Shown here piece by piece: positions 1 through 64,000 of a stretch of DNA of 64,000 nt (within the stretch, counting starts at the first letter, position 1; the number at the start of each line of letters is the position of its first letter). The notes beneath the pieces were generated by a model. The model saw nothing but the letters and a program-made list of their open reading frames with translations, was not told the origin of the DNA and did no database searches. Origin of the DNA: Parahaliea mediterranea (GTDB lineage Bacteria; Pseudomonadota; Gammaproteobacteria; Pseudomonadales; Halieaceae). The position numbers and the translations under genes were made by a program. The stretch is from contig NZ_QEWO01000004.1 of NCBI RefSeq assembly GCF_003402235.1, positions 62,001 to 126,000 of the forward strand. Reading direction: 5' to 3'.

Positions 1-735
1 CTGCTGGTCCTTTTCCTGCGCGCTGCCCAGCCGGTGGAAATACACCGCCATGTGGGTGTTCAGGCTCTGGAACTGCTCGCCCTCGGCAGGTTCGGGATAG
101 CGGCTGTAATAAAAGCCGCTGCCGTCCGCCGCCCAGCTGGCATCGGAAAACTTGATCCAGTGCAGTTCGTCATCCAGCACCTTGGCCTTGTCGATGTCCT
201 TTACCCGCCAGGTGCGCCAGTCGCTGCCGCCATCCTGGATACCGTAGGCCACATAGCGGCCATCGGGACTGACCGACACCTCCGCCAGGGCCACGGTGCC
301 GTCCTTCGACCAGCCGTTCGGATCCAGCACCACTTCAGGGTCTACCCCCGGTGCCTTGCTGCGGTACAGCACGGCCTGGTTCTGCAGGCCGTCGTTGCGG
401 CTGTAGAAGTAATAGTCGCCGTAGCGGCGCGGGGTGGAGTAGCGCTCGAAGTCCCACAGGTCGGTCAGGCGCTGTTCGATGACCTCGCGGCCCGCCAGGC
501 CGTCAAGATAGGAGAAGGTCACCGCGTTCTGGGCCTCTACCCAGGCGGCTACCTCGTCCGCCTCCCGCACGTCCTGCTCCAGCCACCGGTAGGGATCCTT
601 CACCACGGTGCCATGGTAATCGTCCTGCTGATCCACCGTTGGCGTAGCGGGGTAGTCCACCGCGGCGGCGGGCAGGGCGCAGGCGGCGGCCAGCGTCACC
701 GCGCTCAGCAGGGTGTGGTTCAGGGGCTTTGACAT
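1..735 (-). CDS. Prolyl oligopeptidase family serine peptidase, N-terminal part (cut by window edge)
   Basis: The first 245 codons are present; the gene runs off the left edge. The ATG at 735 has a GGAGAG ribosome site. Residues 1-25 look like a signal peptide (basic MSKPLNH start, hydrophobic core, ALPAAA cleavage region), so the enzyme should be periplasmic. Next comes a typical S9A start (DDYHGTVVKDPYRWLE) and the first blades of the beta-propeller that gates access of short proline-containing peptides to the active site. The catalytic Ser-Asp-His domain lies outside the window, so activity cannot be judged. The family assignment from the N-terminus is firm. Confidence 0.88.
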   Translation of the reverse strand, partial: MSKPLNHTLLSAVTLAAACALPAAAVDYPATPTVDQQDDYHGTVVKDPYRWLEQDVREADEVAAWVEAQNAVTFSYLDGLAGREVIEQRLTDLWDFERYSTPRRYGDYYFYSRNDGLQNQAVLYRSKAPGVDPEVVLDPNGWSKDGTVALAEVSVSPDGRYVAYGIQDGGSDWRTWRVKDIDKAKVLDDELHWIKFSDASWAADGSGFYYSRYPEPAEGEQFQSLNTHMAVYFHRLGSAQEKDQQ

Positions 736-788
736 GCGACTCTCCAGTGCACCAATACGGCCTGAGATGATACCACCGGGGCGCGGGC

Positions 789-3476
789 TCAGCCCTGCAA
801 ACGGCGGCTGACCTGCATGATTTCGGCATCGTCCGGGTCGCGGCGCAGGCTAAAACCCAGCCCGCGACACAGCTTCAGCATTTTGCTGTTCTGGGCCAGT
901 ACATCGCCCTCCATTTCCTGGAAGCCGCGCTGGCTGGCCAGGGTCATCAGGCGCCGCATCAGTTCGCTGCCAATACCCTGGCGCTGCATGTCGTCGGCCA
1001 CCGCCAGGGCAAATTCGCAGGACTCACCGCCGGGGTTGGCCACGTAGCGGGCCACCGCCTTGATGCTGGCGTTCTCGGTGTCATCGTGCTCCACCACCAC
1101 CAGGGCCATCTCCCGGTCGTAGTCGATCTGGGTAAAGCGCGCCAGCATGGCGGGAGTGATGTCGCCCATGCCGTACATAAAGCGAAAATAGCGGCTTTCG
1201 GGCGACAGGCCGTCCACAAAGCGCCGCTCGATGGCGGTGTCTTCAGGCCGTATGGGGCGCACCACAAACTGGCGGCCATCGCGGCCGGTGAGGGCGCTGG
1301 TCATGCCCGGCGGATAGGGGTGAATGGCCAGGTGGTCGAAGGGCCCGGCCCCCTCGCTGACCGGGCACACCGCCATCCAGGCATCCACCGCCACCAGCCC
1401 GTCTTCGTCCACCAGCACCGGGTTGAGAATCAGGCGCTGGATTTCCGGCAGCTCACAGGCCAGCTCCGAAGCCCGCATCAGCACATCTACCAAGGCCTCA
1501 CGGCGTATGGAGGGCAGGTAGCGGTGGGCCACCAGCAGGCGCTGGGCGGCGCTGCGCTGGATCAGCTCTTCGCACAAAAACACGTTGAGGGGCGGGATGG
1601 CCACCGCGGTCTCCGCCAGAATGTCCTCGGCCATGCCGCCGGCGCCAAAGCGGATCACCGGGCCAAATACCGGGTCACGCTCGATGGCGACCACCACCTC
1701 CCGGGCGTGGGGGCGCAGTTCCATGGGCTCCACCGTCACACCGTGTACCCGGGCGTCGGGAACACGAGCGCTGACCGCGGCGTGAATCTCCCGGTAGGCG
1801 GCGGGCACCGACGCCGCCTCCCGCACGTTCAGGCGCACCCCGCCCACATCGCTCTTGTGGGCAATGTCCGGGGAGTTGATTTTGAGCACTACTGGCAGGC
1901 CCAGCGATTCGGCCGCGCGCCGGGCCTCGTCGGCACTGGTGACATTGATGCAGTCGGACACCGGAATATCAAAGGCCGACACCACCGCCCGCGCCTCCAG
2001 GCTGTCCAGGTGTACCCGCGCATCGCGCAGCGCGGCGCGGATAATATCCCGGGCGGCCTGTACCCGCGGCGCCCGGTGTGCCGCCAGTGGCGGCGGCGCC
2101 TGCAGCAGGGTCTGCTGGTTGCGGTGGTAGGCGGCGAGGTAGCCAAAGCCGTTCACCGCCGCCTCCGGGCTATTGAAGTGGGGTATGCCTTCGCGCTGCA
2201 ACTTCCAGCGCCCCTCGCGCACCTGGTTCTGGCCCATCCAGCAGGCCAGCACCGGCTTGCGCTTGCCGCGCGTTGCGGCAATTACCGCCTCGGCACAGCC
2301 GTTGGGGTCGGTCATGCCCTGGGGGGTCAGCAGCACCACCACGCCATCCACGTTGCGGTCGGCCAGCACAATCTCCAGCGCCTTGCGGTAGCGTTGCGGG
2401 TCGGCATCGCCCAGCAGATCCACCGGGTCGGAGGGCGACCAGTGCGGCGGCAGCACCTGGCCAAGGGCCTCGATGCTGGCCTCCGACAGCTGGGCCAGCG
2501 GCACCGCCAACTCGGCGGCGCGATCGGCCGCCATCACCCCCGGGCCGCCGCCATTGGTGAGGATGGCAAGGCGACCGCCGGTCACCCGCACGCCGGAGGC
2601 CAGGGTATTGGCCGCCGCCAGCAACTCGTTCACCGTGTTGACCCGCACCGCCCCGGCCCGCTCCAGGGCGGCGTTAAAAACCTGGTCGCTACCGCGATGG
2701 CCGCCGGTGTGGGTAACGGCCGCCCGCCGCCCGGCCTGGTGGCGGCCCGGCTTGATGACCACCACCGGCTTCAGGCGCGCCGCCGCCCGCAGGCCACTCA
2801 AAAAGGCCCGGGCATCGTTCACGCCCTCGATATACAGCAGGATGCTGCGCGTCTGGGCGTCGAGGGAGAGGTAATCCAGCACCTGGCCAAAGTCGACATC
2901 GGCGGTGGCACCAAGGGAGGCCACGGCAGAAAAGCCCCGCCCCCCGGACCAGGCCGCATCCAGCAGTGCCGTGCAGAAGGCACCGGACTGCGACACCAGC
3001 GCCACCGGCCCGTGGCGCACCTCGCTGTGGGCGAAGGTGGCATTCAGGCCCAGCCGCGGCCGCATCACACCCAGGCAGTTGGGCCCCACCAGCGGGATGT
3101 TGGCGGCGCGCGCCAGGTCGACAATCTCCTCCTGCAGTTGCCGACCCAGGGGGCCAACCTCCCCAAAACCGGCAGAAATCACCACCACACCGCCCACCCG
3201 CGCCGCCACGCACTGGCGCATCACACCCGGGATGCGCTGCGCCGGAATGGCCAGCACCACCAGGTCCACCGGCTCGCCAATGTCGGTGATGCTGGCGTGG
3301 CAGGGCACATCGAGAATACGGCTGTGGCGGCGGTTGACGGGGTAGATCGCGCCTTCAAACCCCGCCGCCTTGAGGTTGTGCAGCACCTGGTACCCCACCG
3401 AGCCCTGCCGCGGGCTGGCGCCGATTACGGCCACCGAGGCGGGCTCGAAGATGCGGTATAGGCGGTGTCGTCTCAT
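789..3476 (-). CDS. pat: Pat/PatZ-type protein lysine acetyltransferase (acyl-CoA synthetase-like plus GNAT domain)
   Basis: About 895 residues, the usual length for Gcn5-like Pat enzymes, which acetylate lysines of central metabolic enzymes such as acetyl-CoA synthetase. Residues 8-140 are a CoA-binding Rossmann domain (SVAVIGASPRQGSVGY), followed by succinyl-CoA-ligase-like domains (VGPNCLGVMRP, LVSQSGAF) and an ATP-grasp region around 480-690 (VVLKINSPDIAHKSDVGG). The GNAT domain occupies roughly 735-890, with the acetyl-CoA loop RQGIGSELM. A TTG codon precedes the chosen ATG at 3476. The gene is divergent from an HDAC-family deacetylase with 112 bp between them, which suggests a writer/eraser pair (inference). 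Whether the NDP-forming synthetase half is active cannot be told by eye. Confidence 0.9.
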   Translation of the reverse strand: MRRHRLYRIFEPASVAVIGASPRQGSVGYQVLHNLKAAGFEGAIYPVNRRHSRILDVPCHASITDIGEPVDLVVLAIPAQRIPGVMRQCVAARVGGVVVISAGFGEVGPLGRQLQEEIVDLARAANIPLVGPNCLGVMRPRLGLNATFAHSEVRHGPVALVSQSGAFCTALLDAAWSGGRGFSAVASLGATADVDFGQVLDYLSLDAQTRSILLYIEGVNDARAFLSGLRAAARLKPVVVIKPGRHQAGRRAAVTHTGGHRGSDQVFNAALERAGAVRVNTVNELLAAANTLASGVRVTGGRLAILTNGGGPGVMAADRAAELAVPLAQLSEASIEALGQVLPPHWSPSDPVDLLGDADPQRYRKALEIVLADRNVDGVVVLLTPQGMTDPNGCAEAVIAATRGKRKPVLACWMGQNQVREGRWKLQREGIPHFNSPEAAVNGFGYLAAYHRNQQTLLQAPPPLAAHRAPRVQAARDIIRAALRDARVHLDSLEARAVVSAFDIPVSDCINVTSADEARRAAESLGLPVVLKINSPDIAHKSDVGGVRLNVREAASVPAAYREIHAAVSARVPDARVHGVTVEPMELRPHAREVVVAIERDPVFGPVIRFGAGGMAEDILAETAVAIPPLNVFLCEELIQRSAAQRLLVAHRYLPSIRREALVDVLMRASELACELPEIQRLILNPVLVDEDGLVAVDAWMAVCPVSEGAGPFDHLAIHPYPPGMTSALTGRDGRQFVVRPIRPEDTAIERRFVDGLSPESRYFRFMYGMGDITPAMLARFTQIDYDREMALVVVEHDDTENASIKAVARYVANPGGESCEFALAVADDMQRQGIGSELMRRLMTLASQRGFQEMEGDVLAQNSKMLKLCRGLGFSLRRDPDDAEIMQVSRRLQG

Positions 3477-3588
3477 CAAAGCGCTGCCCGCTTAACCTTG
3501 GCGGGCTCCTGTACTAGAGTTAGGCCCAGTATAGACGCCAGAGAATGGGCATTGCTCCCCGCGCTGCCCGAATTGCGGTAAACGCCCC

Positions 3589-4515
3589 ATGACCATTGCC
3601 TATATCACCCACCCGGAATGCCTGCAGCACGACATGGGGCCGCAACACCCCGAGCAGCCGGCCCGCCTCGGTGCCATCAGCGACCGCCTGCTGGCCTGCG
3701 GGCTCGACATGGCCCTGCGTCATTACGAAGCACCGAAGGTGGATGCCGGCCTGCTCGAACAGGTACACGACAGAGGCTATATCGAGTCCCTCTACCAGCG
3801 CGCGCCGGCCAGTGGCCACATCCCGCTGGATGAAGACACCGCCATGAACCCACACACTCTCAGCGCCGCCCTGCACGCCGCCGGCGCCGCGCAACAGGCG
3901 GTGGATCTTGTAATGGGTGGCGAGCACAGCAAGGCGTTTTGCGCCGTGCGCCCCCCCGGCCACCACGCCGAGCGGGCCCGGGCCATGGGCTTTTGCCTGT
4001 TCAACAATGTGGTGGTGGGCGCCTATCGCGCCCTGCGCGACCACGCCTTAGAGCGGGTAGCCATCCTGGACTTTGACGTACACCACGGCAATGGCACCGA
4101 AGACATCGTGGCCGGCGATGAGCGCATTCTGTTCTGCTCGCTGTTCCAGCACCCCTTCTACCCCCACAGCGGCGCCGGGCCGAGCGCCGCCAATGTCATT
4201 AACAGCCCCCTACCCGCCGGCAGCGACGGCGCCGCCCTGCGCGCCACCGTGGAGCGCGACTGGCTGGGGCGACTGGCGGACTTTGCGCCGCAGCTGGTGC
4301 TGGTGTCCGCCGGCTTTGACGCCCACCAGGCCGACGACATGGCCGGCTTCAACTTTGTCGACAGCGACTATGCCTGGGTGACCCGGCGGCTCTGTGAGCA
4401 GGCCGATGCCAGCGCCGGGGGGCGCCTGGTGTCCTGCCTGGAAGGGGGCTACCACCTGCTGGCCCTGGGGCGCTGTGTGGAGGCCCACCTGAAGGCCATG
4501 CTGGGCGCGGTGTAG
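3589..4515 (+). CDS. Histone deacetylase family protein (lysine or acetylpolyamine deacetylase)
   Basis: A 308-residue zinc-dependent deacetylase of the arginase/HDAC fold. The charge-relay pair is visible as His125-His126 in RPPGHHAERA, the metal ligands as Asp163 and His165 in LDFDVHHGNG and Asp244 in SAGFDAHQADD, and the late glycine-tyrosine loop as LEGGYHL. All key residues are present, so the enzyme should be active. Bacterial members remove acetyl groups from lysines or from acetylpolyamines; sequence alone does not separate these. No signal peptide is seen, so it is cytoplasmic. It is divergent from the Pat acetyltransferase, which makes a protein-lysine role attractive. The ribosome site is weak. 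Confidence 0.9.
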   Translation: MTIAYITHPECLQHDMGPQHPEQPARLGAISDRLLACGLDMALRHYEAPKVDAGLLEQVHDRGYIESLYQRAPASGHIPLDEDTAMNPHTLSAALHAAGAAQQAVDLVMGGEHSKAFCAVRPPGHHAERARAMGFCLFNNVVVGAYRALRDHALERVAILDFDVHHGNGTEDIVAGDERILFCSLFQHPFYPHSGAGPSAANVINSPLPAGSDGAALRATVERDWLGRLADFAPQLVLVSAGFDAHQADDMAGFNFVDSDYAWVTRRLCEQADASAGGRLVSCLEGGYHLLALGRCVEAHLKAMLGAV

Positions 4516-4724
4516 CCGCCGTATCGCCGCCTTATTGCCGCCGCGAGCGCCCCCAGCCCGTCCCAGCGCAAATTGATAAACCAGTCCGCCTCGCGGCCCC
4601 AGTGACAACCTTTACCCGCGGTGCGGGAGTGCTAGTCTAGGCCTCTGCCTGGCACAGGGCCGCGCCATCGACACAGGCCGCGCCGGGGCATCTCCAGATA
4701 ACCATAAGGAACGGAGGAGCGAGC
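4516..4724 (+). other. Intergenic region upstream of the D-aminoacylase-type gene
   Basis: A 209-bp gap between two same-strand genes. No small gene was recognised. A weak promoter-like pair (TTTACC, about 16 bases, TAGTCT) lies near 4609-4636, and a strong GGAGGA ribosome site precedes the downstream GTG. The gap suggests the deacylase has its own transcription start rather than being in an operon with the HDAC gene. Confidence 0.3.
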
Positions 4725-6527
4725 GTGGATGACACTCTCAATACAACACGCAATAAAACCCGCAACAAAACACCCAACAACACGCTGTTTGACACCCTCA
4801 TCGTCAACGGTACGGTGGTGGACGGCACCGGGGCCCCGGCCCGCCGGGCCGATGTCGCCATCCGCGACGGCCGCATCGCCGCCATTGGCAGCACGCTCGG
4901 CGAGGCGCACCAGACCATCGACGCCAGCGGCGCCCTGGTCACCCCCGGCTGGGTGGACACCCACTCCCACATGGACGGCCAGGCCACCTGGGACGCCCAT
5001 TGCAGCCCCGCCGCCCATCACGGCATCACCACCCTGATCATGGGCAACTGCGGCGTCGGCTTCGCGCCCTGTCGCCCGGACGATAGCGAGCGCCAGCGCA
5101 TGATCGAGGTGATGGAAGACGTGGAAGACATTCCCGGCGCGGCACTGGCCGAGGGCATCCAGTGGCAGTGGGAGAGCTTCCCGGAATACCTGGATGCGCT
5201 GGACCGCAAGCCCCGGGCCATCGACATCGGCGCCCAGGTGCCCCACTGCGCCGTGCGCACCTACGTGATGGGCCAGCGCGGCGTAGACAACGAGCCCGCC
5301 ACCGAGGACGACGTGCGCCAGATGGCCGCCATCGTGCGCGAAGGCATTGAGGCTGGCGCCATCGGCTTTACCACCTCGCGCACCAAACTGCACACCACCC
5401 GCGACGGCCAGGTGATGCCGGGCACCTACTCCGACGCCGGCGAGCTGCTGGGCATCGGCAGCGCCATCGGCCAGATGGGCAAGGGCATCTACGGCCTGGT
5501 GTCGGACTTCGACGACTGGGAAGAGGAGATGGCCTGGATGAAGCAGCTGTCCATCGACAACCACTGCCAGGTCAACTTTGTGCTGTTCTTCCGCGAAGAG
5601 GCGGATTGGGAGCGGGTGCAGAAACAGCTCGCCTACGTGCGCGAGGCGCGCAAGGACGGCGCCCGCCTGATTCCCCACGTGGGCGCGCGCCCGGTCAACA
5701 TCCTGATGGGCTGGGACGGCACCGTGCACCCCTTTATGTTCCACCAGAATTACGCGCCCCTGGCCGGCCTGTCGCGCCAGGAACGGCTCGACCAGTTGCA
5801 CCGGCCCGAGGTGCGCCAGGCCATTTTGAGCGAAACCCCCATCGACACCGGCGGCGACTTCTTCCTCAACGCCATCACCTGCGGCTACGACAACCTCTAC
5901 GTGATGGGCGATACGCCCAACTACGAGCCGCGCTACGAAGACAGCATTGAATACCTGGCCAGGCAGGCCGGCCTCAGCAACGAGGAATACACCTACAACG
6001 CCCTGCTCGCCAACGGCGGCACCACCCTGCTCTACTGCCCCCTGTTCGGCTACGACAGCCGCGACCTGTCGCGGCAGTTTGCCATGCTCAAGGACGAAAA
6101 CTCGGTGCTGAGCCTGGCCGACACCGGCGCCCACTGCGGCGTGCTGTGCGACGCCAGCGTGCCCACCTACCTGCTCAGCTATCTGGTGCGCGACCGCGCC
6201 AGCGGCGGCCGGCTGGGGCTGGAAGAGGCGGTGAAAATGCACACCCACGACACCGCCCGCTGTATGGGACTGGACGATCGCGGCACGCTGGAGCCGGGCA
6301 TGAAGGCCGACATCAACATCATCGACTTTGACGCCCTGCAGGTGAAGCGGCCGGAAATTATCTTCGACCTGCCCGCCGGCGGGCGCCGGGTGTTCCAGGG
6401 CGCCGAGGGCTACCGCTACACCCTGGTGGGCGGCGAAGTCATCATGCGCGACGGCGAACCCACCGGCAGCCTGCCGGGCAAGCTGATTCGCGGCGCCCAG
6501 CAGGCGCCGGCGGCTGCGGCTGCCTGA
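4725..6527 (+). CDS. N-acyl-D-amino-acid deacylase family amidohydrolase
   Basis: A 600-residue metal-dependent amidohydrolase. The hallmark metal site THSHMDGQ follows TPGWVD, and the family Cys ligand appears in GNCGVGFAPCRP. The C-terminus (GMKADINIIDFDAL) closes the composite beta-sandwich typical of dihydroorotase-like hydrolases. Members split the acyl group from N-acyl-D-amino acids, though many in this size class act on other cyclic or acyl amides. Translation starts at GTG 4725 behind a good GGAGGA site. The first 18 residues are an unusual Asn/Thr/Lys repeat (NTTRNKTRNKTPNNT) before the normal family start at FDTLIVNGT. No signal peptide is seen. Confidence 0.86.
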   Translation: MDDTLNTTRNKTRNKTPNNTLFDTLIVNGTVVDGTGAPARRADVAIRDGRIAAIGSTLGEAHQTIDASGALVTPGWVDTHSHMDGQATWDAHCSPAAHHGITTLIMGNCGVGFAPCRPDDSERQRMIEVMEDVEDIPGAALAEGIQWQWESFPEYLDALDRKPRAIDIGAQVPHCAVRTYVMGQRGVDNEPATEDDVRQMAAIVREGIEAGAIGFTTSRTKLHTTRDGQVMPGTYSDAGELLGIGSAIGQMGKGIYGLVSDFDDWEEEMAWMKQLSIDNHCQVNFVLFFREEADWERVQKQLAYVREARKDGARLIPHVGARPVNILMGWDGTVHPFMFHQNYAPLAGLSRQERLDQLHRPEVRQAILSETPIDTGGDFFLNAITCGYDNLYVMGDTPNYEPRYEDSIEYLARQAGLSNEEYTYNALLANGGTTLLYCPLFGYDSRDLSRQFAMLKDENSVLSLADTGAHCGVLCDASVPTYLLSYLVRDRASGGRLGLEEAVKMHTHDTARCMGLDDRGTLEPGMKADINIIDFDALQVKRPEIIFDLPAGGRRVFQGAEGYRYTLVGGEVIMRDGEPTGSLPGKLIRGAQQAPAAAAA

Positions 6528-6564
6528 TACGCCCGCCCTTTCTCCCCCGGCCCCGCCCAAGCAG

Positions 6565-6587
6565 GCCCCGCTGCCCGGTGGCGGGGC
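6565..6587 (+). terminator. GC-rich hairpin, possible terminator after the deacylase gene
   Basis: A perfect 7-bp inverted repeat, GCCCCGC with GCGGGGC, encloses a 9-base loop 38 bp after the deacylase stop. There is no T tract, so it may only pause polymerase or stabilise the 3' end. Confidence 0.35.
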
Positions 6588-6688
6588 TCACTCCCGAGTT
6601 CGGTAATTCTGCACTGGCCGATTGACGGCCCCGGCAAGTGGGCAAATACTTCGCCGGCATTCACGCATTACACCCCCGAGAGTTATTG

Positions 6689-8155
6689 ATGTCCCAAACC
6701 CTGATCGTGATCGACAAGCGCAGCGACTGGGCGCCCTACTACCCCAGCGAGCAGGTCATCACCTTCGCCGACTACATGAACGGCAGCTACCCCCAGGGCC
6801 AGGCCCGCACCCGGGTCATCAACCTGAGCCGCAGCTTTGCCTACCTGAGCCAGGGCTACTACTGCTCCCTGCTGGCAGAGGCGCGCGGCCACAAGGTCAT
6901 CCCCTCGGTGCGCACGCTGAACGACCTCAGCAAACGCGCCCTGTACCGCATCCACCTGGATGACCTCGACCAGGACCTGGACAAAACCCTCAAGGACGCC
7001 GATACCAGCGCCGACATCACCCTGCTGAGCTACTTCGGCCACAGCGTGGATGCCCGCTTTGGCGAACTGGCTCAGAAGCTGTTTGAAACCTTCCCCTGCC
7101 CCATTCTGGAAATCACCCTGCGCTACCGCCGCCAGTGGGAGATCACCAGCCTCAAGCCGCGCTCACCCAAGGGCCTCGGTGAAGACGAGGAAAACGGCTT
7201 TGCCTCGGCCCTGGATGAGTTCAGCCGCAAGGTATGGCGCAAGCAGCGCGAGCAGAAGGCGGCGCGCTACGACCTGGCGGTGCTGGTGGACCCCGCCGAA
7301 GCCCTGCCACCCTCGGACGACAAGGCGCTGAAGCGTTTTGTGAAGGCCGGCAAGGAACTGGGCGTGGACGTGGAGCTGATCACCCAGCGCGACTACCTGC
7401 GCCTGCCGGAGTTCGACGGCCTGTTCATCCGCACCACCACCAACATCGACCACTACACCTACCGCTTCGCCAAGAAGGCCGAAAGCGAAGGGTTGGTGGT
7501 GATTGACGACAGCAACTCCATCCTGCGCTGCACCAACAAGATCTACCTGGCAGACCTGTTCCGCACCCACAAAGTGCCCTCGCCCAAAACCGTGGTGCTG
7601 TACAAGGACCAGCCGGGGCAGCTGGATACCCTGGGGGAACAGCTCGGCTACCCCATCGTGGTGAAAATCCCCGACGGCGCCTTTTCCAAGGGCGTGGAGA
7701 AGGCAGCCAACCGGGAGGAACTGGATGGCATCTGCAAGCGCCTGTTCCAGCGCTCCACCCTGCTACTGGCCCAGGAGTTCCTGTACACCGACTTCGACTG
7801 GCGCATTGGCATTCTCGACCGCAAACCGCTGTATGCCTGCCGTTACTACATGGTGAAGAACCACTGGCAGATTTACCGCCACGGCGACAAAACCGATTCC
7901 GGCGGCTTCGACACCCTGCCCACCTTCGAAGTGCCCCCGGCTGTACTGGACGCCGCCGTGCGCGCCACCCGCCCCATTGGCGATGGCTTTTACGGTGTGG
8001 ATGTAAAGGAGAGCCAGGGCAAGGGTTTTGTAATCGAGGTCAACGACAACCCCAGCATCGACAGCGGCGTGGAAGACAAATACCTGGGGCCGGAGCTGTA
8101 CAAGATGATCCTGTCCACCCTGCTCAAGCGGATGGAAGCAAAACGGGGGCACTAG
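6689..8155 (+). CDS. RimK-type ATP-grasp ligase family protein with RLAN-like N-terminal region
   Basis: A 488-residue two-part protein. The C-terminal half (about 290-480) is an ATP-grasp domain of the RimK/glutathione-synthetase type: VVVIDDSNSI, YPIVVKIPDGAFSKGVEKA for nucleotide binding, LAQEFLYTDFDWRIGIL, and the metal-binding end VIEVNDNPSIDSGVEDKYLG. The N-terminal half matches the region usually found before the ATP-grasp in this RimK-like family. Such enzymes join an amino acid (often glutamate) to a protein or peptide using ATP; the substrate here is unknown. A longer in-frame GTG start at 6638 exists, but the ATG at 6689 begins the conserved sequence MSQTLIVIDKRSDW and follows GAG-rich bases. 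It stands alone between two intergenic hairpins. Confidence 0.85.
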   Translation: MSQTLIVIDKRSDWAPYYPSEQVITFADYMNGSYPQGQARTRVINLSRSFAYLSQGYYCSLLAEARGHKVIPSVRTLNDLSKRALYRIHLDDLDQDLDKTLKDADTSADITLLSYFGHSVDARFGELAQKLFETFPCPILEITLRYRRQWEITSLKPRSPKGLGEDEENGFASALDEFSRKVWRKQREQKAARYDLAVLVDPAEALPPSDDKALKRFVKAGKELGVDVELITQRDYLRLPEFDGLFIRTTTNIDHYTYRFAKKAESEGLVVIDDSNSILRCTNKIYLADLFRTHKVPSPKTVVLYKDQPGQLDTLGEQLGYPIVVKIPDGAFSKGVEKAANREELDGICKRLFQRSTLLLAQEFLYTDFDWRIGILDRKPLYACRYYMVKNHWQIYRHGDKTDSGGFDTLPTFEVPPAVLDAAVRATRPIGDGFYGVDVKESQGKGFVIEVNDNPSIDSGVEDKYLGPELYKMILSTLLKRMEAKRGH

Positions 8156-8179
8156 TGGGCCCCCGCTCACATCATCAAT

Positions 8180-8195
8180 GCCGGCAGATGCCGGC
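8180..8195. terminator. Hairpin between convergent genes
   Basis: GCCGGC-AGAT-GCCGGC forms a 6-bp stem with a 4-base loop in the 46-bp gap between the RimK-like and RidA genes, which converge here. The stem is symmetric and could serve both directions. No clear T run is present. Confidence 0.4.
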
Positions 8196-8201
8196 CAGAC
8201 T

Positions 8202-8588
8202 TCAGGCCGCGTTCAGGCGCGCGGTGACCTGAATCTCGATCTTCATGGCGTCGTCCAGCAGGCGGGCCTCGAACACCGTGGCCGCCGGGCGCACCTCGCC
8301 CAGCCAGCGGTTCAGCGCCGGCCAGCAGGCTTCGAAATCATCCCGGTTGGGCAGGATGTAGGTCACCCGCACGATGTTGGCGATGCTGCTGCCGGCCTCG
8401 TCCAGCGCCGCCTGAATATTGCGAAAACACTGGTCGGTCTGCTCGGCCACATCCTCGCTGACGCTGTTGGCGGCGTAGTCGTAACCGGTCGTGCCGGATA
8501 CAAAAACGTAGTCGCCATCCACCACCGCGCGGGAATAGCCAATTTTCTGCTCGAAGTCCGAGCCGCTGGAAATCAGTTTGCGAGCCAT
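8202..8588 (-). CDS. RidA (YjgF/YER057c/UK114) family protein
   Basis: A 128-residue protein covering the whole RidA fold, which forms trimers with active sites between subunits. The key Arg is in RPAATVFEARL and the Glu in MKIEIQVTA, so imine or enamine hydrolysis is plausible. Archetypal RidA clears reactive 2-aminoacrylate made by threonine/serine dehydratases in branched-chain amino acid synthesis; this copy is 113 bp downstream of ilvIH on the same strand, which supports a metabolic link. The sequence differs enough from E. coli RidA that another Rid subgroup cannot be excluded. Confidence 0.85.
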   Translation of the reverse strand: MARKLISSGSDFEQKIGYSRAVVDGDYVFVSGTTGYDYAANSVSEDVAEQTDQCFRNIQAALDEAGSSIANIVRVTYILPNRDDFEACWPALNRWLGEVRPAATVFEARLLDDAMKIEIQVTARLNAA

Positions 8589-8701
8589 AGGGGGTCTCTC
8601 AGTCGCTATATAGCAGGGTTGGGCAGGCGCGCCGGCGTCGCCAGCGGCCTGTTGGTGTGCTGAAGGTTGCAGGGTCGGTGAACAGCGCAGGCGCCGCGTG
8701 G

Positions 8702-9196
8702 CTACAGCCGCAGCACCTTCTCGCCACGGGCAATGCCGGCCACACCGGAGCGCACCACTTCGAGGATTTCCGCCTCGGCCATGGCCGCCACGAAGGCATC
8801 CAGCTTTTCGCCGGTGCCCACCAGCTGGATGGTGTAGACATTCGGGCCCACATCCACAATCTGGCCGCGGAAGATATCCGTGGTGCGCTTGACCTCGTCG
8901 CGGGCCGCGCCGCCACTGGCGCGCACCTTGATCAGCATCAGGTCGCGCTCGATGTGGGCGCCCTCGGTCAAATCCACCAGCTTGACCACGTCTACCAGCT
9001 TATTGAGCTGCTTGGTGATCTGCTCGATGGTTCTGTCATCACCAATGGTGGTGAGGGTCAGGCGGGACAGGGTGGCGTCTTCGGTGGGCGCCACGTTCAA
9101 GGTTTCGATGTTGTAGCCACGCTGGGAGAACAGGCCAACCACCCGCGACAGCGCGCCGGGCTCGTTTTCAAGCAGGATGGAGATGATGCGTCGCAT
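8702..9196 (-). CDS. ilvH: Acetolactate synthase, small regulatory subunit
   Basis: A 164-residue protein starting MRRIISILLENEPGALSRVV, the standard ACT-domain opening that binds valine for feedback control. The second half (about 80-160) is the C-terminal regulatory domain. It partners IlvI in the acetohydroxyacid synthase that condenses pyruvate with pyruvate or 2-oxobutyrate. The ATG lies two bases after the ilvI stop and its GAGAGGA ribosome site sits inside the end of ilvI, so the two genes are translationally coupled. A start ten codons upstream would lie within ilvI and is less likely. Confidence 0.95.
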   Translation of the reverse strand: MRRIISILLENEPGALSRVVGLFSQRGYNIETLNVAPTEDATLSRLTLTTIGDDRTIEQITKQLNKLVDVVKLVDLTEGAHIERDLMLIKVRASGGAARDEVKRTTDIFRGQIVDVGPNVYTIQLVGTGEKLDAFVAAMAEAEILEVVRSGVAGIARGEKVLRL

Positions 9197-9198
9197 GT

Positions 9199-10944
9199 TC
9201 AGGTCCTCTCGTTCTTGCTCAACCACATATCTTTCATGGCGCCGTTGGGGGCCACGTGCATCGGGTACACGTGCTCCATCGGATCAATGAAGATATCGAG
9301 GAAGACCAGTTTGTCTTTCATGGCGAAGGCTTCTTCCATCTTCGCATCCAGTTCATCCAGCTTGCGCACCTGCATGCCCACGTGGCCGTAGGCCTCCATC
9401 AGCTTGATGAAATCCGGCAGGGAGTCCTCGTAGGTGCTCATGGCGTGGCGGCCTTCGTACTGCATGTCCTGCCACTGCTTGACCATGCCAAGGTAGTTGT
9501 TGCGCAGGTTGATGATTTTCACCGGCAGGTTGTACTGGGTACAGGTGGACAGCTCCTGGATGTTCATCTGGATACTGCCCTCGCCGGTGACGCAGGCCAC
9601 ATCCGCCTCGGGAAAGGCCAGCTTGGCGCCCATCGCCGCCGGCAGACCAAAGCCCATGGTGCCAAGGCCCCCGGAGTTGATCCAGCGGCGCGGGTGGTTG
9701 AAGCGGTAATACTGGGCGGCAAACATCTGGTGCTGGCCCACATCCGAGGTGACATAGGCATTGCCGCCGGTGGCCCGAAACAGGCTCTCGATCACCTGCT
9801 GGGGCATGATCATCTCGCTCTCGCCGTAACGGCGCCCGCTCCACAGGCCGTGTTTGGCCCGCCACTCGTCAATCTGCTGCCACCAGCGCTCCAGCGCGCC
9901 CTGGTCGGGCAGCTCGGCATCCTTGTTGCGCATTTGCGCCACCTGTTCGGCCAGGTCGGTGAGCACCGACTGCACCGGGCCAACAATGGGGATGTCCGCC
10001 TGCACCGTCTTGGAGATGGAGGTGGGGTCGATATCGATGTGAATAATCTTGGCACCGGGACAGAACTTGCTCACCGTGTTGGTCACCCGGTCGTCAAAGC
10101 GCGCCCCCACCGCCAGGATGACATCGGCGTTGTGCATGGCCATGTTGGCCTCGTACAGGCCGTGCATACCCAGCATGCCCAGGAACTGGCGGTCGGTGCC
10201 GGGATAGGCGCCAAGGCCCATCAGGGTGTTGGTCACCGGGTAGTTGAGGTCGCGGGCCAGTTGCGTCAGCAATTCGCTGGCCTCGCCCTGTACCACGCCG
10301 CCGCCGGAGTAAATCACCGGGCGCTTGGCCGACAACAGCAGCCGGGCCGCCTTCTTGATCTGCCCGGTGTGACCGCGCTGGGCCGGCGAGTAGGAGCGGA
10401 TTTTCACCGCATCCGGGTACACGTACTCGAACTTGGCATCGGGCCGCGTGGCGTCCTTGGGAATGTCGATGACCACCGGGCCGGGGCGGCCGGTGGTGGC
10501 AATGTGGAAGGCCTTCTTGATCATCGCCGGGATGTCTTCCGGCTTGCGCACCATGAAGCTGTGCTTAACGATGGGGCGGGAAATCCCCACCATGTCGCAC
10601 TCCTGGAAGGCGTCTTCGCCAATCAGGTGGCTGGCCACCTGGCCAGACAGCACCACCATGGGAATGGAGTCCATGTAGGCCGTGGCAATGCCGGTTACCG
10701 CATTGGTGGCACCGGGGCCGGAGGTCACCAGCACCACGCCGGGCTTGCCGGTGGCGCGGGTATAGCCGTCGGCCGCGTGGGTGGCCGCCTGCTCGTGCCG
10801 TACCAGCACATGGGGAATTTTGCTCGCCTTGAACAAGGCATCGTAAATATGCAGCACCGCTCCGCCGGGGTAGCCAAAAATAAACTCGACTCCCTCGTCC
10901 TCGAGGGCGCGGGCGATCATCTCGCCACCGGACAACATCTCCAC
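9199..10944 (-). CDS. ilvI: Acetolactate synthase, large catalytic subunit
   Basis: A 581-residue thiamine-diphosphate enzyme for the first common step of valine, leucine and isoleucine synthesis. It starts [14 protein letters not shown] like E. coli IlvI, here with GTG at 10944 behind GGGAGA. The catalytic Glu51 is in [13 protein letters not shown]. The ThDP/Mg motif is [14 protein letters not shown] around residue 452; GEGS in place of GDGS also occurs in related gammaproteobacteria. The FAD-binding central domain and [12 protein letters not shown] complete the family pattern. It forms an operon with ilvH and is preceded by a leader of about 400 nt. Confidence 0.95.
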
Positions 10945-11362
10945 ACTCTTTCTCCCAGGGCTGTTCAGGCCCAGTCAAAACGCCCCGACGCGTTACCCTC
11001 GCCGGTAGCCGTTTCATCGCAACTGTGTGGAGAAGCCTGGAAAGCACCTGGACCGGTGCCCGGCTGGCTACGCCACTCCCTGAACGAGCGAGACACAACG
11101 GCGGTTCGTAACCTGCCCGCCTTCGGCTGGCGCCCAAGGTGGCACTCCTCGAAGGCTCTTTTCACAGTGTGCGGGTGAAAAGCGATCACGAACCCGTGTA
11201 TCGGTCGCCCTGCGGGGTAGCGCAGTGTCTGGCCCCCAGCGCAGCCCATGCGGCCACACTGGATAACGGGACTCACCACCAGCTGCGCGCAAATCATCGC
11301 ATCGCGGCAGTAGGCCAGGGGCTGAGGGTACTCAGCAGTAGCCGTTACCAAAGGTGAGACAG
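10945..11362 (-). ncRNA. Structured 5' leader of ilvI, probable attenuator region
   Basis: About 418 nt between the predicted transcription start and the ilvI GTG carries no convincing gene but several inverted repeats on the minus strand. 11119-11156 is a nested stem (GCCTTCG with CGAAGGC enclosing GTGCC with GGCGC). 11044-11059 pairs GCACC with GGTGC and is followed by TTT. 10977-10994 pairs AACGC with GCGTT and is followed by TT, ending 33 nt before ilvI. The last resembles a weak attenuator, and a weak TACC/GGTA stem at 10994-11007 abuts it. An open frame (11351-10965) includes the branched-chain-rich run QLVVSPVI but looks too long for a classic leader peptide. A structured ilvB-associated RNA class has been proposed for oligotrophic marine gammaproteobacteria; whether this matches is untested. 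Confidence 0.45.
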
Positions 11363-11368
11363 GCGCGT

Positions 11369-11397
11369 ATTCTTGGTTTACTGCGGCCGTCTGTCAA
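11369..11397 (-). promoter_or_regulatory. Candidate sigma-70 promoter of ilvIH
   Basis: The minus strand reads TTGACA (perfect -35, 11397-11392), a 17-base spacer, then AAGAAT (4 of 6 to the -10 consensus, 11374-11369). It is correctly oriented for ilvI and gives a start near 11362. Confidence 0.6.
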
Positions 11398-11556
11398 CCC
11401 AAACGTGATTTTTGCCCAGCACCGCAACCCGCTTGGCGGGGCTGTCACAGATATCATAAGATAAGCCGTCATTAGAAAGGCAGCGGTTCTTATGCGGCAT
11501 TGGCGGCCAATCTGCTTACAACAGCCTTCTTATCATAACCAGCAGATAGGCTCGTG

Positions 11557-12576
11557 ATGCCGACCCAAAGTGGCATGCAGCCCCTGGACCTGATTTCCAT
11601 CATCCTCCCCTGCTTTGACGAAGAAGCCGTTTTGCCGGCGACGCTGGAACGCCTGGACGCGCTGAGCATCGCCCAGAAGGATTGTGATTTCGAGTTCATT
11701 TTCATTGACGACGGCTCAACGGATGGCACCAATAACCTCCTACACGCTGCGGCAAGGCGCGATGATCGCTTGCGCCTTATCACCCTGTCGCGAAATTTCG
11801 GGCAGCAGATTGCGACAACTGCCGGCATCGATCTTGCCAACGGTGGTGCCGTCGTTCTCATGGACTGCGATTTGCAGGATCCGCCCGAACTGGTAACACA
11901 AATGATCGCCCGCTGGCGTGAAGGTTACGATGTCGTTTACGGCACAAGAGCGTCGCGCGAGGGTGAGAGCTGGTTCAAGCGCAGTACTGCCCGCGGTTTT
12001 AACCAGGTAATCAACCGGCTGTCTGAAGTGCCCATACCGGCAGACAGCGGCGACTTCCGGCTCATGAGCCGTAAGGTCGTGGATGTCCTCAAGCAGATGC
12101 CCGAACGGCATCGATTCCTGCGCGGCATGGTTGCCTGGTCGGGGTTTCGGCAAACATCACTGCCCTACGACAGACCCGGGCGCCTCGCCGGCACCACCAA
12201 ATATCCCCTGCGCAAAATGCTGCGTTTGGCACTGGACGGCCTGCTGTCCTTTTCCACTAAACCCCTGCAGGCCTCGATTTTTCTCGGCCTGTTGACGGCA
12301 GGCCTGGCGGTTCTGGGGATTTTCTACGCGCTGTTTATGCGCCTGTTCACGTCTGCGTGGGTGGAAGGCTGGACAGCACTGATGATCGCCATTTTGTTCA
12401 TCGGTGGTGTCCAGTTGGTGTCGCTGGGGATTATCGGAGAGTATATCGGGCGCATCTACGCCGAGGTGCAGCGAAGACCCCTGTACATCGTTCGCGATAT
12501 GGTCGGCTTTGAACGACATGCAGAGGCCGATGCCGGTGTGCATGAAACTCAGCGTGACAGCACCCGGATCCCGTGA
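11557..12576 (+). CDS. Glycosyltransferase family 2, polyprenyl-phosphate sugar synthase type (DPM1/GtrB-like)
   Basis: A 339-residue GT-A enzyme with two C-terminal membrane helices. The nucleotide-sugar site is seen in ISIILPCFDEE, the Asp51-Asp52 pair of FIDDGSTDGT and Asp103/Asp105 of LMDCDLQDPP. The family's DSGDFRLMSRKV motif follows, then hydrophobic segments at about 235-265 and 275-300. Relatives transfer one sugar from a nucleotide donor to undecaprenyl or dolichyl phosphate at the inner face of the membrane, providing donors for GT-C enzymes. GTG at 11554 directly precedes the chosen ATG. It is the first of four coupled genes; its stop overlaps the next start. Sugar specificity is unknown. 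Confidence 0.88.
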   Translation: MPTQSGMQPLDLISIILPCFDEEAVLPATLERLDALSIAQKDCDFEFIFIDDGSTDGTNNLLHAAARRDDRLRLITLSRNFGQQIATTAGIDLANGGAVVLMDCDLQDPPELVTQMIARWREGYDVVYGTRASREGESWFKRSTARGFNQVINRLSEVPIPADSGDFRLMSRKVVDVLKQMPERHRFLRGMVAWSGFRQTSLPYDRPGRLAGTTKYPLRKMLRLALDGLLSFSTKPLQASIFLGLLTAGLAVLGIFYALFMRLFTSAWVEGWTALMIAILFIGGVQLVSLGIIGEYIGRIYAEVQRRPLYIVRDMVGFERHAEADAGVHETQRDSTRIP

Positions 12577-13565
12577 AGCCTAGGCTGCAGCTATTGGCCG
12601 GCCTGGGTTTGGCCGGTTTCTTTCTCTGGTTGACACTGCGCGGCGTGGATCGCACCAGCGTATTGCAACTAGTCGCCCAGGGTTTCTCCGTGGCCTGGCT
12701 GGCCCTGGCACTGGGCTTTCTTGCCCTCGGATATAGCTGCCGGATTTTGCGCTGGCGGCGGATGCTGCAGCCCCTCAATCCAGACTTGGGCATGATGCAC
12801 TGCGGCATTCCCTTGCTGGCCTCGATGGCGGTGAACAACCTCCTGCCACTGCGGGCCGGGGACATGCTGCGCTGCTTCGGGTTCTCAAACTGGTTACAGG
12901 TCCCGTCGGGAGCGGTGCTGGCGACGGTCCTGGTCGAGCGCGCGCTGGACATGGTTGTCGTTATCCTCGCTCTCGGGCTTGCACTCAGGTTCTTTTCGCT
13001 GGGGGGCGGTGCGTTGGGTATGGTGCAATACAGTGGCATACTGCTGTTTGCCTTGGCCGCCATATCGCTTTTGCTACTGCTACGCCCCGCGTTGCTGGCC
13101 CCGGTTCTGGCCAGGCTGACACGCCTTGCCGGGATTTTGGGGCCCGATCGACAGGCGCGGGTTGAAAACCATTGTCAACCACTGCTTGATACGCTGATCA
13201 GGCTTTCAAATCGCGGTGCCATGCCCTGCCTTATGGGGTATTCAGTACTGGCCTGGCTGTTCGAAGGCGCCAGCTACTGGGCGATTGCCCGCTCCCTGTC
13301 GACACTCCCCCTACCCGAAGCCGCCTGGCTCGCCATGCCGGTTGGCACCCTTGCGACACTGTTACCCTCTTCGCCCGGCCATGTCGGCACCTTCGATTAC
13401 TTCGCCCAGTTGGCTACGGTGGCGGTCGGTAATCCGCTGGCGGAAGCGACCGCCTATGTGCTGGTGGTGCATGTGGCGCTGTGGCTGCCCACAACCCTGA
13501 TCGGAGCGATCTGTCTGCTGATCTGGGTGTGGCGGGGAGCCGCCGCCGGTAACAACCAACGATGA
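12573..13565 (+). CDS. Lysylphosphatidylglycerol-synthase-like transmembrane protein (UPF0104, putative flippase)
   Basis: A 330-residue multi-spanning inner-membrane protein with about eight helices. It has the LPG_synthase_TM signature: an N-terminal hydrophobic pair, RILRWRRML, VNNLLPLRAGDMLR, then VERALDMVVVI. The soluble synthetase domain of true MprF is absent. Stand-alone members often sit beside GT2 polyprenyl-phosphate transferases and are thought to move lipid-linked sugars across the membrane (inference for this copy). The GTG start overlaps the TGA of the GT2 gene by four bases, which indicates translational coupling. Confidence 0.85.
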   Translation: MKPRLQLLAGLGLAGFFLWLTLRGVDRTSVLQLVAQGFSVAWLALALGFLALGYSCRILRWRRMLQPLNPDLGMMHCGIPLLASMAVNNLLPLRAGDMLRCFGFSNWLQVPSGAVLATVLVERALDMVVVILALGLALRFFSLGGGALGMVQYSGILLFALAAISLLLLLRPALLAPVLARLTRLAGILGPDRQARVENHCQPLLDTLIRLSNRGAMPCLMGYSVLAWLFEGASYWAIARSLSTLPLPEAAWLAMPVGTLATLLPSSPGHVGTFDYFAQLATVAVGNPLAEATAYVLVVHVALWLPTTLIGAICLLIWVWRGAAAGNNQR

Positions 13566-14881
13566 AGCCCAGCGTCGCTGTCATCGGTTCCGGCTTCACT
13601 GGGCTGGCCGCCGCCCGCGATCTGGCCCGCGCGGGTCATCCGGTCACGGTCATTGAAGCGGATGGTCATGTGGGCGGCCTCGCGGGAGCATTTCAGCCGG
13701 ACGAAAACGTGGAGGCGGAACCGCTCGATCGCTTTTACCACCACTGGTTCACCTCCGATCTGGAAGTGATGGCATTGATCAGGGAACTGGGCCTGGAGGA
13801 TGCGGTTGCCACCGAGGCCAGCCTCACAGGCGTTTACTACAACCGTCGCATCACGCGCTTGTCCACCCCCCTTGACCTGCTGCGTTTTACCGCACTGCCG
13901 CCACTGGATCGCCTGCGGCTCGGATGGCTCGCCCTGCGCGCCCGCCGGGTCAAGGACTGGCGCCCTCTGGAGCATCTCACCGCCGCTCAATGGTTGCGCT
14001 CCATGGCCGGAGAGCGGGTATATCGCGTGATGTGGGAGCCCTTGTTGCAAGGTAAATTCGGCCGCCACGCCGACGCTATCTCGGCCGTCTGGATATGGAA
14101 CAAACTGAAGCTGCGCGGCGGGTCGCGAGCCAAGAGCGGTGCAGAGCAGTTGGTTTATGTTCGCGGCTCCTTTGCACGACTGGCCGAGGCCATTTGCGCG
14201 GACATTCAGGCACATGGCGGCAGGGTCAAAACCCATTCCGCCGCCACTGAGCTGATCCCGCTGGCGCGCGGCGGCTGGGAGATCCGTGGCCCATGGGGCA
14301 GCGAGCGGGCCGCGCGGGTGATCGCCACCACCGCTCCCCCAATCCTGGCTGATCTGATCGACGGCTGGGCCGCACCACACACGCTGGCCTCCCTGCGACG
14401 CATCAACTACCTCGCCAATATTTGCCTCGTTCTGGTACTCGACCGCTCGCTTTCATCGACCTATTGGTTGAATGTGAACGACCCAGGATTTCCCTTCGTC
14501 GGCGTTATCGAACACACTCGCTTCCAATCACCCGCGCACTATGGCGGGCGGCACATCGTCTATCTTTCCCGCTATCTGCCGCAGGATGACCCGCTTCTCG
14601 ACCTGTGCGCTGATGATTTTCTCCACTTCGCCATCCCGCATGTGCAACGCATGTTCCCTGCGTTCGACCAGCGCTGGATACAAAGGCATCATGTCTGGCG
14701 CGCCCTCTGGGCACAGCCGATCGTCGAACGGCATTATTCGCAGTTCATTCCCCCGGTGGAAGGGCTGGCACCTGACCTCTACCTTTGCTCCATGGCGCAG
14801 ATATACCCCGAGGATCGCGGCACAAATTATGCCATCCGCGCGGGTCGCGACCTGGCCGCGCGACTGATTGCCGGGGGCTGA
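13562..14881 (+). CDS. NAD(P)/FAD-dependent oxidoreductase, protoporphyrinogen oxidase/amine oxidase-like
   Basis: A 439-residue flavoprotein. The dinucleotide-binding motif Gly9-x-Gly11-x-x-Gly14 in VIGSGFTGLAAARDL is followed by the acidic strand end VIEADGHVGG. The C-terminal FAD-contact segment reads MAQIYPEDRGTNYAIRAGRD. It belongs to the broad amine oxidase/phytoene desaturase/UDP-galactopyranose mutase superfamily; the substrate is not known. In this cluster a polyprenyl-linked or nucleotide sugar is a reasonable guess. No membrane helix is apparent. Start and preceding stop overlap as ATGA, so it is coupled with the flippase-like gene. Confidence 0.8.
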   Translation: MKPSVAVIGSGFTGLAAARDLARAGHPVTVIEADGHVGGLAGAFQPDENVEAEPLDRFYHHWFTSDLEVMALIRELGLEDAVATEASLTGVYYNRRITRLSTPLDLLRFTALPPLDRLRLGWLALRARRVKDWRPLEHLTAAQWLRSMAGERVYRVMWEPLLQGKFGRHADAISAVWIWNKLKLRGGSRAKSGAEQLVYVRGSFARLAEAICADIQAHGGRVKTHSAATELIPLARGGWEIRGPWGSERAARVIATTAPPILADLIDGWAAPHTLASLRRINYLANICLVLVLDRSLSSTYWLNVNDPGFPFVGVIEHTRFQSPAHYGGRHIVYLSRYLPQDDPLLDLCADDFLHFAIPHVQRMFPAFDQRWIQRHHVWRALWAQPIVERHYSQFIPPVEGLAPDLYLCSMAQIYPEDRGTNYAIRAGRDLAARLIAGG

Positions 14882-14884
14882 AGC

Positions 14885-16165
14885 GTGGCGGCAAAACCCT
14901 TTGTGATGGCCCTGGATCGCGGCCTGACCCGCGCGGCGACCCAGCAGGAGCTTTGGCTGGCGCGTTTTACCGGGGCGGCACCCGAAGCTGGGGAGCTACC
15001 CCTCGACAGCAAGGTTGTCACGCTCGCCCAACAGGCTGCATCACAGGGGCGGCCCCTGTATCTGCTGGCTGAAAACCCGCATCTGGCAAGAGCTCTACTG
15101 GAAAGAGCCCAACTTGACGCGTGCGTCATCGATCTCAACGGTCTGCGGGGTGACTCCCGGCTCAAGAGCCTAAGGCGCCTTATCGGCGACGACGCGTTTG
15201 AATTTGCTGGCGCCGCCCCCCTCGACCAGCCCATCCGCAGGGCGGCCGGGGTAGACGATCCAGTGACACGGTTACTGCGGGTCGACACCGTCCTGGGGCT
15301 GTGGCGCAGCTTGCGGCCGCATCACTGGATAAAGAATCTGCTGATTTTTCTGCCCCTGCTCGCGGCGCAGAAGTGGCAGGAATCGTCTGCCCTGGCCCAA
15401 GCATCGGCCGCTTTCGGGGTTTTCTGCCTGACCTGTTCAGCCATCTATATCGTCAACGATCTTTTCGATCTGCGGGATGACCGGCGCCACCCCCACAAAC
15501 GATACCGCCCCCTGGCCGCTGGCCAGCTAAAACCCGCCACTGCCCTGCTGGCCGCCTTACTGCTGCTAGGTACTGGCATCGCCTTGGCTGGGCTGTGGAT
15601 ACCTTCGGGCCATTTTCTTGCCCTGACCCTGACTTACGCGGTGGTGGCACTGCTTTACTCGCGCTGGCTTAAAACGCTGCGCTTCATCGATCTGTTCAGT
15701 CTCGGCGCCCTGTACACGCTGCGCGTGGCCGCTGGGGCTGCTGCCATCCATATATGGCCATCGTTCTGGCTGCTCGCCCTGTGCCTTTGTCTTTTTACGT
15801 CGCTGGCCTGCGCCAAGCGCGCGGCAGAGCTGGTGCAAGCACAGAAGAACGGTTTGCAGGGGATTTCTCGGCGTCGCTACCAACTACAGGATTTAAAAGC
15901 GATAAGGGCACTCGGTGCATTGACTGCCACCGGAGCCTGCGCCGTGTTGATTATCTATACATCCGAGAAAGCGCCCAAACTGTACGCCAATCCGTACGCG
16001 GTTGGGCTTGCGGCGCTCCCGCTGATGCTCTGGGTGGTGCATATCTGGCAAAAAGCGACCGCCGGACAAATCCGTGAGGACCCTGTCCTTTTCGCACTGC
16101 GGGACGCAAAGAGCTGGCTGCTACTGGCAGTACTTCTTTTGATGTTTGTCCTGGCGCAGCCCTGA
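14885..16165 (+). CDS. UbiA family prenyltransferase with degenerate N-terminal HAD-like domain
   Basis: A 426-residue protein. From about residue 145 it is a UbiA membrane enzyme: RPHHWIKNLLIFLPLLA opens the domain, and the Mg-diphosphate motif Asn191-Asp192-x-x-Asp195 (VNDLFDLRDD) is intact, followed by seven or more helices. The RPHHWIKN opening resembles decaprenyl-phosphate phosphoribosyltransferases, which make polyprenyl-phosphate pentoses. Residues 1-140 line up with the HAD phosphatase fused to many such enzymes, but the expected DxDGT nucleophile motif reads MALDRGLTRA, so phosphatase activity is probably lost. GTG 14885 starts three bases after the preceding stop. Product specificity is inferred only. 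Confidence 0.82.
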   Translation: MAAKPFVMALDRGLTRAATQQELWLARFTGAAPEAGELPLDSKVVTLAQQAASQGRPLYLLAENPHLARALLERAQLDACVIDLNGLRGDSRLKSLRRLIGDDAFEFAGAAPLDQPIRRAAGVDDPVTRLLRVDTVLGLWRSLRPHHWIKNLLIFLPLLAAQKWQESSALAQASAAFGVFCLTCSAIYIVNDLFDLRDDRRHPHKRYRPLAAGQLKPATALLAALLLLGTGIALAGLWIPSGHFLALTLTYAVVALLYSRWLKTLRFIDLFSLGALYTLRVAAGAAAIHIWPSFWLLALCLCLFTSLACAKRAAELVQAQKNGLQGISRRRYQLQDLKAIRALGALTATGACAVLIIYTSEKAPKLYANPYAVGLAALPLMLWVVHIWQKATAGQIREDPVLFALRDAKSWLLLAVLLLMFVLAQP

Positions 16166-16167
16166 AC

Positions 16168-16422
16168 TCAGTCGACGTTGGTGCTACGGCGCCGTGCCAA
16201 ATACAACAGCCCAGTAAAGGCCAGAAATGCGACCATCAAAAGCCATGGCGACGAACCCGCCGACAGAACCGGTACATCCACGGGGGTGACCGCCGCGGGC
16301 GGGATGCTCGGTGTCGGCAGAGGTCCGGTTGGCGTGGGACCCTGCGCCAGTACAGTAGAGCTTAGAGCGGCCAGGCCCACCCCCAAAAACCACTGCTGTG
16401 CCCTTCTAAGATAGTTCCCCAT
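16168..16422 (-). CDS. Small exported protein with IPTL-CTERM-like tail
   Basis: An 84-residue protein convergent with the UbiA gene and 87 bp downstream of the DUF2298 gene. It has a signal peptide (residues 1-26, cleavage after LAQ), a short Pro/Thr-rich linker (GPTPTGPLPTPSIPP), then VPVLSAGSSPW, a hydrophobic helix and ARRRST at the end. That C-terminus matches the layout of IPTL-CTERM sorting signals (I/VPTLS, helix, basic cluster), which exosortase-like proteases are thought to process. ATG 16422 has GGAG nine bases upstream; a GTG just before it is less likely. No exosortase is in the window, and function is unknown. Confidence 0.65.
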   Translation of the reverse strand: MGNYLRRAQQWFLGVGLAALSSTVLAQGPTPTGPLPTPSIPPAAVTPVDVPVLSAGSSPWLLMVAFLAFTGLLYLARRRSTNVD

Positions 16423-16509
16423 CACTGATCACTCCGATAACAAAGTAATGACACCCAAGCCTATCAACCTTCCCCACCCTCTGGCAACGGCTCTGGGGGC
16501 ACTTGCCAA

Positions 16510-18495
16510 TCAACGGCAAATGTCCGGTTCAATCCGGACAATGCTTCCACCGCTACCTGTATAGACCTCCGAGCCAAGGGCAGCAATGGCATTGCCCTGC
16601 AATTTCGGGTAACGCCGCCGTTCCACCTGACCCACAATGGCATAGCGGATGTTATACCTTCGGACAATACGACAACGCAAGACCGGATCTTCAGTGCTAT
16701 AAAACAACTCTACATGGCGCGCACGAGCATTGGCCGCTTCGCCATCTCCGCGCCACAGCCATTCATGTGCCGCCCAGCCGACGACGGCAGGCAGACCGGT
16801 CATCGCGGAAGCACGCGCTGTCTCCCCAAAGGCCTCGCCGCTGGCCTCGACCAACGATTCACCCAGCGCCAGATCGAGCTGGCTGACTGCTTCGACCAGT
16901 TCACGCTCATCGCCAAGATAACCGTAACCGTCAAGACCGCGAATCAACCCCGGTGGACTATAAATATGCGCGGCATAGACCAGCGTCGCCATCAAGGGCG
17001 CGGCAGCAATCATCGCACCCATCATCCACACCCCGCCGCGCACCACCGCCGGCGCCAGCACCGCGAAACCCGCGATAATGATCAACTGCTGGGCCCGAAA
17101 ACTCAGCTTGAACATGGTGTTGGCACGGGCGTACTCCAACTCATAGATATCGCGCATGATAACGATTTCGGGGAGGGCTATCAGGAACAGCGCGGCCACC
17201 AACAGGGTCGCGCTGAGAATCTGTGGATCACCCAGGCGCCATACACCCAACAACAGCAGCCCGACCAACGGCAGGGCATGACCGTAAACCGCCAGTAGCT
17301 GCCAGGCCGGAGTGTGCGCTGGCGCCAACTCAACACCACTGGCAAATGGCACAAAGCTGCCCATGAAGGGGGCAGCCGTAAGAAAGGCCGTCGCCACGGT
17401 AACGAGCGCCGCTGCCCCCCATTGATCAAGGCACTGCCACATGGGGGAAGGCTGTCGCGCGACAAGCAGCAATGCAGCGATCAGCGAGATCATTCCGAGG
17501 ATCGCCACGTCCCAGGAATTGATGCCCATGCAAAGCCCGAGAATCCAGCCAAGCACAACAAGCGAGATGGTATCCGGGGGCGCCCCCGACAGACCGCGTC
17601 GGATGATCGTCACTATCACCAGCATGGCGAGAAGAAAAACCGGTGTTGCCACTACATGCGCATGTAAATCTCCCGCGGCAAAGGCATAGGCGGTGAATTC
17701 GGTAAACCCCTTGTCAGCCGCGGGTGGATCAAAGCCAATGAAACGCGTTGAGTCCGGGAAATAAAAATCCACCTTCGCTGTCGGCATGACATCGCGAAAT
17801 AGCGTGTAGAGGACCGAGTGGAAGTTGCCGCCATACAGCGTAACCAGAGCGGCGGCACCGCCGAGAACCCAGCCAATACTGTCGCCACGTGGCTGCACCA
17901 ACGCCACCGTTAGCCGCCAGGTGGCAAGGCCGGTCAGCCCGAATAAACCGGCCATGGCTATCTGATAGGTCGCCGCGGGGGAAGCGCCCATGATATGGCC
18001 CCAGGCAGCAGTCATGGCCTGACCGAGATAGTAGTAATTGATCGTAGCGCCTGCATACCATGCGTCCTGTGGAGGCATGAAATCACTGCGCATCGCTGCG
18101 GCGAGGAAGGCCATGTCAGTGAATTTTTCCAACCCCAAAAGATCGGCGCGCGCCAGCCGCTGGGCGAGGCCAAACCAGAACAACGTGGCAAAAGACAGCG
18201 CAGCAACCAGTCCTCCACGGCTATCTGCCGATGGCGCGGGCAGCAGAAGGCGCGCCGCAACCAACAGCACCAGGCCCGACAGGGAAACGGCAGGAAAGGG
18301 CAAAATCCCCAGGGCCGAGATCAACCAGGGAAACCAGCCAATGAATGACCATGCCAGCAGGATCGCCACCACCCAACCGCCACCGCCCGGCACCAGGCGC
18401 AGGGCGAGCGGTCTCGCGGCCCAGGCGCCGATGGCCAGCACGATCATGTAACGCAGTACCAGCACCATCTCTGCCGGAGGCAGGCTGCCGATCAT
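16510..18495 (-). CDS. DUF2298 (YYY-type) polytopic membrane protein, probable GT-C-like glycosyltransferase
   Basis: A 661-residue membrane protein with about a dozen helices. The family's signature loops are clear: LGLEKFTDMAFLAAAMRSDF, DAWYAGATINYYYLGQ near residue 157, and later YELEYARANTMFKLSFRAQQ. DUF2298 proteins occur mainly in Chloroflexi, Cyanobacteria and archaea, often beside GT39/PMT proteins, and are regarded as GT-C-fold enzymes without an assigned reaction. Its ATG overlaps the stop of the upstream GT39 gene (ATGA), so the two are coupled. Occurrence in a gammaproteobacterium suggests horizontal acquisition of the cluster (inference). Confidence 0.85.
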   Translation of the reverse strand: MIGSLPPAEMVLVLRYMIVLAIGAWAARPLALRLVPGGGGWVVAILLAWSFIGWFPWLISALGILPFPAVSLSGLVLLVAARLLLPAPSADSRGGLVAALSFATLFWFGLAQRLARADLLGLEKFTDMAFLAAAMRSDFMPPQDAWYAGATINYYYLGQAMTAAWGHIMGASPAATYQIAMAGLFGLTGLATWRLTVALVQPRGDSIGWVLGGAAALVTLYGGNFHSVLYTLFRDVMPTAKVDFYFPDSTRFIGFDPPAADKGFTEFTAYAFAAGDLHAHVVATPVFLLAMLVIVTIIRRGLSGAPPDTISLVVLGWILGLCMGINSWDVAILGMISLIAALLLVARQPSPMWQCLDQWGAAALVTVATAFLTAAPFMGSFVPFASGVELAPAHTPAWQLLAVYGHALPLVGLLLLGVWRLGDPQILSATLLVAALFLIALPEIVIMRDIYELEYARANTMFKLSFRAQQLIIIAGFAVLAPAVVRGGVWMMGAMIAAAPLMATLVYAAHIYSPPGLIRGLDGYGYLGDERELVEAVSQLDLALGESLVEASGEAFGETARASAMTGLPAVVGWAAHEWLWRGDGEAANARARHVELFYSTEDPVLRCRIVRRYNIRYAIVGQVERRRYPKLQGNAIAALGSEVYTGSGGSIVRIEPDICR

Positions 18496-20174
18496 GGCAG
18501 GCGTCTCAGCTTGGACGCGAGCGCAGGGGGCTGACAGGCGGCGGGATCCGCGGTCTGTTGCAGAAGAGTCACAAGCGCCTCCTCTGAAAGCCGAGCTTCA
18601 TTGCGCCACAGGATCACTTCGGGCCGGTCAAAAACCTGCCGCGTTTCCTCCCAGCCGAGCCCGGGGGCAAACAGGGCACCAAACATACTTCGGCGCTCGA
18701 ACCTCAGCGCTGGCGCAAAACCCAGTTCGCCGTCCGCCAATGCTGCGTAATAGCTGCATATCACGGGGGCGGATTGACGCAAGCGGGGCAGCACCGCCCA
18801 GTTGCGACGACTGGCGATCAGCAGCCATCCAGCCCGCGATAGAGGTTCAGCCAGCGCACGGGGCGATATCTCCGCCGCGGTAAGGGGGAGTGTCAGGACA
18901 GCCATATCAGCGGTCTGCGCCAGATCATGCGGTTCGATGGCAACGACCTCGTTGGGCAGTGCGCGCGCCAGCAAGGCGCTCTCTGCCAGGATGCGTGCAT
19001 CGCGACTCCAGTAGATCGACGCCTGGTCGATGCCGGCCATGAGTATCAGTCCCAGGGCGCAGCAGCCCAGCCCACGGACAGTTTGACTGCGGGGATGTTG
19101 AACACATCTCCCCAGTGCCGTAGCAGCCAGCAACAGCAGTATGGGTACAATTGGAGCGAGGTAGCGGAAAAATTTTGCTTCCCACCCAACAACAATCGCG
19201 GCGTAGCAGGCAGCGAAGGCCAGCCCGGGGGCTGTGTACCGCCACCCCCGTTGCGACATCCCCAACAGGCCCAGCAGCGCCAGGGGCAAACCGACCCAGG
19301 CCAACGACGAAGCGAGTTGTGTCAATTCAAACCCGCCCGCCGATACCCCTTCAAATTGCGCAACCCAGAACGCCGGCTGCGTGCCCGTCACAATGGCGCT
19401 TTCGTGTCGCATAACGGCCAGCCACTCATCGGTCGCCAGCCACAGCGATGGCGCAGACAACAGGGCAAGCCCCGCCGTCAGCAGCACGCCGGCTGCCACC
19501 AGCCGCCACCGAGCGCGATCGACCCGCCCCCCCAGCACCAGAGCTGCCAGTGGAATGATTGACAGCATGATCGCCGTGGTCTTGAAGCCAAAGCCAATCC
19601 CCAGAAGGGACGCCGACCAGAGCATCATGCGACGATCCGTGATCTGGCCGGCCAGCCAGCGCGCCGCGACAAGCCATAACACCATAACCAGCAGCACCAA
19701 CACGGATTCGGTGGTACCGAAATGCGCCCATTGCACCAGTGGTGCAGAACCGGCAAAGGCCGCTGCCGCCACCAGCCCCGCGACCTGACCTGTGATCAGT
19801 CGCGCCAGGGCGGCCGCAACGGGGATAGTCGCCACCGACACCAGGGCCGATAGCCAGCGAGCACTAAGGGTCAGGCAAGCCTGGTCGGCGCTGTCGCAAA
19901 AGGGCAGCGACAACAAGCGCGGCAACCAGAGTGCCAGGTCGTTGTAAGCGTGAAAGGAGGGGATGACCGATCCCGCAGGCCACAGTTCCAGCGCAGCCCT
20001 GACCAGGTTGCCCTCATCAGGGTGCAGTCCACGCCCCTCATCCCAATTCAGCCCGATCAGCCGCAACATCAATCCGAACAGCGTCAGGGCGATCAGGAAA
20101 CACTGATAGCGCGTGTTATTCAAAGTACTCAGATCCCGACTCTGGCGGGCACAAACAAGAGCAGCGGAACACAC
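18492..20174 (-). CDS. Glycosyltransferase family 39 (PMT_2-type) membrane protein
   Basis: A 560-residue GT-C-type enzyme. The first outer loop carries the acidic catalytic motif in LNWDEGRGLHPDEGN; the next helices contain AALARLITGQVAGLVAAAAF and similar hydrophobic repeats, and a soluble C-terminal part begins around residue 400. Relatives use polyprenyl-phosphate sugars made by GT2 enzymes as donors and act on the periplasmic side. The longest start is GTG 20174, and a TTG 16 codons later would be nearer the conserved sequence, so the start is uncertain. It is coupled to the DUF2298 gene downstream. Confidence 0.82.
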   Translation of the reverse strand: MCSAALVCARQSRDLSTLNNTRYQCFLIALTLFGLMLRLIGLNWDEGRGLHPDEGNLVRAALELWPAGSVIPSFHAYNDLALWLPRLLSLPFCDSADQACLTLSARWLSALVSVATIPVAAALARLITGQVAGLVAAAAFAGSAPLVQWAHFGTTESVLVLLVMVLWLVAARWLAGQITDRRMMLWSASLLGIGFGFKTTAIMLSIIPLAALVLGGRVDRARWRLVAAGVLLTAGLALLSAPSLWLATDEWLAVMRHESAIVTGTQPAFWVAQFEGVSAGGFELTQLASSLAWVGLPLALLGLLGMSQRGWRYTAPGLAFAACYAAIVVGWEAKFFRYLAPIVPILLLLAATALGRCVQHPRSQTVRGLGCCALGLILMAGIDQASIYWSRDARILAESALLARALPNEVVAIEPHDLAQTADMAVLTLPLTAAEISPRALAEPLSRAGWLLIASRRNWAVLPRLRQSAPVICSYYAALADGELGFAPALRFERRSMFGALFAPGLGWEETRQVFDRPEVILWRNEARLSEEALVTLLQQTADPAACQPPALASKLRRLP

Positions 20175-20371
20175 ATAAGAAAGATGCCAGCGCGTTTTGC
20201 ACCCAGCGGAAGCTCATTCACACACGTCTGATTATTTCGCTATCCTAGCATGAAAGAAGGTACTGGCAATCTAACCCGGCGCCAGCACACGGAGTGCGAT
20301 CCAACTGGCAGGCTTTACAGGATCGGGAAGAGGCAGCGGAAGACAGGTCAGACAATTTGAACGAGGATCAT

Positions 20372-21532
20372 ATGCGACGGGGGGTTCTGTTGTGCCTTTG
20401 CTATTACCTGCCGAATATCTCGGGCCTGACTCTCGCGGCACGGGAACAGGCTCGCTTTCTGTCGAGCAAGGGATACCCGGTACAGGTACTGACATCGCGC
20501 GCCCCGGGACAAGCTGCCTGCGAGACCCAGGGTGAAATCCAGATCAACCGCAGTTACACACCAGGCCGGCTGGGCAAGGCGCCCATCATGCCGTTCCTCG
20601 CCCGTGACGCCTGGCTGGCGACAAAAGATGTCAGCGTTGTTGTGATCCATTTACCCCACCCGAATGCCGCGATTCTGACCCTTATCTCTCGCCTGCGAGG
20701 GCGCCAGGTTTTGCTGCACTATCACTGCTCCCTCTCACGCAAGGGGTTGGCGGCGCAGGTATTGAGAGTTCTGACGGCCGTCCCGCATATTCTGGCGGGA
20801 TGGCTGGCTGGGAAGGTGCAGGTGGTGTCGGAGGACTATGCCCGCCAGTCGGTTTTTTGCCGCCTCTTCTGGCACAAGTTACGATTTGCCCCTCCGCCCG
20901 TTCCGGCCGATTTTCTGGAACCTGTCGAGGCACCTGCAACCCGGCATGCCCCACTACGTGTCGGTTTTGTCGGCAGGCTTGCCCGACAAAAAAACCTGCC
21001 GCTGCTATTTCTGGCCTTTCGTCAACTGTGCCAGCGGATGACTCAGCCGGTTGTGCTCGAACTGGTCGGGCCAAGTGACCATGTCATAGGGGAGGCGGGC
21101 GTATCCTCACTGTTATCCATGGCAGAAGCTCTCGGTTGCGACATCCGGTATCGCGGCGTGCTACCGGACCAATCCTTGCGTCATTTTTACCGGGAAACAG
21201 ACCTGCTGGTGCTGCCGAGTTCTGATCGTCAGGAATCCTTCGGACTGGTTCAGGTGGAGGCCATGGTGCAGGGCGTTCCCGTGGTCGCGCTGGATCTGCC
21301 CGGCATACGGGAACCGATCAGACAAACTGGTATGGGCTTACTGGTGGCGACCCATTCTGCGACAGCACTGTGTCAGGCCATGCTAACGGTATTGACCGAG
21401 GGACCACCACAGCGCCTACCCCCAGAGGAGATCAGGCGATTGTTCGCGGCAGAGGTCAGTTGCGCACCGATTTTGCAGCTTCTTGCATCCGATCAATCCC
21501 CGGCTAGCGCGGATTTGAGAAACTCGGCATAG
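20372..21532 (+). CDS. Glycosyltransferase family 4 (GT-B)
   Basis: A 386-residue cytoplasmic or membrane-attached glycosyltransferase. The acceptor half begins CLCYYLPNISGLTLAAREQA, and the donor half has GFVGRLARQKNLP and the EX7E motif ESFGLVQVE near residue 288, followed by AMVQGVPVVALD. Retaining GT4 enzymes transfer a sugar from a nucleotide donor, commonly in lipopolysaccharide or exopolysaccharide assembly. ATG 20372 is preceded by GAGGA; an upstream in-frame GTG at 20294 lacks a ribosome site. The 3' end overlaps the convergent GT39 gene by 40 bp. Confidence 0.85.
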   Translation: MRRGVLLCLCYYLPNISGLTLAAREQARFLSSKGYPVQVLTSRAPGQAACETQGEIQINRSYTPGRLGKAPIMPFLARDAWLATKDVSVVVIHLPHPNAAILTLISRLRGRQVLLHYHCSLSRKGLAAQVLRVLTAVPHILAGWLAGKVQVVSEDYARQSVFCRLFWHKLRFAPPPVPADFLEPVEAPATRHAPLRVGFVGRLARQKNLPLLFLAFRQLCQRMTQPVVLELVGPSDHVIGEAGVSSLLSMAEALGCDIRYRGVLPDQSLRHFYRETDLLVLPSSDRQESFGLVQVEAMVQGVPVVALDLPGIREPIRQTGMGLLVATHSATALCQAMLTVLTEGPPQRLPPEEIRRLFAAEVSCAPILQLLASDQSPASADLRNSA

Positions 21533-23238
21533 ACCAGCGGATCGTAGCAGGAGTCGCGACGGAAAATCCTGACCTGTGGATGGTCGTAAATACGCCAGGG
21601 TTCTTGCGACCAGGCATCCCGAAAAGGCAAGCCCGGCAGCGGGTAGCCGCGATCAATGGCCAAGACCAGGGAGAAACAGGCCTCACCCGAGAACAAGGCC
21701 CGATAGTGTGCTGCGGTCATGGGGAAGCGCTCTGGCAGACGCGGCATGACAGCAAACTGACGCTCGGACGACAGTATCAAAAAATCGGTCCGCGCTAGCA
21801 GCTCCGCCATCCGCTGCGCCTTTTCCGGGCCGTCGGGGTCGGTGATTCCCAAAGTCTGCAAAACAAACCAGTCGTCATGTGAAGGCCAGCGATAGGGCTC
21901 CCCCGGCGCGGGCGCGATGATCGCGGGCAGGGGCTCGTCCCAGATGGTTTCGTTGGTCAGAACGGTTCCCCTCGGCAGCGCCCACAGCCAATGCGACGCT
22001 ACAACCCGTGGATGCTGGCCATCGTGCAGCCGAACGACGCCGCCCCCCCACCAGAGCGCACCAGCCAGCGCCATGTAGCTGGCGTACAGGCCAAGTCGCG
22101 GCGGCGCCATTGCCAGTAGCATCGCCATGGGCGCCAGGGCGGGCGCGACATACCGCAACAGGCTGCCGTTATTCACCGTAACGGGGATCAGGAAAAAGGC
22201 CGCAAAAGCGGTCAGGGGAATCGCGGCGGCGGGTGAACAGAGGGTGGGGCGCGCCATCAGCATCAACAGCAATCCCACAGCCACCGGCCCGCTGCCGAAC
22301 AGGGCAAAGTCGCGCAGAAAGGACATGGGGCCATAGCCCGCACTCCATTGCCATCCAGGCGGAAAATCGCTTGCCGTCGCCATGGCCATCAGGGACGAAA
22401 AATCCCCCAGCCAATCCCGCGATGGCCAAAGCCCCCAAACACCGGGCCCCTCAAATGCAAACGGATTGATCAGCCGGAAGCAGATCATGGCAAGCGTCAG
22501 CATCACCGCGCCCGCGGCCAGTGTTTTGTGGATGCTCAAGCCGCCCCGATAGGCCAGTAGCAGTGCGACTGCCCCGGGTAATGCCAGTACTGCCCCGGTG
22601 ATTTTAACGGCCAACGCCAGGCCGCCACCGACGCCGGCCAGTGCGGCCATGGCCAGAGGGCCGACCCCGCCAGTGCGCCCACTAGCCAGCGCCATCAACG
22701 GCACCGTTGACAGGGCGCAGGCTGTTGTCATCCAGACATCGACGGTATAGAAATTGGCCAGCTGCAATGCACTGGGCATGGCGGCGTAAAGGGTCGCGGC
22801 AAACAGTCCCGCCGCGTTCCCTCCCACGAACCGCGCTCCGATAAACACCATCAAAACGCTCAGGGTATCCATGGCCACCGATAGGCAGCGCGCCAGTGCC
22901 ATGAAGGCAAATCCATCGGTAATACCCAGCATCTGTCCGACCAGCACACCAGCTAGCAGTGGCGCCTCGCCATAGACATAGAAGGTGTCACCCAGATGGG
23001 GATTTAGCGGTGAGCTTTCCGAGAACCACCAGTCCGACAGACTCAGCCCACTGTTGGCCGGATCAGACAGTGCACCGAGCATCGCCTGCGCGAGCAAGAA
23101 CATATGCCGCTCATCGGCATGCAACCCGGCATAATCATCCCAGGTGATGCCCATGAGCCGCAGCTGGGCGGCCAGTGCCAGCACCATGATCAGCGCCAGA
23201 GCGGTCTGCCCCCGGTTGTTATCGAAGGTGAAGCGCAT
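21493..23238 (-). CDS. Second glycosyltransferase family 39-like membrane protein
   Basis: A 581-residue protein built like the other GT39 in the cluster: an N-terminal helix, then the acidic loop WDDYAGLHADERHMF, a row of hydrophobic helices, and a periplasmic C-terminal part with tyrosine- and proline-rich segments. The two GT39 proteins share layout but are clearly divergent copies. It probably uses a polyprenyl-linked sugar donor; the acceptor is unknown. The ATG at 23238 has no obvious ribosome site. The 3' end overlaps the GT4 gene on the opposite strand. Confidence 0.8.
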   Translation of the reverse strand: MRFTFDNNRGQTALALIMVLALAAQLRLMGITWDDYAGLHADERHMFLLAQAMLGALSDPANSGLSLSDWWFSESSPLNPHLGDTFYVYGEAPLLAGVLVGQMLGITDGFAFMALARCLSVAMDTLSVLMVFIGARFVGGNAAGLFAATLYAAMPSALQLANFYTVDVWMTTACALSTVPLMALASGRTGGVGPLAMAALAGVGGGLALAVKITGAVLALPGAVALLLAYRGGLSIHKTLAAGAVMLTLAMICFRLINPFAFEGPGVWGLWPSRDWLGDFSSLMAMATASDFPPGWQWSAGYGPMSFLRDFALFGSGPVAVGLLLMLMARPTLCSPAAAIPLTAFAAFFLIPVTVNNGSLLRYVAPALAPMAMLLAMAPPRLGLYASYMALAGALWWGGGVVRLHDGQHPRVVASHWLWALPRGTVLTNETIWDEPLPAIIAPAPGEPYRWPSHDDWFVLQTLGITDPDGPEKAQRMAELLARTDFLILSSERQFAVMPRLPERFPMTAAHYRALFSGEACFSLVLAIDRGYPLPGLPFRDAWSQEPWRIYDHPQVRIFRRDSCYDPLVYAEFLKSALAGD

Positions 23239-23485
23239 GCGTATTGCCAGATGCTCTAGTGGAGATCAAAAATCACTGCCTGCCCAGACACTGGATGTGC
23301 CAGGTCGCGGTACTCAAGATCGGCGAACTGAATGCCCGCTTGCACTGACGGTATATAAACACGCCGCGGTCACAATGAGAATAACCAGCCGGGATTGGCC
23401 GCGAGCCAGGGAATAGCAACTGCGTTGCGCCTTCTCGGCGCTTACGCTACTTTACGGGCAAAACAGCCAGCAAAAAGGCACATAC

Positions 23486-23947
23486 ATGGGCGTGAAAACC
23501 ACCATATACGGGGCGTTGGGGGTGGCGACAGTGGCCTTATCCCTGGCCGCGATGCAGGCAACCGCCGGCACCACCTACTACCGCTGGCAGGATGAGCGGG
23601 GCAACCTTGTGCACAGCGACCGGCCGCCGCCACAGGGCGTATCCTACGAAGTGATCTCTACTGGCGGCCAATTCAAACGGGATGTACCCGCCGACGAGGG
23701 CGCCGTCCCCCGGGAGGTCAACCCCAGCATCGACAACCGCTTCGATAAGAAGGCGGTCAAGACCAAAGAACAGATCAAGAAGAACCCGGAGGTGTGCGAC
23801 CGGGCCCGGGAAAATCTCACCACGCTGGAAACCTGGGACGAGGTCAATGTGAAGGACGACCAGGGCGACATTCGCGCCCTAAGCGCCGAGGAAAAAGAAC
23901 AGCGCAAGGAAGAGGCCAAGCGTCAGATTGCGCTGCATTGTGACTAG
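23486..23947 (+). CDS. DUF4124 domain-containing exported protein
   Basis: A 153-residue protein with a signal peptide (residues 1-27, ending MQATAG) followed directly by the DUF4124 core TTYYRWQDERGNLVHSDRPP, a short domain common in proteobacterial periplasmic proteins of unknown role. The rest is charged and probably helical (KEQIKKNPEVCDRARENL and EEKEQRKEEAKRQIALHCD) with two cysteines. GTG at 23492 is an alternative start. It lies between the glycan cluster and the cytochrome gene without obvious functional links. Confidence 0.8.
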   Translation: MGVKTTIYGALGVATVALSLAAMQATAGTTYYRWQDERGNLVHSDRPPPQGVSYEVISTGGQFKRDVPADEGAVPREVNPSIDNRFDKKAVKTKEQIKKNPEVCDRARENLTTLETWDEVNVKDDQGDIRALSAEEKEQRKEEAKRQIALHCD

Positions 23948-23965
23948 CGGGCGTCACTTGCCCGC
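23947..23965 (+). terminator. Hairpin after the DUF4124 gene
   Basis: GCGGGC and GCCCGC pair around a 7-base loop, beginning at the last base of the stop codon. It sits between two convergent genes and could end transcription from either side. No T tract follows. Confidence 0.4.
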
Positions 23966-23989
23966 CCTGCCCGCCGGCAGAACCCGCCA

Positions 23990-25084
23990 TTACTGCTTCG
24001 TCGTCGTCTCGCCGCCGGCAATCAGGTAGGGATAGCCCTGGTTCATCCAGCCAAAAATGCCTTCATAGAGCACCGCTGTGCGGGTGTAGCCCAGCTCTCC
24101 AAGCTGCTTGACCACGTAGTCTGCCGCCGCACGCGGACAGGCGCAGTAGGCAACAATCATCACGTCTTTAGGCAGGTCCTGGGTCTTGTCTTCCAGTTCG
24201 CTGTAATACGGGAAGGGAATGGAGCCGGCGATATGGGCGCGCTGCCAGGCCGATACCGCACGGGTATCCAGCAGGATCATTCTCTTGTTGGCCTGCAGGG
24301 CCTCGAACAGGGATTCCGATGACACATACTGCCCGTCCATCAGTTCGAAATCGGGGTCTTCACCCTGGGGATTTAGCACGTACTCATCGGGCGTTGGCAG
24401 GGCCTGCAGCACGGTTTTCTCCGGCGCCAGTTCAGCGGCCCAGCTGCGGATAAACGCGGTAACGTTGTCGATATCGGCAGCCGACAGTTGCGTGCCAAAG
24501 GAAGGCATCGGCGTGCCCTCACGCCCGAACTCAATCGCATAGCGAATAAATTCATCCGTGTTGTGCGCCAGCGCCGAGGCATTGCTCAACGCAGGCGCGG
24601 TAACCCCCTCGCCCCCGCTACCGTGGCAGGTGGCGCAATGCTGGGCATACACCGACTTGCCCTGCTGGGCATCGCCAGCCACCGGCTCCCGGGACAGCTT
24701 GAGGGGATGGTCCAGGCCCGACTGCTGGAACAGCCAGTAGGTCAGGTGCTTAATTTGCTCAAGCGTCATCGGCCCGCCCACTTCGTCCAGATAACCGGCC
24801 ATCGGTGTGCCCAGGCGGCCATAGGAAATGGGCAATGCCAAGCCCATGGGCACACCGGTAGCCATGAGGCTAGGGCTGCGCAGCGAGGGGGCATGGTCAT
24901 TAACATGGCCCTGGCGATCCGCTCCGTGGCAGAGGGCGCAGTATTTCTGGTAGTTGGCGGCAGCTTCGTCTGCCTGTTCCTCGGTGAGCGCTTTCGGCGG
25001 CTCCGCCTGCTCGTAGATACGCTCGGCGAATGCGGGCAGTGCACTCATCGCCATCATTAACGGTATGACAATCCATTGCATCAT
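23990..25084 (-). CDS. Dihaem cytochrome c fused to a rhodanese domain, exported
   Basis: A 364-residue fusion. After a signal peptide (MMQWIVIPLMMAMSALPAFA) come two class I cytochrome c modules with haem sites Cys50-x-x-Cys53-His54 (YCALCHGADR) and HCATCHGSGG around residue 150. The C-terminal third is a rhodanese: MILLDTRAVSAWQRAHIAGS, the active-site loop VAYCACPRAAADYV with its cysteine, then GYTRTAVLYEGIFGWMNQGYP. The product should carry electrons and handle sulfane sulfur in the periplasm. ATG 25084 has AGGAG nine bases upstream; an in-frame TTG at 25105 is less likely. Neighbouring genes give no sulfur-oxidation context. Confidence 0.87.
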   Translation of the reverse strand: MMQWIVIPLMMAMSALPAFAERIYEQAEPPKALTEEQADEAAANYQKYCALCHGADRQGHVNDHAPSLRSPSLMATGVPMGLALPISYGRLGTPMAGYLDEVGGPMTLEQIKHLTYWLFQQSGLDHPLKLSREPVAGDAQQGKSVYAQHCATCHGSGGEGVTAPALSNASALAHNTDEFIRYAIEFGREGTPMPSFGTQLSAADIDNVTAFIRSWAAELAPEKTVLQALPTPDEYVLNPQGEDPDFELMDGQYVSSESLFEALQANKRMILLDTRAVSAWQRAHIAGSIPFPYYSELEDKTQDLPKDVMIVAYCACPRAAADYVVKQLGELGYTRTAVLYEGIFGWMNQGYPYLIAGGETTTKQ

Positions 25085-25191
25085 AGTCCTACGCTCCTGT
25101 AGCAACCTGTTGCCTAACGATATACAGGAAAATGCGGGTCAGTCTCAAGCGTCTTGATGTTGCGCGGCAATTGCCCGTTGTTCACTCCGGC

Positions 25192-26223
25192 TCATTTACA
25201 CGGCCGCACGACAGGTACATAACCTTGAATTTTCACGAGTTGCAGGTCAACCGGCCTATGATCGCCACGCCCCTCTGGCGTGAGGACTGCGCTGCCGGCG
25301 CCGCGCCAGCTTGCGGTGTAGCGATGCCCACCTTCAATAAAACTGAGGTGGCGCCCATCAATCGCCTGAACGACCGCGCCCTTCACGGGGATGCGATAGG
25401 AATCACAGTGTCGCTCTACAAAGATAGTGTCTTGGCGTTGACTGTTCCGGGAATCAACCACCCGCCACATACCGAGCCAAATATCAGCCTCTGCCTCTGC
25501 CTCTGCTGTTGCCTGGGGCCGCGCGGGCAACTGCGAGACGCTACCGACTGGCAAGCAGGCCGAATCACTGAATAGCTGAAACAGCGTGGCCCCCGCCGTC
25601 ACTGCCAGGCCCAAGGCCAGCCAATGCAGCCGGCCGGATTCAAGCACGCCCGCCAGGAGTTGGTCGCCAGCGAGCAGCAGGTGCATCCAAGGTGCCGCCA
25701 TCAGGCCTGCCAAACCGCCGATGGGAAACAGATACATCAGCTTTCGGCGCTCCTGCGGCGGTATTATGATGCCGGCCTGCTGTAGGCGTTCAGCAATTTG
25801 ATCGTGAATCTCGGCGGGCTTGACGCCCAGGCGACTAAGCTCCTTTTGCAAGACCAGAAGCTCATTGACCAACGGGCAAAAGTCCGCCGCCTGATATTGA
25901 AGAAGTAAGTCGGTGGGGGGAGTGTTGTCGGCAAGTATCGGGATCAACGGTCGATCCGGGTACCTGACGTGAAAGTATTCGATTTCGCGACGTACCCAGT
26001 CTGAGCGCGATGCACTGTGCGTCCAGTAAACCAACAGATGATCCGCGACATCAAGGCCTCGCCGGAGCCCGGCCCGCCATTGAACGCCAGGCTTCAGCGA
26101 TCGATGATCGATAAATACTTGATTGCCAAGCGCCTCCAGCAGCAGGCCAAGACCGGTGACAGCCCGGCGATCAGCACTGCTGTAGGAACAGAATACAGTA
26201 GGGCGGTGCCCGGAATCGTTCAT
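25192..26223 (-). CDS. Membrane-anchored TIR-domain protein
   Basis: A 343-residue protein in three parts. Residues 8-130 form a TIR domain: TVFCSYSSADRRAV, VFIDHRSLKPGVQW, VYWTHSASRSDWVRREIEYF and PLIPILAD. Glu80 in WVRREIE is where NAD-cleaving TIRs carry their catalytic glutamate. Two hydrophobic segments (about 160-215) follow, then an Ala/Glu repeat (AEAEAEAD) and a beta-rich C-terminal region containing GMWRVVD that I do not recognise. Bacterial TIR proteins often act in antiviral abortive defence by consuming NAD. No partner defence gene is adjacent; it stands alone, just downstream of clpB on the same strand. Role is inference. Confidence 0.75.
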   Translation of the reverse strand: MNDSGHRPTVFCSYSSADRRAVTGLGLLLEALGNQVFIDHRSLKPGVQWRAGLRRGLDVADHLLVYWTHSASRSDWVRREIEYFHVRYPDRPLIPILADNTPPTDLLLQYQAADFCPLVNELLVLQKELSRLGVKPAEIHDQIAERLQQAGIIIPPQERRKLMYLFPIGGLAGLMAAPWMHLLLAGDQLLAGVLESGRLHWLALGLAVTAGATLFQLFSDSACLPVGSVSQLPARPQATAEAEAEADIWLGMWRVVDSRNSQRQDTIFVERHCDSYRIPVKGAVVQAIDGRHLSFIEGGHRYTASWRGAGSAVLTPEGRGDHRPVDLQLVKIQGYVPVVRPCK

Positions 26224-26274
26224 GCTCCAGCGCGTCCCTCATAACTTGCTCGACAGACAGAATGAGGATAGCAC

Positions 26275-26300
26275 TCCCGGGGGCACCTGGGCCCCCGGGA
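26275..26300 (-). terminator. Very strong hairpin after clpB
   Basis: A perfect 10-bp stem, TCCCGGGGGC with GCCCCCGGGA, around a 6-base loop begins 11 nt after the clpB stop. It lacks a T tract but should strongly pause transcription between clpB and the TIR gene. Confidence 0.5.
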
Positions 26301-26311
26301 TAGAGCGTGGA

Positions 26312-28888
26312 TCAACCAGCCCGAAAAGACACTCCGTCGCCAGCGAAGTCCACCACAAGCGTCTGGCCAGGGCTGAACTCCCCTGCCAGCAGGCGCTGTG
26401 CCAGCGGGTTCTCCAGTTCCTGCTGAATGGCGCGCTTGAGGGGCCGTGCACCATACACCGGGTCAAAGCCCGCCTCGCAGAGGTGGTCCATAAACGCCGG
26501 CGATATATCCAGGCCCAGCTCCCGCTCTTTCAGTCGCTTGCGCAGACCTTCGAGCTGGATTTCGGCAATGCCGCGAATCTGGCTCTGGGCCAGGGGGTGG
26601 AACACCACCGTCTCATCGATACGGTTGATGAACTCCGGCCGAAAGTGCTGGCCGACCACACCCATCACCGCCGCTTTCATGCGGTCGTAGTTGTCCTCCC
26701 CGGCCAGCTCCTGGATCAGGTCGGAGCCGAGGTTGGAGGTCATCACCACCACGGTGTTGCGAAAATCCACCGTGCGGCCCTGGCCATCGGTCAGGCGGCC
26801 GTCTTCGAGCACCTGCAGCAGGATGTTGAACACGTCCGGGTGAGCTTTTTCCACCTCGTCCAGCAGCAACAACGAGTACGGCCGGCGACGCACTGCCTCG
26901 GTGAGGTAGCCGCCCTCTTCGTAGCCGACATAGCCGGGGGGCGCGCCGATCAGACGGGCCACGGAGTGCTTCTCCATGAACTCGCTCATGTCCACCCGCA
27001 CCATGGCCTGCTCGGAATCGAACAGGAACTCCGCCAGCGCCTTGCACAACTCGGTTTTACCCACGCCGGTGGGGCCAAGGAACAGGAAGGAGCCGTTGGG
27101 CCGGTTCGGGTCGGACAGGCCGGCGCGGGAGCGGCGAACGGCGTTGGACACCGCCACCACCGCCTCGTCCTGGCCCACCACCCGGTGATGCAGGGCATCT
27201 TCCATGCGCAGCAGTTTCTCGCGATCGCCCTCCAGCATCTTGGCCACCGGAATGCCGGTCCAGCGGGAGACAACTTCCGCCACCTCTTCGTCGGTAACCT
27301 TGTTGCGCAGCAGGGTGCGCTCGGTGCTCTCGGCTTCCTGGGCGGCCGCCAGTTGCTTTTCCAGTTCGGGAATGCGCCCGTACTGCAACTCCGACATGCG
27401 GGTCAGGTCACCGGCGCGGCGCGCGGTTTCCATATCCAGCTTCACCTGCTCCAGTTCGCTCTTGATGTGCGCCGCGCCCTGCAGGGAGGCTTTCTCCGCC
27501 TTCCAGATTTCCTCCAGGTCAGAGTATTCGCGCTCGACTTTCTCGATTTCCTCGTTGAGCTGGTCCAGCTGCTTTTTGGAAGCCGGGTCCTTGTCCTTCT
27601 TCACCGCCTCGCGCTCGATCTTGAGCTGGATCAGGCGGCGTTCCAGGCGATCCATGGATTCCGGCTTGGAGTCGATTTCCATACGAATGCGACTGGCCGC
27701 CTCGTCCACCAGGTCGATGGCCTTGTCCGGCAGCTGGCGGTCGGTGATGTAGCGCTGGGACAGCTTGGCCGCCGCGATGATGGCGCTGTCGGTGATGTCC
27801 ACTCCGTGGTGCACTTCGTAGCGCTCCTTGAGCCCGCGCAGAATGGCAATGGTGTCCTCTTCATTGGGCTCTTCCACCAAGACCTTCTGGAAGCGGCGCT
27901 CCAGGGCGGCGTCTTTCTCGATGTACTGGCGGTATTCGTCCAGGGTGGTGGCACCCACGCAGTGCAGCTCGCCGCGGGCCAGGGCCGGCTTCAACATGTT
28001 GCCTGCGTCCATGGAGCCCTCGGCCTTGCCGGCGCCCACCATGGTGTGCAGCTCGTCAATGAACAGGATGATACGGCCTTCCTGCTTGGACAGCTCGTTC
28101 AGCACTGCTTTCAGGCGCTCTTCAAAGTCCCCGCGGAACTTGGCGCCGGCCAGCAGCGCGCCCAAGTCCAGCGACAGGATGCGCTTGTCCTTCAGCCCCT
28201 CCGGCACCTCGCCGTTCACCACCCGCTGGGCCAGCCCTTCGATAATCGCTGTTTTGCCCACGCCGGGCTCGCCGATCAGCACGGGGTTGTTCTTGGTGCG
28301 ACGCTGCAGCACCTGGATGGTGCGGCGAATCTCGTCATCGCGGCCAATCACCGGGTCCAGCTTGCCCTGTTCGGCACGCTCGGTGAGGTCGATGGTGTAC
28401 TTGTCCAGTGCCTGGCGGGACTCTTCTGCCTCCGGGCTGTTCACGACCTCGCCCCCGCGCACTTCGTCGATGGCGGCTTTGAGTTTGGCCCCGGTCACCC
28501 CGGATGCCGTCAGTGCCTCGGCGGCGCTGTTCTTGCTGTCCAGCAGGGCCAGCAGCACCAGTTCGCTGGAAATATAGGCATCGCCATTCTTCTGGGCCTG
28601 CTTGTCGGCGAGGTTGAGCACGCGCCCGAGGTCATTGGAAACATGCATATCGCCGCCGCTGCCGCTCACCGTGGGCAGGGCATCCAGTGCCGCGCTGACC
28701 CGGTTGGCCAACCCGGGCAGATCCGCGCCCACCTTTTGCAGCAACGGGCGGGTTGAGCCACCCTGCTGCTGAAGAAGGGCCGCCAGCAGGTGGATGGGTT
28801 CGATGAAGTTGTGGTCTTTGCCAAGCGCCAACGACTGGGCGTCAGCCAGGGCACTCTGGAGCTGGTTGGTCAGTTTGTCCATTCTCAT
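26312..28888 (-). CDS. clpB: ATP-dependent chaperone ClpB (protein disaggregase)
   Basis: 858 residues, full length for ClpB. Residues 1-145 are the Clp N domain ([18 protein letters not shown]). The first AAA+ module has Walker [11 protein letters not shown] near 206 and Walker [10 protein letters not shown]. The coiled-coil middle domain (about 410-520), which distinguishes ClpB from ClpA, is present. The second AAA+ module has [10 protein letters not shown] and [13 protein letters not shown]. It extracts polypeptides from aggregates with DnaK. A consensus sigma-32 promoter lies upstream, and GGAG precedes the ATG. In E. coli the gene follows pgeF; here an island of about 8-9 kb separates them. 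Confidence 0.97.
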
Positions 28889-28951
28889 AGCAGGATTCTC
28901 CTTGAACGCCCGCTATCGGGTGCGGGACGTTGCAATATCACTGCGGGAGTT

Positions 28952-28977
28952 ATGGGGGTGAATAACCTTAATTCAAG
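28952..28977 (-). promoter_or_regulatory. Sigma-32 (heat-shock) promoter of clpB
   Basis: On the minus strand CTTGAA (28977-28972), a 14-base spacer and CCCCAT (28957-28952) match the RpoH consensus. The start would be near 28945, giving a leader of about 57 nt that contains a CCCGC/GCGGG hairpin before the ribosome site. Confidence 0.88.
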
Positions 28978-28979
28978 CA

Positions 28980-29387
28980 AGGGTATTCGGCAAAAAATAG
29001 AGGACCGGCGCAAGCACCTTGTTAAAACGCACTAAATCTGAAGTCGTACGCAAGCCTGAAATTGTCGTAGCCTATTTGATACTGCGCTTTTTTATCCGTC
29101 ACAACTTTCCATGGGAAGCGGAGCTTGCTGGTTCCGCTTTTTAGCTGCCGAGTCAGGGCTCCTGGAGCAGACCATAGATTAGGCTTTCGTGAAAACAGCA
29201 AAGGCTTGCCTCAACCCAGGAAGCTGTTACAAGCCTGTTGTGCCTGCTGCTTGTTGACGGTTTCTGCCGTAGCCCCTGCTTGCGCTGACCGTGACCAGCC
29301 CCAGAATTTCTGGCATTGAGGTAACGGTGCCCCTGTCGCACCAAAAGGCTTGATAACCAAAAGCGTAAAAACCTAATCAAAAATCGC
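28980..29387. other. Non-coding gap between clpB and the TetR gene
   Basis: About 400 bp with no convincing gene on either strand and a visibly lower GC content than its surroundings. It holds one plus-strand terminator-like hairpin (29116-29142) and several short A/T runs, but no recognisable RNA gene or mobile-element end. It is the left boundary of the catabolic island. Confidence 0.4.
29116..29142 (+). terminator. Rho-independent terminator on the plus strand without an assigned upstream gene
   Basis: AAGCGGA pairs with TCCGCTT around a 10-base loop, with the T run continuing to 29142. Its orientation fits neither clpB nor the TetR gene, both on the minus strand, so it may end a small RNA or a decayed gene in the gap. 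Confidence 0.55.
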
Positions 29388-30137
29388 CTAGAGTACGGAC
29401 TTAAGCTCGGTCACTAACCCCTCCAACTGCCCTGCCACCTGTTCCAGCCTGGGTAGCAACGCGGTACTGCCACCGGCATTTGTTCCGGTTTCGTTGTCCT
29501 CTGGCTTCACCAGGCCATTCAGGAACTGTTCCACTGACTGGTTTGCATACTGCTCTACCTGGTCGTAGGCGCTGCGCAGAAAGATCGTGCGCTGGCCGTA
29601 TTCGAGCCCGCCATAGAACATGTCCCTGCAAATGTCGATATCCAGGTCGGGGCGCAGCTCGCCCCGCTTCATGGCCTCGCGAATCGTCATGTGGAAATAG
29701 CGGGTGTAAGTCCGGTTCAACCGGTTCATCTGCGATTCTTTGTGCAGGTACTCATGGTGGATATCCACGCCGTGATGGATATGGATCATCGTCACCAGTA
29801 GCGCATTGTCACTGGTTATAAACTGCAAATGCACCTGCGCAAGCACTTGCAACCGCTCTCTGGTGTCCATGAGGTCGACGATCCGGTCCGCTACCTGCTG
29901 TGTCAGATCCCCGTACAACTTCGAGATAACGGCCATCAGCATTTCCTGCTTCGAGGCAAAGTGATTGAACACGGTGCCCTCCGCAACTCCCGACGCATCC
30001 GCGATTTTTTTCATTGAGGTCGCGTAATAGCCCTGGGCACCGAATAGATCTGTCGCCGCCGCAAGAATGGCAGAGCGGTTGCCCTTCTTCTGCCTTGTTT
30101 TGCCTTTATCTTTATCAATCAAAGGGTTACCCCACAT
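29388..30137 (-). CDS. TetR/AcrR family transcriptional regulator
   Basis: A regulator with the helix-turn-helix in its first 60 residues (AILAAATDLFGAQGYYATS, then MKKIADASGVAEGTVFNHFA and SKQEMLMAVI), followed by a long helical ligand-binding region. I chose ATG 30137 (249 residues); in-frame starts at 30182 and 30224 exist, but the latter falls at the inverted repeat that probably binds the protein. It is divergent from the metallo-hydrolase gene, so it likely represses that gene and itself until an inducer, perhaps a substrate of the pathway, binds. The C-terminal tail (about 40 residues) is longer than usual. Confidence 0.88.
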   Translation of the reverse strand: MWGNPLIDKDKGKTRQKKGNRSAILAAATDLFGAQGYYATSMKKIADASGVAEGTVFNHFASKQEMLMAVISKLYGDLTQQVADRIVDLMDTRERLQVLAQVHLQFITSDNALLVTMIHIHHGVDIHHEYLHKESQMNRLNRTYTRYFHMTIREAMKRGELRPDLDIDICRDMFYGGLEYGQRTIFLRSAYDQVEQYANQSVEQFLNGLVKPEDNETGTNAGGSTALLPRLEQVAGQLEGLVTELKSVL

Positions 30138-30225
30138 CCGTCGATCCGTTTCCACCAGGGCAACAGCCCCAATATCCGCCATGGCGCCGCGGCGACCTCG
30201 CAGGCTTGAAAGTGAGTGTAGCATC

Positions 30226-30262
30226 AACTATATTGTGGTCGCCATTCAATATAAATATAGTT
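30226..30262. promoter_or_regulatory. Inverted-repeat operator in the TetR/hydrolase divergent region
   Basis: AACTATATT (30226-30234) and AATATAGTT (30254-30262) are perfect inverted copies with 19 bases between them. A direct repeat GCATCAA[C/T]TA occurs at 30221-30230 and 30265-30274. This AT-rich symmetric site in a GC-rich genome is the natural target of the adjacent TetR protein. Confidence 0.6.
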
Positions 30263-30337
30263 ACGCATCAATTAGATCGTCAGTTCTAAGAGTTCTTCAC
30301 CGCAAGCGGTCGGTGTCACAAACCAGGAGAGCATGTC

Positions 30338-32068
30338 ATGACCAACACCAAGCCTCTGCCGCGGCTGCGCCGGGCCGCCCACCTGTCCCTTGCGCTGCTG
30401 GGCACCGCATCCGGGGGCGCACAAGCAGTCGCTGACGATTCCCGGGTCAACACTGAACTGGCGCAGTTCCAGCAACGCTTTTCAGAAGACGCCGCCCCCA
30501 CCGAGGTCGCTCCGGGGGTTTATGCGGTGTTCGGGCCGGACTACGCGAACTATTCCGTCGTAGAAGGTAGCGACGGCCTGATCGTCATTGATTCCGGCTG
30601 GTACCCTGGAACGACCCGCCCGATCTGGCAGGACATCCAGAAAAAACTGAACAAGCCCGTTGCCGCGCTGGTTTATACCCACCCTCACACCGACCACTTC
30701 GGCGGCGCCACGGCCATCCTGGAGGGAGCGAAGCAAGACGTCCCCATCTTCGGCCCGGAAGGCTGGAAGGAGCTGATCTCCTACAATACGCAAAACCTGT
30801 ACTTCATGGTCTATGAGCGGGTTTATGAGCAGATGGGCATCCTGCTCCCCCGCGGGCCAGAAGGCACGGTAGGTTCGGGCGTAGGCCCCTCCCCCCGCCC
30901 TGACGGCAACCCGGTGTTTATCCCTCCGACAGTCACCATCGACAAGCCCATGCGCCTGACCATTGCCGGCGTCGATATCGAGTTCATCCCGTCTCCCGGC
31001 GATATCGAATCCAACATGCTGGTCTGGCTGCCAGAAAAGGAGGTGCTGTTCACCGGCGATGTCATGGGCGGAATCATGCCCTACATCGCCACGCCCCGCT
31101 TTGAACCGGGTCGCAGTCCGGCCAACTACATCAAGACACTGAGCCGGGGCCTGGCCCTGTCGCCAAAGGCTGTGGTCCCGGGGCATGGTCGCCTGTTACA
31201 GGGCGAAGAGGACGTGCGTGATGTAATGCAGTCCAACATCGACCTGATTCGCTTCCTGTCTGACCAGGTCAAGCGCTACGCAGCCAAGGGTTACTCGGCC
31301 GACCGGATTATCGACACCCTGGTGCTGCCGCCACGCCTGGCCAACCACCCGGACTTGCAGCCCCATTACCACCGTCTCGACTGGATCATCCGCGGGCTCA
31401 CCCTGAAGACCGCCGGATTTGTCGGTGATGTCAACGACCTCAGCCGCCTGACTGACAGCGAGGAGTCACGTCGCATGATCGCACTGATGGGTGGCCGGGA
31501 GCGCGTCCTTGCCGCCATTGGCGAAGCCATCGATGACAGGGACCCCCGCTGGGCCGCCTCCCTGGCCACCAGACTGCTGGAGCTGGACAACAACGACCGG
31601 CAGGCCCGCGACCTGCGCCTGAAGGCATTTGCCGATGTTGCCGCGACGACACGCAGCGCACCCGAGCGCAACTACCTGCTGACCACGATCAAGGAAGAGA
31701 CAAGCGGCATTGACTGGGCCGAGGTGCTAGGCCCACGGGCTGCCCTGATCGCCGACAAACGCACATCGGGCGACCTGCTTGAAGACATGCGCTACCGCTA
31801 CCGGGCAGAGGACGCGGGGGAGCAGGCCCTCGAGGTTGCAGTGCAAGTAACCGGCGAACCCGGCTTCTACCGTGTATCGGCGTCCAATGCCGCCCTGGTA
31901 ACGAGCTACACCGCAGAGCAACCGCAACTGCCACTCATCACCCTGGACCGTGACACATTGATCCGGCTGTGGGCGCGGGAGCTGAGCTGGAACGAAGCCT
32001 ATGACACGAAACGGGTCACGGTCAGCGACGCGCCTGCCGCGCAGCTCTTCGACCTGATTGACGACTAA
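30338..32068 (+). CDS. Exported metallo-beta-lactamase-fold hydrolase, alkylsulfatase-like
   Basis: A 576-residue protein with a signal peptide (about 1-32, ending AQAVA). The MBL metal motif THPHTDH gives His115, His117, Asp119 and His120; later ligands are probably in LFTGDVMGG and VPGHGRLLQG. The segment EEDVRDVMQSNIDLIRFLSD matches the alkylsulfatase dimerisation domain, and the C-terminal part resembles the SCP2-like lipid-binding domain of SdsA-type enzymes. SdsA hydrolyses alkyl sulfate esters. The region following the HxHxDH motif is less like SdsA, so another ester may be the substrate. The CAGGAGAG ribosome site is good. It heads the plus-strand genes of the island. Confidence 0.8.
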   Translation: MTNTKPLPRLRRAAHLSLALLGTASGGAQAVADDSRVNTELAQFQQRFSEDAAPTEVAPGVYAVFGPDYANYSVVEGSDGLIVIDSGWYPGTTRPIWQDIQKKLNKPVAALVYTHPHTDHFGGATAILEGAKQDVPIFGPEGWKELISYNTQNLYFMVYERVYEQMGILLPRGPEGTVGSGVGPSPRPDGNPVFIPPTVTIDKPMRLTIAGVDIEFIPSPGDIESNMLVWLPEKEVLFTGDVMGGIMPYIATPRFEPGRSPANYIKTLSRGLALSPKAVVPGHGRLLQGEEDVRDVMQSNIDLIRFLSDQVKRYAAKGYSADRIIDTLVLPPRLANHPDLQPHYHRLDWIIRGLTLKTAGFVGDVNDLSRLTDSEESRRMIALMGGRERVLAAIGEAIDDRDPRWAASLATRLLELDNNDRQARDLRLKAFADVAATTRSAPERNYLLTTIKEETSGIDWAEVLGPRAALIADKRTSGDLLEDMRYRYRAEDAGEQALEVAVQVTGEPGFYRVSASNAALVTSYTAEQPQLPLITLDRDTLIRLWARELSWNEAYDTKRVTVSDAPAAQLFDLIDD

Positions 32069-32091
32069 CAGCGCCGCGACGAGTGAATGCC

Positions 32092-33780
32092 ATGAACAGT
32101 ATCTCTACATTGAACCAACGTCCCGATTTTCTCGGGGAAACGCACGAAGTGACCAACCAGCCTGCAGCGCTGGAGGACTACAATGCGTACACCGGAGACC
32201 CCGTTCTGCAGCACTGGGTCAATACCTTTGGCGGCGAATGGGGAGAGGCGCAGCTGGGTGCCTATGGTGCTGGTGTCGGCGGGCCCCTCCTGGCTGCCGG
32301 CTTCGCAGCCAATCACTACAAGCCGGAATTCAACTCCCACGACCGCTTCGGTCACCGGGTGGACAACATCGAGTTTCACCCCGGCTACCACCAGTTGATG
32401 CACTTTGCCAAAGAGTCCGGTCACCACAGCTTGCCGTGGCGCCAGCCCGGCGACGGTGCCAATGTGATCAGGGCCGCGATGCTCTTCATGCACACCTACG
32501 CAGACCCAGGCAGCAACTGCCCTTTGTCCATGACCTTTGCGTCTGTGCCGGCACTGCGCCATGAACCGGGGCTGCAGGCGCAGTGGATCGACAAGATACT
32601 CACTAACGAATACGACCCGCGCAATGTGCCCTTCTTTGAAAAGAACGCACTGACTGTCGGCATGGCCATGACCGAAAAGCAGGGCGGCTCGGATGTTCGT
32701 GCCAATACTACCGTCGCGCACCCACTCGGCGAAGACAACGGCATTCCCGCCTATGAACTGGTCGGCCACAAGTGGTTCTGCTCAGCGCCGATGTGCGACG
32801 GCTTCCTCGTCCTCGCCCAGACTGACAAGGGCATGGGCTGCTTCCTGGTACCCCGCTGGCGGCCGGATGGGAGCAAGAACCCAATCCAGGTCCAGCGCCT
32901 GAAGGACAAGGCCGGCAACGTATCCAACGCCTCGTCGGAAGTGGAATTGCGCGGTGCTTTCGGCTGGCGGGTAGGCGCCGAAGGCAAGGGCATGCAAACA
33001 ATCCTGCAAATGGTCTCCGCCACCCGGTTCGACTGCATGGTCAGTTCCGCCGCGCTGATGAACCAGGCTGCGCGCGAAGCGCTGTTCCACACCAGCGGCA
33101 GGGATGCCTTTGGCAAAAGGCTGCACAAGCAACCGATGATGCAGAACGTTCTGGCCGACCTTGCGCTGGAAGCGGAGGCAGCACTGGCGCTTGCCATGCG
33201 CGTCGGCCATGCCATGGACAGGGCTCCGCAGGATGCGCACGAAGCCAGCTTCCTGCGCATAGCGACAGCGATCGGCAAATACTGGATCTGCAAGCGCGCC
33301 CCGCAGCACACCTACGAAGCGATGGAGAGCATCGGGGCAGTGGGTGTTATCGAGGACAATGTTGCCGCCCGCCTGTACCGCGAAGCACCCATCAACGCTA
33401 TCTGGGAAGGGTCCGGCAACATTCAGTGCCTGGACGTACTACGCGTCCTGCAAAGGGAACCTGAAGCGTATCGCGCGCTGCAGCGGGAGTTTGCGAAAGT
33501 GCGCGGCCGCAGCGCCGAACTGGACAGGCTGGTCGATGACATCGCGGCACAAGTTGAGAGCGCCCGGCACCGCGAGTACAACGCACGGTCGCTGGTGGAG
33601 CATTTTGCCCTGGCCCTCCAGGCCAGCATCCTGCTGGACAAGGGAGACAGTGAAGTCGCCTCTTCCTTTATCCAGTCCCGGATTGCAGGGGTCGGCGGGC
33701 ATATGTACGGGACCCTCCCCGACACGGTGAACTGCAACTATCTGGTGGATCGAGCATTACCCCGGGTCCACAGAGTGTAA
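32092..33780 (+). CDS. Acyl-CoA dehydrogenase family protein, AidB-like
   Basis: A 562-residue flavoprotein, longer than classic acyl-CoA dehydrogenases and of AidB length. TEKQGGSDVRANTT is the FAD/substrate strand of the family, and WEGSGNIQCLDVLR near the C-terminus holds the position of the catalytic glutamate. It would oxidise an acyl-CoA thioester, or as in AidB act less specifically. The start at 32092 lies 23 bp after the hydrolase stop; an in-frame GTG at 32083 is also possible. With the acyl-CoA ligase downstream it suggests beta-oxidation of a specific acid released by the hydrolase (inference). Confidence 0.85.
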   Translation: MNSISTLNQRPDFLGETHEVTNQPAALEDYNAYTGDPVLQHWVNTFGGEWGEAQLGAYGAGVGGPLLAAGFAANHYKPEFNSHDRFGHRVDNIEFHPGYHQLMHFAKESGHHSLPWRQPGDGANVIRAAMLFMHTYADPGSNCPLSMTFASVPALRHEPGLQAQWIDKILTNEYDPRNVPFFEKNALTVGMAMTEKQGGSDVRANTTVAHPLGEDNGIPAYELVGHKWFCSAPMCDGFLVLAQTDKGMGCFLVPRWRPDGSKNPIQVQRLKDKAGNVSNASSEVELRGAFGWRVGAEGKGMQTILQMVSATRFDCMVSSAALMNQAAREALFHTSGRDAFGKRLHKQPMMQNVLADLALEAEAALALAMRVGHAMDRAPQDAHEASFLRIATAIGKYWICKRAPQHTYEAMESIGAVGVIEDNVAARLYREAPINAIWEGSGNIQCLDVLRVLQREPEAYRALQREFAKVRGRSAELDRLVDDIAAQVESARHREYNARSLVEHFALALQASILLDKGDSEVASSFIQSRIAGVGGHMYGTLPDTVNCNYLVDRALPRVHRV

Positions 33781-33869
33781 AGAGGAGGCGGGCTACCTCA
33801 CCTCCAAATTAACAGCCGCAAGAACGTTGAAAAATGACGACAAAGCATAATTATTTTCAGGAGATTGAT

Positions 33870-36113
33870 ATGTCTTACCCGGACAACGGACGTACCCACC
33901 TGTCAGCTACAGGTGTCCCCCTTCGCCGCTACCTCGTTGTGGCCGTGGCCGCCTGCCTTTCCCCGGTCGCCAATGCACAGCTCGAAGAGGTTGTCGTAAC
34001 GGCACAGAAACGGGCGGAAAGCCTGCAGGATGTACCAGTCACTTTGCAGGCGTTTTCCAACGATGCACTAGAGGATTTCGGTATTGGTGACACGCAGTCG
34101 CTGCAATATGTCACTCCGGGCCTTGTTATCAACAATACCGGCTCGACACCTGCCATCTACTTGCGCGGGGTCGGCACCCGACTGTCATTCCCGGGGCTAG
34201 AGCCAAGTGTCGCCACTTATGTAGACGACCGCTATCTGGGGCGTCCGAACGGCACAGTCTTTGAATTCGCGGACATTGAACGCATCGAGGTTCTGAAAGG
34301 GCCCCAGGGCACCCTCTATGGCCGCAATGCAACCGGCGGTGCGGTTCGCGTGGTGACACTTGATGTCACCGAGGAACTTGAAGGGAAGATTGTGGGGTCG
34401 GCAGGAAACTACGACGCACTCGGCGTATCCGGCACCGTGAATATCCCCGTCACTGACACCCTTGGCGTTCGCTTATCCGGACTGACCCGCCAGCGTGACG
34501 GGTTTGCTGACAACCTCGACCCCCGTGGCGCCAGCGAATTGGACGATCAGGACTACCAAGCATGGCGTGCGAAAGTCCGTTGGGATATCTCCGAAACGTG
34601 GACAGCGCGTTTTACGTTGGAAGGCAATCAACGAGACGACCTCGAAGGTGCGGATGTGGTGGCCCTATCCCCCCCCGAACTTCACCTAGGCCTGAGCATG
34701 GGCGGAATCACGGGCAATGATGTTGACGAAGTCGCCACCGCGACCCGGCGGACCATCGATTACAAGGACACCGCCGCCACCCTGCGCCTGGATGCCGCCT
34801 TCGATACGGTAGATTTCGCGGCCATCACCACCTACTGGGACTATGACCAGACCGGCTCGCTCGACGCAGACGGCACCAGTACACGTCTGGTAGACGTAGT
34901 CAACACCCCGGTCGAGGGTGACAGCTTTTCCCAGGAGTTCCAGCTTCTATCCAACGCGGCAGAGAACTACGAGTGGATTGTTGGTGCCTTCTATTACGAG
35001 GAAACAGTCGATCACTACGATCTGATCCTGGGCCTGCAGGACAATCCGAGGGTCGGCACCAGCGTGTCACAGGGCAACCAGGGCGCAGACACCCAGGCCT
35101 ACGCCCTGTATGGACAGTTCAGCTACGACTTTTCACCAAACTGGTCCCTTACCCTGGGTGGACGATACAGCGTAGAAGACAAAGACATAAGCGTCATGGC
35201 TCCGATTGAGGTGCCAGTCAGTCTGGCACCACATCCCTACGAGGACAGCGACTCCTGGAATGAATTCACCCCCAAGGCCACACTGGAGTACAACTTTGAC
35301 GCGGGGCTGGTCTACGCCAGTTACGCCCGGGGCTTCAAAAGCGGCGGCTTCAACTACGTGGCCAGCACCAGCAACCCGCTGACCGGCGAACCCCTCGCCC
35401 CCCTGGACCCGGAAATCCTCGACATGTTCGAGTTAGGCTGGAAAGCGGAGTTGTTCGACCGCTCCCTGCGGCTTAACGGTGCACTGTTCTACTACGACTA
35501 CCAGGATTTGCAGGTGACGCGTGCGGTCGCCGACCCCGATACGGGTTCGGTCGTTAATCTGACCGAAAACGCCGCGAACGCCGAGCTCTACGGCCTTGAC
35601 CTCGACCTCACCTGGCTACCGACGGACGCCCTGATGATCACCATGGGGCTGAACTTGTTGCAATCGGAATACCAGGACTTTGTTGCCGCGGCCAATGTCT
35701 ATCGTGACAGCTTCACGCCGGGCGCCGCCGGCATGCAGGCCATTGCCTTTGACGCCGATGGCCAAGACCTGCTGCGGGCGCCGGACTGGTCGGCCTTTGT
35801 ATCGGCAAGCTATGACATCAGCCTGGCCGGCCAGACCTTCCCGCTGGTAGTGACCTACTCCTACAAAGACGACTACAACTTCGACTTTGTCGCCGATCCG
35901 AGTACCGAGCGCCTGGTCCAGGAAGGGTATGGCCTGTTGAGCGCCCGCCTGGGGTGGCTCAGCCCAAACCAGAACTGGGAACTGGCCGTGTGGGGCAAGA
36001 ACCTCACCGATGAAGACGACTACTTTGACGATATCGTCGCCAGCGCCCCGGGGATTCGCGGGTCGCATGGCGCACCGCGGACCTACGGCATCGATATCTC
36101 ATACTCGTTCTGA
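33870..36113 (+). CDS. TonB-dependent outer-membrane receptor
   Basis: A 747-residue outer-membrane transporter. A signal peptide ends at VANA (about residue 33); the TonB box EEVVVTAQKR follows immediately, then the plug domain (PAIYLRGVGTR, GPQGTLYGRNATGG) and a 22-strand beta-barrel ending ISYSF with the terminal Phe of the BAM signal. AGGAG with a 7-base gap supports ATG 33870; an in-frame ATG 12 codons upstream has no such site. Receptors of this IroN/steroid-uptake-like group in marine bacteria import hydrophobic or large organic molecules. Placement within the island suggests it imports the substrate of the pathway. Confidence 0.92.
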   Translation: MSYPDNGRTHLSATGVPLRRYLVVAVAACLSPVANAQLEEVVVTAQKRAESLQDVPVTLQAFSNDALEDFGIGDTQSLQYVTPGLVINNTGSTPAIYLRGVGTRLSFPGLEPSVATYVDDRYLGRPNGTVFEFADIERIEVLKGPQGTLYGRNATGGAVRVVTLDVTEELEGKIVGSAGNYDALGVSGTVNIPVTDTLGVRLSGLTRQRDGFADNLDPRGASELDDQDYQAWRAKVRWDISETWTARFTLEGNQRDDLEGADVVALSPPELHLGLSMGGITGNDVDEVATATRRTIDYKDTAATLRLDAAFDTVDFAAITTYWDYDQTGSLDADGTSTRLVDVVNTPVEGDSFSQEFQLLSNAAENYEWIVGAFYYEETVDHYDLILGLQDNPRVGTSVSQGNQGADTQAYALYGQFSYDFSPNWSLTLGGRYSVEDKDISVMAPIEVPVSLAPHPYEDSDSWNEFTPKATLEYNFDAGLVYASYARGFKSGGFNYVASTSNPLTGEPLAPLDPEILDMFELGWKAELFDRSLRLNGALFYYDYQDLQVTRAVADPDTGSVVNLTENAANAELYGLDLDLTWLPTDALMITMGLNLLQSEYQDFVAAANVYRDSFTPGAAGMQAIAFDADGQDLLRAPDWSAFVSASYDISLAGQTFPLVVTYSYKDDYNFDFVADPSTERLVQEGYGLLSARLGWLSPNQNWELAVWGKNLTDEDDYFDDIVASAPGIRGSHGAPRTYGIDISYSF

Positions 36114-36188
36114 TACTGCCAGCGCACTATCACCTTGTCCGGGGCAGGCCTCGCGACAGGTGCTGGGCCAGCAAGCCGGGAGACACTT

Positions 36189-37703
36189 ATGAATCTGGTC
36201 GAGACCATTGAAGCCTCAGCCGCAAAATATCCACGCAAGCCCATGCTGGTTGGCGAACACCGCCAGTGGACCTACGAGGAAGCCCTGGCGGCAAGTTGGG
36301 GGGCTGCCGCCTACCTGCGTTCGCTGGGCGTTAACCGCGGCGACACGGTTTGCATTCTATCGCTAAACATTCCGGAGTTCGTGATTACCATGATCGCGAT
36401 ATGGCGCCTAGGTGCGATCGTGGTGCCGGTGAACCACAAGCTGGCACCCGGGGAATGTGCCTATATCTTCGAGCACAGCAGTACAAAACTGGTACTCGCC
36501 TCGGAGACCTTGTTGTCGACAGCGCATGCTTCAGGCGCGAACGTTCAGGTCGTGGCGCTGAATGGGCCCGACAGCAACCCGGATGCGCTGTTCGCTCCAA
36601 AAACGCCAGCGGGCGAAGACCATATCTGTCAAGTGGATGGAGAGACGCCAGCGGAAATACTCTACACCTCAGGAACGACCGGCAAACCCAAGGGCTGTAT
36701 ACACACCCATCACAGCCTCCGCTCCACCGCAGTGCTGAGCGCGGTTGCGTTCAGTATGGTACCCACGGACCGGACCCTGATCGCCATGCCCATCTGGCAT
36801 GCAGCTCCGCTGAACAACTTCACGCTGAGTACGCTGTTCGTGGGAGGTACGCTGGTTCTGCTGCCAGAGTACGATCCCACAGTATTCGTCACCACGCTGG
36901 AGGAACAGCAGATATCTGTCTTCTTCGGCTCCCCGGTGTCATACACGCTGCCGTTGCACCTTCCCGGAGGCATCGTAGACTACAGCTTTGCATCGATACG
37001 CGCCTTTTTCTATGGCGGCGGACCAATCAGCGCGGAATTGAGCAGGGAACTCGCCATCGCCTACCGGTCAGATAACTTCTACCAGGTCTACGGCATGACC
37101 GAAACCGGCCCTGGCGGCACGCTGCTTTATCCACAGGAGCAGCAGGAAAAAGCCGGCTCGATCGGCAATGCGGCACAACCGGGAGTGGACCTTAAACTGG
37201 TGAAAGAAGATGGCAGTCCCGCCGCTGCTGGTGAGGTCGGTGAAATCTGGATCCGATCCGACGGTATGATGTCAGGCTACCTGAACGCCCCGGATGCCAC
37301 TGCACAGGCCGTGGACGGCCGTTGGTACAAATCGGGTGATCTCGCCAGGATAGACGACGACGGCTACATGTTCATCGTGGACCGCAAGAAAGACATGATC
37401 ATCACCGGTGGCGAAAACGTCTATTCCAAGGAGGTGGAAGACGCTCTCTACACCATTGACGGGGTTCAGGACTGCGCGGTAATCGGCGTTCCCCATCCCG
37501 AGTGGGGTGAGACCGTGGTCGCCGTAATCGTACCCGAAACCCCGGATTCCCTGGACCACAGCGCGATGCGCGACGCCCTTACAAGCAGACTTGCCGCCTA
37601 TAAGATTCCACGGCGTATACAGGAGATGAGCGCCCTGCCGCGAACGCCGACGGGAAAAATACAAAAACATGTAATTCGGGGTCTATTGGAAGAGCAGACG
37701 TGA
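36189..37703 (+). CDS. AMP-dependent acyl-CoA synthetase (ANL superfamily)
   Basis: A 504-residue adenylating enzyme. The P-loop YTSGTTGKPKG, the aromatic motif YGMTETGPGG, the adenylate motif YKSGDLARIDDDGY and the CoA-ligase core RKKDMIITGGENVYSKEVE are intact, with the catalytic Lys in PRTPTGKIQK. It activates a carboxylic acid as acyl-AMP and then forms the CoA thioester. GGGAGA precedes ATG 36189. Together with the AidB-like dehydrogenase it probably starts degradation of an imported acid. Chain length and structure of the substrate are unknown. Confidence 0.92.
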   Translation: MNLVETIEASAAKYPRKPMLVGEHRQWTYEEALAASWGAAAYLRSLGVNRGDTVCILSLNIPEFVITMIAIWRLGAIVVPVNHKLAPGECAYIFEHSSTKLVLASETLLSTAHASGANVQVVALNGPDSNPDALFAPKTPAGEDHICQVDGETPAEILYTSGTTGKPKGCIHTHHSLRSTAVLSAVAFSMVPTDRTLIAMPIWHAAPLNNFTLSTLFVGGTLVLLPEYDPTVFVTTLEEQQISVFFGSPVSYTLPLHLPGGIVDYSFASIRAFFYGGGPISAELSRELAIAYRSDNFYQVYGMTETGPGGTLLYPQEQQEKAGSIGNAAQPGVDLKLVKEDGSPAAAGEVGEIWIRSDGMMSGYLNAPDATAQAVDGRWYKSGDLARIDDDGYMFIVDRKKDMIITGGENVYSKEVEDALYTIDGVQDCAVIGVPHPEWGETVVAVIVPETPDSLDHSAMRDALTSRLAAYKIPRRIQEMSALPRTPTGKIQKHVIRGLLEEQT

Positions 37704-37917
37704 GAAAATTTCCAGCGTACACGATATATGTCACGCCCTGAATTTTAGGGTGAGGCCATCGTTGCTTGCGGAAAGATGATCTTTTTGTACAAGAATAAAG
37801 ATCGGCGGAAACATCTCTCAAGGACTGCGTATTCGTCGCAAAATTTCAGCTAGCGCGGCTTTACATGTGAATTTGGATCCAGCCAATTCCCACGGATCCG
37901 GCAACAAAAAAACCAGG
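37704..37917. other. Intergenic right end of the island
   Basis: 214 bp of lower GC content between the ligase and pgeF, which converge here. An inverted repeat GATCTTT / AAAGATC at 37778-37803 (12-base loop) may terminate the ligase transcript. GGATCC occurs twice (around 37876 and 37894). No gene was recognised and no direct repeat with the left boundary of the island was found by eye. Confidence 0.35.
37778..37803. repeat. 7-bp perfect inverted repeat after the acyl-CoA synthetase gene
   Basis: GATCTTT and AAAGATC are separated by 12 bases that contain the palindrome TTGTACAA. It may act as a transcription end or as a regulator site. It lies 75 bp after the ligase stop. Confidence 0.4.
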
Positions 37918-38658
37918 TCAGGCGAAACAAACCACCGACGCCATCCTGCCTGTCTTCCCATCCCTACGATAGGAATAGAATCGCGCTTCATCGCTGAAGG
38001 TACACAACCCGCCCCCGCTGATGGCGCTCACACCGACAGATTCAAGGCGCAATCGTGCCAACTGGTAGATATCCGCCAGAAAGTGCCCCTCCCGGGATGA
38101 GGGTGTAAAGCAACTGGCTGTCTCCTCACGCTGCGATAGAGCCGCACTGTTGTAAAAAGCCTCGCGCACTTCTGCACCCACCTCAAAGGCCGCCGGCCCG
38201 ATGGCCGGCCCAAACCAGGCCAGCAGGTCGCCCGGAGCGCAGGGCATGGCGGCCACGGTCGCCTCGAGCACGCCGGCCTGCAGGCCGCGCCAGCCGGCGT
38301 GGGCGGCGGCAACGCAGGTGGCGCCGCGATCGCAGAAGAGTACCGGCAGGCAGTCGGCGGTGAGCACGGCGCAGGCGATGTCCGGGTCGGTGCTGATGGC
38401 GGCGTCGGCCTCGGGCAGGCCGTGATCCCGGGCGGCCACGACGGTGGTGCCGTGAACCTGGTTCAACCACTGCACCTGTGTGCCGGCGCCCAGGTGGCGC
38501 TGCAAAACCGCCCGGTTGGCGGCCACATCGGCAGCGCTGTCACCAACGTGATGGCCGAGGTTCAGGCTGTCGAAGGGCGCGCGGGATTGCCCGCCGATAC
38601 GGGTGGTAGTGAAGGCGATAAGCCCTGCCGGCGCCGGCCAGTCGGCAGGGATGATCAC
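37918..38658 (-). CDS. pgeF: Peptidoglycan editing factor PgeF (laccase-domain YfiH protein)
   Basis: A 246-residue protein, close to the 243 of E. coli. The metal/active-site residues are in VHGTTVV, LTADCLPVLFC and AAHAGWRGLQAGVLEA. PgeF hydrolyses the misincorporated amide link of UDP-MurNAc-L-Ser so that peptidoglycan gets L-Ala; related proteins were earlier called polyphenol oxidases. Translation probably begins at GTG 38658, one base after the rluD stop, which gives the normal N-terminus IIPADWPAPAG. A longer start inside rluD is possible but would add unrelated residues. Confidence 0.9.
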   Translation of the reverse strand: MIIPADWPAPAGLIAFTTTRIGGQSRAPFDSLNLGHHVGDSAADVAANRAVLQRHLGAGTQVQWLNQVHGTTVVAARDHGLPEADAAISTDPDIACAVLTADCLPVLFCDRGATCVAAAHAGWRGLQAGVLEATVAAMPCAPGDLLAWFGPAIGPAAFEVGAEVREAFYNSAALSQREETASCFTPSSREGHFLADIYQLARLRLESVGVSAISGGGLCTFSDEARFYSYRRDGKTGRMASVVCFA

Positions 38659-38659
38659 C

Positions 38660-39634
38660 TCAGCTATCCCGCCCGGGGTTGGCCGGGTCATCTTCGGCCA
38701 GCACGGTGAGCAGGTCCTGGATGTCACTGGGCAGGGGGCATTCGAAGTGCATGGGCTCGCCGCTCTCGGGGTGCTCCAGGCCCAGGGCCTCGGCATGCAG
38801 GGCCTGGCGCCGGAAGTTGCGCAGGGTATCGATCAAGCGCTGGGAGGCGCCCTTGGGAATGCGCGGGCGGCCGCCGTACACCGGGTCGCCGATCAGGGGG
38901 TACTTGCGGTGGGCCATGTGCACGCGAATCTGGTGGGTGCGGCCGGTTTCCAGGTTGACGGCAATGCGGGTGTGGTGGCCAAAGCGTTTGGCGATGCGGT
39001 AGTGGGTGACGGCGGGTTTGCCACCAAAGGACAGCACGGCCATTTTTTTGCGCGAACGCGGGTGGCGCCCCATGGGCGCATCGATGGTGCCGCCGCCGGT
39101 CATGGCGCCAATGCACACGGCGCAGTACTGGCGCTTGACGGTGCGAGCCTGCAGTTGATCCACCAGATCATGGTGCGCCTGCAGGGTTTTGGCGGCCACC
39201 ATCAGGCCGGAGGTTTCCATGTCCAGACGGTGGACAATGCCCCCGCGCGGCAACTGGGCCATGGCCGGTGCGTGGTTCAGCAGGGCGTTGACCAGGGTGC
39301 CGTCGGCGTGGCCGGCGGCGGGGTGTACCACCAGCCCCGCGGGCTTGTTCAGCACCAGTATGCTGTCGTCTTCATAAACGATGTCCAGGTCGATGGGCTG
39401 GGGCTCCCAGCTCACTTCGTCCTGCAACTCGGCGCTGAGGCTGAGTTGGCCGCCTTCGCGCACTTTGTCCCGGGGCCGGCAGGCGCTGCCATCCAGCAGC
39501 AACTCGCCACGCTTTATCCAGCTCTGCAGGCGGGACCGGGAGAAATCGGGAAAAAGCTGTGCCGCGGCGGCATCGAGCCGCTCGCCGTCCAGTTCGGCCG
39601 GTATGGTGGCCTGTTCGCGGATGGTGTCCGCCAT
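38660..39634 (-). CDS. rluD: 23S rRNA pseudouridine synthase RluD
   Basis: A 324-residue synthase (E. coli 326). The N-terminal S4 RNA-binding domain (ERLDAAAAQLFPDFSRSRLQ) is followed by the catalytic domain with the nucleophile Asp in HRLDMETSGL. It modifies positions 1911, 1915 and 1917 of helix 69 in 23S rRNA. I chose ATG 39634 (MADTIREQATIP) rather than the upstream ATG, which would add 33 unrelated residues. It is divergent from bamD and coupled with pgeF, the order known from E. coli. Confidence 0.94.
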   Translation of the reverse strand: MADTIREQATIPAELDGERLDAAAAQLFPDFSRSRLQSWIKRGELLLDGSACRPRDKVREGGQLSLSAELQDEVSWEPQPIDLDIVYEDDSILVLNKPAGLVVHPAAGHADGTLVNALLNHAPAMAQLPRGGIVHRLDMETSGLMVAAKTLQAHHDLVDQLQARTVKRQYCAVCIGAMTGGGTIDAPMGRHPRSRKKMAVLSFGGKPAVTHYRIAKRFGHHTRIAVNLETGRTHQIRVHMAHRKYPLIGDPVYGGRPRIPKGASQRLIDTLRNFRRQALHAEALGLEHPESGEPMHFECPLPSDIQDLLTVLAEDDPANPGRDS

Positions 39635-39769
39635 CTGTCTACCTGCTGTTGTACGGGCCGCCGGGCGGCCGGAATGGGGACAACGGGTGCCCTGTTTAAG
39701 CCCTTGCGCCTCTGTGGTTAAATACGCCACCACAGTCCCGTCAAGTCTAACACGCGAGCGGTTGCCAAC

Positions 39770-40654
39770 TTGTTGAAATCACTGAAAATCATTGCCCCCA
39801 TCCTGCTGGCGGGGGCGCTTGCCGCCTGCTCCGGCAACGACGGCCCCGATATCGCCGCCGACGCCGGCGAGCAACAGATGTACGAGGAGGCCCAGCGCTA
39901 CCTCAACAACAGCAACTACGACCTGGCGGTGCGCAGCCTGCAGTTGCTGGAGTCCCGCTACCCCTTTGGCAAATACGCCGAGCAGTCGCAGCTGGAAATC
40001 ATCTACGCCCACTACGGCGCCTACGAGCACGAGGCGGCGGTGGAAGCCGCAGACCGCTTTATCCGCCTGCACCCCCAGCACCCCAACGTGGATTACGCCT
40101 ACTACATGAAGGGCCTGGCGGCCTACACTGGCGGCCAGGACATCTTCGCGCGCTTTTTGCCCACCGACGACACCAAGCGTGATACCAGCCAGGCCAAGGA
40201 GGCCTTCGCCGAGTTCGCCCAACTGGTGTCCCGCTTCCCCGCCAGCCCCTACGCCGCCGACGCCCGGGCCCGCATGGTCTACCTGCGCAACCTGCTGGCG
40301 CGCAACGAGATCAACGTGGCCAACTACTACTTCCGCCGCGGCGCCTACCTGGCGGCGGCCAACCGCGGCCGCTATGTGGTAGAGCACTTCCAGCACACCC
40401 CCGCCGTTGCCGACGGCCTGGCGGTGATGGCCCAGGGCTACATTCTGCTGGGGATGACCGACCTGGCCCAGGATGCCCTGGACGTGCTGGTGCTGAACTA
40501 CCCGGACCACCCCTCGCTGGACAAGAACGGCGAGTTCAAAAGCTCCTTTACTCTGGAAGGTGTGCAGCGCTCCTGGGTCAACAAGGCCACCTTCGGCCTG
40601 TTTGACCCGCCCGAGCCGCCGCAATTCGACAGCCGGGAGCAGTACGAGGGCTAG
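39770..40654 (+). CDS. bamD: Outer-membrane assembly lipoprotein BamD
   Basis: A 294-residue lipoprotein with lipobox LAAC (lipidated Cys20) after a short signal peptide. It contains the TPR repeats of Bam[38 protein letters not shown] and later helices. BamD is essential for folding beta-barrels through the BAM complex at the inner face of the outer membrane. The start is TTG (39770; a second TTG follows), so translation may be modest. The protein is about 50 residues longer than E. coli BamD, with a tail [13 protein letters not shown]. It is divergent from rluD as in enterics. Confidence 0.93.
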
Positions 40655-40655
40655 G

Positions 40656-40673
40656 CGGGCATCCGCCAGCCCG
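40656..40673. terminator. Hairpin between convergent bamD and nadE
   Basis: CGGGC and GCCCG pair around an 8-base loop in the 20-bp gap between the two stop codons. No T tract is present. Confidence 0.35.
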
Positions 40674-40674
40674 G

Positions 40675-42306
40675 TTAATCCCCCAACGTCCAGCCCGAGG
40701 TGATCGGGTAGCGGCGGTCGCGGCCGAAACCGCGCTGGGTGATGCGCACCCCGATGGGCGCCTGCCGGCGCTTGTATTCGTTGAGGTCCACCAGCCGCAG
40801 CACACGGTGCACGTCGTCGGCGTCCATGCCGGCGGCAATGATGGCCGAGGCGCTGCAGTCCTGCTCCACGTACATGGCCAGAATGCGATCCAGCACGTCG
40901 TACTCGGGCAGGCTGTCCTGGTCCTTCTGGTCGGGGCGCAGCTCCGCTGACGGCGGCCGTTCAATCACCCGCTCGGGAATGCACGGGCCCAGGCTGTTGC
41001 GATAGCGGCACAGCTCGTAAACCAGGGTTTTGGGCACATCCTTGAGCACGTCAAAGCCGCCGGCCATGTCGCCGTACAGGGTGGAATAACCCACCGCCAG
41101 TTCGCTCTTGTTGCCGGTGGTGAGCACCAGCAGGCCCTTCTTGTTGGAGATGGACATCAGCACCACGCCACGGCAGCGAGCCTGCAGGTTTTCCTCGGTG
41201 GTGTCCGGCGCCAGGCCGGCGAACTCCCCGGCCAGTGAGGCCATGAAGGCTTCGTACATGGGCTCAATGGAAATGACCTTGTGCTTCACTCCCAGGGTGC
41301 GGGACTGCTCGGCGGCATCCTCCACACTCATCTGCGAGGTGTAGCGGAATGGCATCATCACCGCTTCCACCCGCTCGGGGCCGAGGGCGTCCACCGCCAC
41401 CGCCAGGGTCAGGGCCGAATCCACACCGCCGGACAGGCCGAGCACCACACCGCGGAAGCGGTTTTTGTTCACGTAGTCACGCACCCCCAGCACTAGGGCA
41501 TGCCAGGTGGCCGCCAGCTCGTCCAGCGGCGGCGCCACGTCCAGGCCACTGAAGGCCACGTCGCCATCGGCGCAGCTGGCCTGCAGCCAGTATTCACCCT
41601 CATCGAAGTTGGGCGCGGCGGCGCACACCTCGCCGCTGGCCGACACAGCGAAGGAGCCGCCGTCAAACACCAGTTCATCCTGCCCGCCCACCTGATTCAC
41701 ATACACAATGGGCAGGCTCGCCGCCCGAGCGCGCTCGCCAACCAGGCGCCAGCGCTCGTCGCGCTTGCCGCGATGGTAGGGGGATGAGTTGATATTGATC
41801 ATCAGCTGCGCGCCGGCATCGGCCACCTGGCGGGTGGGGCCGGGCTCCCAGATATCTTCACAGATGGTGAGGCCCACCCGAACGCCCTGGATGTCCACTA
41901 CGCAGGGGGCGTCGCCGGTCTGGAAGTAGCGCTTTTCGTCGAACACCTGGTAGTTAGGCAGACACTGCTTGCGGTACTCGGCCACCACGCGACCGCGGTG
42001 CAACACCCCCGCCACGTTGTACAGGGCGCCGGCAATACGCTGGGGGTAACCCAGCACAATCCAGCCATCGCCTGACATGGCGTTGCAGATTTGCTCCAGC
42101 GCCTTGGCCACGCGGATTTCAATGCTCGGGCGCAGCAGCAGATCCTCCGGCGGATAGCCACTCAGGGTCAACTCCGGGAACACCACCACGGGCGCGGCAC
42201 AGTTGGCCTCTGCCCGCTTGAGGGTGTCGATTACCTTTTCGGTATTGACCTCAAAGCCCCCTACCAGGGTGTTCATCTGGGCCATCAGGATATTCAGGGT
42301 TGTCAT
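40675..42306 (-). CDS. nadE: Glutamine-dependent NAD(+) synthase
   Basis: A 543-residue two-domain enzyme. The N-terminal nitrilase-type glutaminase has the triad Glu45 (VVFPELTLSGY), Lys113 (RKQCLPNYQV) and Cys149 (LTICEDIWEP). The C-terminal synthase domain has the ATP-binding P-loop GLSGGVDSALTLAVAV. Ammonia released from glutamine converts deamido-NAD to NAD, the last step of de novo NAD synthesis. The length matches the glutamine-dependent class, not the short ammonia-dependent one. It is convergent with bamD and divergent from pilS. Confidence 0.95.
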   Translation of the reverse strand: MTTLNILMAQMNTLVGGFEVNTEKVIDTLKRAEANCAAPVVVFPELTLSGYPPEDLLLRPSIEIRVAKALEQICNAMSGDGWIVLGYPQRIAGALYNVAGVLHRGRVVAEYRKQCLPNYQVFDEKRYFQTGDAPCVVDIQGVRVGLTICEDIWEPGPTRQVADAGAQLMININSSPYHRGKRDERWRLVGERARAASLPIVYVNQVGGQDELVFDGGSFAVSASGEVCAAAPNFDEGEYWLQASCADGDVAFSGLDVAPPLDELAATWHALVLGVRDYVNKNRFRGVVLGLSGGVDSALTLAVAVDALGPERVEAVMMPFRYTSQMSVEDAAEQSRTLGVKHKVISIEPMYEAFMASLAGEFAGLAPDTTEENLQARCRGVVLMSISNKKGLLVLTTGNKSELAVGYSTLYGDMAGGFDVLKDVPKTLVYELCRYRNSLGPCIPERVIERPPSAELRPDQKDQDSLPEYDVLDRILAMYVEQDCSASAIIAAGMDADDVHRVLRLVDLNEYKRRQAPIGVRITQRGFGRDRRYPITSGWTLGD

Positions 42307-42461
42307 GCTGCCTCTGCCGGTACCGCGCCAGGGGCGTATTCTCCGGGAAAGCGCTGGCCATCGCCAGCCCCGGCCCGGCGTATCAACACAGCCGCGCCCG
42401 GTGCTGGTACACTGGCGCCGGCTGCCCCGAGCCGCCCCACTACAACAACAACGGTGCCCTC

Positions 42462-44087
42462 GTGAACCGGCCAGCCATTCTCACCAACCCCCTCAATCAC
42501 AGCAGCAACCGGCAGAACACCACCCTGTTCCGCATCTATGTGGCCTATCGCTCGCTGCTGTCAGTGGTGTTGCTGGTGATGCTGATCAGCCCCAATACGC
42601 GGCAGCTGGTGGGTGGGGTCAACCCTTCTCTCTACCTGTTCGTATCCATCGCCTACGTTGCCACCAGCGTGGTATTGATGGGCTCGCTGTCGGCCAGCTG
42701 GCATCTCAACCGGCGTTTTCTGTTCCTGGTGTTCCTGGTCGATATCGGCGCCATCATCCTGCTCTCCGATGCCAGTGGCGGAATGATCAGCGGCCTGCCG
42801 GTGCTGCTGGTGATCACCGTGGCCGCCAGCGCGGTGATGATCAGCCACCGCACCCTCGCCACGCTGGTGGCGGCGCTGGCGGTGCTGGCGATACTGCTGG
42901 ACACGGTGCGCCTGATCAGCATCGGCAAGCTGGATATCAATGCCCTGTTTCCCGCTGGCCTGCTGGGCCTGCTGCTGTTTGGGGTATCCGTGCTGGTACA
43001 GGGCATTGCCCTTCGGCTGGGGCGGGCGGAGGAACTGGCCCGCACCCGCGCCAGCGATCTCTATAACCTGCAGCGCCTCAATGAGCAGATTGTGCAGCAC
43101 ATGCAGACCGGCATTCTGCTGGTGGCCGGCGACGGCCGGGTGCGGGTCATGAACAAGGCCGCCAGCACCCTGCTGGCCCCGGAGCGGCCGGTGGCGGTGG
43201 AACAGGGCCGGCAGCTGGCGGAGTACAGCGAAGACCTGGCCCTGCAATACGCCCACTGGCGCGACAGCGGCCTGCACCGGGCACAGCCCTTTCAGGTGCA
43301 GGAGGGCGCGCCGCCGGTGATCGCCCACTTTCGCGAACTGCAGCCCGGCAACGACGGTGAAGCGCTGATTTTTGTGGAGGACTACACGCCGGTCACCCAG
43401 TACGCCCAGGCCCTGAAACTCACCTCCCTTGGCCGCCTCACCGCCAGTATTGCCCACGAGATTCGCAACCCGCTGGGCGCCATCAGCCACGCCGCGCAGC
43501 TGCTGCGGGAGTCGCCCTCGCTGGACACTAGCGACCAACGCCTGGCCGACATCATTCAGGAGAACAGCCTGCGGGTGAACCAGATTGTGGAAAGCGTCAT
43601 GCAGATTTCCCGCCGCGAGCCGCCCAAGCCGGAATACCTGCTGCTGGCCGACTGGCTGGCAAAATTCATCGGCGACTACCTGGACACCCTCAACCGCCCG
43701 GCCAGCGTTACCGTCAACTGCCCCTACCGCGACCTGCTGGTGGAGTTCGACCCAGAAAACCTGCGCCGGGTACTGGGCAATCTGCTGGACAACGCCCTGC
43801 GCCACAGCCGCATGGCCACCGGCAGCGAATGCGCCCACATTGAAGTGGCACTGGATTTCCAGACTACCCAGTGTTTCATCGATGTCATCGACGAAGGCCA
43901 CGGCGTGCCCCCGGGGGATCGCGGTAAACTCTTCGAACCGTTCTTCACCACCGTGGAATCCGGCAGCGGAATGGGACTCTACCTGTGCAAAGAACTGTGT
44001 GAAATCAACAATGCCGCCCTCAACTACCAGCCCACGGACAGTGGTGCCAGCCGCTTCCGCCTGGCGCTGAACAAACGCGCCTTATAG
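42462..44087 (+). CDS. pilS: Sensor histidine kinase PilS of the type IV pilus two-component system
   Basis: A 541-residue kinase. About six N-terminal helices (YRSLLSVVLLVMLI to LLGLLLFGVSVLV) are followed by a PAS-like region (MQTGILLVAGDGRVRVMN), the phospho-accepting His332 in SIAHEIRNPLG and an HATPase domain (NLLDNALRHS, DEGHGVPPGDRGKLFEPFFT). In Pseudomonas PilS senses PilA levels in the membrane and phosphorylates PilR. GTG 42462 fits the family start; the upstream region also reads open but is not conserved. It stands nine bases before pilR, in one operon. Confidence 0.93.
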   Translation: MNRPAILTNPLNHSSNRQNTTLFRIYVAYRSLLSVVLLVMLISPNTRQLVGGVNPSLYLFVSIAYVATSVVLMGSLSASWHLNRRFLFLVFLVDIGAIILLSDASGGMISGLPVLLVITVAASAVMISHRTLATLVAALAVLAILLDTVRLISIGKLDINALFPAGLLGLLLFGVSVLVQGIALRLGRAEELARTRASDLYNLQRLNEQIVQHMQTGILLVAGDGRVRVMNKAASTLLAPERPVAVEQGRQLAEYSEDLALQYAHWRDSGLHRAQPFQVQEGAPPVIAHFRELQPGNDGEALIFVEDYTPVTQYAQALKLTSLGRLTASIAHEIRNPLGAISHAAQLLRESPSLDTSDQRLADIIQENSLRVNQIVESVMQISRREPPKPEYLLLADWLAKFIGDYLDTLNRPASVTVNCPYRDLLVEFDPENLRRVLGNLLDNALRHSRMATGSECAHIEVALDFQTTQCFIDVIDEGHGVPPGDRGKLFEPFFTTVESGSGMGLYLCKELCEINNAALNYQPTDSGASRFRLALNKRAL

Positions 44088-44096
44088 ACTGGATCG

Positions 44097-45470
44097 ATGA
44101 AGCAAACTGTACTCATTGTCGATGACGAACCGGCCATCCGGGAACTGCTGGACATCACCCTGAGCCGCATGGGCCTGGCCACCATCAGCGCCGCCACTCT
44201 CGGCGAAGCCCAGCGCCAGTTGCGCGCGTCCCCGCCCAATCTGTGCCTGACCGACATGCGCCTGCCCGATGGCAACGGTATCAGCCTGGTGGAAACCATC
44301 GCCGCCGACTTTCCCCAGGTGCCGGTGGCCATGATCACCGCCCATGGCAGTGTGGAAACCGCCATCACCGCCCTCAAGGCCGGCGCCTTCGACTTCATCA
44401 GCAAGCCCATTGAACTGGAGCGCCTGCGCAACCTGGTCAGCACCGCCCTGCGCATGGCCGATGCCAGCCACGACCCCGCCCAGGCCGCCACCCCGGAGCG
44501 CGGACAGGAACTGATCGGCACCAGTGCCGCCATCACCACCCTGCGCCAGCAGGCCCTGAAGCTGGCCCGCAGCCAGGCGCCGGTACACATTCAGGGGGAG
44601 TCCGGCAGTGGCAAGGAAGTGGTGGCACGGCTGATCCACAACCACGGCCCCCGGGCAGCGGCGCCCTTTGTGGCGGTGAACTGTGGCGCCATTCCCCACG
44701 AGTTGATGGAGAGCGAGCTGTTTGGCCATGTAAAAGGCAGCTTTACCGGCGCCAACCGGGACAAGCCGGGGCTGTTCCAAGCCGCCGAGGGCGGCACCCT
44801 GTTTCTTGACGAGGTGGCCGATCTGCCGCTGGCCATGCAGGTGAAGCTGCTGCGCGCCATTCAGGAGAAGGCTGTGCGACCGGTGGGCAGCAGTGAGGAA
44901 GTAGCCACCGATGTACGGGTGCTGAGCGCCACCCACCGCAACCTGGCCCGGGAGGTGGAAGCCGGGCGTTTTCGCAACGACCTGTACTACCGCATCAACG
45001 TCATCGACGTGCACGTGCCACCCCTGCGGGAGCGGCTGGACGACCTGCCCGCGCTGGTGGAGCGGATTATCCAGCGCATTGCCGGCGACGGTGACGGGCG
45101 GCCGCAGCTGCGCGATGGCGCACTTACCGCCATGCGCAACTACGACTTTCCGGGCAACGTGCGTGAGCTGGAGAACATCCTGGAGCGCGCCTGGGCCCTG
45201 AGCGACGGCGAGTACATCAGCGCCGACGACCTGCAGCTGAACCTGCGCCCACCCGCCACGCCAGCCAAAGCGGCGCGGGAGATGGGCGCGGGCATAGACT
45301 TTGAGGCCGCCCTTGGCGACCTGGAAGGCTACCTGGAAGACGTGGAGCGGCAAATCATCAGCGCCGCACTGGAACAGTGCCGCTGGAACAAGACCGCCAC
45401 CGCCAAATTGCTGGGCATCAGTTTCCGCAGCCTGCGCTACCGGCTGCAAAAGCTGAAGCTCGACGAGTAG
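44097..45470 (+). CDS. pilR: Sigma-54-dependent response regulator PilR
   Basis: 457 residues. The receiver has the phosphorylation site Asp53 in LTDMRLPDGNG and acidic Asp9-Asp10 in VDDEPAI. The central AAA+ domain has Walker A GESGSGKEVV and the sigma-54 contact loop reads GSFTGA instead of GAFTGA. Walker B is GGTLFLDEV. A Fis-type HTH ends the protein (CRWNKTATAKLLGISFRS). With PilS it activates pilA and other sigma-54-dependent genes. The stop is three bases from the convergent pilE gene. Confidence 0.94.
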   Translation: MKQTVLIVDDEPAIRELLDITLSRMGLATISAATLGEAQRQLRASPPNLCLTDMRLPDGNGISLVETIAADFPQVPVAMITAHGSVETAITALKAGAFDFISKPIELERLRNLVSTALRMADASHDPAQAATPERGQELIGTSAAITTLRQQALKLARSQAPVHIQGESGSGKEVVARLIHNHGPRAAAPFVAVNCGAIPHELMESELFGHVKGSFTGANRDKPGLFQAAEGGTLFLDEVADLPLAMQVKLLRAIQEKAVRPVGSSEEVATDVRVLSATHRNLAREVEAGRFRNDLYYRINVIDVHVPPLRERLDDLPALVERIIQRIAGDGDGRPQLRDGALTAMRNYDFPGNVRELENILERAWALSDGEYISADDLQLNLRPPATPAKAAREMGAGIDFEAALGDLEGYLEDVERQIISAALEQCRWNKTATAKLLGISFRSLRYRLQKLKLDE

Positions 45471-45473
45471 CGA

Positions 45474-45941
45474 CTACCAGCAGTCCGCCACTGTCCCGGG
45501 CGCGGCGCCGCGCTTGCCCCTGTGGTCAATCTCCAGCTCCACGCACAGGCTGTCCCGGCGCTGGCGCAACTGCGCGGCAGCCCTTAGCACATAGGCCCCG
45601 GGCGTGACATCCTCCAACGCAATGCGGTAGCTGCGCTGTGGCGCATCGGCCGCAACCTGGGCGCCCTGCCCGTCGATGCTGTAGCTACTATCGCCGCTAT
45701 CGCCCAGCCCCAACTCCGCAAAGGTTTCGGCATAGCGGCGATGATGGGCAAAAAACTGTTCCTGCCTCGCCCGCAAGCCCTCCAGCGCGGCAATGGCGGT
45801 GCTGCGCTTGACCCGCTGCAGTTGCCGTTCGTAGCCGGGCAGCGCCACTCCCAGCAACAGCCCCACAATGCACAGCGCGATGAGAATCTCCAGCAGGGAG
45901 AAGCCCGCTGCTGCCGAACACCGCCAGCCCCTAGAGATCAT
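45474..45941 (-). CDS. pilE: Type IV pilin-like protein PilE (minor pilin)
   Basis: A 155-residue pilin. Prepilin peptidase should cut after the glycine of AAAGFSLLEILIALCIVG; the following 20 residues are the hydrophobic N-terminal helix. The ending YVLRAAAQLRQRRDS through DHRGKRGAAPGTVADC contains a cysteine pair typical of the D-loop. It is the last gene of the minor-pilin operon and its ATG overlaps the end of pilY1 by 11 bp. Minor pilins prime pilus assembly or regulate retraction. Confidence 0.85.
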   Translation of the reverse strand: MISRGWRCSAAAGFSLLEILIALCIVGLLLGVALPGYERQLQRVKRSTAIAALEGLRARQEQFFAHHRRYAETFAELGLGDSGDSSYSIDGQGAQVAADAPQRSYRIALEDVTPGAYVLRAAAQLRQRRDSLCVELEIDHRGKRGAAPGTVADCW

Positions 45942-48798
45942 CCCGCCCTGGCTCGCGCCAGTACAGGCGGTAGAGCAGTGGCCCCTGCTGGGGCACCAGT
46001 TTGTCTGGGGGTGCAGCGGGTACAGCGGATGCCGGCGATGGCGGCAACCCGGCCCCGGGCAACAGCAGCCCGTCACCAAAACCAAACACCCCATGGGTCA
46101 TGCCCTCCCCGACCCGCTCGCCTGCTCCCCCGCCTTCCCGCTCGCCAACCTCAAGCGACAGCGCAGTGGCGTCTTTCAATCGCAGACGGTACAGCACACT
46201 GTGCCCCACCTCCCCCGCACAGCGCTGGGCCTGGGTGGCAGGTACATAGCTGGTGAGATACACCGTGCCAGCCTCGGTCAGCGGCGAGGACAACCCCTTC
46301 TCGCCAGCAGCAGGGAACATCCAGCGCCAGCCTGAACGCAGCTGGTCATCCACGGGCGGTGGCGCCGAGCACATGCCGGCGCCACCCGCAGGGCCCGGCG
46401 TTGGCGCTCGCGCACAATCACTGCGATCAGGCAGGTCCGCCGGGCGCAGCAGGGGTGGCGCCACCCTGGGCGCGCCGGGCGCCACCGCATAATCCCGCAG
46501 GTAGAACAGCCCGTCCTGCACCGCCGTAGACAGGGGCGCCGCACGGTTGCCGCTGGCTATCAGCACGCCGTCAAAGGGACGACCTTCGGCATCGCGGGAA
46601 CGCACAATATCCGGCGGGTGAAAAAAGCGCCGGTCGCCACTGGCCCCCGCCTCGCCCAGGGCCGCGAGCCGGGTGACAGACCAGTGCTGCCGCCGATACC
46701 CTTCCCCCTGCCCCGGCGGCAAGTCGATACGCCACACGTTGCCGCCACTATCGCCCACGTAGAGCCGGTAGATCAGCCCGCGGCTATCGCGCAGGGCCGC
46801 CGGCGGCGAAGGTATGCCATGCTGCAGAGCCGGGTGCTCAAAGCGCGTATCACTGCCGCGGCCAGCCCCGGCGACCGCTTTCCACAGCAACTCGCCGCTG
46901 AAGGCATCCACGATAAACAGCGCATTGCCCCGCGTATCTGCCGCGCGGCCAGCATCCTTGCCAATGGGATCGCTGGCGCTGTCACGGCCCCCGTCATAGC
47001 CACCACTGAGGATCACCACCTGGCGCGGCCTGCCATCAAACTGCACCCGGCCCACCAGGGGAGTGGCAAAACTGAGCCCCAGCTCCGCAAAGTCGCCGGC
47101 GGGCAGGATCTTCCAGCGCAGGACAGGCGCAGCCGCCGGATCGCTCACTTCCAGTGCATAGTAAGCGGCACCACCCCGGCGCAGCCCGAAATACACCAAA
47201 GCGCGATCACCGTCGGCAGGCTGAATCTGCCCATCGCCGTTGCGATCCAGCAGCAAGGGCGCCGGCGAGCCGTCCACGCCATAGAAGGCCTGGCTGTACA
47301 GCGGCGGAGCACTGTGGCGCTGCGGCTTCTGGGCAGCCAGCAATTCCCGCGGCACAAAGGCGAAGGCCTCTGCGCGGGGCGAGGCAGCTGCACCGTCGCT
47401 GCCGTCGAAGGCGTGCAGCAGGCCGCCGCCACTGCCCACAAACACCCGCACCTGCGGCGCGTTGGTGCCGCTTCCTGCGTAGCGTAGCGCCAGGGGTCGG
47501 GAATGGAACAGCGCGCCCAGCAGCCAGGGGCGGGACTCGGTGGTGTCGCCGTCACTGTCGAGGTCATCGACGTCCTGCCCCAGCAGCCAGTCTATCCAGG
47601 CCAGGGTGTCCCGCTCATTCTCTACCCCCAGTTCACTCGCCAGGTAAGGCAGGGCATCCAGCGTGGCCACATCGGCAGAGAGCGCGACCAGCGCATTGTT
47701 GTCCCCCGTTTGCGACTGGGCAGGCGCCAGATAAACCGTGCGGCCCCGTCCATCGTTGACCTGCTGGCGCAGGCGCTGCCCAAAACCACCCAGCCTGACG
47801 TAGTCACCGTCCGCACCTTCGGCCCACCCGGGCAAGGTGGCCGGGTCGGTGCCAGCGCTCAGAGCCCGCGGGCTGATGCGCCCCGCCCGGTGGCCCTCAT
47901 GCACCAGGGCCGCTTCGCCCCTGGCATCCAGATAGTGCCCGCCCATTGGCTGCCCGCGCCTGCTGCCCGCCACCCGGGTTGGCAGCCGGTATTGTTTGAG
48001 ATTACCGGGCCAGGGGCTTGCTGCGGGCAGCCCCAGCACTGGCAAAAATACTGCGGCTGCCCCGCTTCCTATCGGCGCGGTTAGGCCTGGCTCCGCCAGG
48101 CTGTAAGCGCTTGGGCGCAGTTGCGCCAATAGCGCCGTGAGAGCCTCGTCCCAGGCAGTATCTTCAGAACCGCCCACCAGGGCCGGTGCCTGCAACGTCA
48201 GCCGCAGGCGGTTGCGTTGCGGGCAGCTATCGCTGTGCCGGCCCACCGTGTTGCCAGGCAGGGCATCCAGCGCGGTGCGCCAGGCGGTTTGCAAGACGGT
48301 TTGCAAGGCATCCTCGCCAACCGGGCGGGGGCTGGCAGTGGCCGATGGCGGCGGCTGGCGCAGGCGCTGCAGGTCGGCCAGCAACCTGGCCCGATGTTCG
48401 CCCAGGGGGGCGTAAGCGCCGAGCAGACGCGGCTGCCCCTGGCCCACAACCACAACCGCCAGCGCCAGGGTAGGCAGTGCTGGCTCCGCAAACTGCGCGG
48501 CCAGTTGCGCCAGTGCGCTGTCCAGGTGAGTGACGGGGCCGGCGGCCTCCTCCCCCATCCAGCGGCGCAGGGCCGGCAGGGGTGCCTGCGGGCCGCAGGT
48601 TTGCAGGGTATTGCAGGCAATGGCATAGGCAGAGGGCCGTATCTCCAACGCCAGCAGCAGGTAATCGCCACCCGTGGCCTGGTGGTAGATGTCAATGTCA
48701 TCCGCCCGCGACCAGGTAGCTGTCATCGTCAGTAAAAGCGCTGCTAATAGCGAAATGGGCAGCGAAACCGGCAGCGCCAACTGACGCTGGATCGTCAT
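45931..48798 (-). CDS. pilY1: PilY1-type pilus tip protein
   Basis: A 955-residue exported protein with a signal peptide (RQLALPVSLPISLLAALLL). The C-terminal part is the PilY1 beta-propeller: VRVFVGSGGGLLHAFDGSDG, and the calcium loop around Asp518 (DRNGDGQIQPADGD), which in Pseudomonas controls pilus extension and retraction. The N-terminal third, where PilY1 of P. aeruginosa has a von Willebrand A domain, shows no DxSxS metal site that I can see, and the protein is shorter than the P. aeruginosa 1161. ATG 48798 has an AGGA-rich ribosome site; an upstream ATG triple overlaps pilX. Confidence 0.87.
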   Translation of the reverse strand: MTIQRQLALPVSLPISLLAALLLTMTATWSRADDIDIYHQATGGDYLLLALEIRPSAYAIACNTLQTCGPQAPLPALRRWMGEEAAGPVTHLDSALAQLAAQFAEPALPTLALAVVVVGQGQPRLLGAYAPLGEHRARLLADLQRLRQPPPSATASPRPVGEDALQTVLQTAWRTALDALPGNTVGRHSDSCPQRNRLRLTLQAPALVGGSEDTAWDEALTALLAQLRPSAYSLAEPGLTAPIGSGAAAVFLPVLGLPAASPWPGNLKQYRLPTRVAGSRRGQPMGGHYLDARGEAALVHEGHRAGRISPRALSAGTDPATLPGWAEGADGDYVRLGGFGQRLRQQVNDGRGRTVYLAPAQSQTGDNNALVALSADVATLDALPYLASELGVENERDTLAWIDWLLGQDVDDLDSDGDTTESRPWLLGALFHSRPLALRYAGSGTNAPQVRVFVGSGGGLLHAFDGSDGAAASPRAEAFAFVPRELLAAQKPQRHSAPPLYSQAFYGVDGSPAPLLLDRNGDGQIQPADGDRALVYFGLRRGGAAYYALEVSDPAAAPVLRWKILPAGDFAELGLSFATPLVGRVQFDGRPRQVVILSGGYDGGRDSASDPIGKDAGRAADTRGNALFIVDAFSGELLWKAVAGAGRGSDTRFEHPALQHGIPSPPAALRDSRGLIYRLYVGDSGGNVWRIDLPPGQGEGYRRQHWSVTRLAALGEAGASGDRRFFHPPDIVRSRDAEGRPFDGVLIASGNRAAPLSTAVQDGLFYLRDYAVAPGAPRVAPPLLRPADLPDRSDCARAPTPGPAGGAGMCSAPPPVDDQLRSGWRWMFPAAGEKGLSSPLTEAGTVYLTSYVPATQAQRCAGEVGHSVLYRLRLKDATALSLEVGEREGGGAGERVGEGMTHGVFGFGDGLLLPGAGLPPSPASAVPAAPPDKLVPQQGPLLYRLYWREPGRDDL

Positions 48799-48824
48799 CC
48801 CCCGTCCTGGCGCCAGCCCCATCA

Positions 48825-49367
48825 TCACGGCTCGCTCGTTCCTACGCCGTGGCGGCGGCCGATTCCCATCGCTACCACTGCCCGGCCGCCGCGCTGGTCG
48901 CTGTTGTCCAGTTCGGCATACACCTCAAAAAGCTGGAAACGAAAGGCGGTAGCGCTGAAGGCGGTGGATTCTTTCATGCGCAGCGCCGGGTTGCCCGGCG
49001 ATGGTATCCGCTCGATGTGCACCTGCGACGTGGCGACGCTCTTCTCCTGCAAAAGGGCAGGCAGTGCCAATGCAGATACCGGGCAGCCCTCTGCCCGGGC
49101 GCCATCTGCTCCCGCGCAGCGGCGCTGCCCCAGCGACAGCCCCGGCGCAAAGTGCGCTGGCTGCTCGGCCAGAGCCTGCACCATGCCCATGGCCTGCTGG
49201 CGCAGCCGCTCCTGCTGTTGCGCATTGGCGGCAAGACGCTGCTCCAGAGCACTGTGTTGGCTTGCAGTGCTGGCCAGCAGCACCAGCAACAGCAAAAAAC
49301 ACAGGGCCATCGGCAGCACCAGCCCGGCCTGGGTTTGCCAGCGTCGTGCTGGCGCCTGCACTTTCAC
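48825..49367 (-). CDS. pilX: Minor pilin PilX
   Basis: A 180-residue protein with a short start and hydrophobic helix, QTQAGLVLPMALCFLLLLVL. The Q-x-G cleavage region and position between pilW and pilY1 identify PilX. It begins with GTG 49367 behind GAGG; pilW ends 11 bp away (overlapping). PilX cooperates with the other minor pilins to start assembly of the pilus and to display PilY1. An upstream in-frame ATG would add 44 residues unlike PilX. Confidence 0.84.
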   Translation of the reverse strand: MKVQAPARRWQTQAGLVLPMALCFLLLLVLLASTASQHSALEQRLAANAQQQERLRQQAMGMVQALAEQPAHFAPGLSLGQRRCAGADGARAEGCPVSALALPALLQEKSVATSQVHIERIPSPGNPALRMKESTAFSATAFRFQLFEVYAELDNSDQRGGRAVVAMGIGRRHGVGTSEP

Positions 49368-49380
49368 AGCAGCCTCGCCA

Positions 49381-50451
49381 TCATAGCCGCCGCACCGGCG
49401 CTGGCGGGTTAAGGTTGCGCAGGGGCACGGTACTGCTGAACCAGCGGCGCAGGTAGCCGTCGCCATCAAGCCCGCCGGAACTGGCCGCACCGGCAGCACC
49501 CGCGCTACCGGATGTGGCCCCGGGGCCCCGGCGGCTGCCCGGCACCGGCCCCAAGCTACGCATCAGCAAAGCCACCCGCACGAGGCGCGCCTTTGGCAAA
49601 TCAGCGGCGCCGGGGTGATTCGTAAAGCGCTCGACATAGCCATCACCGTCGCGGTCGATGCCAACGCTGAACTGCAGATCCTCCACTCCTTCAACCAAAC
49701 ACTCCGCGGGCCCCATGCTATTGGCGGAAAGCCGTTCCACGCACAGGGCGGGCACACCGTCCCCGGGCTGCGACCAGGGCCGCACAAAGAAGATGCTGGC
49801 GTAGGCCTCCCAGTAACTCACCCCCGACCCCGGGCGGCGATCTTCCGCCGGCACGCTGTCACCGCGCGCCAGGTAACGCCAGTCGGCAGTGCCCCCGGCG
49901 CTGCGCAGGTACCACTGGGATGCCTCGGCACTGGCAAGCCCGGGGGCAAACACGCCGTTTTGCAGGGTTGCCTGGGCCGCGCTGCGCTTGACGACCAGCA
50001 CATCGGTGGCGCCGACAATGGCAGCGCCACCCGCCGGCAGGCAGCCCAGCTCATGCCCGTGTACCGTGCGCCGCCCAGTGCCGGCTATGTCGAGGATGAA
50101 ATCAAGGGCCGGCTCTGGCAGCAGCGCCCAACCCGCCAGAGCCCCACAGCCCGGCGCGCCGGGCACACTCGCCAGCCCTGGCGCCAGCGCAGACGTCAGC
50201 GCAGGCGCCGCCAGGCGCCCGAAAAAGCCCGCCATCACCAACTCATGCTGCAGCAGCGACAGGGCATAGCGCCCACTTTGCTGCAGCCGGGCGCCCTCGG
50301 CTTCCAGCAGTGACTGGCGCCGGCTCTCCAGATACACCAGAACCAGCCCCGACATCAGTAACAGGCCAAGGGTCATGGCCACCATCAGCTCCACCAGCGA
50401 CAGCCCGCGCAGACGCCCCGGCTGGCCGGCCTGTTCAGGCGCCGCTGACAT
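49381..50451 (-). CDS. pilW: Minor pilin PilW
   Basis: A 356-residue pilin, the usual large PilW size. The cleavage motif is RLRGLSLVELMVAMTLGLLL, followed by ESRRQSLLEAEGARLQQSGRYALSLL, which is typical for PilW. The C-terminus holds a calcium-like DRDGDGYVERF loop. It overlaps pilV at its 5' end (17 bp). The Gly/Ala/Ser-rich segment near the end (SGSAGAAGAASSGG) is a low-complexity insertion. Confidence 0.88.
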   Translation of the reverse strand: MSAAPEQAGQPGRLRGLSLVELMVAMTLGLLLMSGLVLVYLESRRQSLLEAEGARLQQSGRYALSLLQHELVMAGFFGRLAAPALTSALAPGLASVPGAPGCGALAGWALLPEPALDFILDIAGTGRRTVHGHELGCLPAGGAAIVGATDVLVVKRSAAQATLQNGVFAPGLASAEASQWYLRSAGGTADWRYLARGDSVPAEDRRPGSGVSYWEAYASIFFVRPWSQPGDGVPALCVERLSANSMGPAECLVEGVEDLQFSVGIDRDGDGYVERFTNHPGAADLPKARLVRVALLMRSLGPVPGSRRGPGATSGSAGAAGAASSGGLDGDGYLRRWFSSTVPLRNLNPPAPVRRL

Positions 50452-51034
50452 AGCTCACCATTCTCAGGGCGCGGCGCAATTCCCCCGCTTCGCCAAAGCC
50501 GCCACTGCCCGCCCCGCAGGCACCGGCACCCGCCCCCGCAGCTGCGCCAGCACCGGCAGCCGCACTAGCCCGCCAAACCACCTCCACCGCCACGCCGCTG
50601 GCTTGGCGCTGGATGCACACAACACCCCGCACCAGACCGCCATCGGCGCGCGGACCGGAAGCCAGGGGAGCGTGGCCGGCCAGCACACCCCGCCAGAAGG
50701 CCGCATCGGCATCGGCGCGTTCAACAGGGTGGCAATCGGCCTGGGTACAGGGCGTGGCAGCCCCCTCGATCCCCCCAGCCTCCGGGGCAAGCGGGCCGGC
50801 GGCAATGGGGCTCAGGCTGGCGTAATGTGCCAGTGCCGCGGGGTTGCTGTGCAGGCGCGCCAGTACATCCCGGGCCAGCTGGGTGGCCAGGCTGCGCTGG
50901 GCAGCATCGAACAGTTGTTGCTGGGCGAGGCCCTGCAACCGCAGCAGCCCGAGCAGGCCAAGGCACAGCACCAGGAGGGCGATCATCACTTCCAGCAGGC
51001 TGGTGCCAGCGTGCGCCGCCGAATTAACTCGCAT
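50435..51034 (-). CDS. pilV: Minor pilin PilV
   Basis: A 199-residue pilin with cleavage before TSLLEVMIALLVLCLGLLGL. PilV, PilW, PilX and FimU form the minor-pilin complex under PilY1. The stretch after residue 155 is an Ala/Gly repeat (AAAGAGAAAGAGAGACGAG) likely to be a flexible or slippery segment. The ATG lies inside the fimU stop region (11-bp overlap). Confidence 0.87.
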   Translation of the reverse strand: MRVNSAAHAGTSLLEVMIALLVLCLGLLGLLRLQGLAQQQLFDAAQRSLATQLARDVLARLHSNPAALAHYASLSPIAAGPLAPEAGGIEGAATPCTQADCHPVERADADAAFWRGVLAGHAPLASGPRADGGLVRGVVCIQRQASGVAVEVVWRASAAAGAGAAAGAGAGACGAGSGGFGEAGELRRALRMVSYVSGA

Positions 51035-51599
51035 GGCAACGCCCCCAGTCCCGGGCCACGCGCGCCCGCCCGGCCCGGTTGACCACCAGGCTCCAGCCGG
51101 GCGCCTCTGGCTCGGCCAGTGAACAAACAGACAGGGTCAGGTTGCGGCGGGTGGCGCCGTCGGGATAGTAGGAAAAGGGCGCCACCGCATCCCGCCCCTG
51201 GCTCGTTGCAATGCGATAGCCTGTGGCCACCGGTGGGTAGCGACGCAGCAGGCTGTCGGCCTGTACCCGGCCATCCGCCGGCGGCAGGCCGTCGATCACC
51301 AGCCAGCCACCGGTGTAGCTGCCAGCGCAGGTCAACACGGGCCCCGCGTCTTCCCCCGCCGGGCAGAGGCTTACCGGCTGCTGGCGTGAAGCCGCCTCAC
51401 TGCGTGCCAACTGGACTGCATCCAGCAGTTTTGCCGCCTCGCTGCGCATGCGCGCGGTTTGCAGCAGCGAGTACATGGACGGCGCAGCCAGCGCCAGCAA
51501 AGTGGCGAGCACCGCCACCACAATCAGCAGTTCCATCAGCGTCAATCCACCCATCCGGTGAGCGAGGCTCACTGGACGGGGCTGTAACATCCTTTTCAC
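51024..51599 (-). CDS. fimU: Minor pilin FimU/FimT (GspH-like)
   Basis: A 191-residue pseudopilin: cleavage before LTLMELLIVVAVLATLLAL, then a GspH/FimT domain with cysteines in VSLCPAGEDAG and LSVCSLAEPE. It starts the operon fimU-pilV-pilW-pilX-pilY1-pilE, with overlapping or nearly contiguous genes. GTG 51599 is preceded by GGGAGGAG, which lies inside a perfect inverted repeat and may be hidden in mRNA. ATG 51590 is an alternative. Confidence 0.87.
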   Translation of the reverse strand: MKRMLQPRPVSLAHRMGGLTLMELLIVVAVLATLLALAAPSMYSLLQTARMRSEAAKLLDAVQLARSEAASRQQPVSLCPAGEDAGPVLTCAGSYTGGWLVIDGLPPADGRVQADSLLRRYPPVATGYRIATSQGRDAVAPFSYYPDGATRRNLTLSVCSLAEPEAPGWSLVVNRAGRARVARDWGRCHAS

Positions 51600-51603
51600 A
51601 GCG

Positions 51604-51621
51604 CTCCTCCCTGTCAGGGAG
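51604..51621 (-). promoter_or_regulatory. Hairpin covering the fimU ribosome site
   Basis: On the minus strand CTCCCT-GAC-AGGGAG (51621-51607) forms a 6-bp stem, and the GGGAGGAG ribosome site (51611-51604) falls largely within its 3' arm. This could limit translation of the minor-pilin operon. Confidence 0.5.
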
Positions 51622-51743
51622 GGAGTCTAGGCCGCGTAAAAAGGGCCGCCAGTAATCGGCGCGATATGACGAAAAGCAGCGGCGCTGGCCACATGCTGAA
51701 GGGTGCAGAGCAGGCCAGCCAGGCAGGCCATGGAAATAGCTAC

Positions 51744-52694
51744 CTACAGGTTCTTCGCGGCGATGCGCAGTTCCTTGGGCAGGGAGAAAGTGACATTCTC
51801 GGGGCGGCCCTGCACTTCCACCGGGGCGCCGGCACCGAGCTGGCGCAGGCGCTCAACCACCGCCTGCACCAGCACCTCCGGGGCGGAGGCGCCGGCGGTA
51901 ATGCCGATTCGCTGCACCTGCCCCAGCCAGGCGGGGTCGATGTCTTCGGGGCCATCGATCAGGTAGGCGCGGGCGCCCATGCGCTCGGCCAACTCGCGCA
52001 GGCGATTGGAGTTGGAGGAGTTGGGCGAGCCCACCACCAGCACCAGGTCGCAGCCAGTGGCCAGTTCCTTCACCGCATCCTGGCGGTTCTGGGTGGCGTA
52101 GCAGATATCGTCCTTGCGCGGCCCGGAAATGGACGGGAAGCGCTGGCGCAGGGCGTCGATCACCCGGGCGGTATCGTCCATGGACAGGGTGGTCTGGGTC
52201 ACGTAGGACAGGTGCTCGGGGTCGCGCACATCCAGCGCGCCCGCCTGGGCCTCGTCCTCCACCAAATAAATGTCGCCGCCGGCGCTGTGGTCGTACTGGC
52301 CCATGGTGCCCTCCACCTCCGGGTGGCCGGCGTGACCGATCAGCACACACTCGCGGCCCTCGGCGCTGTAGCGGGAAACCTCCATGTGCACCTTGGTGAC
52401 CAGCGGGCAGGTGGCATCGAACACCTTGAGGCCGCGCTCCGCGGCCTCGGCGCGCACCGCCTGGGAGACGCCATGGGCACTGAAAATCACAATGCAGTCG
52501 TCGGGCACCTCGTGCAGTTCATCGACAAACACGGCGCCGCGCTCGCGCAGATCGCCCACCACGAATTTGTTGTGTACCACTTCGTGGCGCACGTAAATGG
52601 GGGCGCCGAACAGGTCCAGGGCCCGGTTCACAATGTCGATGGCGCGGTCTACGCCGGCGCAGAATCCGCGGGGATTGGCGAGTTGAATGTCCAT
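51744..52694 (-). CDS. ispH: 4-hydroxy-3-methylbut-2-enyl diphosphate reductase
   Basis: A 316-residue iron-sulfur enzyme, the last step of the MEP isoprenoid pathway. The three cluster cysteines are in [12 protein letters not shown] (Cys12), [10 protein letters not shown] and [10 protein letters not shown]. It makes IPP and DMAPP from HMBPP. It ends the murJ-ribF-ileS-lspA-fkpB-ispH run, 14 bp after fkpB. Isoprenoids made here feed undecaprenyl phosphate used in the glycan cluster. Confidence 0.96.
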
Positions 52695-52708
52695 GATCGC
52701 GCCCTCCG

Positions 52709-53155
52709 TCAGTGCAGCTCGGTGGGTTCCACCCGGTGAATATGCACATCGAACAGGATTGTACGCCCCGCCAGGGGGTGGTTGAAGTCCACCGTGACCT
52801 CCTCGTCGTCGAAGGCCACAATCAGCCCCGGCAGTTCGCCACCGCCGGCATCGGCGAAGGAGAACACCAGGCCCATTTCCAGCTCCACGTCGTCGTCGAA
52901 GTGGCTGCGGGGAATCACCTGCACATTGTTGTTGTTGGGCTGGCCGAAGGCGTCTTCGGGCGCCACGGTGAACACCTGCCGCTGCCCGGGATGCATGCCG
53001 AAAATGCAGCGCTCAAAGCCCGGCAGCAGGCTGCCGTCGCCCACCGAAAAATTGACCGGCTCTCCGCCGAAGTTGGAATCCACTTCCGAGCCGTCTTCCA
53101 GGCTCACAGAAAAATTGAGGTACACCGTGGTGCCCTCGCTGACGGGTACATCCAC
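52709..53155 (-). CDS. fkpB: FKBP-type peptidyl-prolyl isomerase (SlpA-like)
   Basis: A 148-residue cytoplasmic FKBP with the inserted chaperone flap of the SlyD/SlpA type: [39 protein letters not shown], then [19 protein letters not shown]. It isomerises peptidyl-proline and helps folding. It starts with GTG 53155 two bases after the lspA stop, with its GAGGAGG ribosome site inside the lspA end. The lspA-fkpB-ispH order is conserved in enterics. Confidence 0.92.
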
Positions 53156-53157
53156 CC

Positions 53158-53655
53158 CTATTCCTCCTCTGGAGCGGCCGCGGGCCGGCCCAGGAAACTG
53201 TCGAGTATCAGGCCGATGGCGCCCCCGGTGATGGCCGAGTCCGCCAGGTTGAAGGCCGGGAAGTAGTACCCGGCATAATGCAGGGAAATGAAGTCAACCA
53301 CATGACCGAGCACCAGCCGGTCCCAGAGGTTGCCGATGGCGCCGCCCAGCACCAGGGCCAGGCTCAGTGCCAGCAGCCACTGCCCCCGCTGCAGGCGATA
53401 CAGCCACACCACCAGCAGGGCGCTCACCCCCACCGCAATGGCGGTGAAAAAGTAACGCTGCCAACCGCCAGCATCGCTCAGGAAGCTGAAGGCGGCACCG
53501 CTGTTGTGGTGCAGGGTGAGGTTGAACCAGGAGAACACAGCCACCGGCCGGGCGTACTCCAGGCTGGCACTGGCCAGGCCCTTGGTGTACTGATCCAGGG
53601 CGATCACCACCAGGGCAAGCAGGTACCAGGGCCAGGCGCCCACGCCGTATCGCAT
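53158..53655 (-). CDS. lspA: Lipoprotein signal peptidase II
   Basis: A 165-residue four-helix inner-membrane aspartyl protease that cuts prolipoproteins (such as BamD here) ahead of the lipidated cysteine. Catalytic Asp residues are in GAIGNLWDRLVLG and FNLADSAITGG; NSGAAFSFL is also present. ATG 53655 follows the ileS stop by ten bases with GAGGTGG ahead; a start upstream inside ileS is possible but not conserved. Confidence 0.95.
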   Translation of the reverse strand: MRYGVGAWPWYLLALVVIALDQYTKGLASASLEYARPVAVFSWFNLTLHHNSGAAFSFLSDAGGWQRYFFTAIAVGVSALLVVWLYRLQRGQWLLALSLALVLGGAIGNLWDRLVLGHVVDFISLHYAGYYFPAFNLADSAITGGAIGLILDSFLGRPAAAPEEE

Positions 53656-53665
53656 CGCAACCACC

Positions 53666-56470
53666 TCAGGCGTAACGGCGCTGTTCGCCGGGGCCGTCGA
53701 TGTTCTCAACACAGCGGCCGCAGAGCGTGGGGTGGGCCTCGATGCTGCCCACCTCCGCCCGGCGGTGCCAGCAGCGCTCGCACTTCTCGTCGGTGGCTAC
53801 CGCCACCTGCAGGCACAGGCCGTCGATCTCGGTGGCTGCGGCGTCCGTGGGCGCCTCGGCCAGCGGCGCTATGGCGGCGCCGGAGGTAATCAGCACAAAG
53901 CGCAGCTCCTCGCCCAACTCGCCCAAGGCCGCCAGCAGGTCGTCGTTGCAGTACAGGGTCACGCTGGTGTCCAGCGAGCCGCGCACCTTGCCGGCGGCGC
54001 GCTGCACTTCGATTTCCTTGTTCACCGCGTCGCGCACGGCCATGACCTGCCGCCAGTACTCGCGGCCGAGGCGGGCGCCGGGCGCCAGGCTGGCGAGTTG
54101 GTCGTACCACTCCACCAGGAACACCGACTCGGCGCGCTCGCCGGGCAGGTTTTCCCAGATTTCCTCGGCGGTAAAGCTGAGGATGGGCGCCATCCAGCGC
54201 ACCATCGCCTCGGCGATGTGGAACATGGCGGTCTGGGCCGAGCGGCGGGCCACGGAATCCGCCTGGGTGGTGTACTGGCGGTCCTTGATCACATCCAGGT
54301 AGAAGCCACCGAGATCGCCGGTACAGAAGTTGTGCAGCTTGTGGTAGATCTGGTGGAAGTGATAGGCCTCGTAGTCTTTCAGCAACTCAGCCTGCAGGGC
54401 CGCGGCGCGATCCACCGCCCAGCGGTCCAGCGACAGCATGTCCTCGCCGGGCAGCGCATCCGCGGCAGGCTCAAAACCGTTGAGGTTGGAGAGCAGGAAT
54501 CGGGCCGTGTTGCGGATACGGCGGTAGGCATCGCCGGTGCGCTTGAAAATTTCGTCGGACACCGCGATCTCGCCGCGGAAATCCGCCCCGGCCACCCACA
54601 GGCGCAGGATGTCGGCGCCCTGGTCGTTCATGGCCTTTTTCGCCGGGATGATATTGCCGATGGACTTGGACATCTTGCGCCCCTCCCCATCGACGGTGAA
54701 GCCGTGTGTCAGCACCGCCTTGTAGGGCGCTTCGCCATAGGCGCCAATGCCGGTCAGCAGGGAGGACTGGAACCAGCCGCGGTGCTGGTCGGAGCCCTCC
54801 AGGTAGAGGTCCGCCGGCGACTGCAGGCCCTCGCGCTGGCGCAGCACGCAGGCGTGGGTCACACCGGAGTCGAACCACACATCGAGGGTATCGCTGACCT
54901 TGTCGTAATCCGCGGCCTCAGCGCCGAGAATGTCGGCCGGTTCCAGGTCGAACCAGGCATCAATGCCCTGCTCCTCGATCTTTAGCGCCACTTCTTCCAT
55001 CAGCTCGCGGGTTCGCGGGTGCAGTTCGCCGCTTTGTTTGTGCACGAACAGCGCGATGGGCACACCCCAGGTACGCTGACGGGAGATGCACCAGTCCGGG
55101 CGGCTGGCTAGCATGGCGTCAATGCGCGCCTTGCCCCATTCGGGCAGCCATTGCACTTTTTCCACCGCGTCTTTGGCCGCATCGAGCAGGCCGTTCTGTT
55201 CCATGCTCACGAACCACTGCGGCGTGGCGCGGAAGATGATCGGGGTCTTGTGACGCCAGCAGTGGGGGTAACTGTGCTCGTACTGTTCAAAGTGTAGCAG
55301 AACGCCGCGCTCGCGCAGCAGTTCGACGATGGCGGCATTGGCTTTCATCACGTGCTGGCCGGCGAAGAATTCAGTCTCCGGCAGGTATACGCCGTTGCCG
55401 CCCACCGGGTTGTAGACCTCGATGCCGTATTTTGAACCTACCACAAAGTCATCCTGGCCGTGGGCCGGCGCGGTGTGCACGGCGCCGGTACCGGCCTCGG
55501 TGGTGACGTGTTCGCCCAGCACCACCGGCACCTGGCGGTCCAGGAAGGGATGCTGCAGCAGCTGCCGGTCCAGCGCGGCGCCCTGGCAGCGGCCGAGGAT
55601 CTTCAATTCAGACAGGCCGAAGCGGGTCGCGCAGCTTTCCGCCAGCGCTTGCGCCACCAGCAGGGCGCGGCCCTCGCCCTCAATCAGCACGTAGTCCAGC
55701 CCCGGGTGCAGGCTCACCGCCATGCTGGCGGGCAGGGTCCAGGGGGTGGTGGTCCAGATGGGGATGGCGATCTCGCCACTGTAGTCAGTGCCACAGGCGG
55801 CGTTGATGGCGGCAGGGTCCACCGCCGCGTAGGCGACGTCGATGGCCGGCGAGTGCTTGTCCTTGTACTCGACCTCCGCCTCCGCCAGCGCGGAACCGCA
55901 GTCGGTACACCAGTGCACCGGCTTGAAGCCCTTGTGTAGGTGGCCGTTGTCGATGATGCGACCGAGGGCGCGCACGATGTCCGCCTCGAAGCGGAAGTCC
56001 ATGGTCAGGTAGGGCCTGTCCCAGTCGCCCTGCACGCCCATGCGCACAAAGTCCTCGCGCTGGCCGTCGATCTGGCGCGCCGCGAAATCGCGGCATTTCT
56101 GGCGGAATTCCGCCGGGGTGACCTTCACGCCGGGCTTGCCGACTTTCTTCTCGACGTTCAGTTCGATGGGCAGGCCATGGCAGTCCCAGCCCGGTACATA
56201 GGGCGCGTCAAAGCCGGACAGGGTCTTCGACTTGACGATAATGTCCTTGAGGATCTTGTTCACCGCATGGCCCACGTGCAGGTCGCCATTGGCGTAGGGC
56301 GGGCCGTCGTGCAGGACGAACTTGGGCTTGCCGGCGGAGGCGGCGCGCACCTGGCCGTACAGGTCCATTTGCTGCCACTGCTTCAGGCGCTGGGGCTCCC
56401 GCTGGGCCAGGCTGGCCTTCATCGGGAAGGCCGTCTGCGGCAGGTTCAGGGTGTGCTTGTAATCACTCAT
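53666..56470 (-). CDS. ileS: Isoleucyl-tRNA synthetase
   Basis: A 934-residue class I synthetase. The HIGH motif reads HVGH ([16 protein letters not shown], about residue 65), and KMSKS occurs intact in [11 protein letters not shown]. The C-terminal zinc finger is [10 protein letters not shown]...CGRCVENI. It charges tRNA-Ile, with an editing domain against valine in the CP1 insertion. It is located between ribF and lspA as in other gammaproteobacteria. Confidence 0.97.
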
Positions 56471-56486
56471 GTAACGCGTCTACCAG

Positions 56487-57419
56487 TCAGTTCGCCGCCA
56501 GCCACTGCCGGGCGCGGTCGATGTCGCGGCCGATCTGCTCGCGCAGCTGCTCGACCGAGTCGAATTTGGCCTCATCCCGCAGCTTGTGGCGGAAGGTGAC
56601 CTCGATATGTTTGCCGTACAGGTTGCACTCGCGATCCAGCAGGTGCACCTCCAGATTGGCCTTGATGCTGTCGTTCACCGTGGGCCGGGTGCCGACGTTG
56701 GCCACCGCCGGCGCATTCACCAGCCCGGCGCCGCTCACCGACACCACGTACACCCCGGACAGGGGCGAGCGCAGGCGGTGCAGCTCCATGTTGGCGGTGG
56801 GGAAGCCCAGGGTACGCCCCAGCTGGCGCCCGTACACCACCTTGCCGGAAATACTGTAAGGCCGGCTCAGCAATTGCTCGGCAAGGGCGAAATCCGCCTG
56901 CGCCAGCGCCTTGCGAATGCGTGTGCTGCTGACCCGCTCGCCCTGCCAGGTGAAGGTCGGGGTGGGCTCGGCCTCGTAGCCGTAGCGCTCACCCTCGGCC
57001 TTGATGAAGTCCACATCGCCCTGGCGGTCGGCGCCAAAGCGAAAGTCGTCCCCCAGCACCACGTAGCGCACCCCAAGGCCGTCGACCAACACATCGTCAA
57101 CGAAGGACTGGGCGCTCTTGTGGCGCAGTTCGTCGGTAAAGCGGATACGCAGCAGGCGGTCCACACCCAGCGCCTGGAGCGCCCGGAACTTCTCGCGGAA
57201 GCTCATCAGCCGGGCCGGCGCCTTGAGCGGCGCCAGGTACTCCCGCGGCAGCGGTTCGAACACCATCACCACCGCGGGCAGGCCATAGGCCTGCGCCTTG
57301 TCCAGCAGGTGGCGAATCACCGCCTGGTGGCCCCGGTGCACCCCGTCGAAGGCTCCGATCGTGGCCACACAGCCGCGGTGTCTGGGCCGCAGGTTGTGCA
57401 GGCCTCGTATCAGCTCCAT
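56487..57419 (-). CDS. ribF: Bifunctional riboflavin kinase/FMN adenylyltransferase
   Basis: 310 residues in two domains. The N-terminal adenylyltransferase has IGAFDGVHRGHQAVI (HxGH), the C-terminal flavokinase GKVVYGRQLGRTLGFPTANM. The enzyme makes FMN and FAD from riboflavin. ATG 57419 gives MELIRGLHNL; the more distant TTG is not needed. No strong ribosome site is visible. It is followed closely by ileS (16 bp). Confidence 0.95.
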   Translation of the reverse strand: MELIRGLHNLRPRHRGCVATIGAFDGVHRGHQAVIRHLLDKAQAYGLPAVVMVFEPLPREYLAPLKAPARLMSFREKFRALQALGVDRLLRIRFTDELRHKSAQSFVDDVLVDGLGVRYVVLGDDFRFGADRQGDVDFIKAEGERYGYEAEPTPTFTWQGERVSSTRIRKALAQADFALAEQLLSRPYSISGKVVYGRQLGRTLGFPTANMELHRLRSPLSGVYVVSVSGAGLVNAPAVANVGTRPTVNDSIKANLEVHLLDRECNLYGKHIEVTFRHKLRDEAKFDSVEQLREQIGRDIDRARQWLAAN

Positions 57420-57518
57420 GCAGGGCACCGCCCGAGTCAAATCAAACTGGCGATTATACGGAAAGGGCGCCGCTTATCCTATGGCGGCAACTGGCAATTT
57501 GCCCGGCGCGGGGCCACA

Positions 57519-59123
57519 TCAGCCCCCCCCGCGCGGGGTTCTGAGCTGCTTGAGGCGCGCCCCCAGCGCCACCTGGCACAGCAGGTACACGGCGCCGCCG
57601 GCACCGCACACCAGGGCAATGGACAGCGCCCGCTGCAGGGCGCCCTGCGCGGCGAGGTCCCCTGCCGCCGGCGCCAGCAGCCAGGCCACCGCTGCCATCA
57701 ACGCGGTGGACACCAGCAGCCGCAGCCCAAACCGGCCCCAGCCGGGCTGGAAGCGATACACCCCGTCCGCCAGCAGGCGGCGCAGCAGCAGGCCGGCGTT
57801 GAGCCAGGCGGAGGCGCTGGTCGCCAGCGCCAGGCCGACATGGCCAAGGCCGAACCAGAACAGCAGCGGCAGCACGAACAGCACGTTGAAGACCATGTTG
57901 GCCGCCATGGCGATAACGCCGATGCGCACCGGGGTGCGGGTGTCCTGGCGGGCGTAGAACCCGGGCGCCAGTACCTTGATCAGCATGAAGGCAATCAGGC
58001 CCAGGCTATAGGCCTGCAGGCTGTAGCTGGCCATGCGCACATCGCGACTGCCCAGCTCGCCGTACTGGAACAGGGTCACCAGGATCGGCTGAGCCAGCAC
58101 CAGCAGCGCCACCGCCGCAGGCACCGCCACCAGCAGAATCATGCGCACCGCCCAGTCCAGGGTGAGGGTGAAGTCCTCGCCCCGCTCCGCCGCCCGGTGG
58201 GAAGACAGGCTGGGCAAAATCACCGTGGCAATGGCCACGCCGAACACCCCCAGGGGCAGCTCGGTGAGCCGGTCGGAATAGTACAGCCAGGATACGCTGC
58301 CGGTGGGCAGGAAGGAGGCCAGCACGGTATCCAGCAGCAGGTTGATCTGGCTCACCGACACCCCGAACAGGGCCGGCACCATCAGCTTGAGAATGCGCCG
58401 CACTCCCTCGTGACGGGTGTCCCACAGCGGCCGCGGCACCAGGTCCAGCCGATACAGCGAGGGCAACTGGAACAGCAGCTGCACCACCCCCGCCAGCGCT
58501 ACCCCCCAGGCCAGGGCGTAAACCGGCTCGGCAAACCAGGGCGCCGCCACCAGGGCCGCGCCGATCAGCGACAGGTTGAGGAAGACCGGCGTAAAGGCCG
58601 GCACCGCAAAGCGCCCGTAGCTGTTGAGAATGCCGCCGCAAAAACCGGTCATGGAGATCAGCAGCAGGTAGGGGAAGGTAATGCGGATCATGTGGCTGAC
58701 CGCGTCGAACTTGCGCGGGTCGTCGAGAAAACCCGGCGCGAACAGCGCCGCCACCAGCGGCGCGCCCAGCATGGCAAGGCCGGTCACCAGCACCAGGCTG
58801 CCCCCCAGCACCCCCGCCACCCGGTTGATGAGGGCCTGCACCGCAGCGTGGCTGCCCTGCTCCCGGTAATCCGCCAGCACCGGCACAAAGGCCTGGGCGA
58901 AGGCGCCCTCGGCAAACAGGCGGCGCAGGAAGTTGGGGATTTTGAAGGCCACAAAGAAGGCATCCGCCAGGGCGTTGGCCCCCACCGTGGCGGCAATCAC
59001 GATATCGCGCACCAGCCCCAACACCCGCGACAGCATGGTCATGCTGCCCACCAGGGCGCTTGAGCGCAGCAATCCGGGGCGCGCGGCGGGCGTGCTGGCG
59101 CCGGGCTCGGGGGTGTCGGCCAT
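57519..59123 (-). CDS. murJ: Lipid II flippase MurJ
   Basis: 534 residues with about 14 transmembrane helices (MOP superfamily). The start RSSALVGSMTMLSRVLGLVRD and segment AFFVAFKIPNFLRRLFAEGA are hallmarks. It moves undecaprenyl-linked peptidoglycan precursor across the inner membrane. The ATG is nine bases after the nudF stop, so it belongs to the same transcript; 99 nt separate it from ribF downstream. The rpsT gene, often near murJ, is not present here. Confidence 0.95.
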   Translation of the reverse strand: MADTPEPGASTPAARPGLLRSSALVGSMTMLSRVLGLVRDIVIAATVGANALADAFFVAFKIPNFLRRLFAEGAFAQAFVPVLADYREQGSHAAVQALINRVAGVLGGSLVLVTGLAMLGAPLVAALFAPGFLDDPRKFDAVSHMIRITFPYLLLISMTGFCGGILNSYGRFAVPAFTPVFLNLSLIGAALVAAPWFAEPVYALAWGVALAGVVQLLFQLPSLYRLDLVPRPLWDTRHEGVRRILKLMVPALFGVSVSQINLLLDTVLASFLPTGSVSWLYYSDRLTELPLGVFGVAIATVILPSLSSHRAAERGEDFTLTLDWAVRMILLVAVPAAVALLVLAQPILVTLFQYGELGSRDVRMASYSLQAYSLGLIAFMLIKVLAPGFYARQDTRTPVRIGVIAMAANMVFNVLFVLPLLFWFGLGHVGLALATSASAWLNAGLLLRRLLADGVYRFQPGWGRFGLRLLVSTALMAAVAWLLAPAAGDLAAQGALQRALSIALVCGAGGAVYLLCQVALGARLKQLRTPRGGG

Positions 59124-59132
59124 GGGCGGCGC

Positions 59133-59750
59133 CTAGCTCCAGCGCTCGCGCAGGGACTCCCCCTGCAGGGCCAGCCATTGCAGGGCAATCAGGGTGTGGC
59201 CGTTGGGAATGCGATCCTCGCGCAGCAGTTGCAGGGCCTCGCGCCGGGGGATGGCATGCACCAGAATGTCCTCGCCCTCGCTGTCCAGCCCATGCACCCC
59301 GCCCACACCGGCGCGGCTGACCCGGCCACAGAACAGGCGCACCTGTTCGGAACAGGCGCCGGCACTGGGAAAGAAGCGGGCAATCGGCAGCAGTTCGGTC
59401 AGCTCGCAGTCGGCCTCTTCCAGCGCTTCGCGGTACACCACCTCGGTGTCGCGCTCGCCGGGCTCCACCACGCCGGCCACCAGCTCCAGCATCCACGGCG
59501 AGTCGCCGCCGCGCAGGGCGCCGGGGCGAAACTGCTCGATCAGAATCAGGCTGTCGTCCACCGGGTCGTAGGGCAGCACGCCCACCGCGTCGCCACGGTC
59601 GAAGATCTCCCGGGTCAGGGGCGCACTCCAGCCACCGTCAAAGCAGCGGTGCTGCAGGGTGAGGCGGCGCACGGAAAAATGCCCGTCGAAGGCCTGGGCC
59701 TGCTCCAGCACCCGCACCGCATCGGCGCCAAAGCGCAGCGAGAACCCCAT
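59133..59750 (-). CDS. nudF: ADP-ribose pyrophosphatase, Nudix hydrolase
   Basis: A 205-residue Nudix enzyme of the ADP-ribose/GDP-mannose pyrophosphatase group. The Nudix box GVVEPGERDTEVVYREALEE is normal except that the usual glycine after EEx is Asp (EEADC). The downstream FFPSAGACSEQVRLF motif is characteristic of NudF. It hydrolyses ADP-ribose to AMP and ribose 5-phosphate. Its ATG shares one base with the pyrB TGA, so translation is coupled. The proposed specificity is moderate. Confidence 0.85.
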   Translation of the reverse strand: MGFSLRFGADAVRVLEQAQAFDGHFSVRRLTLQHRCFDGGWSAPLTREIFDRGDAVGVLPYDPVDDSLILIEQFRPGALRGGDSPWMLELVAGVVEPGERDTEVVYREALEEADCELTELLPIARFFPSAGACSEQVRLFCGRVSRAGVGGVHGLDSEGEDILVHAIPRREALQLLREDRIPNGHTLIALQWLALQGESLRERWS

Positions 59751-60763
59751 CAGAAACGCCCCGCGGTGTACCAGTTGACATCGCGGGCGTGGGCGTCCAC
59801 CTGTTCGGCCACCTCCAGCACCAGGGCGAACAGTGCCATGCGCACCAGCACGCCGTTATCGGTCTGGCGGAAAATGGCGAGGTTGGGGTTGTCGTTCAGG
59901 TCGTCGTCCAACTCGCGGGCGGTTTCGCGGGAATCCCGCGGCAACGGGTGCATGATCACCGTATTGGGCTCACAGTGCTGGGTGTAGATGCTCTGGTTGA
60001 GCCGGAAGCGCCCGCGGTACAGGTCCGCCTCCTGCTGGGAGCTGAAGCGCTCCTCCTGGATGCGGGTGGAATAGACAATATCGACATGGGCGATGCTGGC
60101 CTCCAGGGCGTCGGACTCCAGCACCTCGTGGCCGGCGCCGCGCAGGTCCTCCACGATCTCACCAGGCATGCGCAGCTCCGCCGGCGACACCAACACCACC
60201 TGCACGCGCTGGAACAGGCACAGCAGTTTGCACAGGGAGTGCACGGTGCGGCCAAAGCGCAGGTCCCCCACCATGGCGATGCGCAGGCCGTCGATGCCGC
60301 GCCCGCGGCCGGCGAGTTCCTTCTTGATGGTGTAGAGATCCAGCAGGGCCTGGCTGGGGTGCTCATTGGCCCCGTCGCCGCCGTTGATCACCGGCACCCG
60401 GCTGGCGGCGGCGAACTCCGCCACCGAGCCCGCCGCCGGGTGGCGCATGGCGATCACGTCCGAATAACCGCTGAGTACCCGCGCGGTATCGTAGAGGGAC
60501 TCGCCCTTGGCGATGGCGGAGTTCTCGATGCCGGTGGTTTCGCGCACCTCGCCGCCCAGCAGGTTAAAGGCGCTGCCAAAGCTGACCCGGGTACGGGTGC
60601 TGGGCTCGAAAAACATGGAGCCAAGAATGGCGCCGTCCAGCACCTTGGTGACCCGGCGCCGTTGGGCGTAGGGCTCCATGCGGTCGGCAACGCTGAAAAT
60701 GCGCTCGACATCGGCGCGTTCGAACTGGGTGACAGAGAGAATGTGACTGCCGGCGAATTGCAC
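59750..60763 (-). CDS. pyrB: Aspartate carbamoyltransferase, catalytic subunit
   Basis: A 337-residue enzyme for the committed step of pyrimidine synthesis. The carbamoyl-phosphate loop FFEPSTRTRVSFGSAFNLLG, the KGESLYDT loop, HPSQALLDLYTI and MHPLPRDSRE are all present. It is about 25 residues longer than E. coli PyrB, and no regulatory pyrI follows, which fits the stand-alone type. Start is GTG 60763 with GGAG upstream. It heads the transcript that continues through nudF and murJ. Confidence 0.94.
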   Translation of the reverse strand: MQFAGSHILSVTQFERADVERIFSVADRMEPYAQRRRVTKVLDGAILGSMFFEPSTRTRVSFGSAFNLLGGEVRETTGIENSAIAKGESLYDTARVLSGYSDVIAMRHPAAGSVAEFAAASRVPVINGGDGANEHPSQALLDLYTIKKELAGRGRGIDGLRIAMVGDLRFGRTVHSLCKLLCLFQRVQVVLVSPAELRMPGEIVEDLRGAGHEVLESDALEASIAHVDIVYSTRIQEERFSSQQEADLYRGRFRLNQSIYTQHCEPNTVIMHPLPRDSRETARELDDDLNDNPNLAIFRQTDNGVLVRMALFALVLEVAEQVDAHARDVNWYTAGRF

Positions 60764-60895
60764 GCTGAACTCCGGGGGCTGGCAAACTTGGGGGCATTAT
60801 AGGGCCTGCCGGGGGCGGATGCCCATGCGCGTGGCTTGTCGTATGATGCCCGGGTGACAAAATAACAACCGATCACCTGTTGCAAGGGAACCCCC
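60764..60895. promoter_or_regulatory. Divergent promoter region of pyrB and the small membrane protein
   Basis: 132 bp between two divergent genes. No clear -35/-10 pair and no attenuator hairpin with a T tract were seen, though pyrimidine genes are often controlled here. Confidence 0.3.
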
Positions 60896-61297
60896 ATGGA
60901 TCAACGACTGTTCTTTGTGCTTGGCGACCTTGGCGCCAACATTGCCGGCGGCGCGCTCATCGGCTGGCTGATCTGCCTGCTCACCCCCACGGGGTGGAAC
61001 ATGCTGCTGGTGATGGTGCTGGCCATGCTGCTGGGCATGCTCTTCGCCATTCCCCTGTCCCTGCTGTTTGGCTCGTTCTTTGGCGCCATGGAAGTGATGG
61101 TGCCGCTGATGCTGACCGGCATGGTGGCGGGCATGGTCGTTGGCATGCACGCCGCAATGACGCCCGTCGCCGCCTCCCTCGCCCTGCTGGAAGGCGCCGT
61201 GTGCGGCCTGGCCTGCATTGTGATGGTGTGGGTAATGAACAACCAGATCCGGGGCTCGCGCGCCCTGCCAATGCCGGGGAGCCTCAAACATGACTGA
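60896..61297 (+). CDS. Small methionine-rich membrane protein of unknown function
   Basis: A 133-residue protein with three or four predicted helices (ANIAGGALIGWLICLL, MLLVMVLAMLLGMLFAIPLS, VPLMLTGMVAGMVVGMHA, VCGLACIVMVWVM). Methionine is unusually common in the helices. A good AAGGGA precedes the ATG. I do not recognise the family. Its stop overlaps the start of the methyltransferase by 8 bp, so the two are translated together. Confidence 0.75.
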   Translation: MDQRLFFVLGDLGANIAGGALIGWLICLLTPTGWNMLLVMVLAMLLGMLFAIPLSLLFGSFFGAMEVMVPLMLTGMVAGMVVGMHAAMTPVAASLALLEGAVCGLACIVMVWVMNNQIRGSRALPMPGSLKHD

Positions 61298-61913
61298 CAC
61301 CGCAACCCAGGCCAAGTGGGATAAATTGGCGCCCAATTTCGACCTGATGGCCGGCAAGGGCACCGAGGCCCGCTGGCTGCCGGTGAAGCAGCGCCTTTAC
61401 CAGCGCATGGGCGAAGGGCAAATTCTGTTCATGGCCCTGGGCACCGGGCTGGATATCGCCGCCTTCCCGCCGGGGCGGCAGATTACCGCCATCGACATCA
61501 GCCCTGCCATGCTGCAGGTGGCCGAGCCAAGAGTGGCGGGCTACCCCGGCAACCTGCAGGCGCGGGTGATGGACGTGCACGAATTGGACTTCCCCGACAA
61601 CCACTTCGACCAGGTGTTCACTGCCTGCTCATTCTGCTCGGTGCCGCGGCCGGTGGACGGGCTGCGCTCACTGTACCGGGTGCTAAAGCCCGGCGGCGAG
61701 CTGTGCATGTTCGAGCACACCGGCAGCCGCTACTTTCCCTTCAGTGCCATGATGCACCTGATGACCCTGCTGACCGAGAAAGTCGGCCCAGCCATGAACC
61801 GGCGCACGGTGGGCAATGTGCAGGCGGCGGGCTTTGAGCTGGAAGCCCTGGATCACGTGTTTCTGGATGTGGTGAAGACCATCGTGGCAAGAAAGCCGGC
61901 GGCCCCGGCCTGA
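61290..61913 (+). CDS. Class I SAM-dependent methyltransferase
   Basis: A 207-residue enzyme. The SAM-binding region is ALGTGLDIAAFPPGRQITAIDIS (motif I, GTGLD), with DVHELDFPDNHFDQVFTACS as motif II/III and YRVLKPGGELCMFEHT as motif IV. The layout resembles UbiE-like and phospholipid or arsenite methyltransferases; the substrate is unknown. It is coupled with the small membrane protein and its stop is one base from the convergent sbcB. Confidence 0.85.
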   Translation: MTDTATQAKWDKLAPNFDLMAGKGTEARWLPVKQRLYQRMGEGQILFMALGTGLDIAAFPPGRQITAIDISPAMLQVAEPRVAGYPGNLQARVMDVHELDFPDNHFDQVFTACSFCSVPRPVDGLRSLYRVLKPGGELCMFEHTGSRYFPFSAMMHLMTLLTEKVGPAMNRRTVGNVQAAGFELEALDHVFLDVVKTIVARKPAAPA

Positions 61914-61914
61914 T

Positions 61915-63363
61915 TCAGGCCAGCAGCATATCGCCGTAGTCCAGCAACTGGTGCAGCACCTGCGCTTTTGCGGCAGGTAGCTCACCGCTGGCCAGCAGGG
62001 CTTCAATCTCGGCGTGGTACTGCTCCAGGGTCAGGCCGCCCCCCGCCTCCGCCTCGGTCAGGCGCTGGTAGCGGAACTCCTCCCACTGGCCGAATTCCTC
62101 CTCGCCGAGGGAGTCCGGGTAGTTGCGGGCCCGGTAGCGGAACAGCATCTCCGGCAGGCGCGGGTCTTCAAAGGGAAAGCTCTGGCCGGCCAGCTGCTCC
62201 GGCGAGGCCTCGCGCACGCGGGCCATGGTGCGCTTGTCGGCATCGGGGAAGAAGCCACCGCTGTAGAGCATGCGATCCGGGTCAGTGATCGGCGGCCGCT
62301 CGCGCTCGGCGTAGATCGCCTGGATCTTGTCGGCAAAGGCCCGCGGGTTGGCATCGCGCTGCCCGCGCAGGACAGTCAGGTTGGCGCGGCAGAGGGCGCC
62401 GTCCAGACCGATGCGCGCGGCCACCGCCGGGCTCGCCATTTTGGCGGTTACCAGCAGCGGGCAGCGGTTCAGGTGCACGCTCTTCAGGCCGGGCCGCACA
62501 GCCCCTTCCGGCAGCTCCTCACTGCGGGTGTAAAGCAACTGCGCCAGCGCCTCCGGCGTCAAATCCGCCAGCGGCGCCGGGTCTGCGCTTAGGTCGTAAC
62601 AGATAATCTCATTGCGATTTTTCGGGTGCTCCGCCAGGGGCACAATCAGTGCCGTGTTGTAGCGCTCGGCCCCAAACATGCCGGACACATGCAGCACCGG
62701 CTTCATGTTGGCGACATCCAGCAGGCTGGCCACCTTGCGCTTGTCGCGGTGCGCCAGCACGTAGTCGTACAGCCGCGGCTGCCTGTCCCGCACCAACCGG
62801 GCCATGGCAATGGTGGCGTGCACGTCGGACAGGGCATCGTGGGCCGCCTCGTGGGCGATGCCGTTGGCGGCGGTCAGCTCCTCCAGGCGGAAGCTGGCAA
62901 AGCCATCCTCCCTGAGCGGCCACTCGATGCCCTCGGGGCGCAGGGCGTAGGCCGCCCGCAGCATGTCGATGATGTCCCAGCGGGAGTTGCCGTTCTGCCA
63001 CTCCCGCGCGTAGGGGTCGAAAAAATTGCGGTAGAGGGTATAGCGGGTAACTTCGTCGTCAAAACGCAGGGAGTTGTAACCGGCGCCGCAGGTGCCGGGC
63101 TGGGCCAGCTCGGCGTGGATGCGGGCAATGAACTCGCATTCCGGCACGCCCTTCTCCATCGCTTCCTGCGGGGTAATGCCGGTCACCAGGCAGGCCTGGG
63201 GGTGGGGCAGGAAATCGTTGGCGGGCCGGGCGTAGATCACCAGCGGCTCGCCAATGGGGTTCAGGTCGGCATCGGTGCGCAGGCCGGCAAACTGCACCGG
63301 CCGATCCCGCGAGGGGTCCGCGCCAAAGGTCTCGTAATCGTGCCAGTAAAAGGTGTCAGGCAA
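61915..63363 (-). CDS. sbcB: Exodeoxyribonuclease I
   Basis: 482 residues (E. coli 475), a 3'-5' single-strand DNA exonuclease for recombination and repair. The DEDDh nuclease core is visible: FYWHDYETFGADPSRDRP with Asp/Glu, and HDALSDVHATIAMARLV near the end of the domain; the SH3-like and helical parts follow. The start is TTG 63363, unusual, but GAGGT lies seven bases upstream and overlaps the fumarase stop region, and no better start exists before PDTFYWHDYETF. Confidence 0.93.
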   Translation of the reverse strand: MPDTFYWHDYETFGADPSRDRPVQFAGLRTDADLNPIGEPLVIYARPANDFLPHPQACLVTGITPQEAMEKGVPECEFIARIHAELAQPGTCGAGYNSLRFDDEVTRYTLYRNFFDPYAREWQNGNSRWDIIDMLRAAYALRPEGIEWPLREDGFASFRLEELTAANGIAHEAAHDALSDVHATIAMARLVRDRQPRLYDYVLAHRDKRKVASLLDVANMKPVLHVSGMFGAERYNTALIVPLAEHPKNRNEIICYDLSADPAPLADLTPEALAQLLYTRSEELPEGAVRPGLKSVHLNRCPLLVTAKMASPAVAARIGLDGALCRANLTVLRGQRDANPRAFADKIQAIYAERERPPITDPDRMLYSGGFFPDADKRTMARVREASPEQLAGQSFPFEDPRLPEMLFRYRARNYPDSLGEEEFGQWEEFRYQRLTEAEAGGGLTLEQYHAEIEALLASGELPAAKAQVLHQLLDYGDMLLA

Positions 63364-63373
63364 GGTGCAGACC

Positions 63374-64000
63374 TCAGATCAGCTCGATGGCTTCTTCCTC
63401 GATTTTCTTCTGCCAGATTTTCGGGCCAATCTCGTGCACCGAGGTGCCCTTGGCATCCACCGCCACGCTGACCGGCATGTCCTTCACCTCAAACTCGTAG
63501 ATGGCTTCCATCCCCAGTTCCGGGAAGGCCACCACCCGCGCCGAGGTGATCGCCTTGGACACCAGGTAGGCAGCGCCGCCAACGGCCATCAGGTAGACGG
63601 CCTTGTGCTTCTTGATCGCTTCGATACCGGCGGGGCCGCGCTCCGCCTTGCCGATCATCCCGAGCAGGCCGGTGTGCTCCAACACGAAGTCGGTGAATTT
63701 GTCCATGCGGGTGGAGGTGGTGGGGCCGGCGGGGCCAACCACCTCGTCGCGCACCGGGTCCACGGGCCCCACGTAGTAGATGAAGCGGCCCTTGAGGTCC
63801 ACCTCGGCGGGCAGGCCTTCGCCGGACTCGATCAGTTCCTTCATTTTCTTGTGGGCGGCATCGCGACCGGTGAGCATCTTGCCGTTCAGCAGCAGGGTGT
63901 CGCCGGGCTGCCACTGGGCGGCCTCTTCCGGGGTCACGGTATCCAGGTTCACCCGGCGCACGGAGTCGCCCGCCTCCCAGCTGATTTCTGGCCACTGGTC
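63374..64000 (-). CDS. Class I (iron-sulfur) fumarate hydratase, C-terminal part (cut by window edge)
   Basis: The last 208 residues of a fumarase of the FumA/FumB type: the C-terminal domain with LNGKMLTGRDAAHKK, FIYYVGPVDPVRDEVVGPAG and PTTSTRMDKFTDFVLEHTG, followed by VAVDAKGTSVHEIGPKIWQ. The domain interconverts fumarate and malate with an N-terminal Fe-S cluster domain that lies outside the window. It is open to the right edge, so the N-terminus is missing. sbcB starts ten bases after its stop. Confidence 0.9.
   Translation of the reverse strand, partial: DQWPEISWEAGDSVRRVNLDTVTPEEAAQWQPGDTLLLNGKMLTGRDAAHKKMKELIESGEGLPAEVDLKGRFIYYVGPVDPVRDEVVGPAGPTTSTRMDKFTDFVLEHTGLLGMIGKAERGPAGIEAIKKHKAVYLMAVGGAAYLVSKAITSARVVAFPELGMEAIYEFEVKDMPVSVAVDAKGTSVHEIGPKIWQKKIEEEAIELI

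Follow-up and report, generated by a model that had tools for sequence, protein, structure and literature searches.

A probably horizontally acquired gene island of Parahaliea mediterranea as a candidate module for extracytoplasmic protein O-glycosylation

Bacteria attach sugars to, and sort, molecules outside the membrane by several described routes. PgfS acts in the protein glycosylation of streptococci, where the target is a protein, and GT-C enzymes modify lipids and polysaccharides too. PEP-CTERM proteins pair with exosortase and IPTL-CTERM proteins with XrtH; exosortase targets are suspected to be glycosylated surface proteins. The mycobacterial DprE1/DprE2 pathway, which supplies the arabinan donor, includes a UbiA step. 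Two further systems appear in PMC11127046: GtrA/GtrB/Gtr O-antigen glucosylation, in which a GT2 makes a polyprenyl-phosphate hexose and is joined by a flippase and a membrane transferase, and three-component pentofuranose systems (Citrobacter youngae ORF15/14/12), in which a polyprenyl phosphoribose synthase of HAD-UbiA type is combined with a flippase and with a GT-C transferase whose reaction takes place outside the membrane.

The stretch of P. mediterranea DNA analysed here (the window; 64,000 nucleotides) contains a locus that resembles each of these in part (Table 1). All eight genes listed by the initial annotation are open frames where it had placed them, and Pfam agrees with their assignment (Amino_oxidase 91 bits for the FAD protein, UbiA 79 bits for the UbiA protein), but the list was incomplete, having overlooked a ninth, small minus-strand gene. 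The coupling of the four plus-strand genes is borne out by 4-bp overlaps between GT2, flippase and FAD frames, with UbiA 3 bp downstream of FAD, and that of DUF2298 and GT39A by overlapping frames. Of the two proteins called GT39, A exceeds the PMT_2 cut-off, whereas B falls short of it. The motif RPHHWIKN is present, but at residues 144-151, where it opens the UbiA domain rather than the protein. Among NCBIfam models, GT2 scores best with PgfS (NF047588, 288 bits; cut-off 500), and 176 bits with the ArnC-type model NF007986 (cut-off 529). A structure model of DUF2298, built from the window protein and 13 proteins of 12 of the 13 DUF2298 loci (L061 excluded), matches GT-C enzymes and predicts a GT-C membrane fold, and its C-terminal part resembles the globular domain of an oligosaccharyltransferase.

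Table 1. Features of the locus, in window coordinates, with the supporting model or evidence
Feature	Position	Strand	Support
Inserted island	11418..23419	.	bounds from empty site in same-genus genome L132
GT2, polyprenyl-phosphate sugar synthase (PgfS/ArnC-like)	11557..12576	+	PF00535 112 bits
Flippase-like membrane protein (LPG_synthase_TM, TIGR00374)	12573..13565	+	PF03706 127 bits; TIGR00374 56.4 > 43.2
FAD protein, NF005560/PRK07233 family, amine-oxidase superfamily fold	13562..14881	+	477 bits > 252
UbiA-type polyprenyl-phosphate phosphoribosyltransferase, degenerate N-terminal HAD phosphatase domain	14885..16165	+	PRK08238, PRK12324
Small secreted Pro/Thr-containing protein, sorting-signal-like C-terminal tail, likely acceptor	16168..16422	-	translation, 84 aa
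DUF2298, predicted GT-C-fold membrane glycosyltransferase	16510..18495	-	PF10060 240 bits; structure model
GT39-like membrane glycosyltransferase A (GT39A)	18492..20174	-	PMT_2 32.6 bits > 26.1
GT4 cytoplasmic glycosyltransferase	20294..21532	+	PF00534 90 bits
GT39-like membrane glycosyltransferase B (GT39B)	21493..23238	-	PMT_2 24.2 bits < 26.1

Separate blastn alignments of the two window flanks with L132 stop at window 11417 (L132 574) and pick up again at window 23420 (L132 582). No 10-bp direct repeat common to both boundary regions (260 and 250 bp) was found. The island of about 12 kb seems to have been acquired horizontally from a distant relative. Plasmid searches returned a single match for DUF2298 (27%, Pseudobutyrivibrio), a single match for the FAD protein (49%, Embleya) and none for the exosortase-like protein of related clusters described below. 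The genes had been proposed to form one cluster, which holds; that the cluster is a single insertion, contains a likely acceptor and has an exosortase-like partner in relatives had been missed. The gene set is a putative mobile glycosylation island with a mucin-like target.

Conservation was assessed in 80 loci retrieved by searching with the FAD protein, the best 80 of at least 510 relatives, so the neighbourhood counts describe close relatives of that protein; each locus spans at most 10 kb per side and several end at contig ends. DUF2298, GT39A and GT39B were all present, at 41-63% identity, in five of the 80, so the grouping is not due to chance, and the GT39B copies in five Rhodobacteraceae loci are 41-61% identical. 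Linkage of the genes recurs in other genomes, and the scattering that would have spoken against a cluster was not seen. UbiA, in contrast to its proposed membership, occurs in only 3 of these best 80 loci; one cluster copy (L051) carries it together with DprE1 and DprE2 relatives. The NF005560/PRK07233 family occurs with GT2 genes in several phyla, and the GT2 neighbourhood counts take in weak (28-42%) matches. Judged by gene neighbourhoods, GT2 and the FAD enzyme are the conserved core and UbiA is optional. The literature searched contained no description of the gene unit, of DUF2298 or of a lipid-linked mutase, in keeping with the label "undescribed" for the unit, but the UbiA step has been characterised elsewhere (PMC11127046).

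The UbiA protein scores best with PRK08238 (316 bits; cut-off 351) and the decaprenyl-phosphate phosphoribosyltransferase model PRK12324 (138; cut-off 234). Its proposed resemblance to enzymes forming decaprenyl-phosphate phosphoribose stands, though below cut-off, with far lower scores for haem o synthase (TIGR01473, 32.6; cut-off 210.3) and the 4-hydroxybenzoate model TIGR01474 (19.4; cut-off 275.45) and no menaquinone model among its 15 model matches. The FAD protein scores above the cut-off of NF005560/PRK07233 but below that of protoporphyrinogen oxidase (TIGR00562, 26.8 bits; cut-off 97.85), so that the menaquinone- or haem-family match named beforehand as refuting did not materialise, and a haem or quinone role was rejected for both proteins on these model scores. 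The metal-binding motif NDxxDxxxD of UbiA is intact (N191, D192, D195 and D199, invariant in 7 aligned proteins), with the same spacing as N247/D248/D251/D255 in PMC11127046. N-terminal to the UbiA domain lies a shortened HAD-like stretch, whose loop I DLDGTL is intact in L026 (660 bits with PRK08238), L027, L030 and L036 and reads TLEGGL in L049 and ALDRGL in the window protein; the latter has lost the catalytic Asp (D18 of ORF15), on which ground a phosphatase function of this part was rejected.

The tail of the small protein is 58% identical to that of its homologue in the Rhodobacteraceae copy L041, and was matched by tblastn with the L041 tail (E 1.7e-7); with the window tail as query, no other locus was found at 1e-3. 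No model searched scored the tail motif VPVxPGxGGPGGxxPWLL...WARR above its cut-off; the only curated sorting-tail match was LPXTG_anchor (13.5, below 15.9), and the protein is not among the six IPTL-CTERM matches of the host genome. Its Pro/Thr stretch is short (9 Pro, 4 Thr and 1 Ser in 26 residues) and fails the Pro/Thr-repeat scan. In four Rhodobacteraceae copies (L041, L042 of Roseovarius amoyensis, L043 and L049), genes for an exosortase-like and a barrel protein adjoin. The exosortase-like protein, with C75, R118 and H137 invariant in all four, exceeds TIGR04178 (28.8-29.6 bits against 23 in L042, L043 and L049, the three scanned), remains below exosortase H TIGR04177 (24.1-38.9; cut-off 86) and has no Pfam match at E 1. 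A direct protein search of this genome for it, run without a positive control, was empty at E 0.1, and a four-sequence profile found the host exosortase H (3e-9), a remote relative; the presence of the cluster exosortase in this genome was rejected. In a sample of 398 genomes of the phylum, two had a match to this profile at 1e-8, namely the present genome and G367, and no further module copies came to light. The short Pro/Thr stretch, the failed repeat scan and the lack of a tail model and of a cluster exosortase in this genome count against reading the island as a protein-glycosylation module.

We favour, at a probability of about one half, a horizontally acquired, self-contained module for extracytoplasmic protein O-glycosylation. 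As its family suggests, GT2 would, in the cytoplasm, join a hexose to polyprenyl phosphate; the FAD protein, given its linkage to GT2, may modify either this lipid-linked sugar or the lipid itself ahead of export, and the LPG_synthase_TM protein would flip the product. DUF2298, by its predicted GT-C fold, and the two GT39-like proteins, by family, would be the enzymes that attach the sugar(s), outside the membrane, to the small Pro/Thr-rich protein whose gene lies between those of UbiA and DUF2298, a candidate acceptor, with signal peptide and sorting tail, identified by gene position and homology. The tail would be processed by the dedicated exosortase-like protein in the four Rhodobacteraceae copies, and here by the host's own exosortase H. 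UbiA may play an accessory part, using PRPP to place ribose 5-phosphate on polyprenyl phosphate, as suggested by its metal-binding residues and a characterised relative. The earlier idea of a linked gene set for a polyprenyl-linked sugar used outside the membrane is thereby retained. More tentatively, the DUF2298 GT-C transferase, a sugar-remodelling flavoenzyme and a Pro/Thr-repeat surface protein with a new tail and exosortase might be inherited as one mobile unit, into which different repeat proteins (sorted, pilin-like or cytochrome-like) are swapped as acceptors and which can use the exosortase H of a new host.

It is rather doubtful, though worth weighing, that the module instead decorates LPS O antigen or exopolysaccharide side chains in the periplasm, as Gtr and three-component pentofuranose systems do, with the small protein incidental. 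GT2, flippase and GT-C together match the make-up of an O-antigen glucosylation system, and synthases of the UbiA type also serve O antigens (PMC11127046); a GT4 is present in the island, and the scan found no Pro/Thr-repeat protein in 73 of the 80 trio loci (the best 80 of at least 510), so there must be other acceptors for the trio itself. Against this stand the three GT-C-type proteins sharing one insertion with a secreted protein bearing a sorting tail, the predicted oligosaccharyltransferase-like part of DUF2298, and the varied repeat proteins (sorted, pilin-like and cytochrome-like) adjoining DUF2298. The repeat threshold was chosen after four of these had been seen, and the control scan (0 in 23 loci, 354 kb) is weak because the rate in the 80 loci predicts only about 2 there. 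It is very improbable that the island encodes a pathway for lipid-linked D-arabinofuranose like those of mycobacteria or of Pseudomonas pilin: despite the likeness of UbiA to decaprenyl-phosphate phosphoribosyltransferase and the DprE relatives in L051, no DprE1 homologue was found at 1e-5 in this genome, G006 or G024, while the same query matched 13 of the 16 genomes searched, including G314, the genome from which it was taken, and G167, where the match was weak (6.6e-6 over 85 residues). The link once drawn to mycobacterial arabinan synthesis is unlikely because this homologue was not found and UbiA lies outside the conserved core.

Two alternatives concern the FAD protein. Its structure model (pLDDT 93.3) has, by Foldseek, a fold common to phytoene desaturase (35.2), protoporphyrinogen oxidase (33), MAO (32) and UDP-galactopyranose mutase, the last scoring no higher. 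That it is a mutase contracting the pyranose ring of a lipid-linked sugar to a furanose, by analogy with the action of UDP-galactopyranose mutase on UDP-galactose, appears unlikely, since the other folds score as high or higher and the 25 listed of its 61 NCBIfam matches include no UGM model. Less likely still, it might reduce, desaturate or isomerise the polyprenyl chain and so mark a dedicated carrier pool. It does co-occur with the unrelated sugar synthases GT2 and UbiA, whose common substrate is the lipid, and the isoprenoid enzyme phytoene desaturase is among its near folds, but its 87 bits with HpnE lie far below the cut-off of 283. At sequence level, the protein alone had no PDB match at 1e-5, and a 54-sequence profile (the window protein and 53 of the 67 frames left after excluding 13 that were interrupted by a stop, lacked a clear start or were truncated) matched 417 PDB sequences at 0.1, phytoene dehydrogenase best.

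The protein-glycosylation reading suggests what DUF2298 may do and on which acceptor, and ties the flavoenzyme family NF005560/PRK07233, named only "hypothetical protein" in NCBIfam, to polyprenyl-linked sugars; with target, exosortase-like protein and glycosyltransferases together, a link between glycosylation and sorting becomes testable in one gene cluster. Compared with known systems, the island shares with streptococcal protein glycosylation its best-scoring GT2 model, although GT2 stays below the PgfS cut-off, and we know of no counterpart of the FAD protein, UbiA or DUF2298 there. Like PEP-CTERM/exosortase and IPTL-CTERM/XrtH sorting, it involves a secreted target whose C terminus carries a motif, a hydrophobic stretch and an Arg-rich end, and an exosortase with Cys, Arg and His, but here one target gene adjoins its own exosortase-like gene, and the tail is unmatched by the models searched. 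With the mycobacterial DprE1/DprE2 pathway it has the UbiA step in common, but no homologue of DprE1 turned up in the genome. Set against the systems of PMC11127046, it differs from GtrA/GtrB/Gtr by its LPG_synthase_TM flippase, the added FAD enzyme and three GT-C-type proteins, and from the three-component pentofuranose systems by a HAD part without catalytic Asp, an optional UbiA, a core of GT2 and FAD enzyme, and a likely protein acceptor.

In the same-genus genome L132, ilvI is 96% identical to that of the window, and the alignment of the ilvI-side flank stops at window position 11,417 (574 in L132), while that of the other flank restarts at 23,420 (582 in L132); L132 lacks about 12.0 kb of the window, with 7 bases standing between the flanks. 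In four further family members (L133–L136), the flanking DUF4124 gene starts 126–217 bases from where the ilvI-side alignment stops, which makes the site empty in all five relatives fetched. DUF2298 was found in one of 97 genomes searched, that of P. mediterranea itself, and third-position G+C is 0.64–0.73 across the nine cluster genes compared to 0.86 in ilvI and 0.83 in clpB. The cluster is one insertion. No 10-bp direct repeat was common to the two ends (260 and 250 bp compared), and none of the nine genes encodes an integrase.

The eight genes that the initial annotation had assigned to a polyprenyl-linked glycosylation cluster are all present where it had placed them, and a ninth, absent from it, encodes a small protein of 84 aa. 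Judged by their tight overlaps, the genes form two putative transcription units, GT2-flippase-FAD-UbiA and GT39A-DUF2298. The motif described as the opening of UbiA is present, but at residues 144–151, behind a shortened HAD-like stretch, rather than at the protein start. Three further UbiA-family genes lie elsewhere in the genome.

Coordinates of features in the window and in loci fetched from other genomes
Feature	Location	Position	Strand	Remarks
Small protein	window	16,168–16,422	minus	putative signal peptide, short Pro/Thr stretch, then VDVPVLSAGSSPWLLMVAFLAFTGLLYLARRR
Cytochrome-/rhodanese-like protein	window	23990–25105	minus	reads as two CxxCH cytochrome-like motifs, then a rhodanese-like part; no match in regions from five relatives
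Putative TIR-domain protein	window	25192–26223	minus	reads like TIR domain with membrane segments; no match in 9–10 kb regions from five relatives
UbiA fragment	L041	11340–12667		adjoins what reads like remains of a putative transposase
Glucose-1-phosphate cytidylyltransferase	L024 (genome G024, outside the 80 loci)	5332–6108	minus	397 bits, cut-off 300
Big membrane protein	L103	11323–13263	plus	DUF7024 31.4 bits (over 24.4)
Big membrane protein	L104	11407–13365	plus	DUF7024 16.7 bits (under 24.4)
Big membrane protein	L083	11369–12934	plus	no DUF7024 match

Scanning bacterial and archaeal genomes with an alignment of the FAD protein yielded at least 510 relatives, of which the best 80 loci were kept for neighbourhood counts. 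Matches listed include alpha-, beta- and gammaproteobacteria as well as Nitrospira, Gemmatimonadetes, Acidobacteria, Bacteroidetes, cyanobacteria, Verrucomicrobia and Actinobacteria. Of these best 80, 70 had GT2 and 57 the flippase-like protein; DUF2298 was present in 13 (five at 50–63% identity, eight at 21–26%), GT4 in six, GT39A and GT39B in five each, and UbiA in three. The general unit is therefore GT2-flippase-FAD, to which UbiA, DUF2298 and GT39 are additions; of the proposed linkage, the first three genes held together in other genomes, but UbiA did so in only 3 of the 80. DUF2298, GT39A and GT39B co-occurred in five of the best 80 loci (L041, L042, L043, L049 and L051), which are Rhodobacteraceae by record title or taxonomy, and the window copy probably stems from that side. 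The FAD frame of L044 contains an internal stop. In 10 of the best 80 loci, a nucleotidyltransferase-like family stands upstream of the flippase-FAD pair; the one member tested (L024) is a glucose-1-phosphate cytidylyltransferase, and this enzyme and its look-alikes in the ten loci hint that CDP-glucose may feed some of these GT2 enzymes. The big membrane proteins of L103, L104 and L083, whose genes follow that of the FAD protein immediately or at a short distance, are possibly further GT-C enzymes.

In L041, L042, L043 and L049, the position of the small gene, on the same strand ahead of DUF2298, is taken by proteins of 131, 163, 246 and 256 residues, respectively, in which PT/TP repeats make up most of the sequence and VPVxPGxGGPGGxxPWLL...WARR forms the end. 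The tail of the window protein is 58%, 44%, 47% and 51% identical to theirs, in the same order. A tblastn search from the L041 tail matched the window at 1.7e-7 and L049 at 2e-4, and neither L042 nor L043 at 1e-3; the window tail, used as query, matched only itself. L051 carries a different protein, reading as TadE-like, with WPTPTPG repeats at its end, about 10 bp ahead of the called GT2 start, L064 has two more PT-repeat proteins with a CxxCH motif adjoining its DUF2298, and a kinase-like repeat protein is encoded in L085, which lacks DUF2298. Within the best 80 loci, repeat proteins were thus found in 6 of 13 with DUF2298 versus 1 of 67 others (p = 3.7e-5; p = 0.006 with four related loci counted as one), at a threshold chosen once four of them had been seen. 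None occurred in 23 control loci (354 kb), a weak control since about two were expected at the 80-locus rate. That the same transferases adjoin differing repeat proteins argues for the repeats as their acceptor. Counting against this reading, the window protein has a short Pro/Thr stretch (9 Pro, 4 Thr and 1 Ser within 26 residues) and fell below threshold in the repeat scan.

L041, L042, L043 and L049 also carry, in the stretch between their two GT39 genes, one gene for an exosortase-like protein (TIGR04178, 28.8–29.6 bits, cut-off 23, in three scanned), whose Cys, Arg and His are invariant in all four and which has no Pfam match, and one for a barrel protein (Autotransporter beta-domain above cut-off in three scanned, the fourth matched by tblastn). 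By motif scan, the exosortase pattern was confined to these four of the best 80 loci and was not found in the window; L051 gave neither an exosortase nor a barrel match, and direct search found no match to the cluster exosortase in the P. mediterranea genome. That genome encodes exosortase H (222 bits, cut-off 86), which is above cut-off in 11 of 14 family genomes examined including this one, a partner membrane protein (153, cut-off 35), and four IPTL-CTERM tails above cut-off, compared to none in 14 control genomes. A profile of the four cluster exosortases matched this exosortase H at 3e-9, and the tail profile matched solely the small protein, at 1.4e-17 by construction (next, 0.13). Host exosortase H may process the small protein of the island.

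According to PMC11127046, polyprenyl-P-ribofuranose is made by a HAD-UbiA fusion requiring N247, D248, D251 and D255 in its UbiA part, and mutation of D18 in the HAD part to alanine yields mostly the 5-phosphate and a little dephosphorylated product. While the window protein resembles this fusion in keeping the UbiA-part residues, it has ALDRGL at the site of the HAD nucleophile (TLEGGL in L049; intact DLDGTL in L026, L027, L030 and L036), from which the product is predicted to remain mostly ribose 5-phosphate unless another phosphatase assists. UbiA had no match in L042 and L043 and is reduced to a fragment in L041, and is therefore dispensable for the cluster. In distant gammaproteobacteria (L026, L029, L035, L036 and others), genes for UbiA, DprE1-like, DprE2-like and epimerase-like proteins cluster with a FAD relative; these arabinose-type clusters carry the epimerase-like gene and the FAD protein as extras.

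Going beyond the initial annotation, the island is a mobile unit that also encodes a candidate acceptor, and we put the probability that its job is protein glycosylation at about one half. As far as searched, the unit is undescribed in the open-licence PubMed Central literature. Among known systems, Gtr-type and three-component periplasmic glycosylation come closest to it, here joined to exosortase-type sorting.
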